Assembly: GCA_023150535.1 (NCBI GenBank)
Contig: JAKLKS010000002.1
Location: 34,743 to 78,124 of the forward strand
DNA: 43,382 nucleotides
Direction of reading: 5' to 3'
Origin: Planctomycetota bacterium
GTDB taxonomy: Bacteria > Planctomycetota > JAJSAM01 > JAKLKS01
The notes beneath the pieces were generated by a model. It ran no database searches, had not been told where the DNA came from, and saw only the letters and a list, made by a program, of their open reading frames with translations. Position numbers and translations under genes: made by a program. This document shows positions 1 through 43,382 of the stretch, one piece after another (within the stretch, counting starts at the first letter, position 1; each line of letters begins with the position of its first letter).

Positions 1-1298
1 GACGCGATTAGTCGGCTTCGATACTTGTTGATCAGTCCGAACGAGGCTCCTTCAAGCAACGCCATTCCTGCGAGCTTGCCCGCCCCCGGAATGCCTCCCA
101 GCTCGAACACGACCCCACCCACGCTCCACAGCCAACTGTCGGCCCCGTGCGGTTCAATCCTCCCGCTCATATCCGCCGCAATGCTCCTTCCCAGCTCTCG
201 AAGCGCGGCATCCGCTGCCTCCCTATTTCCGACTCTCAGTGCCTCGCGAAATGCGGCACGCGACTCCGAGGTTCGCTTTGCTTCCACCACACGTCTTACT
301 TCCTCCCAACTCAACAATCCGGGGTCTGCCTGCAGGCGGACAGTCAACTTCTCCCGAAGCGCCCTCCCGTAACCACTCTTGCTCACCGGAGACGTGAGGA
401 CGACATCTTCGGGCTCGAAGATGTGAATCCCCAGCGGGAGCGCATTAGGGAGCTTCGCCACCAACCCCGCACCAGGGCAGACGGTGTTCTGAGCAGCACA
501 GTTCCACGCTTCCACAACGAGCGTCCATGCCGCTCTGCCCGCGACCGGATCCGGATCTGCCAGCAGCGCCCTTCGCACGGACATCCGCCTGATGCGCTCG
601 GACGGATCTTCCACCGCCCTGTCGATGCGCATGAGCGCATCTTCAATCGCCTGCACTTCGGCGCCAGTCATGTACTTGCTCTTTGGAGCCCTCGCTAGAA
701 CATCGTAGTAAGTGTCATGGCCACGATCGCTTGACGGGGCCGCAGCCCTCGAGTCCGGCGAAAGGAAGTAGCGGACTGCCTCCACGAACCCGACCGAGAG
801 TTGCAGGTCTTCGTCCCCTGGTCGTTCCTCGATTGACGTCGCCAAGCGATCGAGATCGATGCCCTCTCCATCCGAGACTATTCGTTCGGCCAAGGAGAGA
901 ATCGCCCGCGGGTCCTTCATTGGAGAGGCGATCATCCCAGCCTTCAGCGCTCGATGCAGGCCTCCCGCCACGACGTTGAAGCGTGTGGCAGGAGAATCGC
1001 CGAAAGGACGGGATACGAGACGTAAGAAGTCCCGATGACTGCTAACGAACAACTGAAACCCTTGATTGGAGAACTGTCGCCAGAGAACCGGACCATCGAC
1101 GAGGTTTGAATCGCTCAGTGAGAACCCGATGCCCAGGAGCGCATAGAGCTTCATGAGCCTCTCGGCCTGTGCGTCCGGGGAAACGCGCGCATTCTGGGTA
1201 GACGAGAGCCAAAGGAGCCGATACTCACCGTCAAGCCAATGCGGGTAGACGAGCACACCAGAGCCCTCCGAGTGCCCCAACCGTCCTGACACACGCAT
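1..1298 (-). CDS. Hypothetical protein, 3' end cut by window edge
   Basis: The minus strand is open with no stop from the ATG at 1298 to the window edge, giving 432 codons. I do not recognise the family. The visible product is soluble-looking and mixed alpha/beta. Its last visible part, coded near positions 60-150, is glycine-rich and hydrophobic (GGVVFELGGIPGAGKLAG), which could be a membrane-inserting or pore-like segment. The start is uncertain. No good ribosome site precedes 1298, and the same frame stays open to a TTG at 1388. That longer version would add an N-terminal C-R-M-C-R peptide resembling the peptide upstream of the nuclease gene at 2203-3126. It diverges from the JAMM gene at 1517. 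Codon use is less GC-biased than beyond 19 kb, as in the rest of the island. Confidence 0.6.
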   Translation of the reverse strand, partial: MRVSGRLGHSEGSGVLVYPHWLDGEYRLLWLSSTQNARVSPDAQAERLMKLYALLGIGFSLSDSNLVDGPVLWRQFSNQGFQLFVSSHRDFLRLVSRPFGDSPATRFNVVAGGLHRALKAGMIASPMKDPRAILSLAERIVSDGEGIDLDRLATSIEERPGDEDLQLSVGFVEAVRYFLSPDSRAAAPSSDRGHDTYYDVLARAPKSKYMTGAEVQAIEDALMRIDRAVEDPSERIRRMSVRRALLADPDPVAGRAAWTLVVEAWNCAAQNTVCPGAGLVAKLPNALPLGIHIFEPEDVVLTSPVSKSGYGRALREKLTVRLQADPGLLSWEEVRRVVEAKRTSESRAAFREALRVGNREAADAALRELGRSIAADMSGRIEPHGADSWLWSVGGVVFELGGIPGAGKLAGMALLEGASFGLINKYRSRLIA

Positions 1299-1353
1299 GA
1301 TAGGGCAAGACTGCTTGCTCGTCACCTCCCTTGTTCCGGTGGCGCAAGCAACT

Positions 1354-1371
1354 CGGCACATGCGGCACGGC
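1354..1371 (+). promoter_or_regulatory. Direct-repeat element A (CGGCAC-ATG-CGGCAC-GGC)
   Basis: Two copies of CGGCAC lie 9 bp apart, followed by GGC, in the gap between divergent genes starting at 1298 (minus) and 1517 (plus). The same architecture occurs at 3158, 13637 and 16125, each time between divergent genes. It could be an operator. The opposite strand also reads C-R-M-C-R in frame with the leftward gene, so a coding explanation is not excluded here. Confidence 0.4.
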
Positions 1372-1516
1372 AGAGGGCCTCTGCTCAAGTACCCTTTCGC
1401 CGACGAGAGACCACGCCCGCAGTCTCACGAGAGGAGATCCTCCGCCGGTACTTCCCTTCCCTAGCCGCATCGCTGCCCAGACCGCTGCCGAAGCGTCGTC
1501 GAAGGCGGAAGCCCGC

Positions 1517-2188
1517 ATGAACCGCCACGAGATCCGCATAAAGCGCCGCCTGCACCGGGCCATGGTCCGGGACGTCCTGCACTACGGCATCGTGTGCCTG
1601 CCCGAGAGCGACATCGGGGTCGAGCGGTTCTACGTCGCCCGCGGGCCTCCTAGCGGGCCCTTGACCGAGTACGAGCCAGCCACGCTCTCCGCGACACCCC
1701 GCTCGGCGCTGGTGGACTACGGCCACGCGGTGGACTACCTCCGCGCCGCCGACGGGCCCGTACTCGCGGTACACAACCACCCCGAGGGGAGGCCGTTCCC
1801 GGCCCCTGCGGACCTTCGTTTGCTCCGCATCCTCTCCGAGGACGCCAAGCGGCCGGTCCCCGGGTTCATCCTCGGGTACACCGGCTCGTTCGTCCGGGCC
1901 GCACGGCGCATCCTGGCCGCCACCGGTGACGACCGCCTCACTCCCGAGGAGAAGGAAGCCGAGGCGTCAAGCGTCTACCGGGAACTCCTCCACTTCGCAG
2001 CGGTCCCGGCGAAGAAGTGGCCCGAACGCGCGTACTGGCCCGTGCAGCCGAAGGTCGGGAGGACGCGGGTCGTGGAGGCGGTGCTGGACGTCTACCGGAC
2101 CCGTCCCGAAGACTTCGGCCGGGCGTTTCAACTCGACGACGAGGCCGAGGACGGGTGGGACCTCAGAGCGTGGCGGCTCGTGCGGTAG
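1517..2188 (+). CDS. JAMM/RadC-like metalloprotein (JAB domain)
   Basis: The 223-residue product carries the JAMM zinc signature of the RadC/JAB family: H86-N-H88-P, then P97 and D99, with the same spacing as the HNHP...PS..D motif of true RadC. RadC-type JAB proteins are common in mobile elements, and their activity is poorly defined. RadC's N-terminal helix-hairpin-helix region is missing, so this is a JAB domain with a private C-terminal extension of about 100 residues. The last 23 residues (ending ...DLRAWRLVR) closely match a stretch coded just after the stop of the gene at 3217-3843. I chose ATG 1517 because an in-frame TTG at 1331 would add low-complexity sequence and run across the direct repeat at 1354. 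The ribosome site is weak. It is separated by 14 nt from the convergent nuclease-like gene. Confidence 0.7.
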   Translation: MNRHEIRIKRRLHRAMVRDVLHYGIVCLPESDIGVERFYVARGPPSGPLTEYEPATLSATPRSALVDYGHAVDYLRAADGPVLAVHNHPEGRPFPAPADLRLLRILSEDAKRPVPGFILGYTGSFVRAARRILAATGDDRLTPEEKEAEASSVYRELLHFAAVPAKKWPERAYWPVQPKVGRTRVVEAVLDVYRTRPEDFGRAFQLDDEAEDGWDLRAWRLVR

Positions 2189-2202
2189 TAGGGACGCCGC
2201 CC

Positions 2203-3126
2203 TCAACAGCCCCAAATTGAGGACTGCAGGAAGTCATCGATCCCGTCGGGGCCGACGACGGCGATCGCGCGAGCGAACTCCCTGTCAAGATGCGGCGCAA
2301 GGCCTTCTTGCCATCGAGGTGAGCCTGACGGAGCGAAGTACCTCTTCACGCTGTGCCGAAGGCTGGGAGAGGGGTGATACTGGTACCAAAGCCACTTCCG
2401 GCAACGTACATGCGCCTCGCTCACTGACACCCGCCCCGTGCTCAATTCGGCCTCGGCGAGGTCAGTCTCGGTCGCCCAGAGTTCGGCGGTCGTGAACACC
2501 ACCGGCACGAGGGTGATGTCACGGTGAATCGGGAGGACCTCGGGATCCTGCGCGATGCCCTCGATCAGGCCGTTCAACCCGCGCATGACCTGAGTCGCAG
2601 CGTCCTCGACCGCTCCGCTTCGCGTCCCCGTCCCGTCCCCCTTCTCCTCGGTCCGCGCCTCCATCGCCACGTGGTAGATGTCGTCCGAGGAGTGAAGCGT
2701 TCGGAAGCCCGCGCAGATCCCCCTGTGATGCGCCCCCGTGTCGAACCGCTGGAGGGTCTCGACGAGGATCGCCTTCGGGTCGCCGTTCCTTCTAACGAGG
2801 GGCGCACGGGCGAAGAGCCACCTTCCGACCGCCGGGTCGACCCGCTTGCACTCGGCGACCAGGTACTTGATGAACCCACCGACGGCATCGCTCCAAACTC
2901 CGAAGACGATGTCGATTCGCGTCTGGGCCCCGCTGACCTCTACGGGGTACTCGCTCACCTGGTGCATCCAAGGGGACTTCTGCTTCCACAGGGTCTCCGC
3001 GCGGCGAAGGACGGCCTGCTGGAAGGGATGTCCACTACGGTTCAGATGGTGCTCGAACAGCTTCGCGATGTGGGGAGGCGACCCTCCGTCCGGCTCGTCC
3101 GCGGGCTTTTCCTGCTTCGGGCTCAT
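2203..3126 (-). CDS. PD-(D/E)XK-like nuclease candidate
   Basis: This 307-residue protein is not from a family I can name. Its N-terminal half has the order expected of a restriction-endonuclease-like core: an acidic residue in a hydrophobic strand (R-I-D72-I-V-F) followed by a strand ending E92-C-K94. The second half is alpha/beta with no motif that I recognise. Nuclease assignment is inference from that E-x-K pattern and from the defence and mobile-element setting. The start is ambiguous. ATG 3126 has no ribosome site; ATG 3156 and ATG 3192 lie upstream in frame, and the longest form would begin with a P-C-R-V-C-R peptide read across direct repeat B. It is divergent from the gene at 3217. 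Confidence 0.6.
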   Translation of the reverse strand: MSPKQEKPADEPDGGSPPHIAKLFEHHLNRSGHPFQQAVLRRAETLWKQKSPWMHQVSEYPVEVSGAQTRIDIVFGVWSDAVGGFIKYLVAECKRVDPAVGRWLFARAPLVRRNGDPKAILVETLQRFDTGAHHRGICAGFRTLHSSDDIYHVAMEARTEEKGDGTGTRSGAVEDAATQVMRGLNGLIEGIAQDPEVLPIHRDITLVPVVFTTAELWATETDLAEAELSTGRVSVSEAHVRCRKWLWYQYHPSPSLRHSVKRYFAPSGSPRWQEGLAPHLDREFARAIAVVGPDGIDDFLQSSIWGC

Positions 3127-3157
3127 GGGACCGAAAGCGTACCACCCAAGCGCCATC

Positions 3158-3175
3158 CGGCACACCCGGCACGGC
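3158..3175 (+). promoter_or_regulatory. Direct-repeat element B (CGGCAC-ACC-CGGCAC-GGC)
   Basis: This has the same two-copy CGGCAC, 9-bp period architecture as element A, and lies between divergent starts at 3126 and 3217. Elements A and B differ only in the 3-nt spacer. If the leftward gene begins at 3192, the element is coding on the minus strand as C-R-V-C-R. Confidence 0.4.
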
Positions 3176-3216
3176 GCAGGGTTGGGCTTCATGTGCCCCA
3201 AACGCGGTGACTGTGC

Positions 3217-3843
3217 ATGCCGCTCCTCGCCCTCGGCCACCCGGACGGGAACGGCATCGGCGGGTATGGCATCTCCCACCCCGACCGACTCGCGACCATC
3301 GACGGCCTGTACTTCCTGGACCACCCCCGCCGGGCCCCGCGGGACTACCTGGACGCGCTCGGGTCGATGTTCGGGGAGTTCCTCATCGTGGAGAACAACC
3401 GGACCCAGGAGCGCGGGCTCGTAGCGCGCATGGAGGTCCCGGCCGGGTCGCGGCAGTACCTCCGGCCCCACCAGGCCGCAGGCGGCTGGCCCACCGAGCC
3501 GAAGCTGGCGGGCATCCTCGGCGATGGACCGGAGGTCGTGCTCCGGGTCCAGTGGGTCCCGGGCAACGAGGCCTGGGGCGTCGCGAAGCATGGCCGCACG
3601 AGCGGTACGATGGTGGACCGGGTCGCCCTTGGTGCCGCACTCAGCCGGTACCCGGAGGCCGGGAAGTTCCTGCGGGACTTCTTCTGGACGGCAGCGCCCC
3701 GGGACTGCGAAGAGAACCGGCGCCTCTATGGGGAGCGGCTCGGCGCTCTCGCGCGAACCGACCGGTACATGCGCGACAACCGAGGCGGGCTGCTCGCTGC
3801 GTTCGAGGAGGTTCTGAACCCGCTCGGCGAGCCACCGAGGTGA
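3217..3843 (+). CDS. Hypothetical protein with conserved tail beyond an in-frame TGA
   Basis: The ORF runs 208 codons from ATG 3217; an upstream in-frame TGA at 3208-3210 limits the start. I do not recognise the fold. It is rich in aromatic and charged residues, with no signal peptide or membrane segment. The reading frame stops at TGA 3841-3843, yet the same frame then continues for 25 more codons to a TGA at 3919-3921. That continuation closely resembles the C-terminus of the JAMM protein at 1517-2188 (D-L-D-G-E-A-D-E... ending FRAWRLVT). The annotated product may therefore be truncated by a nonsense change, a sequencing error, or a recoded TGA. The rest of the protein shows no clear similarity to the JAMM protein. 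Confidence 0.55.
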   Translation: MPLLALGHPDGNGIGGYGISHPDRLATIDGLYFLDHPRRAPRDYLDALGSMFGEFLIVENNRTQERGLVARMEVPAGSRQYLRPHQAAGGWPTEPKLAGILGDGPEVVLRVQWVPGNEAWGVAKHGRTSGTMVDRVALGAALSRYPEAGKFLRDFFWTAAPRDCEENRRLYGERLGALARTDRYMRDNRGGLLAAFEEVLNPLGEPPR

Positions 3844-3921
3844 CTCCCCTGCCGGGCGTTTGATCTCGACGGCGAGGCCGACGAGCGGTGGGATTTCAGA
3901 GCGTGGCGGCTAGTCACGTGA
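3844..3921 (+). pseudogene. In-frame C-terminal tail homologous to end of JAMM gene
   Basis: These 25 codons plus a stop follow the TGA at 3841-3843 in the same frame. The stretch R-A-F-D-L-D-G-E-A-D-E-R-W-D-F then R-A-W-R-L-V-T matches the JAMM protein's R-A-F-Q-L-D-D-E-A-E-D-G-W-D-L then R-A-W-R-L-V-R. The match is visible at the DNA level too (CGGGCGTTT, GAGGCCGA and AGAGCGTGGCGGCT shared). It is either a tail cut off by a nonsense codon or the scar of a lost JAMM-like copy. Confidence 0.6.
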
Positions 3922-3977
3922 CTCTCCCGAACTCTGCCCCATGTGCGTTCGCGATGTCGACGTACTTCGAACTTAAG

Positions 3978-5117
3978 TCAGAATTCACCGAGCGGTCGGT
4001 GTGCCTTGCTCCGAGTCTCAGCTTCCATGCGAACCTCCCTGATGATCGGCAATAGCCCTTCTTCTGCAAAGTACCTAGGATCCCCTCTGAGTTCTGGCCT
4101 CCTCCAGTGCTGCCCCATCGACGCCACCAACGGCCTGAATCCCTGCAGGATGTCCACCACATCGCCTCGACCTGGCAACGCGGACAGCGGTTGTAGTGGT
4201 CCGGCGGCGATCCACTCCTTCTTAACGAAGTGTGGTCGAAGGGCTGACTCGCTCCCTCCGAAGCGGGCGCGCACGAGCAGGTCCTCGACCTCGTCGTCGT
4301 CACAGTCGCCCAGGAGTTCGCTCCTCCACGGAGCACGTCGGATGACATCCACGACGACCCATAGCCTTGCGTAGGTGTGGCTCGTGCATGGCCCTCGACC
4401 GAACAAAGGATCCCGAGCCTGCTCGAAGAGGACGCGCACATGGCCACGCGCGTACCCCATCGCATCTGCGTCCCCCTCTCCGATGCGATAGCACTCCGCA
4501 ATCAGGGCGCCAGTCGCCTCACGAAGCACCCGATCGAGATTGCGCTCCGGGTGGACCGGTGGATCCTGAGCCCTCTTCAGCTCCAATGCATCGCGAACAC
4601 CGCTCGTGCCGAGTCGCGATCGACTTGCTCTCTCCTCTGAAGGAACCTGTGACTGCGCTCTCACGAAGTCCAGAAGTTGGATGCACTCCTCGGTCGCCTT
4701 GTAGTACTCGAAGGCTCTCACGGCGAGGTACGCGTACTGGGCGAGTTTTCGCAGGGACTCCCACTGCGCCAATGGATCGTATTTGAAGCGCTCGTACAGC
4801 GAGTACAGGCAGAGTTTCAGCGCCACATCTTGGCGAACCTTGTTGAAAGTCCAGTAGTCGTGAGCCCTCAGCACGAGATCTCCATCTCGCAGCGCAATCC
4901 ACTTCCCCGCCTCGCGATGCGGCGGATTGCAGTTGGCGCACAAGGGGAGGAAGTTCCAAAAGGTCGTGGGCCCCTCATCCGAATCGGCGTGGATGTGCGC
5001 TCTATGTGTCGGTGTCCAGTGGTCGGTCACGAAGTCGAGAGCACACTGCTGGCCGGTGGAAATGAGAGCCATGTTCCCCGGTGGCGGCACTGCCTGGTTC
5101 TGCTTGCCCGTGGTCAA
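3978..5117 (-). CDS. HNH-type endonuclease-like protein
   Basis: The 379-residue product begins with an HNH-like module. D-H-W near residue 32 is followed about 25 residues later by N-F-L-P-L-C-A-N-C-N and then H, the order of the HNH signature with the second cysteine pair (CxxC) intact. An upstream cysteine is present but the usual first CxxC pair is incomplete. The remaining 300 residues are helical and unassigned. HNH enzymes cut DNA using a single metal ion; the target here is unknown. The start is TTG 5117, supported by a GGGAGG ribosome site 8 nt upstream. The gene lies 87 nt downstream of the NUC1-type gene on the same strand, so the two may be co-transcribed. Confidence 0.65.
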   Translation of the reverse strand: MTTGKQNQAVPPPGNMALISTGQQCALDFVTDHWTPTHRAHIHADSDEGPTTFWNFLPLCANCNPPHREAGKWIALRDGDLVLRAHDYWTFNKVRQDVALKLCLYSLYERFKYDPLAQWESLRKLAQYAYLAVRAFEYYKATEECIQLLDFVRAQSQVPSEERASRSRLGTSGVRDALELKRAQDPPVHPERNLDRVLREATGALIAECYRIGEGDADAMGYARGHVRVLFEQARDPLFGRGPCTSHTYARLWVVVDVIRRAPWRSELLGDCDDDEVEDLLVRARFGGSESALRPHFVKKEWIAAGPLQPLSALPGRGDVVDILQGFRPLVASMGQHWRRPELRGDPRYFAEEGLLPIIREVRMEAETRSKAHRPLGEF

Positions 5118-5204
5118 CTATCAAACCTCCCTCACCGAACGCGTCCTGAAGCCGCGAATCATCGCCTCAAACACCGATCGAGTCAAGCACTTGGAGGCCC
5201 AGAC

Positions 5205-6083
5205 CTAGTTCCACAACACGGATGCCTCCCGCTCCAACCGCTCCTCTTCCGTGACGTCGAGCAACGGCATGAAGTCAAGCCCCGTGCGTTCCTCGACCCA
5301 GTCGATGGACCGAATGAAGACGCTCCAGTCGGCGGCCTCGGCGCTCTCGTGCTTCCGGTTCTCCAGGACGAAGGCCTGCGCCGCCCATCGGCCCGCATCG
5401 TCCTTGGCGGCCACGATCTTGTAGAAGTGCGTCGGCACGCGGACCTGGTTGGCCCCGATGGTCCCCGCCGGGGCGGCCGGGTCGAAGATGGGGCCCGTGA
5501 CGACGTAGGCGAGGCCGCGGCGCTCCGCGATGCCGCGGACGAAGTCCTCGAGCTGGGCCCAGATGTGGCGGTTGAAGCCGATGCCGACCTGCGGGGCCAT
5601 GTTCGAGAGGTAGTGGGTCTCGTCCATGAGCTGCTGCGTGCGCTTGTGGTCCGCGGCCGGTGCCATGTGCCCGCGGTCGTAGCCGGAGCCCTCGTAGTCG
5701 GACAGCTCGGCGCGGCGGCCCTTCGCTAACTCGGGGTCCGGGAGGAACCGGCTCCGGTCGCGGTCGCCCGGGCCGACGAGCTGCTCCGCGGGGATGCCCT
5801 CGCAGACCCATAGCGGGACCTTGACCGCGGCGTCGTGGGCCAAGGCGTAGCCCTCCCGGGCGATGAGGTCGACGTCCGTGCCCTGGAGACCCACCGGAGG
5901 GCCCATGAAGCAGTTCTTCTCCACCCACGGGGCGGCGGAGGCCGGGAACGGGGGAAGGACGACCGTCGGGGCGGCAGCCTCGCCGCCTGTCGGAGGCGCA
6001 ACCGGTCCGATCGGACTCGGGGTCGAGGTGCAGCCCAGGACGGCGACGACCAGCAACAGGGCAAGCGGCAGGCGGGTGCGCAT
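5205..6083 (-). CDS. DNA/RNA non-specific endonuclease (NUC1 family), lipoprotein
   Basis: The 292-residue protein begins with a lipoprotein signal: a short basic start, a hydrophobic run, and lipobox L-G-C18, so it is likely anchored outside the cytoplasm. The catalytic DRGH motif is at residues 136-139 (G-Y-D-R-G-H-M-A-P), with the metal-binding asparagine at N171 (F-N-R-H-I-W-A-Q-L-E) and a glutamate at E179. This is the standard beta-beta-alpha-metal layout of the Serratia nuclease/NucA family, which degrades DNA and RNA without sequence preference. I chose ATG 6083 for its GGAGGAGAA ribosome site 6 nt upstream and the signal peptide. It heads a two-gene minus-strand unit with the HNH protein. 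It probably acts on extracellular or incoming nucleic acid. No inhibitor gene is visible. Confidence 0.9.
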   Translation of the reverse strand: MRTRLPLALLLVVAVLGCTSTPSPIGPVAPPTGGEAAAPTVVLPPFPASAAPWVEKNCFMGPPVGLQGTDVDLIAREGYALAHDAAVKVPLWVCEGIPAEQLVGPGDRDRSRFLPDPELAKGRRAELSDYEGSGYDRGHMAPAADHKRTQQLMDETHYLSNMAPQVGIGFNRHIWAQLEDFVRGIAERRGLAYVVTGPIFDPAAPAGTIGANQVRVPTHFYKIVAAKDDAGRWAAQAFVLENRKHESAEAADWSVFIRSIDWVEERTGLDFMPLLDVTEEERLEREASVLWN

Positions 6084-6488
6084 GGCTTCTCCTCCGGGGG
6101 CCGGGCCGGATTCTCCCAGATTCCCCGACAGATTCGGGCCCCTTCGGCGTTCTCTTGGCATGGAGGCACAAGAACGCTTCTCTCCCTGGCCCGCACGGCG
6201 GTGCCCGCGGGTCCTGCTCCTCGGGCTGCCACCGTGCCCGGGGTGGCTCCCATGGCCGCGCGAGGTGGCCGATGTGGCTGAGTGGCAGGAGGCTCTGGGG
6301 CACGGGTTCGACGGGAGGAGCTGCCGTGGAGCCTGGGCCTCGTCCCGGATGGAGGTTCAGCCGGGCAGGCGCTCTCCACCGAGGTTCTCCACCGCTGTCG
6401 GGGGGCGGGGGTAGTCTTCAAGTTGCGACGGCCGTATCTGGCGTCCCCGGTAGCGGTTGTGACTTCTCCAAGGTAGGCAACGGAGTCC
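6084..6488 (+). other. 405-nt non-coding gap between divergent genes
   Basis: I find no convincing gene between the NUC1 lipoprotein (minus) and the restriction-modification operon (plus). It must hold promoters for both, but no clear -35/-10 pair stands out. A weak variant of the island's direct repeat (TGGCAT then AGGCAC, spacing 2 instead of 3) is at about 6156-6169. The stretch near 6272-6325 has tRNA-like fragments but no acceptor pairing. Confidence 0.5.
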
Positions 6489-7547
6489 ATGGCAAACAGC
6501 AAGGGCCACAAGGCGCTCGACCTCACTTCTGCAGGCCGAGATGCCCCGGGAGTCCGGTTCATCGACCTCTTCGCCGGGATTGGGGGCATCCGCCTCGGAT
6601 TCGAGCGCGCGGCGGCTGCTGTTGGCCTATCGACTGACTGCGTGTTCTCCTCCGAGTGGGATCGGTTCAGCCAAGTGACATACCGCGAGAACTTCGGCGA
6701 GGAACCGGCGGGCGACATCACGCAGGTTGAGGCAGATTCGATCCCGAAGCACGATGTTCTTCTGGCCGGGTTCCCTTGCCAGCCCTTCTCGATTGCGGGG
6801 GTGTCGAAGAAGAACGCGCTCGGCCGTCCTCATGGCTTCAAGTGCAAGGAGCAGGGCAACCTCTTCTTCGAGATCGCGCGGATCCTCGAGGACCGTGGCC
6901 CCCCCGCCTTCATGCTCGAGAACGTCAAGCATCTCCGCAGGCATGACGGCGGCCGGACTTACCAGGTCATCATGGACACGCTGACCGAGGAGCTCGGCTA
7001 CACGGTCAAGGACATGGTCTACGACGCGCGCGAAGTCGTCCCGCAGCACCGGGAGAGGATCTTCATCATCGGCTTCCTCGATCCCGTGCTCGCTTCCCGT
7101 TTCCGCTTCCCAGATCTCCACGGTCCCCAGCCCACGCTGGGGAGCATCATGGACGAGGATGTAGAGGCCAAGTACACGCTGACGAGCCACCTGTGGAACT
7201 ACCTCAAGGCGTACAAGGCGAAGCACCAGAGCAGCGGGAACGGCTTCGGGTACGGGCTCTTCGGCCCCGACGATGTTGCCAGGACACTGAGCGCCAGGTA
7301 CTACAAGGACGGCTCGGAGATCCTCATCCGTCGGAGGGGCAGGAACCCACGCCGGCTCACTCCCCGAGAATGCGCAAGGCTCATGGGGTTCCCAGACTCG
7401 TTCCGCATCGTCGTTTCGGACACGCAGGCCTATCGGCAGTTCGGGAACTCGGTCGTGGTGCCCGTCGTGGAACATGTCGCCACGGCGCTGCTTCAGACGC
7501 TCGCCGAGGCGAACCTCGCGGCGCCGGTCGCGGTTGCCGCGACGTAA
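6489..7547 (+). CDS. C5-cytosine DNA methyltransferase (Dcm family), first of two
   Basis: The 352-residue enzyme transfers a methyl group from S-adenosylmethionine to carbon 5 of cytosine. Motif I is F-I-D-L-F-A-G-I-G-G near residue 23. Motif IV with the catalytic cysteine is F-P-C-Q-P-F-S near 96-102. Motif VI (M-L-E-N-V), motif VIII (Q-H-R-E-R-I-F-I-I-G) and motif X (G-N-S-V-V-V-P-V-V near the C-terminus) are all present, so it should be active. The stretch between motifs VIII and IX, which sets target choice, is short. It opens an operon with a Mig-type glycosylase, an EcoRII/PspGI-type endonuclease, Vsr, a second methyltransferase and a MORC-like ATPase. By association it should methylate the site cut by that endonuclease. 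ATG 6489 has only a weak GGAG 4 nt upstream. Confidence 0.93.
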   Translation: MANSKGHKALDLTSAGRDAPGVRFIDLFAGIGGIRLGFERAAAAVGLSTDCVFSSEWDRFSQVTYRENFGEEPAGDITQVEADSIPKHDVLLAGFPCQPFSIAGVSKKNALGRPHGFKCKEQGNLFFEIARILEDRGPPAFMLENVKHLRRHDGGRTYQVIMDTLTEELGYTVKDMVYDAREVVPQHRERIFIIGFLDPVLASRFRFPDLHGPQPTLGSIMDEDVEAKYTLTSHLWNYLKAYKAKHQSSGNGFGYGLFGPDDVARTLSARYYKDGSEILIRRRGRNPRRLTPRECARLMGFPDSFRIVVSDTQAYRQFGNSVVVPVVEHVATALLQTLAEANLAAPVAVAAT

Positions 7548-7561
7548 CTGTCGGAGGACCA

Positions 7562-8287
7562 TTGGCACCGAGTCCTTCCCGCCGGGGAGGTTCCGCACCC
7601 GTACGAGGCTCCTCTAGACAGGGGCATCCCACTCGACTCCCGAGCGCGCGTTGGGTCTGTTCGCTACGGACACGGCTCATCGACTGGTGGATCTCGACCG
7701 AGCGAGACGAGGACTTCCCGTGGCGCCGCTCCGGGCTGCCCCCGTATCGCTCCCTCATAACCGAGATCCTCCTCCAGCGTACTCGCGCGAAGGCGGTTGC
7801 CGGAGTCTACGAGTCGTTCTTCATGCGGTTCCCGGATGCGGAGTCGCTGGGTTCGGCTTCGGTCAGGAGCATCCGCAGTTCCATCCGGTCCCTCGGGCTC
7901 CATTGGCGAGCCGAGAAGCTCCGGGAGCTTGGCGCGGCACTCCGTACCGGCGTGCCGACAACTCCGAAGGCGCTCCTTGCCTTGCCGGGCGTCGGCCCGT
8001 ACGCTGCTGGTGCATTCCTCTCGCTTCACATGGGACGGCGGTCGGCGGCGCCCGATAGCAACGTCGTTCGCATCTACGGTCGAGTCTTCGGCGTAACGGT
8101 CGGTCCGGAATCCCGGCGAAGTGGGTGGTTCCTTCGGCTGAGCGAGCACCTTGTCCCACGACGGAAGTTTCGCGAATTCAACTATGCGCTGCTCGACCTC
8201 GGCCGCGACATCTGCACACCGGCGAGGCCGCATTGCCCCGACTGCCCCATCAAGACGCTTTGCCGCTACGGAGGATGCCGTTCATGA
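7562..8287 (+). CDS. T/G mismatch DNA glycosylase, Mig/MutY-like HhH-GPD
   Basis: This is a helix-hairpin-helix base-excision glycosylase. An I-T-E-I-L-L-Q-R-T helix is followed by the hairpin L-P-G-V-G-P-Y-A-A-G at residues 141-150, catalytic D165, and an iron-sulfur cluster with cysteines 218, 225, 228 and 234 (spacing 6-2-5). Y147 replaces the lysine of endonuclease III, as in MutY and Mig. It lacks MutY's C-terminal NUDIX-like domain, and its tail resembles Mig from the Methanothermobacter plasmid R-M system, which removes T from T:G mismatches formed by 5-methylcytosine deamination. Lying between a C5-methyltransferase and its endonuclease supports that role over adenine removal. No ATG exists in frame near the start. 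I chose TTG 7562 because GGAGG lies 4 nt upstream; a later start would still keep the domain. It overlaps the next gene by ATGA. Confidence 0.82.
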   Translation: MAPSPSRRGGSAPVRGSSRQGHPTRLPSARWVCSLRTRLIDWWISTERDEDFPWRRSGLPPYRSLITEILLQRTRAKAVAGVYESFFMRFPDAESLGSASVRSIRSSIRSLGLHWRAEKLRELGAALRTGVPTTPKALLALPGVGPYAAGAFLSLHMGRRSAAPDSNVVRIYGRVFGVTVGPESRRSGWFLRLSEHLVPRRKFREFNYALLDLGRDICTPARPHCPDCPIKTLCRYGGCRS

Positions 8288-9063
8288 ACCGACGGACGGA
8301 CTCAGAGCTGGAGCGGGTCTTCCGACGCAGGATGCTCTCCCCGGAGGCGGTAGTCACCGCGGCGCTCGAAGCAAAGCTCGTTGGCGAAGCCAACACGGTG
8401 CCGTACATCAAGGCCAACTTCAGCCAGCTCCTTGAGGACCTTCAGAGGGATGCGCACGCCATCTACACGAACGCAGAACGGAACGCCGGTGAGCAGGCCC
8501 TCCGGGAGGTTGCGCTCGCTCGGCTTCGCCCAGGGGACCCTCCGGATCGCGCCGCGGCGGTGCTTGCGGGGATGTTTGACGAGCTCAACGCGTTCTTCCT
8601 CTCCAGGGGACAGTCTCGGAAGTCCCGCGCCGGAGGGGCCTTCGAGACGCTCCTGCACACCCTCTTCCGCCGCCTGGACTACCCCTTCACCGAACAGGCG
8701 GTCATCAACGGCAAGCCAGACTTCCTGATGCCTTCCGAGGACCACTACCGCCGCTACCCGATGGACTGCATCATTTTCACGGCGAAGCGGACGCTCCGCG
8801 AGCGGTGGAGGCAGATCGTGACGGAGGGGACTCGCGGCCTCGGCTTCTACCTCGCGACGATAGACGAGAAGGTCTCCACCCCGCAGCTTGGGGAGATGCT
8901 GGCAAACCGCATCCACCTGGTGGTCCCCGCCTCCATCAAGGCCAGGGTGCCTCACTATGCAGCCGCGGACAACGTGCTTCCGTTCGAGGAGTTCTTCCGG
9001 CGGTTCGTCGATCCGAAGGTGCAGGACTGGCGGGAGAGGGGCATCTCCCATGCGTCGCCGTAG
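8284..9063 (+). CDS. Type II restriction endonuclease, EcoRII-C/PspGI type
   Basis: The 259-residue protein matches the EcoRII catalytic domain. S-R-K-S-R-A-G-G-A-F-E121 is followed by G-K-P-D145-F-L-M-P-S and then A-K-R-T-L-R-E-R-W-R-Q at 167-177, which supplies the catalytic lysine and the conserved RWRQ helix. A late L-V-V-P strand also fits. It lacks the N-terminal effector domain of EcoRII itself and is close in length to the stand-alone enzyme PspGI. These enzymes cut CCWGG or related sites; the exact target cannot be read from the sequence. ATG 8284 overlaps the glycosylase stop by ATGA, so translation is coupled. Protection is expected from the methyltransferases at 6489 and/or 9612. 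Confidence 0.85.
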   Translation: MNRRTDSELERVFRRRMLSPEAVVTAALEAKLVGEANTVPYIKANFSQLLEDLQRDAHAIYTNAERNAGEQALREVALARLRPGDPPDRAAAVLAGMFDELNAFFLSRGQSRKSRAGGAFETLLHTLFRRLDYPFTEQAVINGKPDFLMPSEDHYRRYPMDCIIFTAKRTLRERWRQIVTEGTRGLGFYLATIDEKVSTPQLGEMLANRIHLVVPASIKARVPHYAAADNVLPFEEFFRRFVDPKVQDWRERGISHASP

Positions 9064-9145
9064 TTGAATTGGAGCGCGCGTCGAGCATACGTGCGCCGTG
9101 GTCGATTAGCCGCCGCTACAATGCCGCATCACTGGAGGCGAAGAC

Positions 9146-9625
9146 ATGAGCCCGATCCCGAGCACCCGAATGGAACAACGCGGCGGGCGGCGCATGGGCC
9201 CAAGTCGGCACCCCCCAACTCAACGGCCCTCGCGGGAGACATCCGCCCGCATGCGACGAGTACGCAGCCGCGGCACCGGCCTCGAGGCCGCGATGGAGTC
9301 CCTTCTTCGGGAGCTCGGGACGCCCTTCGAGCACCAGCCCCGCCTCCCGGGGCACCCCGACTTCCGGCTCGTTGGGACCAACGTGTTGGTCTTCTGCGAC
9401 TCGGCCTTCTGGCACGGCAGGAACGAGCGGGACCGGTCCGGCGCTTCCTTCCGAAGGAACCGGGCCTTCTGGATCGCCAAGCTGGAGGCGAACCGGCGGC
9501 GGCGCGTGAACCGGCTTCTCCGGCACGCTGGATGGACGGTCCTGCGCTTCTGGGATGACGACGTGCTCAAGAACCCCCGGGTGGTAAAGAAGAGAGTGGA
9601 GAGGTTTGCCCATGCCGTCCGCTGA
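9146..9625 (+). CDS. vsr: Vsr-type very-short-patch mismatch endonuclease
   Basis: The 159-residue protein has an N-terminal S-R-G-T-G-L-E-A-A helix, L-P-G-H-P-D-F, the catalytic strand V-F-C-D85-S-A-F-W-H90, F-W-I-A-K-L-E-A-N and a closing G-W-T-V-L-R-F-W strand. These are the landmarks of Vsr in order. Vsr nicks 5' of the T in T:G mismatches at deaminated 5-methylcytosine sites and normally accompanies Dcm-type methyltransferases. One deviation is that the usual V-D-G-C-F-W-H reads C-D-S-A-F-W-H here; the aspartate and FWH are kept, while the zinc-ligand cysteine is replaced. ATG 9146 has GGAGG 8 nt upstream. The end overlaps the second methyltransferase by 14 nt. Confidence 0.85.
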   Translation: MSPIPSTRMEQRGGRRMGPSRHPPTQRPSRETSARMRRVRSRGTGLEAAMESLLRELGTPFEHQPRLPGHPDFRLVGTNVLVFCDSAFWHGRNERDRSGASFRRNRAFWIAKLEANRRRRVNRLLRHAGWTVLRFWDDDVLKNPRVVKKRVERFAHAVR

Positions 9626-10715
9626 TACGCGCCCCACCGCCATAGATCTGTTCAGCGGAGCCGGCGGTCTGACTCTCGGGCTGGAGAAGGCCGGGTTCCG
9701 CGTCGTGGCCGCGGTCGAGGTGAGCGAGAAGGTCTCCGAGACCTTCCGAGCCAATCACCCCAACGTGGTGTTGCTCACGAAGGACATCTGCAACGTCACC
9801 GGGAAGGACGTCCTCGAGGCCGCGGGCGTCGAGTCGGTGGACCTCGTCGCGGGGTGCCCTCCATGCCAGGGGTTCTCCAAGCTCACGGACAAGTACGAGA
9901 AGGAGGACCCGCGGAATCGGCTCGTCCTGGAGATGGCGCGGCTCGTCGTCGAGCTCAAGCCGCGCACGCTGATGATGGAGAACGTCCCGGGGCTCGCCCA
10001 GCGCGGGAAGCTGCTCCTCGACGCGTTCCTCGGGACCGTGCGCGACGCCGGGTACCAGGTCGACGCCAAGGTCCTCCAACTCGCGAACTACGGCGTCCCG
10101 CAGTCGCGGCGCCGCCTCGTCGCTCTCGGCGGGCTCGGTTTCGCCGTCCCGATGCCGAAGCCCACGCACTCCCGGCTCGGCGACAAGATGGCCAAGCTCG
10201 CGCGCTGGCTGACGCTCAAGGACGCGCTTGCGGGCCTAAACGAGCGGCCCGTGACCTTCAAGCAGGCCAAGCGGGACGGCGGTCCGCAGAAGCACGAATG
10301 GCACGTCGTCGGAGATCTGTCTGAGGTCACCCTGGACCGGCTCCGTGCCGTGAAAGCCGGCACGAGCCGCGAGACCCTGCCGATGGACCTCAGACCCAAG
10401 TGCCACCAGAAGGTGAAGGCTGGGTTCCAGAACGTCTATGGCCGAATGGCTTGGGACAAGATCCCGCCGACCATCACCGGCGGCTGTACGACGCCGTGTA
10501 AGGGCCGCTACGGGCATCCCCGACAGCTGCGGACCATCTCCGTGCGCGAGGCCGCACTCATCCAGACGTTCCCGAAGTCCTACAAGTTCGTGACCGACGA
10601 GATGGGGACCGCGTGCGCAATGGTCGGGAATGCTCTGCCGCCGAAGTTCGCCGCCATTGCCGCCACGCAGTGCTTGGCCTCTCTTCCCGGGTCGAGGGTG
10701 ACAGCCGATGGCTAG
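9612..10715 (+). CDS. C5-cytosine DNA methyltransferase, second of two
   Basis: The 367-residue enzyme has motif I (A-I-D-L-F-S-G-A-G-G-L near residue 11), the catalytic P-P-C-Q-G-F-S near 82-88, M-M-E-N-V-P-G, G-V-P-Q-S-R-R-R and the late motif V-G-N-A-L-P-P. It is complete and clearly different from the first methyltransferase, with a much longer region between motifs VIII and IX, so the two probably recognise different sequences or different strands of an asymmetric site. I chose ATG 9612; a TTG at 9606 in frame is possible. GGAGAGG lies upstream inside vsr. The gene overlaps vsr by 14 nt and the MORC-like gene by 8 nt, placing it in a tight operon. Confidence 0.93.
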   Translation: MPSADTRPTAIDLFSGAGGLTLGLEKAGFRVVAAVEVSEKVSETFRANHPNVVLLTKDICNVTGKDVLEAAGVESVDLVAGCPPCQGFSKLTDKYEKEDPRNRLVLEMARLVVELKPRTLMMENVPGLAQRGKLLLDAFLGTVRDAGYQVDAKVLQLANYGVPQSRRRLVALGGLGFAVPMPKPTHSRLGDKMAKLARWLTLKDALAGLNERPVTFKQAKRDGGPQKHEWHVVGDLSEVTLDRLRAVKAGTSRETLPMDLRPKCHQKVKAGFQNVYGRMAWDKIPPTITGGCTTPCKGRYGHPRQLRTISVREAALIQTFPKSYKFVTDEMGTACAMVGNALPPKFAAIAATQCLASLPGSRVTADG

Positions 10716-12699
10716 GAGAGGACGACCCTCGCCCGAAAACGGGGTGCCGACGCCAGCGGTCCTCTTGCCCGGTCGGACTCCCGACGAGCTGAAACTGTCC
10801 TTCGCCGGCAACATCGTGAAGCACCTAGGCGTCCAGATGTATGCGGGGCGCCCGGTCCCGGCCATCGCCGAGCTAGTCTCCAACGCGTGGGATGCAGATG
10901 CGAGGGTCGTTGAGGTGAAGGTGCCTCTAGACGTCCCGTGGGAGCAGGACAACGAGAAGCACTTCATTGAGGTCGTCGACAACGGCAACGGCATGACGTG
11001 GGAAATGGTCCGCGATGCCTACCTGGATGTGGGCCGTGACCGTCGAGAGGCGGAGAAGACAGATCGTTCCCCTGGAGGACGACGGCTCCAAGGCCGAAAG
11101 GGGATTGGGAAGCTCGCCGGCTTCGGCATCTGCGACACCGTCGAGGTCCAGACCGTCGCCAAGGCGAAAGACCGGTCATTGGATGACCACGTGCTGATCT
11201 GGTTCAGCATGTCGCTCGCAGACCTCAAGAAGGTCGACAAGGGGCCAGCGCCCGTCACGGTGCGCTTTGCTGGTCCCGTATCCAAGGCGCCGGAGGGCGG
11301 ACGCACGACGCAAGGCACGACGGTGGTCCTCCGCCAGCTCCATGGCCGCCGAGCACAAAACGGCGAGCGGTTCCACAACGGAATGGCGCAGCGATTCCTG
11401 CTGCTACCGAAGTTCGCAGTCACCATCAACGACCAGGCCCTGCGCGAGGAGAAAATCAAGCTCCAGTGGCGCTGGCCCGCCAAGGGGTGGACCGACGACG
11501 AGGTGAAGGGTTGCGGTCCCGTGCAATACTGGATCGGATTCACGGAGAAGCCTCGCAAGCAGGACGAGGGCGAACTCTCCGGCCTGCTTCTCTACACGCG
11601 CGGAAAGGTGTCCCAGGAGGCGACGTTCTTCGAGATCAGCGGCGGCGTCACGGGCCAGCACGGGCTCCGGTACCTGGTCGGCATGGTGAAGGCCGAGTGG
11701 CTCGATGAAGACGGCGCCGACCTGATCGCCACCCATCGAGGCTCTATCGCATGGGAGAGCCCGCAGGGCCACGCGCTGCAGGAGTGGGGTCAGGGCCTCG
11801 TGCGGAGGCACTTGGCCGAGTGGGCAAAGCGGCGCGCCAAGCTGAGGGAGAAGACCGTCCTCACACTGAAGCCGGAGGTCCGCACTCGCATCGAGCGGCT
11901 CTCCGAACCGTACAAGGATGTAGCGGTCAGGTTCATCCAGAAGTTCCAGTCTGTCGAGATGGAGGTCGACGAGTTCGAGGACCTACTCTCGTGGTTCTTG
12001 GACGCCCTTGAGAATGCGACGCTTCGCAACATCATCGAGAAGCTCCGGCATGCTGATGTCGCCGACGTCAAGAGCCTCGACGACATCTTCGAGCGTATGC
12101 AGATCCGGACGGCTGCCAACCTCCTCAAGATCGTGGATGCCAACCTCGCTGCGATTGCCGCACTGGAGAAGATGAAGGACACGGACGCGCGAGAGCGCGG
12201 CGTAATCGCCAAGCACTTGGAGAGGAACCCGTGGCTCATCCATCCGTCGTGGCTGCTGAGCAAGGCGGAGGGTAGGGTCACAACCTGGCTCAAGGTCGAG
12301 TTCAAACTCGACAGTCCGGGCAAGGACACGAAGGACAGGGCCGACTACTTCTGCGTGGCGGTGGGAGGAACGCTCCACATCGTCGAGATCAAGCGCGGCG
12401 CCTACGTTGCGAGGGAGAAGGACATTCTCCAGGCGGACAAGTACCGCAAGTACGTCGAGCAGCGCTTCAAGGACCTCACCGAGCACGATGCGGTCAGGTA
12501 CGGTCATGTCCAAAGCCACCTGGTTTCCGCAGAACTACACCAGGATGCTCGGAGCCTCTCGACTGCGTATGCCGACAAGGGGTGGGTCTCTTTCACTACC
12601 TGGGACGACCTCGTTGAGAGGGCGAAGCTGAGCCACCAGCAGTTCCGCGCGGAATTCGAGGCGATTAGTAAGCGTGCGGAGCCTGCCGCGGAGGATTAG
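10708..12699 (+). CDS. MORC-like GHKL ATPase with C-terminal nuclease-like domain
   Basis: The 663-residue protein starts with a GHKL ATP-binding fold. The N-box A-I-A-E-L-V-S-N-A-W-D-A is near residues 52-63, V-V-D-N-G-N-G-M near 89-96, and the lid G-R-K-G-I-G-K-L-A-G-F-G near 130-141. This matches Hsp90/MutL/MORC ATPases. The middle is helical. The C-terminus has D-Y-F-C-V-A-V then H-I-V-E-I-K-R near 545-562, the D...E-x-K pattern of a PD-(D/E)XK nuclease, reminiscent of DUF4263/Shedu-type nucleases. Prokaryotic MORC relatives embedded in restriction-modification operons have been described; they are thought to act as ATP-driven DNA loops or clamps. Here the gene is the last of the methyltransferase/EcoRII-type operon, overlapping it by 8 nt. 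It ends 5 nt from the convergent radC. Confidence 0.8.
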   Translation: MARRGRPSPENGVPTPAVLLPGRTPDELKLSFAGNIVKHLGVQMYAGRPVPAIAELVSNAWDADARVVEVKVPLDVPWEQDNEKHFIEVVDNGNGMTWEMVRDAYLDVGRDRREAEKTDRSPGGRRLQGRKGIGKLAGFGICDTVEVQTVAKAKDRSLDDHVLIWFSMSLADLKKVDKGPAPVTVRFAGPVSKAPEGGRTTQGTTVVLRQLHGRRAQNGERFHNGMAQRFLLLPKFAVTINDQALREEKIKLQWRWPAKGWTDDEVKGCGPVQYWIGFTEKPRKQDEGELSGLLLYTRGKVSQEATFFEISGGVTGQHGLRYLVGMVKAEWLDEDGADLIATHRGSIAWESPQGHALQEWGQGLVRRHLAEWAKRRAKLREKTVLTLKPEVRTRIERLSEPYKDVAVRFIQKFQSVEMEVDEFEDLLSWFLDALENATLRNIIEKLRHADVADVKSLDDIFERMQIRTAANLLKIVDANLAAIAALEKMKDTDARERGVIAKHLERNPWLIHPSWLLSKAEGRVTTWLKVEFKLDSPGKDTKDRADYFCVAVGGTLHIVEIKRGAYVAREKDILQADKYRKYVEQRFKDLTEHDAVRYGHVQSHLVSAELHQDARSLSTAYADKGWVSFTTWDDLVERAKLSHQQFRAEFEAISKRAEPAAED

Positions 12700-12704
12700 G
12701 CCGA

Positions 12705-13379
12705 CTACAGCTTTCTAGGTGCCTCTCCGAGCAGCCCCCGCTCCAAAAAGCTCACGTAGCTCCCGTCCCCCACCACCACGTGATCGAGCACTCGGATGCC
12801 CACGAGGTCGGCCACGGCGCACAGGCGGCGGGTGATCTCCACATCCTCGACGCTCGGTGTCGGGTCCCCGCTCGGGTGGTTGTGGACAAAAACGAGGGCA
12901 CCGGCGCTGTCCCGGATGGCCGGCGCGAAGACCTCCCGGGGATGGACCAGGGAAGCCGTGAGGCTGCCCTCGCTGACCCGGTAGTCCCGCATGACCCGGT
13001 TCTTCCCGTCGAGGAGCACGGCGAAGAACTGCTCCTTCGGCAGGTCCTTGAGGCGCGGGGAGAAGTGGCGGTAGATGTCCGAGCCGCACCGGAACCGCTC
13101 CCCGCGGCGGAGTCGGGACTCGGCTGCGCGACGCGAGAACTCTCCCACGGCCCGGAGGCGGTAGGCGCGGTCTTCCGAAACCCCGTCTACGGTGCGGAGC
13201 TCGTCGTAGGAGGCCGCGCCGAGTTGGCGGAGGTCCCCGTAGCGTTCAAGGAGCCGCCCGCCGACTTCGCGGGCTCGCTCAGTGGGGTAGCCGGGGCCGC
13301 GCAGGAGAGCCGACACGACGTCTATGTCCTGGACCTGGTCGAAGCGGATTGCCTCCTCGGCCACGCGGTAGCGGGTCAT
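12705..13379 (-). CDS. radC: RadC-family JAMM protein
   Basis: The 224-residue protein has RadC's full layout. An N-terminal helix-hairpin-helix region (residues about 20-85, L-R-T-V-D-G-V) is followed by the JAB domain with E116, H166-N-H168-P-S-G-D-P-T-P-S and D179, the JAMM metal ligands. RadC proteins are frequent on mobile elements; an early role in DNA repair was withdrawn and the true activity is unsettled. ATG 13379 has GGGAGG 7 nt upstream and overlaps the stop of a small upstream ORF by ATGA, so the two are probably translated together. It is the second JAMM protein of the island, and unlike the one at 1517 it is full length. Confidence 0.92.
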   Translation of the reverse strand: MTRYRVAEEAIRFDQVQDIDVVSALLRGPGYPTERAREVGGRLLERYGDLRQLGAASYDELRTVDGVSEDRAYRLRAVGEFSRRAAESRLRRGERFRCGSDIYRHFSPRLKDLPKEQFFAVLLDGKNRVMRDYRVSEGSLTASLVHPREVFAPAIRDSAGALVFVHNHPSGDPTPSVEDVEITRRLCAVADLVGIRVLDHVVVGDGSYVSFLERGLLGEAPRKL

Positions 13380-13549
13380 GCCTTTCCCTCCCGCACGAAG
13401 GACTCGAACCGGACGGCTGCCCGGAGGACGAGCTCGGTCTTCTGGTCCGGGGAGCCGACGCTCAGCGAGTGGAGGGCGCTGGCGGACTTGAGGCAACTCA
13501 TGCGCAGGAGCTGCACTTCCCTGGAGGACGTCATCGCGTGCATGGACAT
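13376..13549 (-). CDS. Small hypothetical protein coupled to radC
   Basis: A 57-codon ORF ends in TGA at 13376-13378, overlapping the radC ATG by 4 nt, which suggests a real gene. Candidate starts are ATG 13549, 13543 and 13534; none has a convincing ribosome site. The peptide is rich in serine and basic residues (M-S-C-L-K-S-A-S-A-L-H-S-L-S) with no recognised domain. An AT-containing stretch (TTGATATGG) about 28 nt upstream of 13549 may be its promoter. Confidence 0.4.
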   Translation of the reverse strand: MSMHAMTSSREVQLLRMSCLKSASALHSLSVGSPDQKTELVLRAAVRFESFVREGKA

Positions 13550-13605
13550 CACGGCATGACGTGGCAACGGGACCATATCAACTTCGACCCTGTGCGGGGC
13601 CGATA

Positions 13606-13651
13606 GTGCCGAGTGCTCCGTGTCCCGGCAAGCACCGGGCACTCTCGGCAC
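13606..13651 (+). repeat. Large imperfect hairpin upstream of cdc6-like gene
   Basis: The outer arms GTGCCGAG (13606-13613) and CTCGGCAC (13644-13651) pair perfectly. The inner arms GTGTCCCGG (13620-13628) and CCGGGCAC (13635-13642) pair with one bulged T. The 46-bp structure lies between the divergent radC unit and the Orc1/Cdc6-family gene. It could be an initiator-binding site, an operator, or an attachment-related structure; its right arm contains direct-repeat element C. Confidence 0.5.
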
Positions 13652-13654
13652 GCC
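13637..13654 (+). promoter_or_regulatory. Direct-repeat element C (GGGCAC-TCT-CGGCAC-GCC)
   Basis: This is the third occurrence of the 9-bp-spaced GGCAC repeat, between divergent starts at 13549 and 13697. Unlike A and B it is not in frame with a likely neighbouring protein, which favours a DNA-level role. A sequence GGATATACC follows at 13668-13676, about 25 nt upstream of the ATG of the Orc1/Cdc6-family gene. Confidence 0.45.
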
Positions 13655-13696
13655 CTACGGTCCGACCGGATATACCCCTTCGGCCATGACCACGGG

Positions 13697-14740
13697 ATGG
13701 CCCTGCACGAGGTTCCACCCGTGGTCCACCGGCACGACGTGCTGGAGGAACTCCACCTGCCCGCGGCGCTCGTGGCGCGCCAGGCGCAGGCCGCGGAGCT
13801 CCGGTTCGAGCTGACCTTCGGGCCGCAGAAGACTGCTGGACATGCGTGGCTTCACGGCCCGCCCGGAGCGGGAAAGACGAGCACGGCGCGGTTCGTGATC
13901 GAGGCTCTGCGCGCCGAGGCCGGGGTGCCGGTCGCCTACGTCAACTGCTGGAAGGCCAACACGGCCTACCTCGCGCTTGCGCAGGCCATCGACGAACTCC
14001 GCATTCTGGGCCTCGACCAGCGGCGGGACGCGCTCTCCCGGCTCGCCGTGCTCTCGAAGGAAGCTGCCCGGCGGCCGTTCGTGCTCGTCCTTGACGAGTT
14101 CGATGCGCTGGCCGCGCCGGACCGGTCGTTCCTGCTCTACACCCTGGCCGAGCTGGAACGGGTGAGCCTCGTGTGCATCGCGGGGTCGCAGGAACCCCTC
14201 GTTGAGTTGGAGGACCGCGTGCGCTCGCGGTTCCGGCCCGTGCAGGTCGCGTTCGCTCGGTACGCGGCAAACGACCTTGTGGCCATCCTGCTAGCCCGTG
14301 CCGAGACCGGACTGACCCCTGGTTCGTGGAGCCGCTCCCAGCTCGAGCGGATCGCTGGAATGTCCAACGGCGACGCGCGCATCGCCATCCAGACGCTCCG
14401 GCGCGCGGCCAATCTTGCCGATCGCGCCGGCGAGGCGTTCCTGACGGACGCTGCGGTGGACAGGGCCTACACGGAGATGCGGGACATCCGGAAGCAGTAC
14501 GCGCTCCGCAAGCTCACGCCGCACCACCGGCTCATCTTCGACCTCGTCCTCGCGGAGAAGGGGCTCTCCGCCAAGGAGCTGTGGTCCCGGTACCTGCAGG
14601 CCGCACGGAGTTATGGGCTTCCACCCATCGCGCTCCGGACGTTCCGGAAGTACGCGAACGTTGAGCTCACGCAGGCGCGGCTGGTCGAGGTCCGGCCCGG
14701 AGGGCCGCGTCGCAATGTCTTCCGGTACTACGCGACCTGA
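13697..14740 (+). CDS. cdc6: Orc1/Cdc6-family AAA+ replication initiator-like ATPase
   Basis: The 347-residue protein has every landmark of archaeal Orc1/Cdc6. An N-terminal P-P-V-V-H-R-H-D-V-L-E-E-L is followed by Walker A G54-P-P-G-A-G-K-T61, the Y-V-N-C-W-K strand, Walker B F-V-L-V-L-D133-E-F-D, sensor 1 region I-A-G-S near 161-164 with D-R-V-R-S-R-F, and sensor 2 G-D-A-R at 225-228. A C-terminal winged helix spans about 275-345 (A-R-L-V-E-V-R-P-G-G). In archaea such proteins bind origin repeats and load MCM. In a bacterial chromosome this suggests an island that replicates autonomously or derives from an archaeal-type plasmid or virus. ATG 13697 fits the family's N-terminus; there is no ribosome site, but GGATATACC about 25 nt upstream would suit a leaderless message. 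It overlaps the integrase tail-to-tail by 13 nt. Confidence 0.87.
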   Translation: MALHEVPPVVHRHDVLEELHLPAALVARQAQAAELRFELTFGPQKTAGHAWLHGPPGAGKTSTARFVIEALRAEAGVPVAYVNCWKANTAYLALAQAIDELRILGLDQRRDALSRLAVLSKEAARRPFVLVLDEFDALAAPDRSFLLYTLAELERVSLVCIAGSQEPLVELEDRVRSRFRPVQVAFARYAANDLVAILLARAETGLTPGSWSRSQLERIAGMSNGDARIAIQTLRRAANLADRAGEAFLTDAAVDRAYTEMRDIRKQYALRKLTPHHRLIFDLVLAEKGLSAKELWSRYLQAARSYGLPPIALRTFRKYANVELTQARLVEVRPGGPRRNVFRYYAT

Positions 14741-15945
14741 GTGGGCGCGGCTGCTCCTGGAGGCGTACTCCTCGCTGCCTTCACCTGCGCCAGCGCCTGG
14801 AGGAAGAGCGGATTCTTCACGAGCTCGGCCATGAGGGACTGTGCCTGCTGGAACTCCAAGGAGCTCTGGTCTTCCGATACCGGTCTCCCCAGAAGCGGCT
14901 GCCAGCACCGAGTGCAGCTGACGGCCGTCGCGAGCACAGTCGCACGGCACTTCGGGCATGAGGGTCGCGTCGGAGCATCTGTCGGATGCTCATCCGCGCG
15001 CCGGAGTCCATGCATCGCGAGTACTGCATTGTCTACGTCTCTCCCCGACAGGTGTACGTAGGTGCGGGGCATGTCCGAGCCTTGGATCCACCCGAAGTAA
15101 GCGTTCATCTGCGCCTCGGTGAACCGGCTCGCGTTGAGACTGGCTCGCGAGTGACGGAAGAGATGGGGATGGACGCGCTTCGCGAGACCCGCGCGAAGCG
15201 CGACTCGCTTGATCATGCGGAGGACTCCCGCGTGAGTCAGGGTGTGGTGCCGATTCCACGGCCCAAGGCTGCACCACAAGGGCGCGTCTGGCTGCCTGAC
15301 GTCGGGATGCTCGGCCAGCCAGGCGAGCAGCACGGGGACTGACTCGACAATGAGGATTCGCCGGCCGCCAGTCTTCCCAGTGACCGTCAGGACGGCGCCA
15401 TTGGGGTCGGGCCGTACGCTCCCGACCCGCATCCCGAGCAGTTCGCCGATCCTCATACCGCTCTCATAGAGCAGCGCGATGATGGCTCGGTCCCGGAGGT
15501 GCTCCGTAGCATTGGCCATGGCGACCGCCTCCGCAGGCGTCAGCAGATCCTCGGGCAGCTTTGTCTCCGAGGCCCGGACGTGCGCTCGTATCCACTTCAC
15601 TTCCGGCGGGTACTCCTCGCTTCGTCGGAGCCACCTCGCGAAGGACCGGAGAATGAGCTTGTAGTCCATCTTGGTGTAGGGGGAGATTGGCTTCGCGTCC
15701 AATCGCCGCACGTAGGCTCTGGCCGACTCCTCGGTGATGGCGGTCAGAGGTCCGTCGAACTGTTCAGCCATCTGTCGGAGGACGAGCGCGTACTTCAGAA
15801 CGCGACGGCTCGACAGGCCGTTCGACAATGAGTCGCGCACAAAGTGGACAATCGCGGCACGGTCGGCATCGACCAAGCCCGGCGCGTCCTTGACGCGGGC
15901 AAGCGCGGTTTCCAGCCGAGCGTCCGTCTTATAGATGTCCTGCAT
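14728..15945 (-). CDS. Tyrosine recombinase/integrase, archaeal-type with zinc ribbon
   Basis: The 405-residue recombinase has an N-terminal SAM-like core-binding domain (about 15-115) and a catalytic domain with the full active site: R165 (G-M-R-I-G-E-L-L), K191 (G-K-T-G-G-R-R), H261-L-F-R264, W286 (G-W-I-Q-G-S) and nucleophile Y296 (T-Y-V-H-L-S-G-R-D-V-D-N). A four-cysteine zinc ribbon follows (C330, C333, C344, C347). The combination of Y-V-H-L-S-G-R-D with a C-terminal zinc ribbon is familiar from archaeal integrases. ATG 15945 has AGGAGG 7 nt upstream. It probably integrates or excises the island; the tRNA-Cys gene at 19195-19269 is a plausible attachment target. Confidence 0.9.
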   Translation of the reverse strand: MQDIYKTDARLETALARVKDAPGLVDADRAAIVHFVRDSLSNGLSSRRVLKYALVLRQMAEQFDGPLTAITEESARAYVRRLDAKPISPYTKMDYKLILRSFARWLRRSEEYPPEVKWIRAHVRASETKLPEDLLTPAEAVAMANATEHLRDRAIIALLYESGMRIGELLGMRVGSVRPDPNGAVLTVTGKTGGRRILIVESVPVLLAWLAEHPDVRQPDAPLWCSLGPWNRHHTLTHAGVLRMIKRVALRAGLAKRVHPHLFRHSRASLNASRFTEAQMNAYFGWIQGSDMPRTYVHLSGRDVDNAVLAMHGLRRADEHPTDAPTRPSCPKCRATVLATAVSCTRCWQPLLGRPVSEDQSSLEFQQAQSLMAELVKNPLFLQALAQVKAARSTPPGAAAPTQVA

Positions 15946-16124
15946 GGGAGTTCCTCCTCGACAAAGGCGCTCTTATGCACGCACTCTCAAGATTGCCCCG
16001 TGGGCTCTGGCCATTCGGGCCGACGCGCGAGGGGGTTGCCGCCTGCAGACCGTGCGCGTCGAACGCATGGTGCGGCGTTTCCCCCGCGCATCCATCGTGA
16101 AGTGCGATGCGGTCGCCTCTGACT

Positions 16125-16142
16125 GGGCATGACTGGCACGCC
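16125..16142 (+). promoter_or_regulatory. Direct-repeat element D (GGGCAT-GAC-TGGCAC-GCC)
   Basis: This is the fourth occurrence of the 9-bp-spaced repeat, between the integrase start (15945, minus) and the helical protein start (16215, plus). It has one transition in each half-site relative to element C and the same GCC tail. It is a candidate operator for the integrase and/or the HerA operon. Confidence 0.4.
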
Positions 16143-16214
16143 CGAGGGGGCATTGTCTTTACCGCCTAAAGAGCTTGATGAGAGCGGCGAGCCGAAAGGC
16201 CCGTTACCGCTTCC

Positions 16215-16601
16215 ATGCCCGACGAATCCCCTCCACCGGCCAACGTCATCGACGAGAAGCTCCGGCTCCTCGGCGAGGCCATCCAGGAGATCGACGACGC
16301 TCTCCTGACCCGGCACAAGCTCACGAAGCGGCACCTGGACCAGATCGACGCGGAGATCGGGGAGGTCCGCTACTACCTTTCGTTCCTTGGCGACCCGTGG
16401 AAGGCCGGGTTCCTCCCCCCGCTGGAGAACCTCCGGGTCACGCTCCACAAGAACATGACCTCGCGACGCCAGAACCGCCGGAACGAGGAGCTCAAGGCCT
16501 GGGCCGACCGTCTGATGCTGCTGGAGAAGCGGCGTGAGCTGGTGATGGAGTTCCGCGCCCTGCTGGCAGCTCGACGGCAGACCCGCGGCCCGGGGCCGTG
16601 A
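16215..16601 (+). CDS. Small helical/coiled-coil protein preceding HerA-like ATPase
   Basis: The 128-residue protein is almost entirely charged helix with heptad-like leucines (E-K-L-R-L-L-G-E-A-I-Q-E-I-D-D-A-L-L) and a second helical block ending L-L-E-K-R-R-E-L-V-M-E-F. No catalytic motif, signal or membrane segment is visible and I do not recognise a family. Its TGA ends 1 nt before the ATG of the HerA-like gene, so the two are almost certainly co-translated, and it may be a structural partner or regulator of that ATPase. ATG 16215 is the only early start; the ribosome site is weak. Confidence 0.7.
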   Translation: MPDESPPPANVIDEKLRLLGEAIQEIDDALLTRHKLTKRHLDQIDAEIGEVRYYLSFLGDPWKAGFLPPLENLRVTLHKNMTSRRQNRRNEELKAWADRLMLLEKRRELVMEFRALLAARRQTRGPGP

Positions 16602-16602
16602 G

Positions 16603-18594
16603 ATGGACATCGAGCGGGTCTTCCAGAAACTCCGACCCGTGCTGGGGCCGCGGCTCGACGATCTGTGGCAGGCGTACCTCCTCTCCGACGCGAAGACGCG
16701 CACCCTGCTGGAGGCATCCCTCCGCGCCGAGCTTGCATCCCTCGGCTCGACCTTCGAGGACGCGGAGATCCTCCTCGTCCCGCCGTCCCCCGAGCGGGCC
16801 GCCGGCGACCTTCCGCTCGGGACCGTCCACTACGCGGGCAAGCCGGTGTGCGAGTTCGGTCTCCGCATCGAGGAGTGCCTCCAGCACATCGGCTGCTTCG
16901 GCCGCTCGGGTGCGGGGAAGACGAACCTCTGCTTCCTGCTCCTGCGCTCGCTCGCCGAGAGGGGCATCCCCTTCCTCGTCTTCGACTGGAAGCGCAACTA
17001 CCGTGACCTCGCGGGGCTCCCGGGCTTCGAGAAGCTCGAGGTCCTGACCGTGGGACGCTCCGTGGCCCCGTTCGAGTTCAACCCCCTGCGGCCGCCGCCC
17101 GGCACCGAGCGCCGCGTGTGGCTCAAGAAGCTCATCGAGATCATGGCCCACGCCTACTTCCTCGGCGAGGGGGTCGAGTACCTCCTCCAGGAGGCGCTGG
17201 ACGCCGTCTACCGGGAGCGCGAGAATCCGACCTTGGCGAACGTGCGCGATTGGCTCCTCGCCTACAACGCCAAGGGACGGCAGGCGGCATGGATGGACTC
17301 GGCGCTCCGCGCGGTCGGCGTGCTGTGCTTCGGCCAAGTCGGCGAGGTCCTGAACAACCCGCGGCCCATGGACCCCGCCAAGCTTCTCGAAGGGTTCGTC
17401 GTCTTGGAACTCGACGCGCTCACCAACTCGGACAAGACGTTCCTCATCGAGTCGCTTCTCCTGTGGGTCCATCACTTCCGTCTCCAGGAGCCGGACCGCG
17501 AGCGCCTCAAGCACGTCGTGGTCATCGAGGAGGCGCACCACGTCCTCCTCCGAAAGAAGCAGGAGGCCACGGGGGAGGAGGCCGTCACCGACATCATCCT
17601 GCGCGAGATCCGCGAGCTCGGCGAGGCCATCGTCGTTCTGGACCAGCACCCTTCGCTCATCTCCAAGCCCGCGCTCGGGAACACCTACACCACGTTCGCC
17701 TTCAACCTCAAGCACCGCGGCGACCTCGCGATGATGGCCGACTCCCTCCTCCTCGACCGCGAGGAGGCCAAGGTCCTCGGTCGCCTCGACGTCGGCTGGG
17801 GCCTCGTCAAGTTGCAGGGCCGCTGGCACCGGCCGTTCCTCGTCAGGTTCCCGCACTTCTCGGTGGAGAAGGGCAGGGTCACGGACGCGATGCTTCAGAA
17901 GTCTCCGGAGCCGTCGCCGAGCATCCTCCCGACTCCTTCCAACCCGCCGGTCAATCCAACGCACGGGCACTCTTCGTCCGGCGTCGTCGCACCTCTTCCA
18001 GGGCCGGAAGAGACGCCTACGGCGTTGGAGAAAGGGGTAGTCAGGTTGATGGCGGACATCCACGAACGTCCGTCATCAACCTTGTCCGAGAGGTTCATTC
18101 GTTGCCATCTTCCTACGGGGTCGGGGGCGCGGTTGCTCAGTTCATCAGTTCGGTCAAACCTCATCTCGTCGGCGTACGTGAAGACGCCGGAGGGAAGGAC
18201 ACGATGGCTGGAACTGACTCCGGCCGGGTCCACCGCCCTCGGCGTCCCCCACCGCAACGCTCGCGAGGGGGGCCCGGAACACCGGTACTGGGTCTTCCGG
18301 ACCAAGGCGTGGCTCGAGTCCCAGGGCTACGCGGTCGAGCGGGAGGTGCCCATTGATGGTGGGGTCGTGGACCTCGTCGCCACCCGGGGGCAGGAGCGCG
18401 TCGCAGTCGAAGTTGAGACCGGGAAGTCGGACGCCCTCGGGAACGTCGCCAGGCTCGCCGGGAAGGGGTTCACGCGGGTACTGGTCGTGGCGGTCAGGGA
18501 CGGCCTCGCTGTCGCTCTACGGCCGCTCCTGGGGGCCGCCGTGGAAGTCGTGGGGCCGCAGGCGGTCGGGAGGTCGGAGGGGCCGGCCGTCTAG
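16603..18594 (+). CDS. HerA/FtsK-like ATPase with C-terminal nuclease-like domain
   Basis: The 663-residue protein has a P-loop G100-R-S-G-A-G-K-T107, then F-L-V-F-D-W-K-R-N-Y, and Walker B H-V-V-V-I-E-E-A-H-H near 304-313, typical of the HerA/VirB4/FtsK class of ring-shaped DNA translocases. After a proline-rich linker (about 430-475) there is a winged-helix-like segment. The C-terminal domain then has G-G-V-V-D-L-V-A-T...V-A-V-E-V-E near 585-604, a D...E-x-E pattern like a PD-(D/E)XK fold with the usual lysine not evident. Archaeal plasmids and viruses often carry HerA-type ATPases, and bacterial defence systems pair HerA with nucleases; here the two functions seem fused. It follows the helical protein by 1 nt and ends in a strong hairpin. 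Confidence 0.82.
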   Translation: MDIERVFQKLRPVLGPRLDDLWQAYLLSDAKTRTLLEASLRAELASLGSTFEDAEILLVPPSPERAAGDLPLGTVHYAGKPVCEFGLRIEECLQHIGCFGRSGAGKTNLCFLLLRSLAERGIPFLVFDWKRNYRDLAGLPGFEKLEVLTVGRSVAPFEFNPLRPPPGTERRVWLKKLIEIMAHAYFLGEGVEYLLQEALDAVYRERENPTLANVRDWLLAYNAKGRQAAWMDSALRAVGVLCFGQVGEVLNNPRPMDPAKLLEGFVVLELDALTNSDKTFLIESLLLWVHHFRLQEPDRERLKHVVVIEEAHHVLLRKKQEATGEEAVTDIILREIRELGEAIVVLDQHPSLISKPALGNTYTTFAFNLKHRGDLAMMADSLLLDREEAKVLGRLDVGWGLVKLQGRWHRPFLVRFPHFSVEKGRVTDAMLQKSPEPSPSILPTPSNPPVNPTHGHSSSGVVAPLPGPEETPTALEKGVVRLMADIHERPSSTLSERFIRCHLPTGSGARLLSSSVRSNLISSAYVKTPEGRTRWLELTPAGSTALGVPHRNAREGGPEHRYWVFRTKAWLESQGYAVEREVPIDGGVVDLVATRGQERVAVEVETGKSDALGNVARLAGKGFTRVLVVAVRDGLAVALRPLLGAAVEVVGPQAVGRSEGPAV

Positions 18595-18607
18595 AACAGC
18601 CGGCCCC
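18579..18607 (+). terminator. Hairpin at the end of the HerA-like gene
   Basis: GGGGCCGGC (18579-18587) pairs perfectly with GCCGGCCCC (18599-18607); the loop holds the gene's TAG stop. There is no T-run, but the 9-bp all-GC stem at the gene end fits a terminator in a GC-rich genome. Confidence 0.55.
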
Positions 18608-18630
18608 CCTTATCCGGGCCCCGGGTAAGG
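18608..18630. terminator. Second hairpin between convergent genes
   Basis: CCTTATCCGG pairs with CCGGGTAAGG (one G-T pair) around a 3-nt loop, directly after the first hairpin and 10 nt before the stop of the minus-strand ORF at 18641. It could terminate that ORF's transcript. Confidence 0.45.
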
Positions 18631-18640
18631 CACTGGCCTT

Positions 18641-18958
18641 CTACGCCCCGCCTTCTTGGAGAATAGGGATGAGGTGGAAGAGCGGGGCAACCCTGGTTTC
18701 CCGTCGGGGGAGAGCATATTGATGCGCGACCCTACCGTCACGCGCCAGTTTGGACAACGGAGGCGCTGGCGACTTCGTGCAGCGAGCTGAAGCTGACCCC
18801 CGACTCCCGATTCCAAACGACGCGGTAAGGAGACCCGGCACGACGCTGACGTTGAGGCGGACCGCCTGCAGGACCCGGGTCAGCATCCGCGCAGTCGGCG
18901 CGAGGCTGGAGAACAGCTGCTCGTTGAAGCCCGCGTTCCTGGCGTAGAAGTCGTCCAT
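18641..18958 (-). CDS. Small hypothetical protein at island edge
   Basis: A 105-residue ORF starts at ATG 18958 with an excellent ribosome site (GGGAGGTG, 4 nt upstream), which is the best reason to believe it. The N-terminus is helical and amphipathic (M-D-D-F-Y-A-R-N-A-G-F-N-E-Q-L-F), followed by a hydrophobic stretch near residues 35-50. The C-terminal half is basic and low-complexity and might not be conserved. No family recognised. It lies between the HerA-like gene and tRNA-Cys, at the compositional border of the island. Two hairpins lie just beyond its stop. Confidence 0.45.
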   Translation of the reverse strand: MDDFYARNAGFNEQLFSSLAPTARMLTRVLQAVRLNVSVVPGLLTASFGIGSRGSASARCTKSPAPPLSKLARDGRVAHQYALPRRETRVAPLFHLIPILQEGGA

Positions 18959-19194
18959 AGGCACCTCCCTGTTGTTGAGAGAGCCGAGGGCAGACTCCGG
19001 CGAGGCCGGCTTCAACTCGCTGCGATGTCAAGGGCGCCGCCGTCGGCGCGTGCCTCAAGGGCACGGCCATTCTACCCGCCCCGCGCAATCGTGCCGTTCG
19101 CGCGGTCCCAAATCCGTCTCAGTGGCGCCCCTGGGAGGTAGCCGCAGAGATCGGCCGCTCCGGCCGAAGTGCCTGCGCCGCAAAGGGATGGAGT

Positions 19195-19269
19195 TGGAGG
19201 CGGCACCCGGATTCGAACCGGGGGATAACGGATTTGCAATCCGTTGCCTTACCACTTGGCTATGCCGCC
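19195..19269 (-). tRNA. tRNA-Cys (GCA)
   Basis: On the minus strand the acceptor stem GGCGGCA pairs with TGCCGCC, followed by discriminator T and an encoded CCA (19197-19195). The anticodon loop reads TTGCAAA with anticodon GCA, and the T-arm has GGTTCGAATCC. The encoded CCA and overall sequence are bacterial. Its 3' end faces the island, the usual geometry when a tyrosine integrase inserts into a tRNA 3' end. Confidence 0.97.
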
Positions 19270-19356
19270 TCGGGAGGCCAGACCCGCAGTATGCCCCGGG
19301 GCCGCCCCCCGGACCACTTTCGGCCCGGGGCGCGGCCCTCCCGCTCCCCCCGCCCC

Positions 19357-20517
19357 CTACCGCGGCAGGGGCACGTCCTTGAACCGGAAGGGGACGTCCC
19401 GCTTCTCGACCTTCGTCCGGGCGCTGACCGTCGCCTTCACCGGCCGGCCGCTCAGGTCGAAGTCGTAGGTCATGACGTCCCCCCCGCCCCCGCCCCAGGA
19501 GCTGGAGGTCAGGACCTTCCCCGCCGCGTCCCGCAGGAGCACGCGCAGCGCGTCGGGCTTCGGTCCGAACATCCCCCCGCCCCCCTCCTCGCCGGTGACC
19601 ACCTGCGGCCCCGGCGGCGAGGCGTCCGATCCCCCGAGCAGTGCCCCCGCGACCGTCACCTTCATCGAGGCGTCCCCCACCTCCAGAACCGTGAAGGTCG
19701 TCCCCCCGATCCTCGCCGTCGCCGGCAGCGTCGTCAGATCCAGCTCCGCCGTCTCCTCCGCCGCCGGCAGCAGCACCTCCAGCGCGCCGGCGAATTCCGC
19801 GAGCCGCTCCCCCGTCCCCCCCGACGCGTCGAAGACCGCCCACCGATCCCCGGCGATCCCGGCATCGCTCCCGAAGGAGGACATCCCGTCCCCGGAGGTC
19901 CGGAACGCCCGCCCCTTCTCGTCCACCGCCGCGTCCACGCGGAGGCTCCCCGCCTCCGCGAGGTCCAGCCCGGCCAGCGGCACGAACCGGAGGCCCACGC
20001 GGAGGACCTCCTTCCCCGGCTCCGCCGCCTCCGCCTCCGCGGAGAAGCGGGAGACCGCCTTGCTCGAGCGCTCGAGGACCACGGCCACCAGGGAGACCCG
20101 CACCGTCCCCGCGCTGCAGGGGGTCGAGGGAAGGAGGTCCTTCCCGGGAGGGGAGAGCCGCAGCGGGTCCATCACCAGGAACTCCCCGCCGGGGCCGCCC
20201 TTCTTCTCGAACCGCAACCCCGAGAGCGCCAGCCCCCCCGCCGCCGCGACCCGGTCCACGGCCTCCCAGAAAGGGACCTCCTTCAGTTCCAGCGTGATGC
20301 GCTTCCCCTTCCCGTCCACGCCGATGGCCGGGCAGCCGGCCTGGCGGCAGAGTTCCGCCACCGCCTTCCCCGCGGGCATCTCCTGGAAGTTGGCGGAGAC
20401 GGCAGGGGGCCGATCGAACCGTTCGAGGAGGCCGGCGCCGCCCCCCTCCCCGGCGAGGGCGGCGGCGGAGGCGAGGAGGAGGAGCGGGAGGAGCGGGAGC
20501 GCGGGCAGGCGCGCCAT
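19357..20517 (-). CDS. Exported protein with STN/secretin-like N-terminal domain
   Basis: The 386-residue protein begins with a signal peptide (long leucine/alanine run ending A-L-A-G). Residues about 40-95 look like an STN or secretin-N0 domain: N-F-Q-E-M-P-A-G-K-A-V-A-E-L then I-T-L-E-L-K-E-V-P-F-W-E-A-V-D-R-V. The rest is beta-rich with a Gly-rich loop near 325 and has no known catalytic motif. In secretin systems such N-terminal domains pack against partner proteins, but no secretin barrel is evident. Proteins of this form are familiar from planctomycete-like genomes. ATG 20517 has GGAG 9 nt upstream; a -10-like TAGGAT lies at 20552-20557. It is divergent from the HEAT-repeat gene. Confidence 0.75.
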   Translation of the reverse strand: MARLPALPLLPLLLLASAAALAGEGGGAGLLERFDRPPAVSANFQEMPAGKAVAELCRQAGCPAIGVDGKGKRITLELKEVPFWEAVDRVAAAGGLALSGLRFEKKGGPGGEFLVMDPLRLSPPGKDLLPSTPCSAGTVRVSLVAVVLERSSKAVSRFSAEAEAAEPGKEVLRVGLRFVPLAGLDLAEAGSLRVDAAVDEKGRAFRTSGDGMSSFGSDAGIAGDRWAVFDASGGTGERLAEFAGALEVLLPAAEETAELDLTTLPATARIGGTTFTVLEVGDASMKVTVAGALLGGSDASPPGPQVVTGEEGGGGMFGPKPDALRVLLRDAAGKVLTSSSWGGGGGDVMTYDFDLSGRPVKATVSARTKVEKRDVPFRFKDVPLPR

Positions 20518-20710
20518 CGGGGTGTCTCCAGGGGGGGCCGCCGGAGAGGGGATCCTACGCCGGGGGGAGCGCGCCCGTCGAGGAGCGAAGGTCGCGGGCG
20601 CCCCCCGGGCGAGGGCCGCCCGAGCCCCCGCGCCGGTCCGTCCCGGATCGCCGGGCCCCACGGGACGCCGCGCCCCCCTATCATGGCCGGGGCAACCGAA
20701 GGGGGGAACG

Positions 20711-22336
20711 ATGCTCCTCGCCGTCCTCGTCCTCGCCGCCGCCGTCGATCCCGCGGCCGCCTTCCGCGACTCCCTCCGGGAGGCCGATGCCCGCGAGGCC
20801 GCGTGGTGGAAGGAGTTCCCCGACCGCCAGAAGAGGGCGCTGGAGGCCTGGCACGAGCCCCTCCGCACCCAGTACGCCCGCGGGGACACGGTGCCCCGCC
20901 CCGACTTCGCCCCCGTCGAGACCCTCTACGCCGGCCTCCTCGACATCGAGAGGTCCCGTGCCGACGCCTTCCGCGCCCTCGCCGCTTCCGGGGATCCCGC
21001 CGCCCCCGACCTCCTCCTCGACCGCCTCCTCGCCGCCGTGGACGCCGCCGAGGCCGCCGACGCCGCCAACGCACCGGGCGCCACGAAGGTCGTCGGCTTC
21101 CAGTTCGACCAGGAGCCCTCCCTCCGCCGCCACGCCCTCGGCCGCCGCGAGGAGGCCCTCCTCGACGCCCTCGCCTCCGCCCCCGGCTCCGCGGAGGCGC
21201 TCCTCGGGAGGGGGTGGGAGAGGGCCGCCGCGGCGGACGGTGCGAGGAGGACCCGGTCCCGGAGGGTCGCCGTCATCGACGCCCTCGCCCGGCGCCCCGA
21301 GCCCGCCGCCGCGGAGCGCCTCCACGACCTCCTGGCGGAGGAGGATCCCGGACTCCGCATCGCCGCCCTGGAGGCCTGCATCGCCCGCCGCACCCTCTCC
21401 CCCGCCGACGCCGCCCGTCTCCTCTCCGACCCCGTCCCCGCGGTCCGATTCGCCCTCCTCGAGGAGGTGCGGCGCCCCGCCGCCGACTCCCGGTGGATCC
21501 CTCCCCTCGTCGACGCGCTCCCGGCGGCGACGGGGCGGGCGCGGGTCGAGATCCTCCGGGACCTCCGCATCCTCGCCGGGGAGGACGCGGGCGACGATCC
21601 CGCCGCCTGGAGGGCCTGGCTCGATCGCCACCGGGGCCCCGTGGAGGCCGGCACCCACGCGCCGGAACCCGGCGCCTCGATCTCCACCCGGCGCCCCCCG
21701 CCGGGGCCCGCCCCCTGGGACGTTCCCCTCGGGAGCGACCGGGTGCTCTTCGCCATCGACGGCTGGCACACGCTCTTCCTGCCCGCGGACCACGAGTTCC
21801 AGCGGACGCGCCACGCCACCGACTGGGTGACCGGGGACCGGGGCTGGAGGAGGACGCGGGAGAGCCACCAGGAGGTGGCCGCCCGCCTCTTCGCCGCCGC
21901 CGCACGGACCCTCCCCGCGGAGGCCGGCCTCCGCCTGCTCCTGGCAGGGGACGCCGGCAACAGGCAGGACCTGGCCCTCCCGTTCCCGGTCCGGGGCTTC
22001 CTGCCGGGGGGCGAGGCCTCGGCGCGGAAGGTGCGGGAGGCCGTCCTCGACCACAGGCCCGGGAACGCCCGCTCCTTCCAGTTCCTCCTCGGGGCGGCCC
22101 TCGCCGAGGAGGCGGACACCGTCCTCCTCGTCAGCTCGGGGGACACGGGCACCTGCCGGTTCCTCCTCCCCGATGCCTTCCTGGAGGAGTTCCGGCGGCG
22201 GAGGAGGTTCCGCCGCGTCCGCTTCCACGTCGTCCGCGTCTGCGACACGGGGCCGGAGGCGGGCCGGATCCTCGAGGAGGTGGCGCGCTCCTCGGGGGGG
22301 GAGTTCCGGTGGGCGAAGATGCCGCCTCCGCGGTAG
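20711..22336 (+). CDS. HEAT-repeat protein with degenerate vWA-like C-terminal domain
   Basis: The 541-residue protein has a short hydrophobic N-terminus that may be a signal peptide. Residues about 170-290 are helical repeats of HEAT/armadillo type (A-A-E-R-L-H-D-L-L-A-E-E-D-P-G-L-R-I-A-A-L-E-A). From about 340 there is a von Willebrand A-like fold: V-L-F-A-I-D-G-W-H-T-L near 344, D-T-V-L-L-V-S-S-G-D-T-G-T near 472, and a final F-H-V-V-R-V strand. The metal-binding D-x-S-x-S is altered to D-G-W-H-T, so metal binding is doubtful. The combination suggests a protein-interaction role. ATG 20711 follows GGGGGG by 4 nt; TATCAT at 20679-20684 may be its -10 box. Confidence 0.75.
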   Translation: MLLAVLVLAAAVDPAAAFRDSLREADAREAAWWKEFPDRQKRALEAWHEPLRTQYARGDTVPRPDFAPVETLYAGLLDIERSRADAFRALAASGDPAAPDLLLDRLLAAVDAAEAADAANAPGATKVVGFQFDQEPSLRRHALGRREEALLDALASAPGSAEALLGRGWERAAAADGARRTRSRRVAVIDALARRPEPAAAERLHDLLAEEDPGLRIAALEACIARRTLSPADAARLLSDPVPAVRFALLEEVRRPAADSRWIPPLVDALPAATGRARVEILRDLRILAGEDAGDDPAAWRAWLDRHRGPVEAGTHAPEPGASISTRRPPPGPAPWDVPLGSDRVLFAIDGWHTLFLPADHEFQRTRHATDWVTGDRGWRRTRESHQEVAARLFAAAARTLPAEAGLRLLLAGDAGNRQDLALPFPVRGFLPGGEASARKVREAVLDHRPGNARSFQFLLGAALAEEADTVLLVSSGDTGTCRFLLPDAFLEEFRRRRRFRRVRFHVVRVCDTGPEAGRILEEVARSSGGEFRWAKMPPPR

Positions 22337-22356
22337 CCCCGCTACACTCCCCCCCC

Positions 22357-23214
22357 ATGGACCTCCGCCTCGACGGCATGGTCGCGTGGATCACGGGCGC
22401 CTCCGGCGGCATCGGCCGGGCGCTGGCCGACGCCTTCGCCGCCGAGGGGGCCCTCCTCGCCCTCCAGGCGGGGAGCCGCGCCGACGACCTCCGCGCCTTC
22501 GTGGACGGCCGCCCCTGGAAGTCCCGGGCCCTCGTGATGGAGGGGGACGTCCGCGACCCCGCCTCCGTGGACGGCGCCGCCGCGGCCGCCGCGGACTGGT
22601 TCGGGCGGGTCGACCTCTGCGTCCCCAACGCCGGGATCTGGCCCCCCGAGGACCTCCCCCTCGACCGCATGGACCCCGGGCGCATCATGGAGGTGCTGGA
22701 CGTGAACCTCCTCGGCGCCCTGCTGACGGCCCGCGCCTTCCTCGCCACCCTGCGCCGCACCGGACCGCGCCCCGACGGCCGCGGCGCCGCCCTCGTCCTC
22801 GTCGGGTCCACCTCGGGCCGCTTCGGCGAGCGGGGCCACGCCGAGTACTCCGCGTCGAAGAGCGCGCTCCGCGGCCTCTGCCTCTCCCTCAAGAACGAGA
22901 TCGTCGCTCTCGACCCCGCGGGCCGGGTGAACCTCGTCGAGCCGGGGTGGACCGCCACGGAGATGACCCGGGCGCAGCTCGCCCGGCCCGGCGCCGCCGA
23001 GAGGGCGGTCCGCACGGCGGCCATCGCCCGCATCGCCTCCCCCGCCGACGTCGCCCGCGCCGCCTGCTGGCTCGCCTCCCCCGCCGCCGGGCACGTCACC
23101 GGCGAGGTCCTCACCGTGGCCGGGGGGATGGAGGGGCGCGTCCAGAGGGAGCTGGAGGAGGTGGACGGGGAGCGGATCCGGAGGGAGGCGGGGGCGGGGG
23201 GGAGCGGGTCCTAG
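22357..23214 (+). CDS. Short-chain dehydrogenase/reductase (SDR)
   Basis: The 285-residue protein is a classical SDR: cofactor loop T-G-A-S-G-G-I-G at residues 14-21, N-A-G near 93, the catalytic serine in V-G-S-T-S-G and the Y-S-A-S-K active site near 167-171, then P-G-W-T-A-T-E-M. Such enzymes reduce carbonyls or oxidise alcohols with NAD(P); the substrate cannot be told, though 3-oxoacyl reductase-like family members are closest in appearance. ATG 22357 has no ribosome site. TACACT lies at 22343-22348, ending 8 nt before the ATG, so the message may be leaderless or nearly so. The stop overlaps the convergent NUDIX gene by 3 nt. Confidence 0.9.
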   Translation: MDLRLDGMVAWITGASGGIGRALADAFAAEGALLALQAGSRADDLRAFVDGRPWKSRALVMEGDVRDPASVDGAAAAAADWFGRVDLCVPNAGIWPPEDLPLDRMDPGRIMEVLDVNLLGALLTARAFLATLRRTGPRPDGRGAALVLVGSTSGRFGERGHAEYSASKSALRGLCLSLKNEIVALDPAGRVNLVEPGWTATEMTRAQLARPGAAERAVRTAAIARIASPADVARAACWLASPAAGHVTGEVLTVAGGMEGRVQRELEEVDGERIRREAGAGGSGS

Positions 23215-23609
23215 CCGAAGAGCCGCAGCGCCCGGGGGAGCGCCTTCTCGAAGCGGATCACGTTCCCGTTCGTCATGAGGCGGCGGGCCCTCGCGGGGCG
23301 GACCCACTTCTGGCGCAGGATCTCCTTCGTGCGGCCGGCGAGGTTCCCGCGGACCAGCGACTTGGCGACGGCGTAGACGAACTCCCGGCGGCCGGCGCGG
23401 TCCTTCGCGACGATGAGTTCCGCGTCGCGGAGGCGCAGCCCGGTCTCCTCCCTCACCTCGCGGCGGACGGCGCGGCGGGGGGTCTCCCCCTTCTCGATGC
23501 GGCCCCCGGGGAGGCCCCAGGTGCCGTCCCACTTCTGCACGAGGAGGATGCGGCGGGCGCGGCTCAGGATGAGGATGAAGGCGGCGTCACCCGGTCTCGC
23601 GCGTGCCAC
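23211..23609 (-). CDS. NUDIX hydrolase
   Basis: The 132-residue protein has the full NUDIX box G-G-R-I-E-K-G-E-T near residue 35 followed by R-E-V-R-E-E-T-G-L, which binds magnesium and cleaves a nucleoside diphosphate linked to another moiety. It is small, like MutT/RppH-type enzymes, and W-D-G-T-W-G-L-P-G-G before the box is typical. The substrate is not readable from sequence. GTG 23609 is chosen for GGAGG 7 nt upstream and because the domain starts immediately after. The 17-bp palindrome at 23664-23680 lies 55 nt upstream and could regulate it. Confidence 0.88.
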   Translation of the reverse strand: MARARPGDAAFILILSRARRILLVQKWDGTWGLPGGRIEKGETPRRAVRREVREETGLRLRDAELIVAKDRAGRREFVYAVAKSLVRGNLAGRTKEILRQKWVRPARARRLMTNGNVIRFEKALPRALRLFG

Positions 23610-23663
23610 GCGGCGTCCTCCAGGGTCCCGGCTGGGTCCGCGCCCCGCCGGCCGCCGTCGACC

Positions 23664-23680
23664 GTATCGGGTCGCGATAC
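23664..23680. promoter_or_regulatory. Palindrome GTATC-N7-GATAC upstream of NUDIX gene
   Basis: This is a perfect 5+5 inverted repeat with 7-nt spacer (GTATC GGGTCGC GATAC) in an otherwise very GC-rich intergenic region between the NUDIX hydrolase and tRNA-Leu. The same arms and spacing occur inside the wbqC-like gene (24701) and, with one arm mismatch, inside wecB (36011). Confidence 0.5.
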
Positions 23681-23801
23681 TCATACCATCGGCCGGGGAC
23701 AGGCCGGCCTGAGCCCCCTTCCCCCGGGAGGTCCGGCCCGGGTAGGATCCCGCCGTGGCCACCGCCCCCCTCCGATTAGCCCCGCGCTGAGTCCCTCCCG
23801 G

Positions 23802-23890
23802 GGGCGAGTGGCGGAACGGCAGACGCGGAGGTTTTAAAAACCTCGGGGCCCTCGGGCCCGCTGTGGGTTCGACTCCCACCTCGCCCACCA
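23802..23890 (+). tRNA. tRNA-Leu (TAA)
   Basis: The acceptor GGGCGAG pairs with CTCGCCC, followed by discriminator A and encoded CCA. The D-arm is GGCGGAACGGCAGACGC, the anticodon stem-loop is GAGGT-TTTAAAA-ACCTC (anticodon TAA), and a long class II variable arm (GGGGCCCTCGGGCCCG) is present, with T-arm GGGTTCGACTCCC. All are bacterial tRNA-Leu features. Confidence 0.97.
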
Positions 23891-23933
23891 GGGGGACGGC
23901 TCACCAGGAGGACGGGTCGCCGGGGGGACGGCC

Positions 23934-24110
23934 TCAGGCGGAGAGGAAGTCGAGGAACCTCAGGACGCCCCAGGTGAGGGAGACCGCCAGGGCGAGCCAT
24001 CCGAGGAACCAGGCCTTCTTCAGGCCCTCCAGGAGGGGGGTCCAGCGGTCCCTGCGGCGGCGGCGGCGGGGGGCGGGCGCGCCTCCCCCGGGACGGCTCT
24101 CCTCTCCCAT
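23934..24110 (-). CDS. Small single-pass membrane protein
   Basis: The 58-residue ORF starts at ATG 24110 with GGAGGGGG just upstream. The first 20 residues are glycine/proline-rich and then strongly basic (a run of six arginines). They are followed by W-T-P-L-L-E-G-L-K-K and one hydrophobic helix (W-F-L-G-W-L-A-L-A-V-S-L-T-W-G-V-L). The positive-inside rule puts the N-terminus in the cytoplasm. No family is recognised. It lies between tRNA-Leu and the WbqC gene, same strand as the latter, 56 nt beyond its stop. Confidence 0.6.
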   Translation of the reverse strand: MGEESRPGGGAPAPRRRRRRDRWTPLLEGLKKAWFLGWLALAVSLTWGVLRFLDFLSA

Positions 24111-24166
24111 CGCCCCCTCCGTAGTCGAGACCGGTTCTCAGGAGGCTAGCACGGTCCCCGTCCGGA

Positions 24167-24925
24167 TCAAGGGGAGGGATCCCCCGTTCCGCGGGGTCCC
24201 GCCGGCCCCCCGCCGGGCAGCAGGTACCGGTGCGCCTCCCCGCCGGCGTGGACGAGGAGGTCCACCACCGACACCTCGTGGAGGAAGGGCCCGTGGAGCT
24301 GGGGGTACTCCGGGTAGCCGGAGTAGTCCATCCACTCCACCGCGACCCCGGCCCGCTCGAAGAGGGCGGTGTCGAGGTAGGCCCGGGCCGAGGGGCCGCT
24401 CAGGTAGGTGGAGGCCCCGGCCTCGAGGCAGAGGGAGAGGAGCCGCTCGCTCCGCCCCGGCACGGGGGCGAACTCCGCCTGGTCCCTGAGCGGCGTCCCG
24501 ATGCCGAGGAACCGGGCGACGGGCCCGAGGAACCGCCGGTTCACCGCCGCGAGGGAGGCCTCCCGGCACTCCCGGTAGAGGGGCTCCAGCAGGGGCCGCA
24601 CCTCCCGGAACCGGGGGGCCCGCCCGTAGGCGTGGAGGAGGGTCCTCCAGTGGCGCTCCGCCCAGCCGGGGTCGGCCACCGCCGTCTCCCGGATCGACTG
24701 AGTGTATCTTCCCTTGATACACACGGGGACCGTCAGCCAGTGGGGGCCCCGCGGGGTCTTGATCCGGTTGCGGTTCCGCCAGTCCCGCCGGGTGAACTGG
24801 AGGTCGTCGAGGAGGACGACGACGTCGGCCCGCCGGAAGAGGTCGAAGGTCCCCTTCCAGGGGATGTAGGAGGACTGCACCGCGGCGAGGACGCGGGGGG
24901 GGCGCGGGGGGGGCGGGGGCTCCAC
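24167..24925 (-). CDS. wbqC: WbqC family protein
   Basis: The 252-residue protein matches the WbqC family along its length: Q-S-S-Y-I-P-W-K-G-T-F-D-L at the N-terminus, V-V-L-L-D-D-L-Q-F-T-R-R-D-W-R-N-R-N-R-I-K-T-P, W-L-T-V-P-V, then K-G and W...H. WbqC-like proteins are encoded in O-antigen and polysaccharide loci and are thought to help build unusual amino sugars, but their reaction is unproven. The start is GTG 24925 with TAGGAT at -12 to -7, suggesting a leaderless message. Codons at 24701-24721 (TGT, GGA, AGA, ACT) are atypical for the genome and coincide with an embedded palindrome. It is divergent from the PhyH-like gene. Confidence 0.85.
   Translation of the reverse strand: MEPPPPPRPPRVLAAVQSSYIPWKGTFDLFRRADVVVLLDDLQFTRRDWRNRNRIKTPRGPHWLTVPVCIKGRYTQSIRETAVADPGWAERHWRTLLHAYGRAPRFREVRPLLEPLYRECREASLAAVNRRFLGPVARFLGIGTPLRDQAEFAPVPGRSERLLSLCLEAGASTYLSGPSARAYLDTALFERAGVAVEWMDYSGYPEYPQLHGPFLHEVSVVDLLVHAGGEAHRYLLPGGGPAGPRGTGDPSP
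24701..24722. promoter_or_regulatory. Intragenic palindrome GTGTATC-N7-GATACAC in wbqC
   Basis: The 7-bp arms are perfectly complementary, with a 7-nt spacer, inside the coding sequence. It forces TGT, AGA and ACT codons that the neighbouring genes avoid. 17 of 22 bases match the element at 36011, which sits in the same codon phase. Confidence 0.5.
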
Positions 24926-24931
24926 GGCGCC

Positions 24932-24982
24932 ATCCTACCCGTCCCGATGGGGAGCCCGCCCCGGGGGCCGGGGGCCTACAAT
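24932..24982. promoter_or_regulatory. Divergent -10 boxes for wbqC and PhyH-like genes
   Basis: In the 65-bp gap, TAGGAT (minus strand, 24937-24932) lies at -12 to -7 of the GTG at 24925, and TACAAT (plus, 24977-24982) lies at -14 to -9 of the ATG at 24991. No -35 consensus is seen. Such TANNNT boxes close to the start are typical of leaderless transcripts. Confidence 0.4.
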
Positions 24983-24990
24983 CGCCCGCC

Positions 24991-25836
24991 ATGGAGGGAG
25001 CGGAGGCGGAGGTCCTGGACCCCGGACGGGAGGGGTGGCTCGCGGAGGCGGCGCGCCGCCTCGACGAGGAGGGCTTCGCCGTGATCGGCGGGGTGCTGCC
25101 GCCGGGCATGCGGGCGGAGGCGGACGCGGCCCTCCTCCGCGCGCGGGAGCGGGTCCGCGCCGAGGCCGGGGCGGAGGCGCTGGAGGCGGCCCGGCGGCGG
25201 GGCGACTCCATGATCCGGTTCCTCGAGCGGGAGGAGCCGGTCTTCCTCGAGACCCTCGCCCTGCCGCCGGTGCTCGCCCTCGTGGAGGCCTTCCTCGGGC
25301 CGGCGGCCATCCTCCGCTTCCAGATGGGGAACGTCATGGCCCCCGCCGGCGCCGGGGACTTCGTCCCCTCCCAGCCCCAGGGCTGGCACCGCAACTTCGC
25401 CCGCAGGGGTGCGGGTCCCCGCCTCACCCTGGAGATGGCGCTCAACCTCGAGGAGATGACGCCCGACACCGGCGGCCTCCTCGTGGCCCCGGGCAGCCAC
25501 CGGTGGGAGGGGGAGCCGGCGCGGGAGCGGCTGGAGGCCGCGGCGCGCCCGGTGCCGGGGCCGGCGGGATCCCTCCAGGTGCTGGCCGGGACCCTCTGGC
25601 ACCGGGAGTCCCGGAACCTCGACCGGCGGGAGCGGAGGACCCTGGTCCAGCAGTACGGCCAGCCCTGGATGAAGCCCTACGTCGACCACCTCCGGATGCT
25701 CGGCGCGGAGCGGGCGGCGGCCCTCCCGGAGCGGACGCGGCGGCTCCTCGGCTGGGAGGCGCGGGTGCCGGCCACGCCGCGGGAGTTCTACCGCCCGCCC
25801 GGGGAGCGGCTCTTCCACGCGGAGGGCGGGGCGTGA
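24991..25836 (+). CDS. Phytanoyl-CoA dioxygenase (PhyH)-like protein
   Basis: The 281-residue protein fits the PhyH family of Fe(II)/2-oxoglutarate oxygenases: L-D-E-E-G-F-A-V-I at the N-terminus, Q-G-W-H-R-N-F in the position of the iron-binding H-x-D, T-G-G-L-L-V-A-P-G-S-H-R, and a distal G-T-L-W-H-R-E-S-R with a downstream R-R-T-L-V for 2-oxoglutarate. The iron triad reads H-R-N rather than H-x-D, so iron binding may be weakened or absent. Members in polysaccharide loci may modify sugars or lipids. It begins a three-gene plus-strand unit, coupled by GTGA to the GT2 gene. ATG 24991 has no ribosome site but a TACAAT box 9 nt upstream. Confidence 0.78.
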   Translation: MEGAEAEVLDPGREGWLAEAARRLDEEGFAVIGGVLPPGMRAEADAALLRARERVRAEAGAEALEAARRRGDSMIRFLEREEPVFLETLALPPVLALVEAFLGPAAILRFQMGNVMAPAGAGDFVPSQPQGWHRNFARRGAGPRLTLEMALNLEEMTPDTGGLLVAPGSHRWEGEPARERLEAAARPVPGPAGSLQVLAGTLWHRESRNLDRRERRTLVQQYGQPWMKPYVDHLRMLGAERAAALPERTRRLLGWEARVPATPREFYRPPGERLFHAEGGA

Positions 25837-26528
25837 CGCCGGGGGAGCCCGAGGTGAGCGTCGTGATCCCGGTCTTCCGGTGCGCCCCCTGCCTCCCTCC
25901 CCTGCTGGCGCGCCTCCGCCCGGTGCTGGAGCGGGCGGCCCGGGGCCACGAGGTCCTCCTCGTGGACGACGGCTCCGACGACGGGGCGGCGGAGGTGCTG
26001 GCGCGGCTCGCCGCGGCCGACCCGGCGGTGCGGGTGCTGCGCCACCCCCGCAACCTCGGCCAGCACCCGGCCATCGCCACGGGCGCGGTGGCCGCGCGGG
26101 GGGCGCTGGTGGCCGTCATGGACGGGGACGGGCAGGACCCGCCGGAACTGCTGGAGACCCTGATCCCGCTGGCGCGGGAGGGGCGGCCGGTGGCGGCCGG
26201 GGACCCGGTCCACGGGACGGGGGGCTGGCGGCGGGCGGCGAGCCGCTGGTTCTCCCGGGTGGCGGGGTGGATCCGGGGGCGGCCGCTGGCCCGGGGGCGG
26301 GGGGTCTACTCCGTGGCGTCGCGGGAGGCGGTGGCGGCCCTCCTGGCGAGCCCCCACCGGGGCAGGGCCTGGCTCCTCGGCTTCGAGGCCCTCGGCATCC
26401 CCGTGGAAGCGATCCCCTACCGCAAGGGGCCGCGCTCCTCGGGGAGGAGCGCCTACGGGCCGCTCCGGCTCGCCCGGGTCGCCCTGGACGGGGCCAGGAC
26501 CGCGGCCGCGGGGAGGAGGGAGCGGTGA
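25833..26528 (+). CDS. Glycosyltransferase family 2
   Basis: The 231-residue enzyme has the GT-A fold signature: V-S-V-V-I-P-V-F at the start, V-D-D-G-S-D-D-G, N-L-G-Q-H-P-A-I, the D-G-D-G-Q-D-P-P-E metal/nucleotide motif and a late R-S-S-G-R-S-A-Y-G. This is the dolichyl-phosphate mannosyltransferase/polyprenyl-phosphate sugar subgroup, but without the C-terminal membrane helices of many members. It would transfer a sugar from a nucleotide donor, perhaps to a polyprenyl phosphate. GTG 25833 overlaps the PhyH stop by GTGA and the stop overlaps the next GTG in the same way. Confidence 0.88.
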   Translation: MTPGEPEVSVVIPVFRCAPCLPPLLARLRPVLERAARGHEVLLVDDGSDDGAAEVLARLAAADPAVRVLRHPRNLGQHPAIATGAVAARGALVAVMDGDGQDPPELLETLIPLAREGRPVAAGDPVHGTGGWRRAASRWFSRVAGWIRGRPLARGRGVYSVASREAVAALLASPHRGRAWLLGFEALGIPVEAIPYRKGPRSSGRSAYGPLRLARVALDGARTAAAGRRER

Positions 26529-27184
26529 AGGTGATCCTCTTCGGGACGGGCCCGCTCGCGGAGGTGCTCCATGCCTGCCTCTCGGAGACCGGGGTCCACG
26601 AGCCCGTCGCCTTCACCGTGGACCGGGCCTTCGCGAAGGGGGACTCCTTCCTCGGGCTCCCCCTCGTCCCCTTCGAGGAGGCGGCGGCGCGGTTCCCCCC
26701 GGGGGAGTTCGGGATGGTGATCGCCGCGGGCTACGGGGGGGTGAACCGCCTGCGCCGGGAGAAGCACCGGGCGGCGAAGGCCCTCGGCTACCCGCTTCCC
26801 TCCTTCGTCCACCCCTCCACCCCCCTGTCGCGGACGGTGGCGATCGGGGAGGGGACCGTGGTGCTGGAGGGCAACCAGCTCCAGCCCCACTGCCGCCTCG
26901 GGGACGGGGTGTTCCTCTGGAGCGGGAACGTCGTCGGCCACCACGCGGTCGTCGGGGACCACGCCTTCCTCACCTCCCACGTGGTCGTCGGGGGGAGGAC
27001 CGTGGTGGGCGAGCGCTGCTTCCTCGGCCCCAACGCCACGGTCCGGGACGGGATCGTCCTCGGGGAGGGGTGCGTGCTCGGACCCGGGACGCTCCTCATG
27101 GCCGACGCCGCGCCGGGGGGCGTCTACGCGGCGGAGCCGACGCCGCGGTCGCGGGTCCCCTCGGACCGGCTGCGGGGGCTCTGA
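26525..27184 (+). CDS. PglD/NeuD-like sugar O/N-acyltransferase (left-handed beta helix)
   Basis: The 219-residue protein starts with a Rossmann-like module (V-I-L-F-G-T-G-P-L-A-E-V) followed by F-V-H-P-S-T and hexapeptide repeats (V-A-I-G-E-G-T-V-V-L-E-G, C-R-L-G-D-G-V-F, then V-G-H-H-A-V-V-G-D-H). The Q-L-Q-P-H and G-H-H regions carry the histidine expected to catalyse acyl transfer. This is the architecture of PglD/NeuD enzymes that acetylate UDP-amino sugars. With the PglE-like transaminase at 34698 it could complete a bacillosamine-like route, although the PglF dehydratase is not in the window. GTG 26525 overlaps the GT2 stop. Its 3' end overlaps the convergent membrane protein by 61 bp. 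Confidence 0.82.
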   Translation: MKVILFGTGPLAEVLHACLSETGVHEPVAFTVDRAFAKGDSFLGLPLVPFEEAAARFPPGEFGMVIAAGYGGVNRLRREKHRAAKALGYPLPSFVHPSTPLSRTVAIGEGTVVLEGNQLQPHCRLGDGVFLWSGNVVGHHAVVGDHAFLTSHVVVGGRTVVGERCFLGPNATVRDGIVLGEGCVLGPGTLLMADAAPGGVYAAEPTPRSRVPSDRLRGL

Positions 27185-28593
27185 CCGGCGAAGGCGAAGG
27201 CCCCGAGGAGGAGGAAGGGCCAGAGGGGGAGCATGTAGCGGGTCTCCGCGATCCCCATCCAGGGGCCGAACCAGCCGAGGCGCGCGATGCAGAAGACCGC
27301 CCCCAGGAGGAGGAGGGCCTCCGCGGGCCCCGCGCCGGGCCCGGGGGGGCGTCGGAGCGCGCGGGCGAAGGCGACGGCGGCGGCGGCGACCACGAGGACC
27401 TTGAGGACCCGCAGCAGGCTCCCGAGGAGCGTGCGCACCCGGTCGGGCAGCAGGTTCCCGACGTCGGTCGTGCGGTGGCGGCCGCGATCGAGGAGGAGGG
27501 CCCCCGTGCGCCACGCCCGCACCCCCGCCACGCGGAGGAGGCCGCCCACGCCCGAGGAGCGCTCCGCCGCGAGCCGTTCGAAGACGGCGTCCTGCGCCGG
27601 TCCGTAGGCCCCCGTCGCGGCGACCTCGGCGACGACGCGGCGGACCGCCTCCCTCTCCCCCGGCGAGCCGAAGGCGCGCTCCGGGAACCGGTCGAGGGGG
27701 ACCGCCGTCCCCGCCGCCAGGGGCCACCAGAGGGTCCGCAGGTGCTCCTCCGAGGAGCGCCAGGTCTTGAGCCAGCGGGCCATGCCGGGCCCCTCGGGCT
27801 GGAACCGGCCGACGAGCGACGCCTCCCCGAAGACCGTCCACCGGTAGGCGGCCTGGGCGCCGACGGCGAGGAGGAGGACCGCCGCCCCCGCCGCCGCGGG
27901 GGCGAGGAGGGCGCGGACCCCGTCGCGGCGGGCGGCGAGGAGGAGCCCCGCCCCGAGGAGGAGCGGCGAGAACAGGAGCATCTCCGGCCGCATCAGGGTC
28001 GCCGCCCCGAGCGCGGCGGCGGCCGCCGCGGCGAGGCCGGTCCGCCGGGGGGAGGGCGGGGCCGCCGCGCACTTCGCGAGGAGGAGCGCCCCGGCGAAGA
28101 CCAGCGCCGCGTTGAGGGTGTCCGGCACCCGCTCCAGCGCCCACTCCGCGGTCCAGGGCTGGAGCCCGAGGATCGCGGAGGCCGCCCACCACCACCGCGG
28201 CGGAAGGACCTCGAGCGCACGCCCGTGCACCCAGGCGACGCAGGCGAACATCGCCGCCCACTGGAGGAGCGCCAGCCGCCGCCGCGCCGCCGCCCAGTCC
28301 TCCCGCGTGGCCCCGAGGGCCGCCATCACCACCGGGTACCCCGGGGCGCGGAAGTCGGAGAGCCCCGGCGCCTCCCCCCGGAGGACCGCGAGGTCCTCCT
28401 CCGTCGGCCGCGGGAAGTCCCCTGTCCGGACGAGCGCCTCGCTCTTGTCGAGGTACCGCGACCGGTCCTCCCCCGGCGCCGGGGGCGCCCCCGGCCAGGC
28501 GGGGTCGAGGAGGACCGCCAGCGGGAGGAGGGAGAGGAGGGTGAGGAGGATCCAGGAGAGGCGGCGCCCCCGCTCCCCCGCGGCCGCCGTCAT
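27124..28593 (-). CDS. Polytopic membrane protein, GT-C/glycosyltransferase 39-like
   Basis: The 489-residue protein has an N-terminal membrane helix (L-S-W-I-L-L-T-L-L-S-L-L) followed by a periplasmic-type loop with D-R-S-R-Y, and then many alanine/leucine-rich helices (roughly ten in total). G-Y-P-V-V near residue 87 and R-P-E-M-L near 206 match the ArnT/PMT-like GT-C fold, which transfers sugars from polyprenyl carriers outside the membrane. A final E-T-R-Y-M-L-P-L-W-P-F-L-L-L-G helix is also typical. It is the last gene of the minus-strand locus. ATG 28593 overlaps the transaminase stop by ATGA. Confidence 0.78.
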   Translation of the reverse strand: MTAAAGERGRRLSWILLTLLSLLPLAVLLDPAWPGAPPAPGEDRSRYLDKSEALVRTGDFPRPTEEDLAVLRGEAPGLSDFRAPGYPVVMAALGATREDWAAARRRLALLQWAAMFACVAWVHGRALEVLPPRWWWAASAILGLQPWTAEWALERVPDTLNAALVFAGALLLAKCAAAPPSPRRTGLAAAAAAALGAATLMRPEMLLFSPLLLGAGLLLAARRDGVRALLAPAAAGAAVLLLAVGAQAAYRWTVFGEASLVGRFQPEGPGMARWLKTWRSSEEHLRTLWWPLAAGTAVPLDRFPERAFGSPGEREAVRRVVAEVAATGAYGPAQDAVFERLAAERSSGVGGLLRVAGVRAWRTGALLLDRGRHRTTDVGNLLPDRVRTLLGSLLRVLKVLVVAAAAVAFARALRRPPGPGAGPAEALLLLGAVFCIARLGWFGPWMGIAETRYMLPLWPFLLLGAFAFAGQSPRSRSEGTRDRGVGSAA

Positions 28594-29726
28594 CCCCCGC
28601 CCCGGAGTTCGAGGACCGCCGCGATCACCTCCTCCTGCTCCGCCGCGGTCATGTCGGTGAAGAAGGGGAGGCGGAGGATCCGCGCCGCCGCCGACTCGGC
28701 CACGGGGCAGTCCCCCGGCCGGCCGCCGAGGCGCCGCCCCACGGGGGAGAGGTGGAGGGGGAGGTAGTGGAAGACGGCGCCGACGCCCCTCGCCCGGAGC
28801 GCGGCGAGCGCCCGGTCCCGCCCCTCGCCCGTCGGGAAGAGGAGGTGGAACATGTGCCAGGAGGGCTCCCGGTCGGGGGGGACGAAGGGGAGGGCCACCC
28901 CCTCCCGCGCCGCCCAGGGGGAGAGCGCCCCGCGGTAGCGGTGCCAGAGGGCGCGGCGCGCGGCCTGGATCCGCTCCCGCGCCCGCAGCTGGGCGAGGAG
29001 CACCGCGGCCAGGATGTCGGAGAGGAGCCAGGAGGAGCCGCGGTCCACCCAGGTGTAGCGGTCCACCTCGCCGCGGTGGAAGGCGGCCCGGTCGGTCCCC
29101 TTCTCCCGGAGGATCTCCGCCCGCCGGAGGAGGTCGGGGCGGTTCACGAGGAGCGCCCCGCCCTCGCCGCAGGAGAGGTTCTTCGTCTCGTGGAAGGAGA
29201 GGGCGGCGAGGTCGCCGAGCGATCCGAGGGGGCGGCCGCGGTACCTCCCCAGGGCCCCGTGGGCGTTGTCCTCGACGAGGGGGATCCCCCGGGCCCCCGC
29301 CACCTCCCGCAGCCCGTCCATGTCGCAGCCGACGCCCGCGTAGTGGACCGGGACCACGCAGCGCGTCCGGGGGGTGATCCTCCCGGCGACCGATTCCGGC
29401 GACAGGTTGAGCGTCAGGGGATCCCCGTCCGCGAACACCGGCTTCGCCCCCGCCTGCAGGAAGGCGTTCGCCGTCGAGACGAAGGTGAAGGAGGGGACGA
29501 TCGCCTCGTCCCCGGGGCCGAGGTCCAGCAGCAGCGCCGCCATCTCCAGCGCGTGGGTGCAGGAGGGCGTGAGCAGCGCCCCCGCGCAGCCGAACTCCGC
29601 CTCGAGGATCCCCCGGCACCGGGCCGTCATGGGCCCGTCCCCCGACACCTGCCCCGACCGCACCGCCTCGTCGATGAGGGCGTGCTCCTCCCCCTGGAAG
29701 GACGGCCGGTTGAAGGGGATCCTCAG
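28590..29726 (-). CDS. wecE: WecE/RffA-like dTDP-4-amino-4,6-dideoxygalactose transaminase
   Basis: The 378-residue PLP enzyme follows E. coli WecE/RffA closely: I-P-F-N-R-P, S-G-D-G-P-M-T, L-L-T-P-S-C-T-H-A-L-E-M-A, P-S-F-T-F-V-S-T-A-N-A-F, V-P-V-H-Y-A-G-V, and the lysine motif S-F-H-E-T-K-N. It would aminate C4 of a dTDP-4-keto-6-deoxyhexose. No ATG, GTG or TTG precedes the first conserved residues. The best start is CTG at 29726, which overlaps the upstream TGA as CTGA, matching the NTGA coupling of the whole operon. The dTDP-glucose supply genes are not in the window. Confidence 0.88.
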   Translation of the reverse strand: MRIPFNRPSFQGEEHALIDEAVRSGQVSGDGPMTARCRGILEAEFGCAGALLTPSCTHALEMAALLLDLGPGDEAIVPSFTFVSTANAFLQAGAKPVFADGDPLTLNLSPESVAGRITPRTRCVVPVHYAGVGCDMDGLREVAGARGIPLVEDNAHGALGRYRGRPLGSLGDLAALSFHETKNLSCGEGGALLVNRPDLLRRAEILREKGTDRAAFHRGEVDRYTWVDRGSSWLLSDILAAVLLAQLRARERIQAARRALWHRYRGALSPWAAREGVALPFVPPDREPSWHMFHLLFPTGEGRDRALAALRARGVGAVFHYLPLHLSPVGRRLGGRPGDCPVAESAAARILRLPFFTDMTAAEQEEVIAAVLELRGGG

Positions 29727-30682
29727 GAGGCCCCCGCGGCGGGGATCCCCGGGTGGCCGTCCCCGGGGGCGGGCGGCGCCGCCGCCACCCCCGCGATCCG
29801 GTGCACCAGCTCCACCGACGGCCGCGCCTCCGCGAGGCCGAGGCCGCGCCCCGCCAGGGTCTCCCGGTAGACGGCGGCGTGGAGGTCCTCGCTCCCCTCG
29901 GAGAACTCCACCGCCTCCCCGTCCACCGTCATCTCCCTCCAGGCCCCCCGCCCCGCCGCGGCCGCCGCCGCCGGGAGCCGGCCCCCGTCCACCGACAGCA
30001 GCCACCGCACCCGCGCCCGCGGCGTCTCGATCAGCCCCGCCATGGTCGCCGGCTCCCGCAGGTGGACCTCGCAGCGCTCCGCGGGCCCGAAGAGGTGCAG
30101 CACGAGGTCGAAGAGGTGGACCCCGATGTTCATGGCGAGCCCCCCGGACCGCGCCGGGTCCCCCTTCCAGGAGGCGAAGTACCAGGGCCCGCGCCGGGTC
30201 ACGTAGGTGAGCACCACCTCCCGCCGCCCCGCCCCCGGCTCCCCGTCCAGGCGCCGCCGCAGGGCCTCCACGCGCGGGTGGTGGCGGAGCTGGAGCACGG
30301 TGAAGACCCGCCCGCCCGTCCCGCGCTCGAGCGCCGCGAGCTCGTCGAGCCCCCGCGGGTCGAGCGCGACCGGCTTCTCGCAGAGCGCCCGGGCCCCGGA
30401 CCGGAGCGCCATCCGGAGGTGCTCCCCGTGGAGGTGGTTCGGCGAGCAGACGGCGACCCACTCCACGGCGGAGCCGGGCCCCCCGCGGCGTAGCTCCGCG
30501 AGGTGGGCCGCGAAGGCCGCGGGGTCCGTGAAGAACGCCGCCTCCGGGAACCAGCGGTCGAGGACGCCGGCCGCGTCGTGGGGGTCGAGCGCCGCCGCCA
30601 GGTCCCCCCCGCAGGCCGCCATGGCCGCCATGTGGCGCGGGGCCACGAACCCGCAGGCCCCGACGAGGGCGAAGCGGGTCAT
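29723..30682 (-). CDS. wlbA: WlbA/WbpB-like nucleotide-sugar oxidoreductase (Gfo/Idh/MocA)
   Basis: The 319-residue protein has R-F-A-L-V-G-A-C-G-F-V-A-P-R-H-M at the NAD-binding N-terminus, A-A-L-D-P-H-D, V-C-S-P-N-H-L-H-G-E-H and the C-E-K-P-V catalytic-lysine motif. This pattern is characteristic of WlbA/WbpB, which oxidise C3 of UDP-GlcNAcA on the way to 2,3-diamino sugars. The partner acylase/aminotransferase set for that pathway is not obvious here, so the substrate could differ. ATG 30682 overlaps the fcl stop by ATGA and the stop overlaps the next CTG by 4 nt. Confidence 0.85.
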   Translation of the reverse strand: MTRFALVGACGFVAPRHMAAMAACGGDLAAALDPHDAAGVLDRWFPEAAFFTDPAAFAAHLAELRRGGPGSAVEWVAVCSPNHLHGEHLRMALRSGARALCEKPVALDPRGLDELAALERGTGGRVFTVLQLRHHPRVEALRRRLDGEPGAGRREVVLTYVTRRGPWYFASWKGDPARSGGLAMNIGVHLFDLVLHLFGPAERCEVHLREPATMAGLIETPRARVRWLLSVDGGRLPAAAAAAGRGAWREMTVDGEAVEFSEGSEDLHAAVYRETLAGRGLGLAEARPSVELVHRIAGVAAAPPAPGDGHPGIPAAGAS

Positions 30683-31620
30683 GCGCGGGGACGATGCCCG
30701 CGGAACCAGGCCACGGTCCGCGCGATCCCCTCCTCGAAGGGGGTGGTCGCCTTCCAGCCCATGAGCCGCTCGGCGCGGGACGTGTCGAGCATGCGCCGCG
30801 GCTGACCGTCGGGCTTCGAGGGGTCGAAGCGCAGGCGGCCCCGGAACCCAGCCGCCCGGGCCACGACCGCCGCGAGGTCGGCGATGGAGATCTCGAAGCC
30901 GGCCCCGAGGTTCACGGGCTCCGGCCCCTCGAGGCGCTCCGCCGCGGCGACCAGCGCCTCCGCGCAGTCCTCCACGTAGAGGAACTCCCGGGTCGCCCGG
31001 CCGGTGCCCCAGACCTCGACCTCCGCGGCCCCGGACTCCGCCGCCTCCACGAACTTCCGCACGAGGGCCGGTATCACGTGGCTGTTCTCGAGGTCGAAGT
31101 GGTCCCCGGGGCCGTAGAGGTTCACCGGGAGGACCGTCACGAAGTCGCACCCGTACTGCGCGCGGTAGGCCTGGGCCATGACGAGGAGCGCCTTCTTGGC
31201 CACGCCGTAGGGGGCGTTGGTCTCCTCGGGGTAGCCGTCCCAGAGGGTCTCCTCCCGGAAGGGGACCGGCGCGAACTTCGGGTAGGCGCAGATGGTCCCG
31301 AGCAGCACGAGCCGCTCCACCCCGTGGAGGCGCGCCTCGTCCAGCACGTGGAGCCCCATGGCCATGTTGCCGTGGAAGTAGAGCCCGGGGTTGGCCCGGT
31401 TGGCGCCGATCCCCCCCACCATGGCGGCGAGGTGAAGGACGACCTCGGGGCGGAAGTCGCGGTACATCCGGCGCGCCGCCTCCCGATCGGTGAGGTCGTA
31501 CTCCGGGAAGCGGGGCACGGCGACCTCGACGCCCGAGGCCGCCGCGAGGCGCGGGACGAGGTGGCTCCCGAGGAACCCGTCCCCCCCCGTCACGAGGATC
31601 CGCTTCCCCCGGAGGTTCAC
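30679..31620 (-). CDS. fcl: GDP-L-fucose synthase
   Basis: The 313-residue SDR-fold epimerase/reductase has the NADP loop [18 protein letters not shown], the catalytic serine in L-G-T-I-C-A-Y-P and Y-G-V-A-K with the active-site Y and K. It then has [14 protein letters not shown], all typical of Fcl/WcaG. It converts GDP-4-keto-6-deoxymannose, the Gmd product, to GDP-L-fucose with NADPH. One deviation is L-G-T-I-C where many have G-S-S-C. GTG 31620 overlaps the gmd stop by GTGA. Confidence 0.92.
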
Positions 31621-32645
31621 GACCGGTCCCTCTCGGAGTGGCCGTGCTCGCGCAGGAGCCTCTCCCGCTCCGCGAGCCGGAGGTCGGACTCGACCATCAT
31701 CTTCACGAGGCCGTCGAAGTCCACCGTCGGCCGCCAGCCGAGGACCTCCCGCGCGCGGGAGGGGTCCCCGAGCAGGTGGTCCACCTCCGAGGGGCGGCGG
31801 TAGCGGGGGTCCTCCTCGACGAAGCGGCTCCAGTCCAGGCCGACGAGCGAGAAGGCCCGCTCGCAGAGCTCCCGCACCGACCTCGAGACGCCCGTGGCGA
31901 GGACGAAGTCCCCGGGGGCGTCGGCCTGGAGCATGCGCCACATCCCCTCCACGTAGTCCCCCGCGAAGCCCCAGTCGCGGCGGGCATCGAGGTTGCCGAG
32001 GAAGAGCCGGTCCTGGAGGCCGAGGGAGATGCGCGTCGCGGCCCGGGTGACCTTGCGCGTGACGAAGGTCTCGCCGCGCCGCGGGGACTCGTGGTTGAAG
32101 AGGATCCCGTTGGCGGCGAACATCCCGTAGGCCTCGCGGTGGTTCACGCACTGGTGGAAGGCGAAGACCTTGGCGCAGGCGTAGGGGCTGCGCGGATGGA
32201 AGGGGGTCGCCTCGGACTGGGGGGGCGGCGAGGAGCCGAACATCTCGCTGGAGGACGCCTGGTAGAAGCGGGCGGGGCTGCGCAGGACCCGCAGGGCCTC
32301 GAGGAGGCGGAGCGTGCCGAGGGCGTCCACGTCCACGGTGTGCACCGGCTGGTCGAAGGAGACCCGCACGTGGGACTGCGCGGCGAGGTGGTAGACCTCG
32401 TCGGGGGCCAGCTCCCCGAGGAGGCGGACGAGCCCGCCCTCGTCGAGCATGTCCCCGTGGTGGAGCCGGAGGCGCACCCCGGAACCGTGGGGGTCGGCGT
32501 AGAGGTGGTCGATGCGGGCGGTGTTGAAGGAGGAGGAGCGGCGGATGAGCCCGTGGACCTCGTAGCCCTTCGCGAGGAGGAGCTCCGCCAGGTAGGAGCC
32601 GTCCTGGCCGGTGATGCCGGTGATGAGGGCGCGCTTCGTGGTCAT
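31617..32645 (-). CDS. gmd: GDP-mannose 4,6-dehydratase, copy 1
   Basis: The 342-residue enzyme is a standard Gmd: [16 protein letters not shown], the cofactor-binding [28 protein letters not shown] with the catalytic Y/K, and N-H-E-S-P-R-R-G. It removes water from GDP-mannose to give GDP-4-keto-6-deoxymannose for the adjacent Fcl. A TATGAT -10 box lies at 32679-32684 in the 85-nt gap upstream, so this gene may begin a sub-operon. ATG 32645. Confidence 0.95.
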
Positions 32646-32678
32646 GGGGCTCCGTCGCTGGCCGGGGGAAGGGGGGAC

Positions 32679-32684
32679 ATCATA
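32679..32684 (-). promoter_or_regulatory. Candidate -10 box (TATGAT) upstream of gmd copy 1
   Basis: On the minus strand TATGAT lies 34 nt upstream of the gmd ATG in an otherwise GC-saturated 85-nt gap, one of only two real gaps in the long operon. No -35 box is clear. Confidence 0.45.
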
Positions 32685-32730
32685 GTCCGGGGGCGGGCGC
32701 CGGGGATGGTCCCCCGGGGCGGGGGGGGCC

Positions 32731-33717
32731 TCAGCGGGTCCCCCGCCCGTCGAGGGCGGCCAGGTCCGCCTCGACCATCATCTCCACGAGCCCGTCGAAC
32801 CGCACCCGGGGCCTCCATCCCAGCGCCGCCGCCGCCCGGGAGGCGTCCCCGAGGAGGAGGTCCACCTCCGCCGGCCGGAAGAAGGCCGGGTCGGTCCGCA
32901 CCCGCCCCTCGGCGGGGATCCCGGCGCAGGCGAAGGCCTTCGCGACGAACTCCCCCACGGAGTGGGTCTCCCCCGTCGCCACGACGTAGTCCCCGGGCTC
33001 CGGCTGCTGGAGCATCCGCCACATGGCCTCCACGTAGTCCCCGGCGAAGCCCCAGTCCCGGCGCGCCTCGAGGTTCCCGAGGACCAGCTCCTCCTGGAGC
33101 CCCGCCCGGATCCGGGCCGCCGCGCGGGTGATCTTCCGCGTCACGAACTCCAGGCCCCGCCGCGGCGACTCGTGGTTGTAGAGGATGCCCGCCGACACCT
33201 TGAGCCCGTAGGCCTCCCGGTAGTTCCGCGCCAGCTCGTAGCCGGCCACCTTGCTGATCCCGTAGGCGGAGCGGGGGTGGAAGGGGGTCTCCTCGTCCTG
33301 CGGCGTCTCCCGCACCTTCCCGAACATCTCGCTCGAGCCCGCGAAGTAGAACCGGCTCCCGGGGACCACCTGCTTGACCGCGCTCAGCACGAAGTGGGTC
33401 CCGTTGATGTTCGTGTTGAGGGTCGAGAACTCGTCCTCGAAGGAGTAGGAGACGAAGGACTGGGCGGCGAGGTGGTAGGTCTCCTCGGGCTGCACCTTCC
33501 GGACGATCTCGAAGAGGCTGGGGTAGCTCTCGAGGGAGGCGGGGTGGAGGACGAGGTCCTTGAGGATCCCCCGCAGCCTCTTCAGGCGGTAGTCCGGGTC
33601 CTCGAGCGCCACCCGCCGCACGACCCCGTGGACCTCGTACCCCTTCCCGAGGAGGAGCTCCGCCAGGTAGGAGCCGTCCTGCCCGGTGATGCCGGTGATC
33701 AGCGCCCGCTTCGCCAT
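32731..33717 (-). CDS. gmd: GDP-mannose 4,6-dehydratase paralogue, copy 2
   Basis: The 328-residue protein shares the [16 protein letters not shown] start, S-S-E-M-F-G, catalytic [13 protein letters not shown] and F-V-T-R-K-I-T-R with copy 1. It differs in residues 35-75 ([15 protein letters not shown]) and in the region after H-L-A-A-Q-S, where it reads [10 protein letters not shown]. The divergence indicates an old duplication or separate acquisition rather than a recent copy. It could make the same product or act on a different GDP-sugar. ATG 33717; upstream G-rich sequence (GGGAAGG) may serve as ribosome site. It is separated by 39 nt from the sulfotransferase. Confidence 0.9.
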
Positions 33718-33756
33718 GCCCCCCCCCTCGCCTTCCCGCCGCTCCGGCCGGCCGCC

Positions 33757-34701
33757 CTAGGAATACCCGAACCCCCTGTTCATCTCCCCGGCGATCCGCT
33801 CGAAGACCCCGAGGTCCTCCTTCCCGAGCTCCGTCCGCCACCGCTCGTCGGCGGCGACCGTCGTCTCGTCCCTGCGGTAGCGCATGGGGTTCCCGCCGAT
33901 GATGTGGGCCTCCTCCTTGCGCAGGACCGCCCCCGGGCGGGCGGGCCCGGCGCCGAGGAACCGGAGGATCCGGTCCATCTCCGACTCCGGCGAGGCGCAG
34001 AGGTCCTCGTACCGGGTCCGGATCACCCGCTCCGCGGGGAACCGCCGCAGGACCAGGAGGAGGTTCCCGTTCACGCGGCGCCAGGAGCGGGCCGCCGTCT
34101 CCATGGGGACCCCGTCCCGCCGCATGGCCGAGGCCGCCACGGCGCGGCCGTCCCGGACCTGGTGGATCACCCGCAGGAGGCCCGGCGCCTCCAGCTCCAG
34201 GCAGGCGAGACGGCCGGCGTCCTTCGTCGAGTCCACGAGGACGGGGCGGCCGGAGACCGCGGCCACGGCGCGGAAGACCGCGAGGCTGTTCCGCGTGGCC
34301 TCCCTCTCCGCCCGGACGGAGGGGGCCGCGCTGGCCGCCGTCCGCCACATCCACCCCGTCCCGGCCGCGCGGAGGAGGTCGAGGAGCCGGGGGACCCTCC
34401 GGTGGAGGCCCGAGGCAGGCTTCGGGACGCAGGTGGGGAACGCCGCCAGGTCGAGGTCGGGGCGGCCGAGGTCCGCGGCCAGCCGGTCCCGGACGCGCGA
34501 CCAGAAGGGGCAGCCGGGGACGGGGCGCCCGCAGGAGCAGGTGTGCTCCCCCGGGGCGGCCGCCCAGAGGTGCAGGCGGTGGACCTCGCCGAGGCCGATC
34601 ACCTCGGGGTGGTTCCCGAGGAGGAGGTCGAGCAGGGTGGGCCAGGTAGGCGACCCGGAAGGAGCCGGCGGCGCCGCCCGCGTCCGTCGGCCGGGCCTCA
34701 C
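33757..34701 (-). CDS. Sulfotransferase family protein with atypical PAPS loop
   Basis: The 314-residue protein matches PAPS-dependent sulfotransferases over most of its length: T-L-L-D-L-L-L-G-N-H-P-E-V-I-G-L-G-E-V, a C-x-C-G...C-P-F-W segment, and the 3'-phosphate motif I-H-Q-V-R-D-G-R-A-V-A-A-S. The usual 5' loop R-S-G-S/T-T before T-L-L-D is replaced by S-G-S-P-T-W-P, so sulfate-donor binding may be altered. A second frame entered at GTG 34705 reads F-R-V-A-Y-L just upstream, so an indel near 34640 is an alternative explanation. GTG 34701 overlaps the transaminase stop as GTGA, the operon's normal coupling. It probably sulfates the locus glycan. Confidence 0.75.
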   Translation of the reverse strand: MRPGRRTRAAPPAPSGSPTWPTLLDLLLGNHPEVIGLGEVHRLHLWAAAPGEHTCSCGRPVPGCPFWSRVRDRLAADLGRPDLDLAAFPTCVPKPASGLHRRVPRLLDLLRAAGTGWMWRTAASAAPSVRAEREATRNSLAVFRAVAAVSGRPVLVDSTKDAGRLACLELEAPGLLRVIHQVRDGRAVAASAMRRDGVPMETAARSWRRVNGNLLLVLRRFPAERVIRTRYEDLCASPESEMDRILRFLGAGPARPGAVLRKEEAHIIGGNPMRYRRDETTVAADERWRTELGKEDLGVFERIAGEMNRGFGYS

Positions 34702-35825
34702 CCACGCGCGGCGCCCCGGAGGATCGCGATCACCCGCTCCCGGTCGCCGTCGGACAGGGAGGATCCGCTCGGGAGGCAGAGCCCCCGCTCGAAGATCCCC
34801 TCCGCCACCGCCCCGCCGCGGGATCGGCAGCCGGCGAAGACCGGCTGCAGGTGGAGGGGCTTCCAGGCGGGGCGGGATTCGATGTCCGCCTCCTCGAGGA
34901 GGAGGCGGAGGTCCTCCCGGGAGGCCCCGAAGGCCGCGGGGTCCACCAGCGCCACCGTGAGCCACCGGGTGCCCGTCCCGTGGGGGGCCTCCGGCATGAA
35001 GGAGAGCCCGGGCAGGTCCCCCAGGGCCCGGCGGTACTCCTCGAAGTTCCGCCGCCGCGCGGCCACCCGGTCGGGGAGCACCCGCAGCTGCCCCCGGCCG
35101 ACGGCCGCGAGCAGGTTGCTCATGCGGTAGTTGAACCCGACCACGGAGTGCTCGTAGTGGGGAGCGGGGTCGCGCGCCTGGGTGGAGAGGAATCGGGCGC
35201 GCGCCACGAGGCCGGGGTCGTCGGAGGCGAGCATCCCGCCGCCGGAGGTGGTGATGATCTTGTTCCCGTTGAAGGAGAAGATCGCGATCCGCCCGAAGGC
35301 GCCGGCGGGGCGCCCTCCGCAGGTTGCGCCGAGGGCCTCGGCGGCGTCCTCGACGAGGGGGACCCCCCACCGCTCGCAGACGGGCACGAGGGCGCCGTAG
35401 TCCGCGCACTGGCCGTAGAGGTCCACGGGGACGACGGCCTTCGGAAGGCGGCCGCGGCGGGCCGCCTCCGCCAGCTCCTCGTCGAGGAGCCCCGGGTCGA
35501 GCGTCCAGGACCCCGGGTCCACGTCGAGGAGGACCGGGCGGGCGCCCAGGTGGACGACCGGCGAGGCGCTGGCGATGAAGGTGAGGGTCGGCACCACCAC
35601 CTCGTCCCCGGGGCCGACCCCGAGGATGGCGAGCGCCAGGTGCAGGGCGGCGGTGCCCGAGGAGAGGGCCGCGGCGTGGCGGCGGCCGGCCGCGGGAGCG
35701 AACTCCCGCTCGAAGGCGTCCACGTGGGGTCCGAGGGGGGCGATCCAGTTCGAGGCGAAGGCCTCGGCCACGAGGCGCTGCTCCTCGCCGCCCATGTGGG
35801 GAGGGGAGAGGTAGACCCTGCTCAT
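34698..35825 (-). CDS. PglE-like UDP-4-amino-sugar transaminase (DegT family)
   Basis: The 375-residue PLP enzyme closely follows Campylobacter PglE: L-S-P-P-H-M-G-G at the start, S-N-W-I-A-P-L-G-P-H-V, S-S-G-T-A-A-L-H-L-A-L, E-D-A-A-E-A-L-G, the lysine motif S-F-N-G-N-K-I-I-T-T-S-G-G-G-M-L, S-T-Q-A-R-D and Y-E-H-S-V-V-G-F-N-Y-R-M-S-N. It would aminate C4 of a UDP-4-keto-6-deoxy-HexNAc. A PglD-like acyltransferase is at 26525; the PglF-like dehydratase is not seen. ATG 35825 overlaps the wecB stop by ATGA and the stop overlaps the sulfotransferase GTG. Confidence 0.88.
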   Translation of the reverse strand: MSRVYLSPPHMGGEEQRLVAEAFASNWIAPLGPHVDAFEREFAPAAGRRHAAALSSGTAALHLALAILGVGPGDEVVVPTLTFIASASPVVHLGARPVLLDVDPGSWTLDPGLLDEELAEAARRGRLPKAVVPVDLYGQCADYGALVPVCERWGVPLVEDAAEALGATCGGRPAGAFGRIAIFSFNGNKIITTSGGGMLASDDPGLVARARFLSTQARDPAPHYEHSVVGFNYRMSNLLAAVGRGQLRVLPDRVAARRRNFEEYRRALGDLPGLSFMPEAPHGTGTRWLTVALVDPAAFGASREDLRLLLEEADIESRPAWKPLHLQPVFAGCRSRGGAVAEGIFERGLCLPSGSSLSDGDRERVIAILRGAARG

Positions 35826-36942
35826 GGCCCCCCCCACTCCCGGACGAGGTCCTCGACGATGCGCCCCGCGGCCCGCCCGTCCCAGCCGGGGATCTCCCCT
35901 CCCGCCTTGTAGGATCCCGCCATCACCGCGTCCAGCAGGCCCTCCGCCCGCGCGTGGTCGGAGCCGACGAGCGTGCTCGTCCCCCGCTCCACCGTGATCG
36001 GCCTCTCGGTAGTGTCTCTCATCGTGATACACGGCACCCGCAGGAAGGAGGTCTCCTCCTGGAGGCCGCCGGAGTCGGTGATGACCACCTTCGCCGATGC
36101 GACGAGGCCCAGGTTCTCGCGGTACCCGAGGGGCGGCAGGAGCCGCACCCCGCCGCCCTCCGCGAGCCTCTCCCGGAGGCCGAACCGCTCCAGCCTCTCC
36201 CCGGTCCGGGGGTGGACGGGGAAGAGCAGCGGAAGGCGCCCGGAGGCCCGCCGCAGGAACTCCACCACCGCGCGCAGGCGCTCCTCCCCGTCCACGTTGG
36301 AGGGGCGGTGGAGGGTGACGACGCCGTAGCGCGGGAACTGCTGCTTGAGCGCCTCGGTCTCGAGGCCCGCTCCGCCTGCAGCTCGTGGATCAGCGTGTCG
36401 ATCATGACGTCGCCCACGAGCCGCACCTTCGCGGGGTCCGCCCCCTCCCGGAGGAGGTTCTCCTCCCCGCTGCGCTCGGTGACGTAGAGGAGGTCCGCCA
36501 CCGCGTCGGTCACGATCCGGTTGATCTCCTCCGGCATGGTCCGGTCGAAGGAGCGGAGCCCCGCCTCCACGTGGGCCACGGGGACGCCGAGCTTCACCGC
36601 GGCGAGCGCCGCCGCCATGGTGGAGTTCACGTCCCCCACCACCACGACCCCCGCGGGGGCCGGGTCCATGGCGAGGAGCCGGGCCTCGACCGCCTCCATC
36701 ACCCTCCCCGTCTGCGCCCCGTGGCCCCCGGAGCCCACGCCGAGGTGCACGTCCGGCTCCGGGATCCCCAGCTCCTCGAAGAAGACCGCCGACATGCCGG
36801 CGTCGTAGTGCTGGCCGGTGTGGACGAGGACGCGGCGGAAGGGGTCCCCCGCCGCGCGGAGCGCGCGGACGAGGGGGGCGATCTTCATGAAGTTGGGCCG
36901 GGCCCCCGCGACGAGGACCAGGGCCGGCGCGGCGTCGCTCAC
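35822..36942 (-). pseudogene. wecB: UDP-GlcNAc 2-epimerase, split by a frameshift
   Basis: The two halves lie in different frames. Frame one (from GTG 36942) gives V-A-G-A-R-P-N-F-M-K, H-T-G-Q-H-Y-D, V-V-V-G-D-V-N-S-T, H-V-E-A-G-L-R-S-F-D and ends in sense near 36367. Frame two begins with L-E-T-E-A-L at 36364 and continues V-T-L-H-R-P-S-N-V-D, D-S-G-G-L-Q-E-E, M-R-D-T-T-E-R-P to the stop. Joined, they give about 373 residues, the normal WecB length, needing one inserted base near 36363-36369. All active-site motifs survive and the stop still overlaps the next ATG (ATGA), so a sequencing error or a very recent mutation is likelier than an old pseudogene. The enzyme interconverts UDP-GlcNAc and UDP-ManNAc. 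Confidence 0.88.
36011..36032. promoter_or_regulatory. Intragenic palindrome-like element in wecB
   Basis: AGTGTCTC-N6-TGATACAC matches 17 of 22 bases of the element at 24701 and keeps the same arm spacing (GTCTC-N7-GATAC, one arm mismatch). It codes C-I-T-M-R-D-T with the locally unusual codons TGT, AGA and ACT, in the same codon phase as in wbqC. Confidence 0.42.
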
Positions 36943-36961
36943 GGTCGTCCGGTCCTTCCGG

Positions 36962-37921
36962 TCACAGGCACCCCAGCAGGGCGAGACCCGCCGCCACGCA
37001 GGCCGCCTGGAGGCCCGCGCACGCGAGGGCCACGGCGGTCCGGCCCAGCCCCCGCCGCGCGAGGAAATCGTAGAGGTGGCTCCGGTCGCCGGCGAAGGGA
37101 GATGCGCCCCGGGCGACCCGCCGGGCGATGGCGAGGGCCGCGTCGAGGACGGGGAGGCCGACGAGGAGGACGGCGCCGGCGAGCCCCCTCGCCGACCCCT
37201 CGGCGAGGCCGACGGTGAGGGCGAGGGTCCCCGCGAGGAAGCCGCAGAGGTAGGCCCCGTTGTCGCCGAGGAAGACCGAGGCGGGCGGGAGGTTGTGGAG
37301 GAGGAAGCCGGCCGCCGCCCCGCCGAGCGCGGCGGCGAGGGGGGCGACCCCCGGGGGCCCGATCTCCGCGGCCGCGGCGAAGACGCCCGCCGCCGTCAGG
37401 AGGACGGCGCTCCCGGCGAGGCCGTCCATCCCGTCGAACATGTTGAGGGCGTTGACGCCGCCGGCGGCGAAGAGGGTGCCGAGGAGGATCACCCCCGCGA
37501 TCCCGGCCGCGGCGAAGGGGCCCGGGAGGGAGGAGGGCCAGAGCCCCGTGCCCGCGGCGAGGGCGGCGGCCGCCGACCCGAGGAGGACCTCCACCAGGAG
37601 CCGCGCCGCGGGGGGGACGTCGGCCACGTCGTCCCGGAAGCCGAGGATCCCCGCCGCTCCCGCGGCGGCGAGGAGCCCGAGGAGCCCGACCGCCTCCGCT
37701 CCCCCCGAACCCCCGGGCGCCCACCCGGCGAGGACGCCCGCCAGGAGCCCCGCCGCCACGCCGATCCCTCCCACGAAGGGCACGGGCGCGGCGTGGATCT
37801 TGAGGGGGTCCCCTCCCGCCTCGTCGAGGAGGCGGCGCCGCTCCGCCCACCGCCGGAGGAGGGGGATGAGGGCGGCGGACAGGAGGAGGGCGGCGCCGGC
37901 GGCGGCGGCCGCGGGGCTCAT
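36962..37921 (-). CDS. WecA/MraY-type polyprenyl-phosphate sugar-1-phosphate transferase
   Basis: The 319-residue membrane protein has about ten helices and the family's cytoplasmic motifs: G-F-R-D-D-V-A-D-V (the catalytic DD), N-A-L-N-M-F-D-G-M-D-G-L-A-G, N-L-P-P-A-S-V-F-L-G-D-N-G and D-R-S-H-L-Y-D near the C-terminus, replacing the H-x-H-H motif of WecA. It transfers a sugar-1-phosphate (such as GlcNAc-1-P) to undecaprenyl phosphate, the first step in building a lipid-linked glycan, so it probably initiates the product of this locus. ATG 37921 overlaps the upstream stop by ATGA; wecB starts 19 nt downstream. Confidence 0.9.
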   Translation of the reverse strand: MSPAAAAAGAALLLSAALIPLLRRWAERRRLLDEAGGDPLKIHAAPVPFVGGIGVAAGLLAGVLAGWAPGGSGGAEAVGLLGLLAAAGAAGILGFRDDVADVPPAARLLVEVLLGSAAAALAAGTGLWPSSLPGPFAAAGIAGVILLGTLFAAGGVNALNMFDGMDGLAGSAVLLTAAGVFAAAAEIGPPGVAPLAAALGGAAAGFLLHNLPPASVFLGDNGAYLCGFLAGTLALTVGLAEGSARGLAGAVLLVGLPVLDAALAIARRVARGASPFAGDRSHLYDFLARRGLGRTAVALACAGLQAACVAAGLALLGCL

Positions 37922-39066
37922 CGCGCCTCCTCCGCCAGCGCCCGCGCGACGCGGCGGGCCTCGTCCTCGCGCAGGGTCGCCCCCGCGGGGAGGAGGAGGA
38001 GGCGGGAGGAGAGGGCCGCCGCCCGGGGGAGATCGGCGGCGGACCCGGGCAGGGGATAGGGGGTCTCGGTCTGGATCCCGCGGGCGTGCAGCGCGCGGCG
38101 CAGGCGCATCGCCTCCTCCCTTCCCGCCTCCCCGCCCGCGCGGACGACGAGGGGGAGGAAGTGGACCGGCACGGCGCCCGCCGGGAGGACCTCCGCCAGG
38201 GAGGGAGCCGCCGCGACCCCCTCCCGCAGGACGGCGGCGATGCGGGCGCGGGTCGCGGCGAGGGCCTCCCTCCGCTCCCATTGAGCCCGGGCGACCGCGG
38301 CCTGGAGCCCGGCCATGCCCCCCGCCTCGGGCCTCCGCGCGCCCTCCCGCACCGGTTCCGGCCAGGGGACCGGCGGCGCCGCGCCGCCGAGGAGGCGCGG
38401 GATGCGGTGGCGGAGGATCCCCCGCACCGCGAGGTCGGCGAAGAGCCGGAGGGGGGTCGGCGCGGGCGGGTCCTCCGGGGGGGCGGCGTCCCCCTCCCTC
38501 GTCCAGAGCACGCCGCCGCCCGGCGCCGCGAGGGCCTTGAACCGGAAGGACCAGGTCCCCGCGTCGCCGCGCATCCCGCAGGGCTCGCCGGTGGCGCCGT
38601 CCCGCAGGCCGGCCCCGTAGGCGGCGTCGTCGATGACCGGGAGGCCGAGCCGCCGCAGCGAGGGGAACTCCTGGTCCGCGCCCCAGGTCCCCGGGGCGAG
38701 GACGGCGGCGACCCTCCCCCCGGCCGCGGCGGCGGAGAGCAGGGCCGGGTCGAACCGGAGGGAATCCTCCGAGACGTCGACGGGCACCGGGCGCGCCCCC
38801 GCGGCCGAGAGCCCGGAGAGGACGGCGGGGCAGAGGACCCCGGGCACCGCCACCGGCCTCCCGCGGAGGCCGAGGTGCTCCGCGGCCCGGGCGATGCCGG
38901 CCCGCGCGGAGGCGACGAGATGCGGCCGCCATCCCGGGGCGTGGCCGCGGAGGGCCTCCACGAGGCGCGCCCGCTCCCGCGCCCCCCGGCCGGGGAGGAG
39001 GAGGGCGGCGGCCCCCCCGCCGATCTCCGCCCCCGTCCAGTCGGGCACGTTCAGGCGGAGGTGCAC
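37918..39066 (-). CDS. DegT/DnrJ/EryC1/StrS-family aminotransferase-like protein
   Basis: The 382-residue protein has the DegT fold in diluted form: V-P-G-V-L-C-P-A-V-L near residue 75, A-A-G-A-R-P-V-P-V-D-V, P-V-I-D-D-A-A-Y-G-A-G and the PLP-lysine region S-F-R-F-K-A-L-A-A-P-G-G-G-V-L. It is less typical than the other two transaminases of this locus, with shortened helices in the N-terminal part, so substrate and even activity are uncertain. GTG 39066 overlaps the methyltransferase 3' end by 16 nt; the stop is coupled to the WecA-type gene by ATGA. A later GTG (N-V-P-D-W) is possible. Confidence 0.72.
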   Translation of the reverse strand: MHLRLNVPDWTGAEIGGGAAALLLPGRGARERARLVEALRGHAPGWRPHLVASARAGIARAAEHLGLRGRPVAVPGVLCPAVLSGLSAAGARPVPVDVSEDSLRFDPALLSAAAAGGRVAAVLAPGTWGADQEFPSLRRLGLPVIDDAAYGAGLRDGATGEPCGMRGDAGTWSFRFKALAAPGGGVLWTREGDAAPPEDPPAPTPLRLFADLAVRGILRHRIPRLLGGAAPPVPWPEPVREGARRPEAGGMAGLQAAVARAQWERREALAATRARIAAVLREGVAAAPSLAEVLPAGAVPVHFLPLVVRAGGEAGREEAMRLRRALHARGIQTETPYPLPGSAADLPRAAALSSRLLLLPAGATLREDEARRVARALAEEAR

Positions 39067-39821
39067 GGGGGCTCCGGGGGCCGCTCGAGGACGATCACCT
39101 GGTAGTCGCCGAGGAGCCGGGGCGCGAGGCGCAACGCCGCCTCCCCGGCCGCGTAGCCGGCCCGCGTGAACCGCGGGAACCGGGCGAAGGCGGCCCGGGC
39201 GAGGAGGAGCCGGACGGGGATGCAGTGGAGGCCGGTCCAGGCGACGAGACGGGCCCCCTCCCCCTCGAAGGCGGCGATCACCTCCCGGGAGGTGATCCGG
39301 CAGGTCCGGACGAGCGGCGGGAACCGGTGGAAGGGGTCCACGAGGATCACCCGTCCCCCCGGGCGGACCGACCGCAGCAGCCGGGGGGCCAGGGCGCGGA
39401 GGTCGGCGGCGGTGCAGGCGCTGGCGAGGCAGGCCATGGAGAGGACGAGGTCGAAGCGGTCCCGCGGGTAAGCGTACTCCTGCACGCTCGCCGTCTCGTA
39501 GCGCCCCGCGAGGCCGGGGTTGCGGCGGCGGGCCTCCTCCACCATGGTGTCGAGGTCCACGCCCGTGTAGGAGGGGAAGAGGGAGGCGAGGCGCTCCGAG
39601 AGCCGCCCCGTGCCGCAGCCGAGGTCGAGGACCGATTCCCGCCGGGCGGGGAGGCGCCCCTCGATGGCGGCCCACTGGTCCCGGTGGGCCCCCTCGTTGT
39701 AGGCAGGGTTCCTCCACATGACCGAGAGCCAGCCGGGATCCGCGGCGCGGCTCCTCCAGAAGGAGACCGCCTTCTCGCGGCGCGCGTCCTCGGAGGGGGG
39801 GGAAGCGCCCTTCACCGTCAA
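39051..39821 (-). CDS. SAM-dependent methyltransferase
   Basis: The 256-residue protein has a class I methyltransferase core: V-L-D-L-G-C-G-T-G-R-L near residue 65 binds S-adenosylmethionine, G-V-D-L-D-T near 87, then F-D-L-V-L-S-M and R-P-G-G-R-V-I-L-V-D-P. The N-terminal E-K-A-V-S-F-W-R-S-R-A is typical of sugar or small-molecule methyltransferases in polysaccharide loci. It probably methylates a sugar or nucleotide sugar. TTG 39821 is chosen because TTGA overlaps the sulfotransferase stop and GGAGGGG precedes it; GTG 39815 is the alternative. Confidence 0.82.
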   Translation of the reverse strand: MTVKGASPPSEDARREKAVSFWRSRAADPGWLSVMWRNPAYNEGAHRDQWAAIEGRLPARRESVLDLGCGTGRLSERLASLFPSYTGVDLDTMVEEARRRNPGLAGRYETASVQEYAYPRDRFDLVLSMACLASACTAADLRALAPRLLRSVRPGGRVILVDPFHRFPPLVRTCRITSREVIAAFEGEGARLVAWTGLHCIPVRLLLARAAFARFPRFTRAGYAAGEAALRLAPRLLGDYQVIVLERPPEPPCTSA

Positions 39822-40771
39822 GGTCCGCCCCTCCCCCCTCCGCCGCCCACGGCCCCCCCGGCGGGGAGCCACGCCGACAGGTCCCGTCCGAGCAGGGTCG
39901 AGAGTTCGCGGACATCCTCCGCGAAGGAGCCGCGCAGCTCCGCCATGGCCGCCGCGGGCGGGTCCGGGCGGGGGAAGTTCGCGCGCCGCACCATCCCCAC
40001 GATCCCCTTCCGGATCCCGTCCGGGAGGAGCGCGCGGGCCGCCGTGCGGAGAGCGGAGGGTTCCTGGAGGAGGCGGTGGAGGGACCGGCTCCTCGGGATG
40101 CCCGAGGCGTTCACCCTCTCCGCCGGCCCCGGGTCGAAGCCGGGGTCCACGCCGATGTGCCGGAAGACGGACTCCCGCACACCCCTTGGATCCCGCACCC
40201 AGTCCTCGTAGAGGATCCAGAGCAGTTGTTCGGGGGGGAAGCAGTCCCGGTACCTCCGAACCTGGGCGGCGTAGAACCCCATCCCCCGGTACCTCCAGAT
40301 CCAGGCCCACCCGTCCCGGGCGCGCTCCTCCTCCCGCGCCAGGGCCGCCGCGAACTCCGCCTCCGGCTCCCGACCGTCCCCCCGCATGTGGAGGAAGGCG
40401 GACCAGGCCCGCTCCGCGGGATCGCGAAGGACCCCCACGATGCGGCACCCGGGGATCTCCTCCCGGATGCGGGCCGGGGCCTCGGGACTGTACAGGTACC
40501 AGGTGGAGGCCTCTCCCCGCGCCCTCGCCCCGCCGGAGCCGTGGAACAGCGCCCCGTAGGCGGCGGGATCGGTGACCGCGTAGCCGTTCACCCGTCCGTC
40601 CCCCGGCCCCCGGAAGCGGGCGGTGCTCCCCCGCAGGGCGAAGTACATGGGCTCCTTGATGCGGGGGGTGAAGACCCCGGGATGGCGCGCCACCTGCCCG
40701 ATGAGGGCGGTGGTGCCGGCCTTGGCCGTCCCCACGAGGAGGAAGGTCGGGAGCGGGGCGGGCTCGCTCAT
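39818..40771 (-). CDS. Sulfotransferase
   Basis: The 317-residue enzyme has the PAPS-binding loop L-V-G-T-A-K-A-G-T-T-A-L near residues 12-23, K-E-P-M-Y-F, and the 3'-phosphate motif G-V-L-R-D-P-A-E-R-A-W-S near 113-124. A late H-I-G-V-D-P and L-G-R-D-L-S-A-W also fit heparan N-sulfotransferase-like bacterial enzymes. It transfers sulfate from PAPS to a hydroxyl or amine, presumably on a sugar of the locus. Unlike the gene at 33757 its PAPS loop is canonical. ATG 40771 overlaps the ATP-grasp stop by ATGA. Confidence 0.9.
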   Translation of the reverse strand: MSEPAPLPTFLLVGTAKAGTTALIGQVARHPGVFTPRIKEPMYFALRGSTARFRGPGDGRVNGYAVTDPAAYGALFHGSGGARARGEASTWYLYSPEAPARIREEIPGCRIVGVLRDPAERAWSAFLHMRGDGREPEAEFAAALAREEERARDGWAWIWRYRGMGFYAAQVRRYRDCFPPEQLLWILYEDWVRDPRGVRESVFRHIGVDPGFDPGPAERVNASGIPRSRSLHRLLQEPSALRTAARALLPDGIRKGIVGMVRRANFPRPDPPAAAMAELRGSFAEDVRELSTLLGRDLSAWLPAGGAVGGGGGRGGP

Positions 40772-41976
40772 CCGATCATCCCCTCCTCCACCGGGTTCAC
40801 GCTCCCCGAGGCCAGCAGCCGCGTCCCGTACCAGAGTCCCTCGAAGAGGAGGGGCAGGGGATCTCTCCATCGGAAGTCGTCGTTCCCGTCCGCCCTCCGG
40901 AAGAGCTGGTCGAAGGCGACGGAGGCCGCCGCGCGCAGGCGCAGGCGCAGGCGCCGCACCTCGTTGAAGAGCGCCATTCCCTCCCCCACCAGCCACCGGG
41001 ACCGCAGATCCGGCCGCGCCTCACCCGCCTCCGGCGCCCTCCCGTCGAGCGCCATGCGGTAGAGGAGCCAGGGGAAGTCCACGCCGGATCGGACGGCGAG
41101 ATCGAGCGCCCCCCAGAACCGCGGGTTCACCTCGATGAGCCCCGTCCGCCCGCTCCCCTCGTCCACGATGAAGTCGAGGTGGGCCACCCCGTGCCACCGG
41201 GCGGCGTCGAGGAGGGCGCGGGCCGCCGCCACGAGGGCCGGCGCCCGCACCCCCTCCCGCAGCACGCTCGTCCCGAACTCCCCGTCCTTGCACCGGAGGT
41301 AGCGCTCGGCGAAGGAGGCCCGGCACTCCCCCCGGTCGTAAAGGAGGCAGACCCCGTAGCCGCGCCCCGGGAGGAACTCCTGGATCATGGGCAGGCGGTG
41401 GGGCGCGATGCGGAAGCGCTCCACGGCGGCGTCGAAGCGGGCGAGGGATTCCTCCGGGTCCGCCGCGGGGAAGACCCCCTTCCCGCTGTTGCCGAGCCGG
41501 GTCTTCACGACTACGGGATAGCGGAGCGAGGGCGCACGCGCGGCAAGGTCCTCCCGCGAGGCGGGGAAGAAGGTCTCCGGGACCGGCACCCCCGCCGCGC
41601 GCGCAGCCTCCACGAGCCTCCCCTTGTCGTTGAGCCGCTCCAGGTCCTCCGCCGGCCCCACCGGCAGGAGCGTCCCCGGGGGCAGGAGGTCCCTGTGGCG
41701 CGCCAGCAGGAGGGCGTCCTCGTGCCCCGGGATCACCACCTTCGCCCCCGTCCGGCGGACCGCCTCCCCCACGGCGGCGGCGTAGGCCTCCCCGCCGCCC
41801 CAGGGACCGGGGAGGCGGGTGAAGGAGGCCGCCCGCCGGGACCAGCGGCACATGGCCAGGCGCGAGGCGTCCCCCACGTGCACCTCCACCCCGCGGGCCG
41901 CCAGGGAGTGGAGGATCACGAAGGAGACGCGGCACCAGCCGTAGGTGAGGAAGACCGGGGGATTCCCCTCGCTCAC
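40768..41976 (-). CDS. ATP-grasp ligase
   Basis: The 402-residue protein has an ATP-grasp fold: a lead-in L-N-D-K-G-R-L-V-E-A-A near residue 110, Y-P-V-V-V-K-T-R-L-G-N-S-G-K-G for the nucleotide lid, M-I-Q-E-F-L-P-G-R-G-Y-G, and H-L-D-F-I-V-D...L-I-E-V-N-P-R-F-W-G with the metal-binding E and N. Such carbamoyl-phosphate-synthetase-like ligases activate a carboxylate with ATP and join it to an amine. In sugar loci they may attach an amino acid to an amino sugar; the substrate is unknown. GTG 41976 overlaps the glycosyltransferase stop by GTGA. Confidence 0.85.
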   Translation of the reverse strand: MSEGNPPVFLTYGWCRVSFVILHSLAARGVEVHVGDASRLAMCRWSRRAASFTRLPGPWGGGEAYAAAVGEAVRRTGAKVVIPGHEDALLLARHRDLLPPGTLLPVGPAEDLERLNDKGRLVEAARAAGVPVPETFFPASREDLAARAPSLRYPVVVKTRLGNSGKGVFPAADPEESLARFDAAVERFRIAPHRLPMIQEFLPGRGYGVCLLYDRGECRASFAERYLRCKDGEFGTSVLREGVRAPALVAAARALLDAARWHGVAHLDFIVDEGSGRTGLIEVNPRFWGALDLAVRSGVDFPWLLYRMALDGRAPEAGEARPDLRSRWLVGEGMALFNEVRRLRLRLRAAASVAFDQLFRRADGNDDFRWRDPLPLLFEGLWYGTRLLASGSVNPVEEGMIG

Positions 41977-43223
41977 GGACGCTTCCCCGGCGGGCGGACC
42001 CGCGCCGCCATCCCCCTCTCGAGGAACTCCGCCAGGTCCGAGAGGATGCGCACCTGGGCGAAGCGCTCCTCGGCGACCCTCCGCGCCGCCGCGCCCATGG
42101 CGGGGAGGCGATCCCGTCCCGCCGCGAGGCGCTCCACGGCGTCGGCGAAGGCGGCGGGGTCGTCGGGTGGGACGGCGACGCCGCACCCCCCCTCCTCGAC
42201 GATGGAGGCCATCCAGCCCGGGTAGTTGACGAGCACCGGCCGCCCCGCGGCGAGGTAGTCGAAGAACTTGTTGGGCGAGGTGCCCCAGCGGAAGCCCGGG
42301 ACGTTCTTGAGGATCTGCATCCCCACGTCGAACTCCGCGAGGACCTCCGCGTAGCGGTCCTTCCCGAAGAGCCCGAGGAAGCGCACGTTGTCGAGCCCCT
42401 CCCGCCGCGCCCGCTCCACGAGGGCCGCCTTGTCCCGCCCGTCCCCCACGAGCACGAGGAGGATCCCGGTCCGGCCGCGGCGCTTCAGTTCCGCGGCGGC
42501 GTCGAGCACCGCGGGGAGCCCGTTGGCGGGCCCGTGGGTCCCGGTGAAGCCGAGCACGAAGGCGTCGTCGGGGACGCCGAGATGGCGGCGGGGCCTGCCG
42601 GGGAGGGGGAGGATGCCGACGGTGTCGCACCCGTTGGGGATCATCGCGACCCGCTCCCGGGGGATGCCCGCCTTCGCCACGATGCCGTCGGCGATTCCCG
42701 GGGCCAGCGCGACGAGCCAGGAGGCGCGCCGGTAGGCGATCCTCTCCCACCGGTAGAGGAACCACCGGAGGAGCCCGTTCCTCACCACGCCCATCTCCAC
42801 CGCGAGGTCGGGCCAGAGGTCCCGCACCTCGAAGGCGTAGGGGAGGCCGCGGAGGAACCGGGCCGCGAGCGCGGGAATGCTCACCGTGAGGGGGGTCGAG
42901 GACGCGAAGACGAGGTCCGCGGGGCGCCGCAGGACCACCCAGGAGGCGAGGAGCGCCCAGGAGAGGAAGGAGCCGACCCTCGCGGGGAAGGACATGTGGT
43001 TGGAGTAGGGGACGCCGATGCGCACGATGCGGAACCCCTCCGTCTCCGTCTCGTCCACGAGGCGGCCCTTCCCCGCCGCCGTGGAGCGGTCCCTCCAGTT
43101 GTGGCCCGACACGACGGTCACGTCGTGGCCCCGGGCGACGAGGGTGCGGACGAGGTTGTAGCCCCGGACGCCGGCCTCCCCCCTGCCGGTGGCGAAGTGC
43201 TGCTGGACGTAGAGCAGTCTCAC
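41973..43223 (-). CDS. Glycosyltransferase family 4
   Basis: The 416-residue GT-B enzyme starts V-R-L-L-Y-V-Q-Q-H-F-A-T and has G-V-R-G-Y-N-L for the acceptor side, the D-L-W-P-D motif, and in the donor half L-G-F-T-G-T-H-G, F-L-G-L-F-G-K, P-N-K-F-F-D-Y-L-A-A-G-R-P-V-L and E-E-G-G-C-G-V. It resembles WbuB-type amino-deoxyhexosyl transferases. It probably adds a sugar such as an N-acetylated deoxyhexose to the lipid-linked glycan. GTG 43223 has GGAGGG 6 nt upstream and overlaps the previous gene's TGA as GTGA. Confidence 0.9.
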   Translation of the reverse strand: MRLLYVQQHFATGRGEAGVRGYNLVRTLVARGHDVTVVSGHNWRDRSTAAGKGRLVDETETEGFRIVRIGVPYSNHMSFPARVGSFLSWALLASWVVLRRPADLVFASSTPLTVSIPALAARFLRGLPYAFEVRDLWPDLAVEMGVVRNGLLRWFLYRWERIAYRRASWLVALAPGIADGIVAKAGIPRERVAMIPNGCDTVGILPLPGRPRRHLGVPDDAFVLGFTGTHGPANGLPAVLDAAAELKRRGRTGILLVLVGDGRDKAALVERARREGLDNVRFLGLFGKDRYAEVLAEFDVGMQILKNVPGFRWGTSPNKFFDYLAAGRPVLVNYPGWMASIVEEGGCGVAVPPDDPAAFADAVERLAAGRDRLPAMGAAARRVAEERFAQVRILSDLAEFLERGMAARVRPPGKRP

Positions 43224-43382
43224 CTTGGACCCTCCACCCCCGCCACCATGCCCGCCTCCCCTGCCCCGGCTCCGCCCCCGAACGCCACCCTCCACCGCCT
43301 CCCCGCGACCTCCACCTCGCAGTCCGATTCGCCGAGTCCCAGCCGGGCCCCCTCCCTCCCCTCCCCCCCCGCGAACAGCGCC
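43220..43382 (-). CDS. 3' end of an upstream gene, cut by window edge
   Basis: The minus strand is open for 53 codons from the window edge to a TGA at 43220-43222, which overlaps the glycosyltransferase GTG as GTGA. The visible tail (L-G-L-G-E-S-D-C-E-V-E-V-A-G-R-R-W-R-V-A-F) looks like beta strands, then a glycine/alanine-rich end. It could be the C-terminal beta domain of a polysaccharide lyase or heparinase-like protein, but that is a guess. It shows that the operon continues beyond the window. Confidence 0.55.
   Translation of the reverse strand, partial: ALFAGGEGREGARLGLGESDCEVEVAGRRWRVAFGGGAGAGEAGMVAGVEGPR

What the first reader, a model, noticed from the sequence alone, without database searches (positions are those of the whole stretch)
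12705..19269. Archaeal-style replication and integration module in a bacterial chromosome
Seen: an Orc1/Cdc6-family ATPase with winged helix, a tyrosine recombinase with intact active site plus a C-terminal zinc ribbon, and a HerA-like ATPase, all within 5 kb, next to a tRNA-Cys 3' end. Known: Orc1/Cdc6 initiators and zinc-ribbon integrases of this look are typical of archaea and their mobile elements. The host tRNAs encode CCA and look bacterial. Inference: a cross-domain or chimeric integrative element that may replicate through an Orc1/Cdc6-type origin in a bacterium. A mis-assembled contig is the main alternative.
Basis: partly seen in the sequence, partly recalled or inferred. Interest (0 to 1): 0.8.

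Follow-up and report, generated by a model that had tools for sequence, protein, structure and literature searches.

The report
Archaeal Orc1–HerA–integrase module in planctomycete island
A planctomycete bacterium carries, in a foreign DNA island inserted at a tRNA-Cys gene, a set of genes built from parts of archaeal mobile elements (an Orc1/Cdc6 replication-initiator-like protein, an archaeal-type integrase and a DNA-pumping motor with a nuclease-like tail); the same set recurs in many bacterial phyla, but whether it replicates the element or attacks other DNA is not known.

Summary
The 13613-14740 protein is a complete Orc1/Cdc6 (AlphaFold pLDDT 86; top Foldseek hits all archaeal/eukaryotic Orc1/Cdc6). 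The tyrosine recombinase has its catalytic residues plus a zinc ribbon.

It is not a misassembly. Equivalent modules occur in at least nine bacterial phyla, including a complete planctomycete chromosome. The window's Orc1 clade is sister to haloarchaeal plasmid/virus Orc1, and the integrase is nearest to archaeal virus and plasmid integrases. At least two, probably three, separate Orc1 lineages accompany the same HerA family.

The island (at least 54 kb, defence-rich) ends in tRNA-Cys. A 79-bp exact tRNA-Cys copy on another contig, beside a different integrase, probably marks its other end.

'Replicates through an Orc1 origin' has no positive support: no MCM in the hosts, no iterons, no circular contig, no bacterial plasmid or virus with the module. 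HerA paired with Orc/Cdc6 is already published as predicted anti-invader 'capture systems'; this module lacks their defining insert in Orc1. Best reading: a distinct variant in which Orc1 positions or loads a HerA motor-nuclease.

The parts
1..19194 (.). Right-hand part of a low-GC genomic island (continues at least 34.7 kb further left on contig C222)
   Evidence: GC 0.61-0.71 against 0.73-0.82 to the right of tRNA-Cys; left part of the contig also low-GC, with two more Cdc6-like genes
12705..13496 (-). RadC/JAB-family gene, divergent from Orc1
   Evidence: PF04002 E=3.6e-42; RadC-like genes lie near HerA in 11 loci
13613..14740 (+). Orc1/Cdc6-family AAA+ ATPase with winged helix (probable start 13697)
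   Evidence: TIGR02928 6.9e-40; AF2 pLDDT 86.5, Foldseek top 2v1u/1fnn/2qby E about 1e-20; tree; no insert between lid and winged helix
14728..15945 (-). Tyrosine recombinase of archaeal mobile-element type
   Evidence: PF00589 2.6e-16; best hits archaeal viruses 202 bits and haloarchaeal plasmids 195 bits, bacterial plasmids 79 bits; tree
14905..14958 (-). C-terminal zinc ribbon of the recombinase (CPKC...CTRC, residues 330-347)
   Evidence: both CxxC pairs conserved in L035, L046, L110 and archaeal virus integrases
16215..16601 (+). Small helical HerA partner ('P190' family), directly upstream of HerA
   Evidence: HMM of 63 neighbours finds it at E=1.8e-23; alignment; no Pfam match
16603..18594 (+). 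HerA-like DNA translocase with C-terminal winged helix and nuclease-like domain
   Evidence: PF01935; AF2 model and Foldseek to HerA, DndH-C, VirB4; family of 148 hits
18271..18567 (+). PD-(D/E)XK-like C-terminal domain of HerA (residues 557-655)
   Evidence: YraN match 4.9e-4; E581, D590, E603, E605 in 98-100% of 55 full-length homologues; secondary structure
19195..19273 (-). 79-bp attachment repeat: tRNA-Cys(gca) gene 19195-19269 plus 4 bp; exact copy at contig C46:5695-5773
5205..12699 (.). Defence cargo on the island: non-specific nuclease, two C5 methylases, EcoRII-C, Vsr-like, BbrUII/HgiDII-type restriction enzyme

Best explanation
A horizontally spread module of archaeal mobile-element parts sits on a defence-rich island integrated at tRNA-Cys of a planctomycete chromosome. 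Shown by sequence and structure comparison: canonical Orc1/Cdc6, archaeal-mobile-element-type zinc-ribbon integrase, P190 + HerA operon with winged helix and nuclease-like tail, and repeated co-inheritance of Orc1 with this HerA. Inferred: Orc1 binds DNA through its AAA+ and winged-helix domains and loads or positions the HerA ring, as Orc1/Cdc6 loads MCM in archaea; HerA then pumps DNA and its tail cuts it, P190 being the adaptor. Because hosts lack MCM and the motor carries a nuclease-like domain, the most likely role is conflict with other DNA (a variant of the HerA/FtsK-Orc 'capture' theme) carried and spread by the integrase-bearing element, rather than ordinary Orc1-MCM replication.
For: Orc1 fold and motifs. 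Orc1-HerA link: 5 of 6 Orc1-positive genomes are among the 16 of 392 with HerA, Fisher p=3e-7. Cdc6-like gene within 8 kb of HerA in 21 of 77 HerA loci, as near as 71 bp. The same order partner-HerA-Orc1-integrase in Planctomycetota and Bacteroidota. At least two, probably three, Orc1 lineages beside one HerA family: one bacterial clade rejected, p-AU 5e-6; clades A+B together p 0.015. Conserved nuclease-like residues in HerA. No MCM in the bacterial hosts. R-M cargo. Published HerA-Orc/Cdc6 mobile neighbourhoods predicted as defence (PMC10853773).
Against: No experiment. The window's Orc1 clade is sister to true plasmid/virus initiators and has none of the nuclease-like inserts that mark the published capture systems. 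PADLOC matches are weak. Many HerA loci show no Orc1 within reach. The C-terminal motif is ExE, not the usual ExK, so nuclease activity is unproven.
Confidence: 0.45

Rival explanations
1. True replicon: Orc1 is the replication initiator of an integrative plasmid-like element that excises through its own integrase and replicates, with HerA serving as replicative or transfer motor instead of MCM.
For: Window Orc1 clade (100/99) is sister (97/88) to haloarchaeal plasmid and virus Orc1; integrase of the same archaeal mobile-element type next to it in three genomes; RadC gene and a hairpin beside orc1.
Against: No iterons, no circular contig among 18, no bacterial plasmid, phage or viral contig with the module seen, no MCM; the module stands in a complete chromosome with no integrase or flanking repeat found within about 50 kb.
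Confidence: 0.3
2. Decayed cargo: remnants of several archaeal-type elements accreted at tRNA-Cys, no longer working together.
For: Three Cdc6-like genes of different age on one contig, one broken; the att-proximal integrase on C46 is a different protein.
Against: orc1, int, P190 and herA of the window are all intact with conserved active sites; synteny kept across phyla.
Confidence: 0.2
3. Misassembled or contaminated contig joining archaeal DNA to bacterial DNA.
For: MAG of 529 contigs; a 10-N scaffold gap just left of the window.
Against: The same module in many bacterial genomes including a complete one; a second tRNA-Cys-bounded island in a relative; tRNA-Leu near tRNA-Cys also in a relative; the window from HerA to tRNA-Cys has no gap.
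Confidence: 0.03

Closest known systems
HerA/FtsK-Orc/Cdc6 'capture' systems (Nucleic Acids Res. 2024, PMC10853773)
   Same: HerA/FtsK motor coupled with an Orc/Cdc6 AAA+ ATPase, winged helix and restriction-nuclease-like domain in mobile, defence-rich neighbourhoods
   Different: Here Orc1 is canonical, with no nuclease-like insert between AAA+ and winged helix; a P190 partner and a zinc-ribbon archaeal-type integrase are present; the Orc1 falls among archaeal plasmid/virus initiators
Orc1/Cdc6 initiators of haloarchaeal plasmids and viruses
   Same: About 30-36% identity over the AAA+ and winged-helix domains; sister clade
   Different: Bacterial host without MCM; genomically linked to HerA; no iterons found
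Integrated mobile elements of Thaumarchaeota (PMC6563490)
   Same: tRNA-integrated elements with tyrosine recombinase, some with Cdc6/Orc1
   Different: Archaeal hosts; no P190-HerA-nuclease module described in the passages read
HerA-NurA, SIR2-HerA, DUF4297-HerA and DndH
   Same: HerA-type ring motor with a nuclease or effector partner (structural matches)
   Different: Partner here is a small helical protein, the nuclease-like domain is fused to HerA, and an Orc1 gene lies nearby

Membership tests
Orc1/Cdc6 initiator family | AAA+ ATPase with Cdc6-type lid and C-terminal winged helix; intact Walker A/B, sensor 2 | tested here: met
   the window copy scores below the TIGR02928 cut-off (137 of 181 bits), several siblings score above it
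Orc1/Cdc6 initiator family | Recruits MCM at an origin with ORB/iteron repeats | tested here: not met
   No MCM-level match in the bacterial hosts, no iterons; the fold membership stands, the replication role does not follow
Archaeal mobile-element tyrosine recombinases | Catalytic R-K-HxxR-H/W-Y and grouping with archaeal virus/plasmid integrases | tested here: met
   placed with archaeal integrases apart from the bacterial ones sampled (98/99), inner order unresolved
HerA/FtsK translocases | DUF87 P-loop motor core with Walker motifs and HerA fold | tested here: met
   ring assembly not testable
HerA/FtsK-Orc/Cdc6 capture systems (PMC10853773) | Inactive nuclease domain inserted between AAA+ core and winged helix of Orc/Cdc6 | tested here: not met
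   Segment between lid and mid winged helix is 41-47 residues in all three bacterial clades, 45 in Aeropyrum Orc1
HerA/FtsK-Orc/Cdc6 capture systems (PMC10853773) | HerA/FtsK, Orc/Cdc6, wHTH and an active REase in one neighbourhood | tested here: inconclusive
   First three met; REase-like HerA tail conserved but catalysis unknown
tRNA-integrated genomic island | Direct repeat of tRNA sequence at both ends, integrase, foreign composition | tested here: inconclusive
   79-bp repeat and integrase found, but the second end is on another contig; GC step met

The most novel reading that the evidence does not exclude
A bacterial integrative element that replicates from an Orc1/Cdc6-dependent origin, with Orc1 loading HerA instead of MCM: an archaeal-style initiator working with a different ring motor inside bacteria.
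Probability: 0.15. Interest if true: 0.88.

Novelty: new variant of a known kind. Interest (0 to 1): 0.62.

Why it matters
Orc1/Cdc6 initiators are the textbook divide between archaeal/eukaryotic and bacterial replication. Finding canonical ones, some of the archaeal plasmid/virus lineage, in at least nine bacterial phyla, in two or three separate lineages, each time beside the same HerA motor-nuclease, points to a reusable Orc1-HerA partnership outside archaea. It makes a direct question testable: can Orc1/Cdc6 load a ring motor other than MCM, and is it used to copy, move or destroy DNA?

Tried and rejected
Misassembly: rejected. Viral-contig scans with Orc1, HerA and integrase: no convincing relatives. 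Bacterial plasmids/phages: the 40 best listed Orc1 plasmid hits and all 10 phage-collection hits are haloarchaeal. Iteron search: nothing clearly above shuffles. Circular contigs: 0 of 18. Empty-site search in the same order: tRNA-Cys found in relatives but flanks do not match well enough. An internal att repeat for the window's own integrase: none found. Membership in the published capture systems: key insert absent.

Full report
What is there. The window is bases 34743-78124 of a 78,124-base contig (C222) in a 4.4-Mb, 529-contig genome. The phylum is inferred to be Planctomycetota, because same-phylum genomes G323 and G385 hold contigs of the same length as named planctomycete contigs. To the right of 19.2 kb the DNA has GC of 0.73-0.82; to the left it is 0.61-0.71. 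The step lies at a tRNA-Cys gene whose 3' end faces the low-GC side. Within 6.5 kb left of it are, in order, RadC(-), Orc1/Cdc6(+), a tyrosine recombinase(-), a 128-aa protein(+) and a HerA-like protein(+).

Orc1/Cdc6. The protein matches the archaeal orc1/cdc6 family TIGR02928 (6.9e-40, below its cut-off) and archaeal Orc1 structures by sequence. Its AlphaFold model (pLDDT 86.5) has Aeropyrum Orc1, Pyrobaculum Cdc6 and Sulfolobus Cdc6-1 as best structural matches, E about 1e-20. All ATPase motifs and the winged helix are intact. Two further Cdc6-like genes, one intact at 37% identity and one broken, lie left of the window on the same contig.

A conserved module, not an accident. Searching 392 genomes of the phylum with Orc1 alone gave 6 positive genomes; HerA alone gave 16; they share 5 (Fisher p=3e-7). 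A HerA scan of 84,980 species genomes found 148 relatives; the best 80 come from many bacterial phyla and three archaeal MAGs. In 63 loci a small helical gene ('P190') lies by HerA, usually directly upstream; the window's 128-aa gene belongs to it (E=1.8e-23). Cdc6-like genes lie within 8 kb of HerA in 21 of 77 loci, from Planctomycetota, Chloroflexota, Acidobacteriota, Bacteroidota, Thermodesulfobacteriota, Pseudomonadota, Ignavibacteriota, Lentisphaerota and Kiritimatiellota. The order P190-HerA-Orc1-integrase is shared by a planctomycete (L035) and a Bacteroidetes MAG (L046); the window holds the same genes in a permuted order. A complete chromosome (G286) carries P190-HerA-Orc1.

Where the parts come from. 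In a maximum-likelihood tree the window's Orc1 belongs to a bacterial clade of 11 rows (100/99) that is sister (97/88) to Orc1 of haloarchaeal plasmids and viruses; two other bacterial clades attach elsewhere among archaeal Orc1. One bacterial clade is rejected (p-AU 4.9e-6), and joining the two larger clades is rejected more weakly (p 0.015; long branches are in play). The integrase has archaeal viruses (202 bits) and haloarchaeal plasmids (195 bits) as nearest annotated relatives, against 79 bits for bacterial plasmids, and shares the zinc ribbon with archaeal virus integrases. HerA is mixed: mostly bacterial, with one member on a 956-kb contig that also carries the archaeal chromosomal Orc1 (L051/L132).

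The integration site. The 79 bp covering tRNA-Cys recur exactly at C46:5695-5773. There the side facing away from the tRNA 3' end carries a different integrase, which ends 144 bp from the tRNA, and a large ATPase-like protein; the other side has GC about 0.77. The simplest reading, not proven, is that C222 and C46 are the two ends of one island of at least 59 kb. A relative (G001) has a 16-kb island in its tRNA-Cys with a 56-bp repeat and its own integrase, so this gene is a recurrent target. The window's own integrase is 3.3 kb from the tRNA and no internal repeat was found for it, so it may not be the enzyme that used this site.

What it does. For an ordinary Orc1 replicon one would expect MCM, iterons, circular forms or plasmid relatives. 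None was found: the best MCM match in each archaeal MAG of the same search is 104-322 bits, in the bacterial hosts at most 41 bits; no iterons; no circular contigs; no bacterial plasmid, phage or viral contig with the module seen. HerA ends in a winged helix and a PD-(D/E)XK-like domain whose E581, D590, E603 and E605 are in 98-100% of 55 full-length homologues, although the motif is ExE rather than ExK. The island carries restriction-modification genes, and the second Orc1 gene is next to a TRADD-N-associated membrane protein gene. This favours a DNA-conflict role, with Orc1 placing or loading the HerA ring; the loader step is inference by analogy with Orc1-MCM.

What is known. A 2024 study described mobile neighbourhoods pairing HerA/FtsK with Orc/Cdc6 ATPases and predicted an anti-invader role (PMC10853773); a 2026 paper extends this to BREX-related systems (PMC12839542). 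The pairing is therefore not new. [quoted passage not shown] in all three bacterial clades here that segment is 41-47 residues, as in Aeropyrum Orc1 (45). With the archaeal-type integrase and the P190 partner, this is a distinct variant. The library searched is open-access only, so a prior description elsewhere cannot be excluded.

Limits. Most genomes are MAGs; absence of MCM or of flanking genes can reflect incompleteness. The survey was seeded with the window's own proteins, which biases the counts. The co-occurrence statistic treats genomes as independent. Function is untested.

Noticed in passing
L182 (contig C46) 1002-5773: Second tRNA-Cys copy preceded by an integrase (4536-5555) and an 839-aa ATPase-like protein with a nuclease-like C terminus but no Pfam match; probably the other end of the island.
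   Followed up: partly
L192/L193 (G001:C111) 4462-20475: A 16-kb island in tRNA-Cys of a same-order relative, flanked by a 56-bp direct repeat with its own integrase.
   Followed up: partly
L024:16669-17958 and 17912-18697: Second intact Orc1 on the contig, divergent from a gene for a TRADD-N-associated transmembrane protein (PF20712), a family linked to immunity.
   Followed up: no
L024 2808-3646 (C222:17550-18388): Broken third Cdc6-like gene, suggesting repeated arrival of related elements.
   Followed up: partly
window 13606-13651: Strong hairpin (GTGCCGAG...CTCGGCAC) just upstream of the likely Orc1 start, about 3 s.d. below shuffles; candidate operator or origin element.
   Followed up: partly
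L036:7866-8942, L102:13947-15041 and 12 other loci: Membrane plus coiled-coil protein family (about 364 aa, no Pfam match) recurrent beside Orc1 and HerA, mostly in the two other Orc1 clades.
   Followed up: no
C222:34733-34742 (end of L024): Run of 10 N (scaffold gap) immediately left of the window, in a region matching a C5 methylase.
   Followed up: no
window 10708-12699: GHKL-ATPase restriction enzyme of the BbrUII/HgiDII kind next to a C5 methylase and a Vsr-like nuclease.
   Followed up: no
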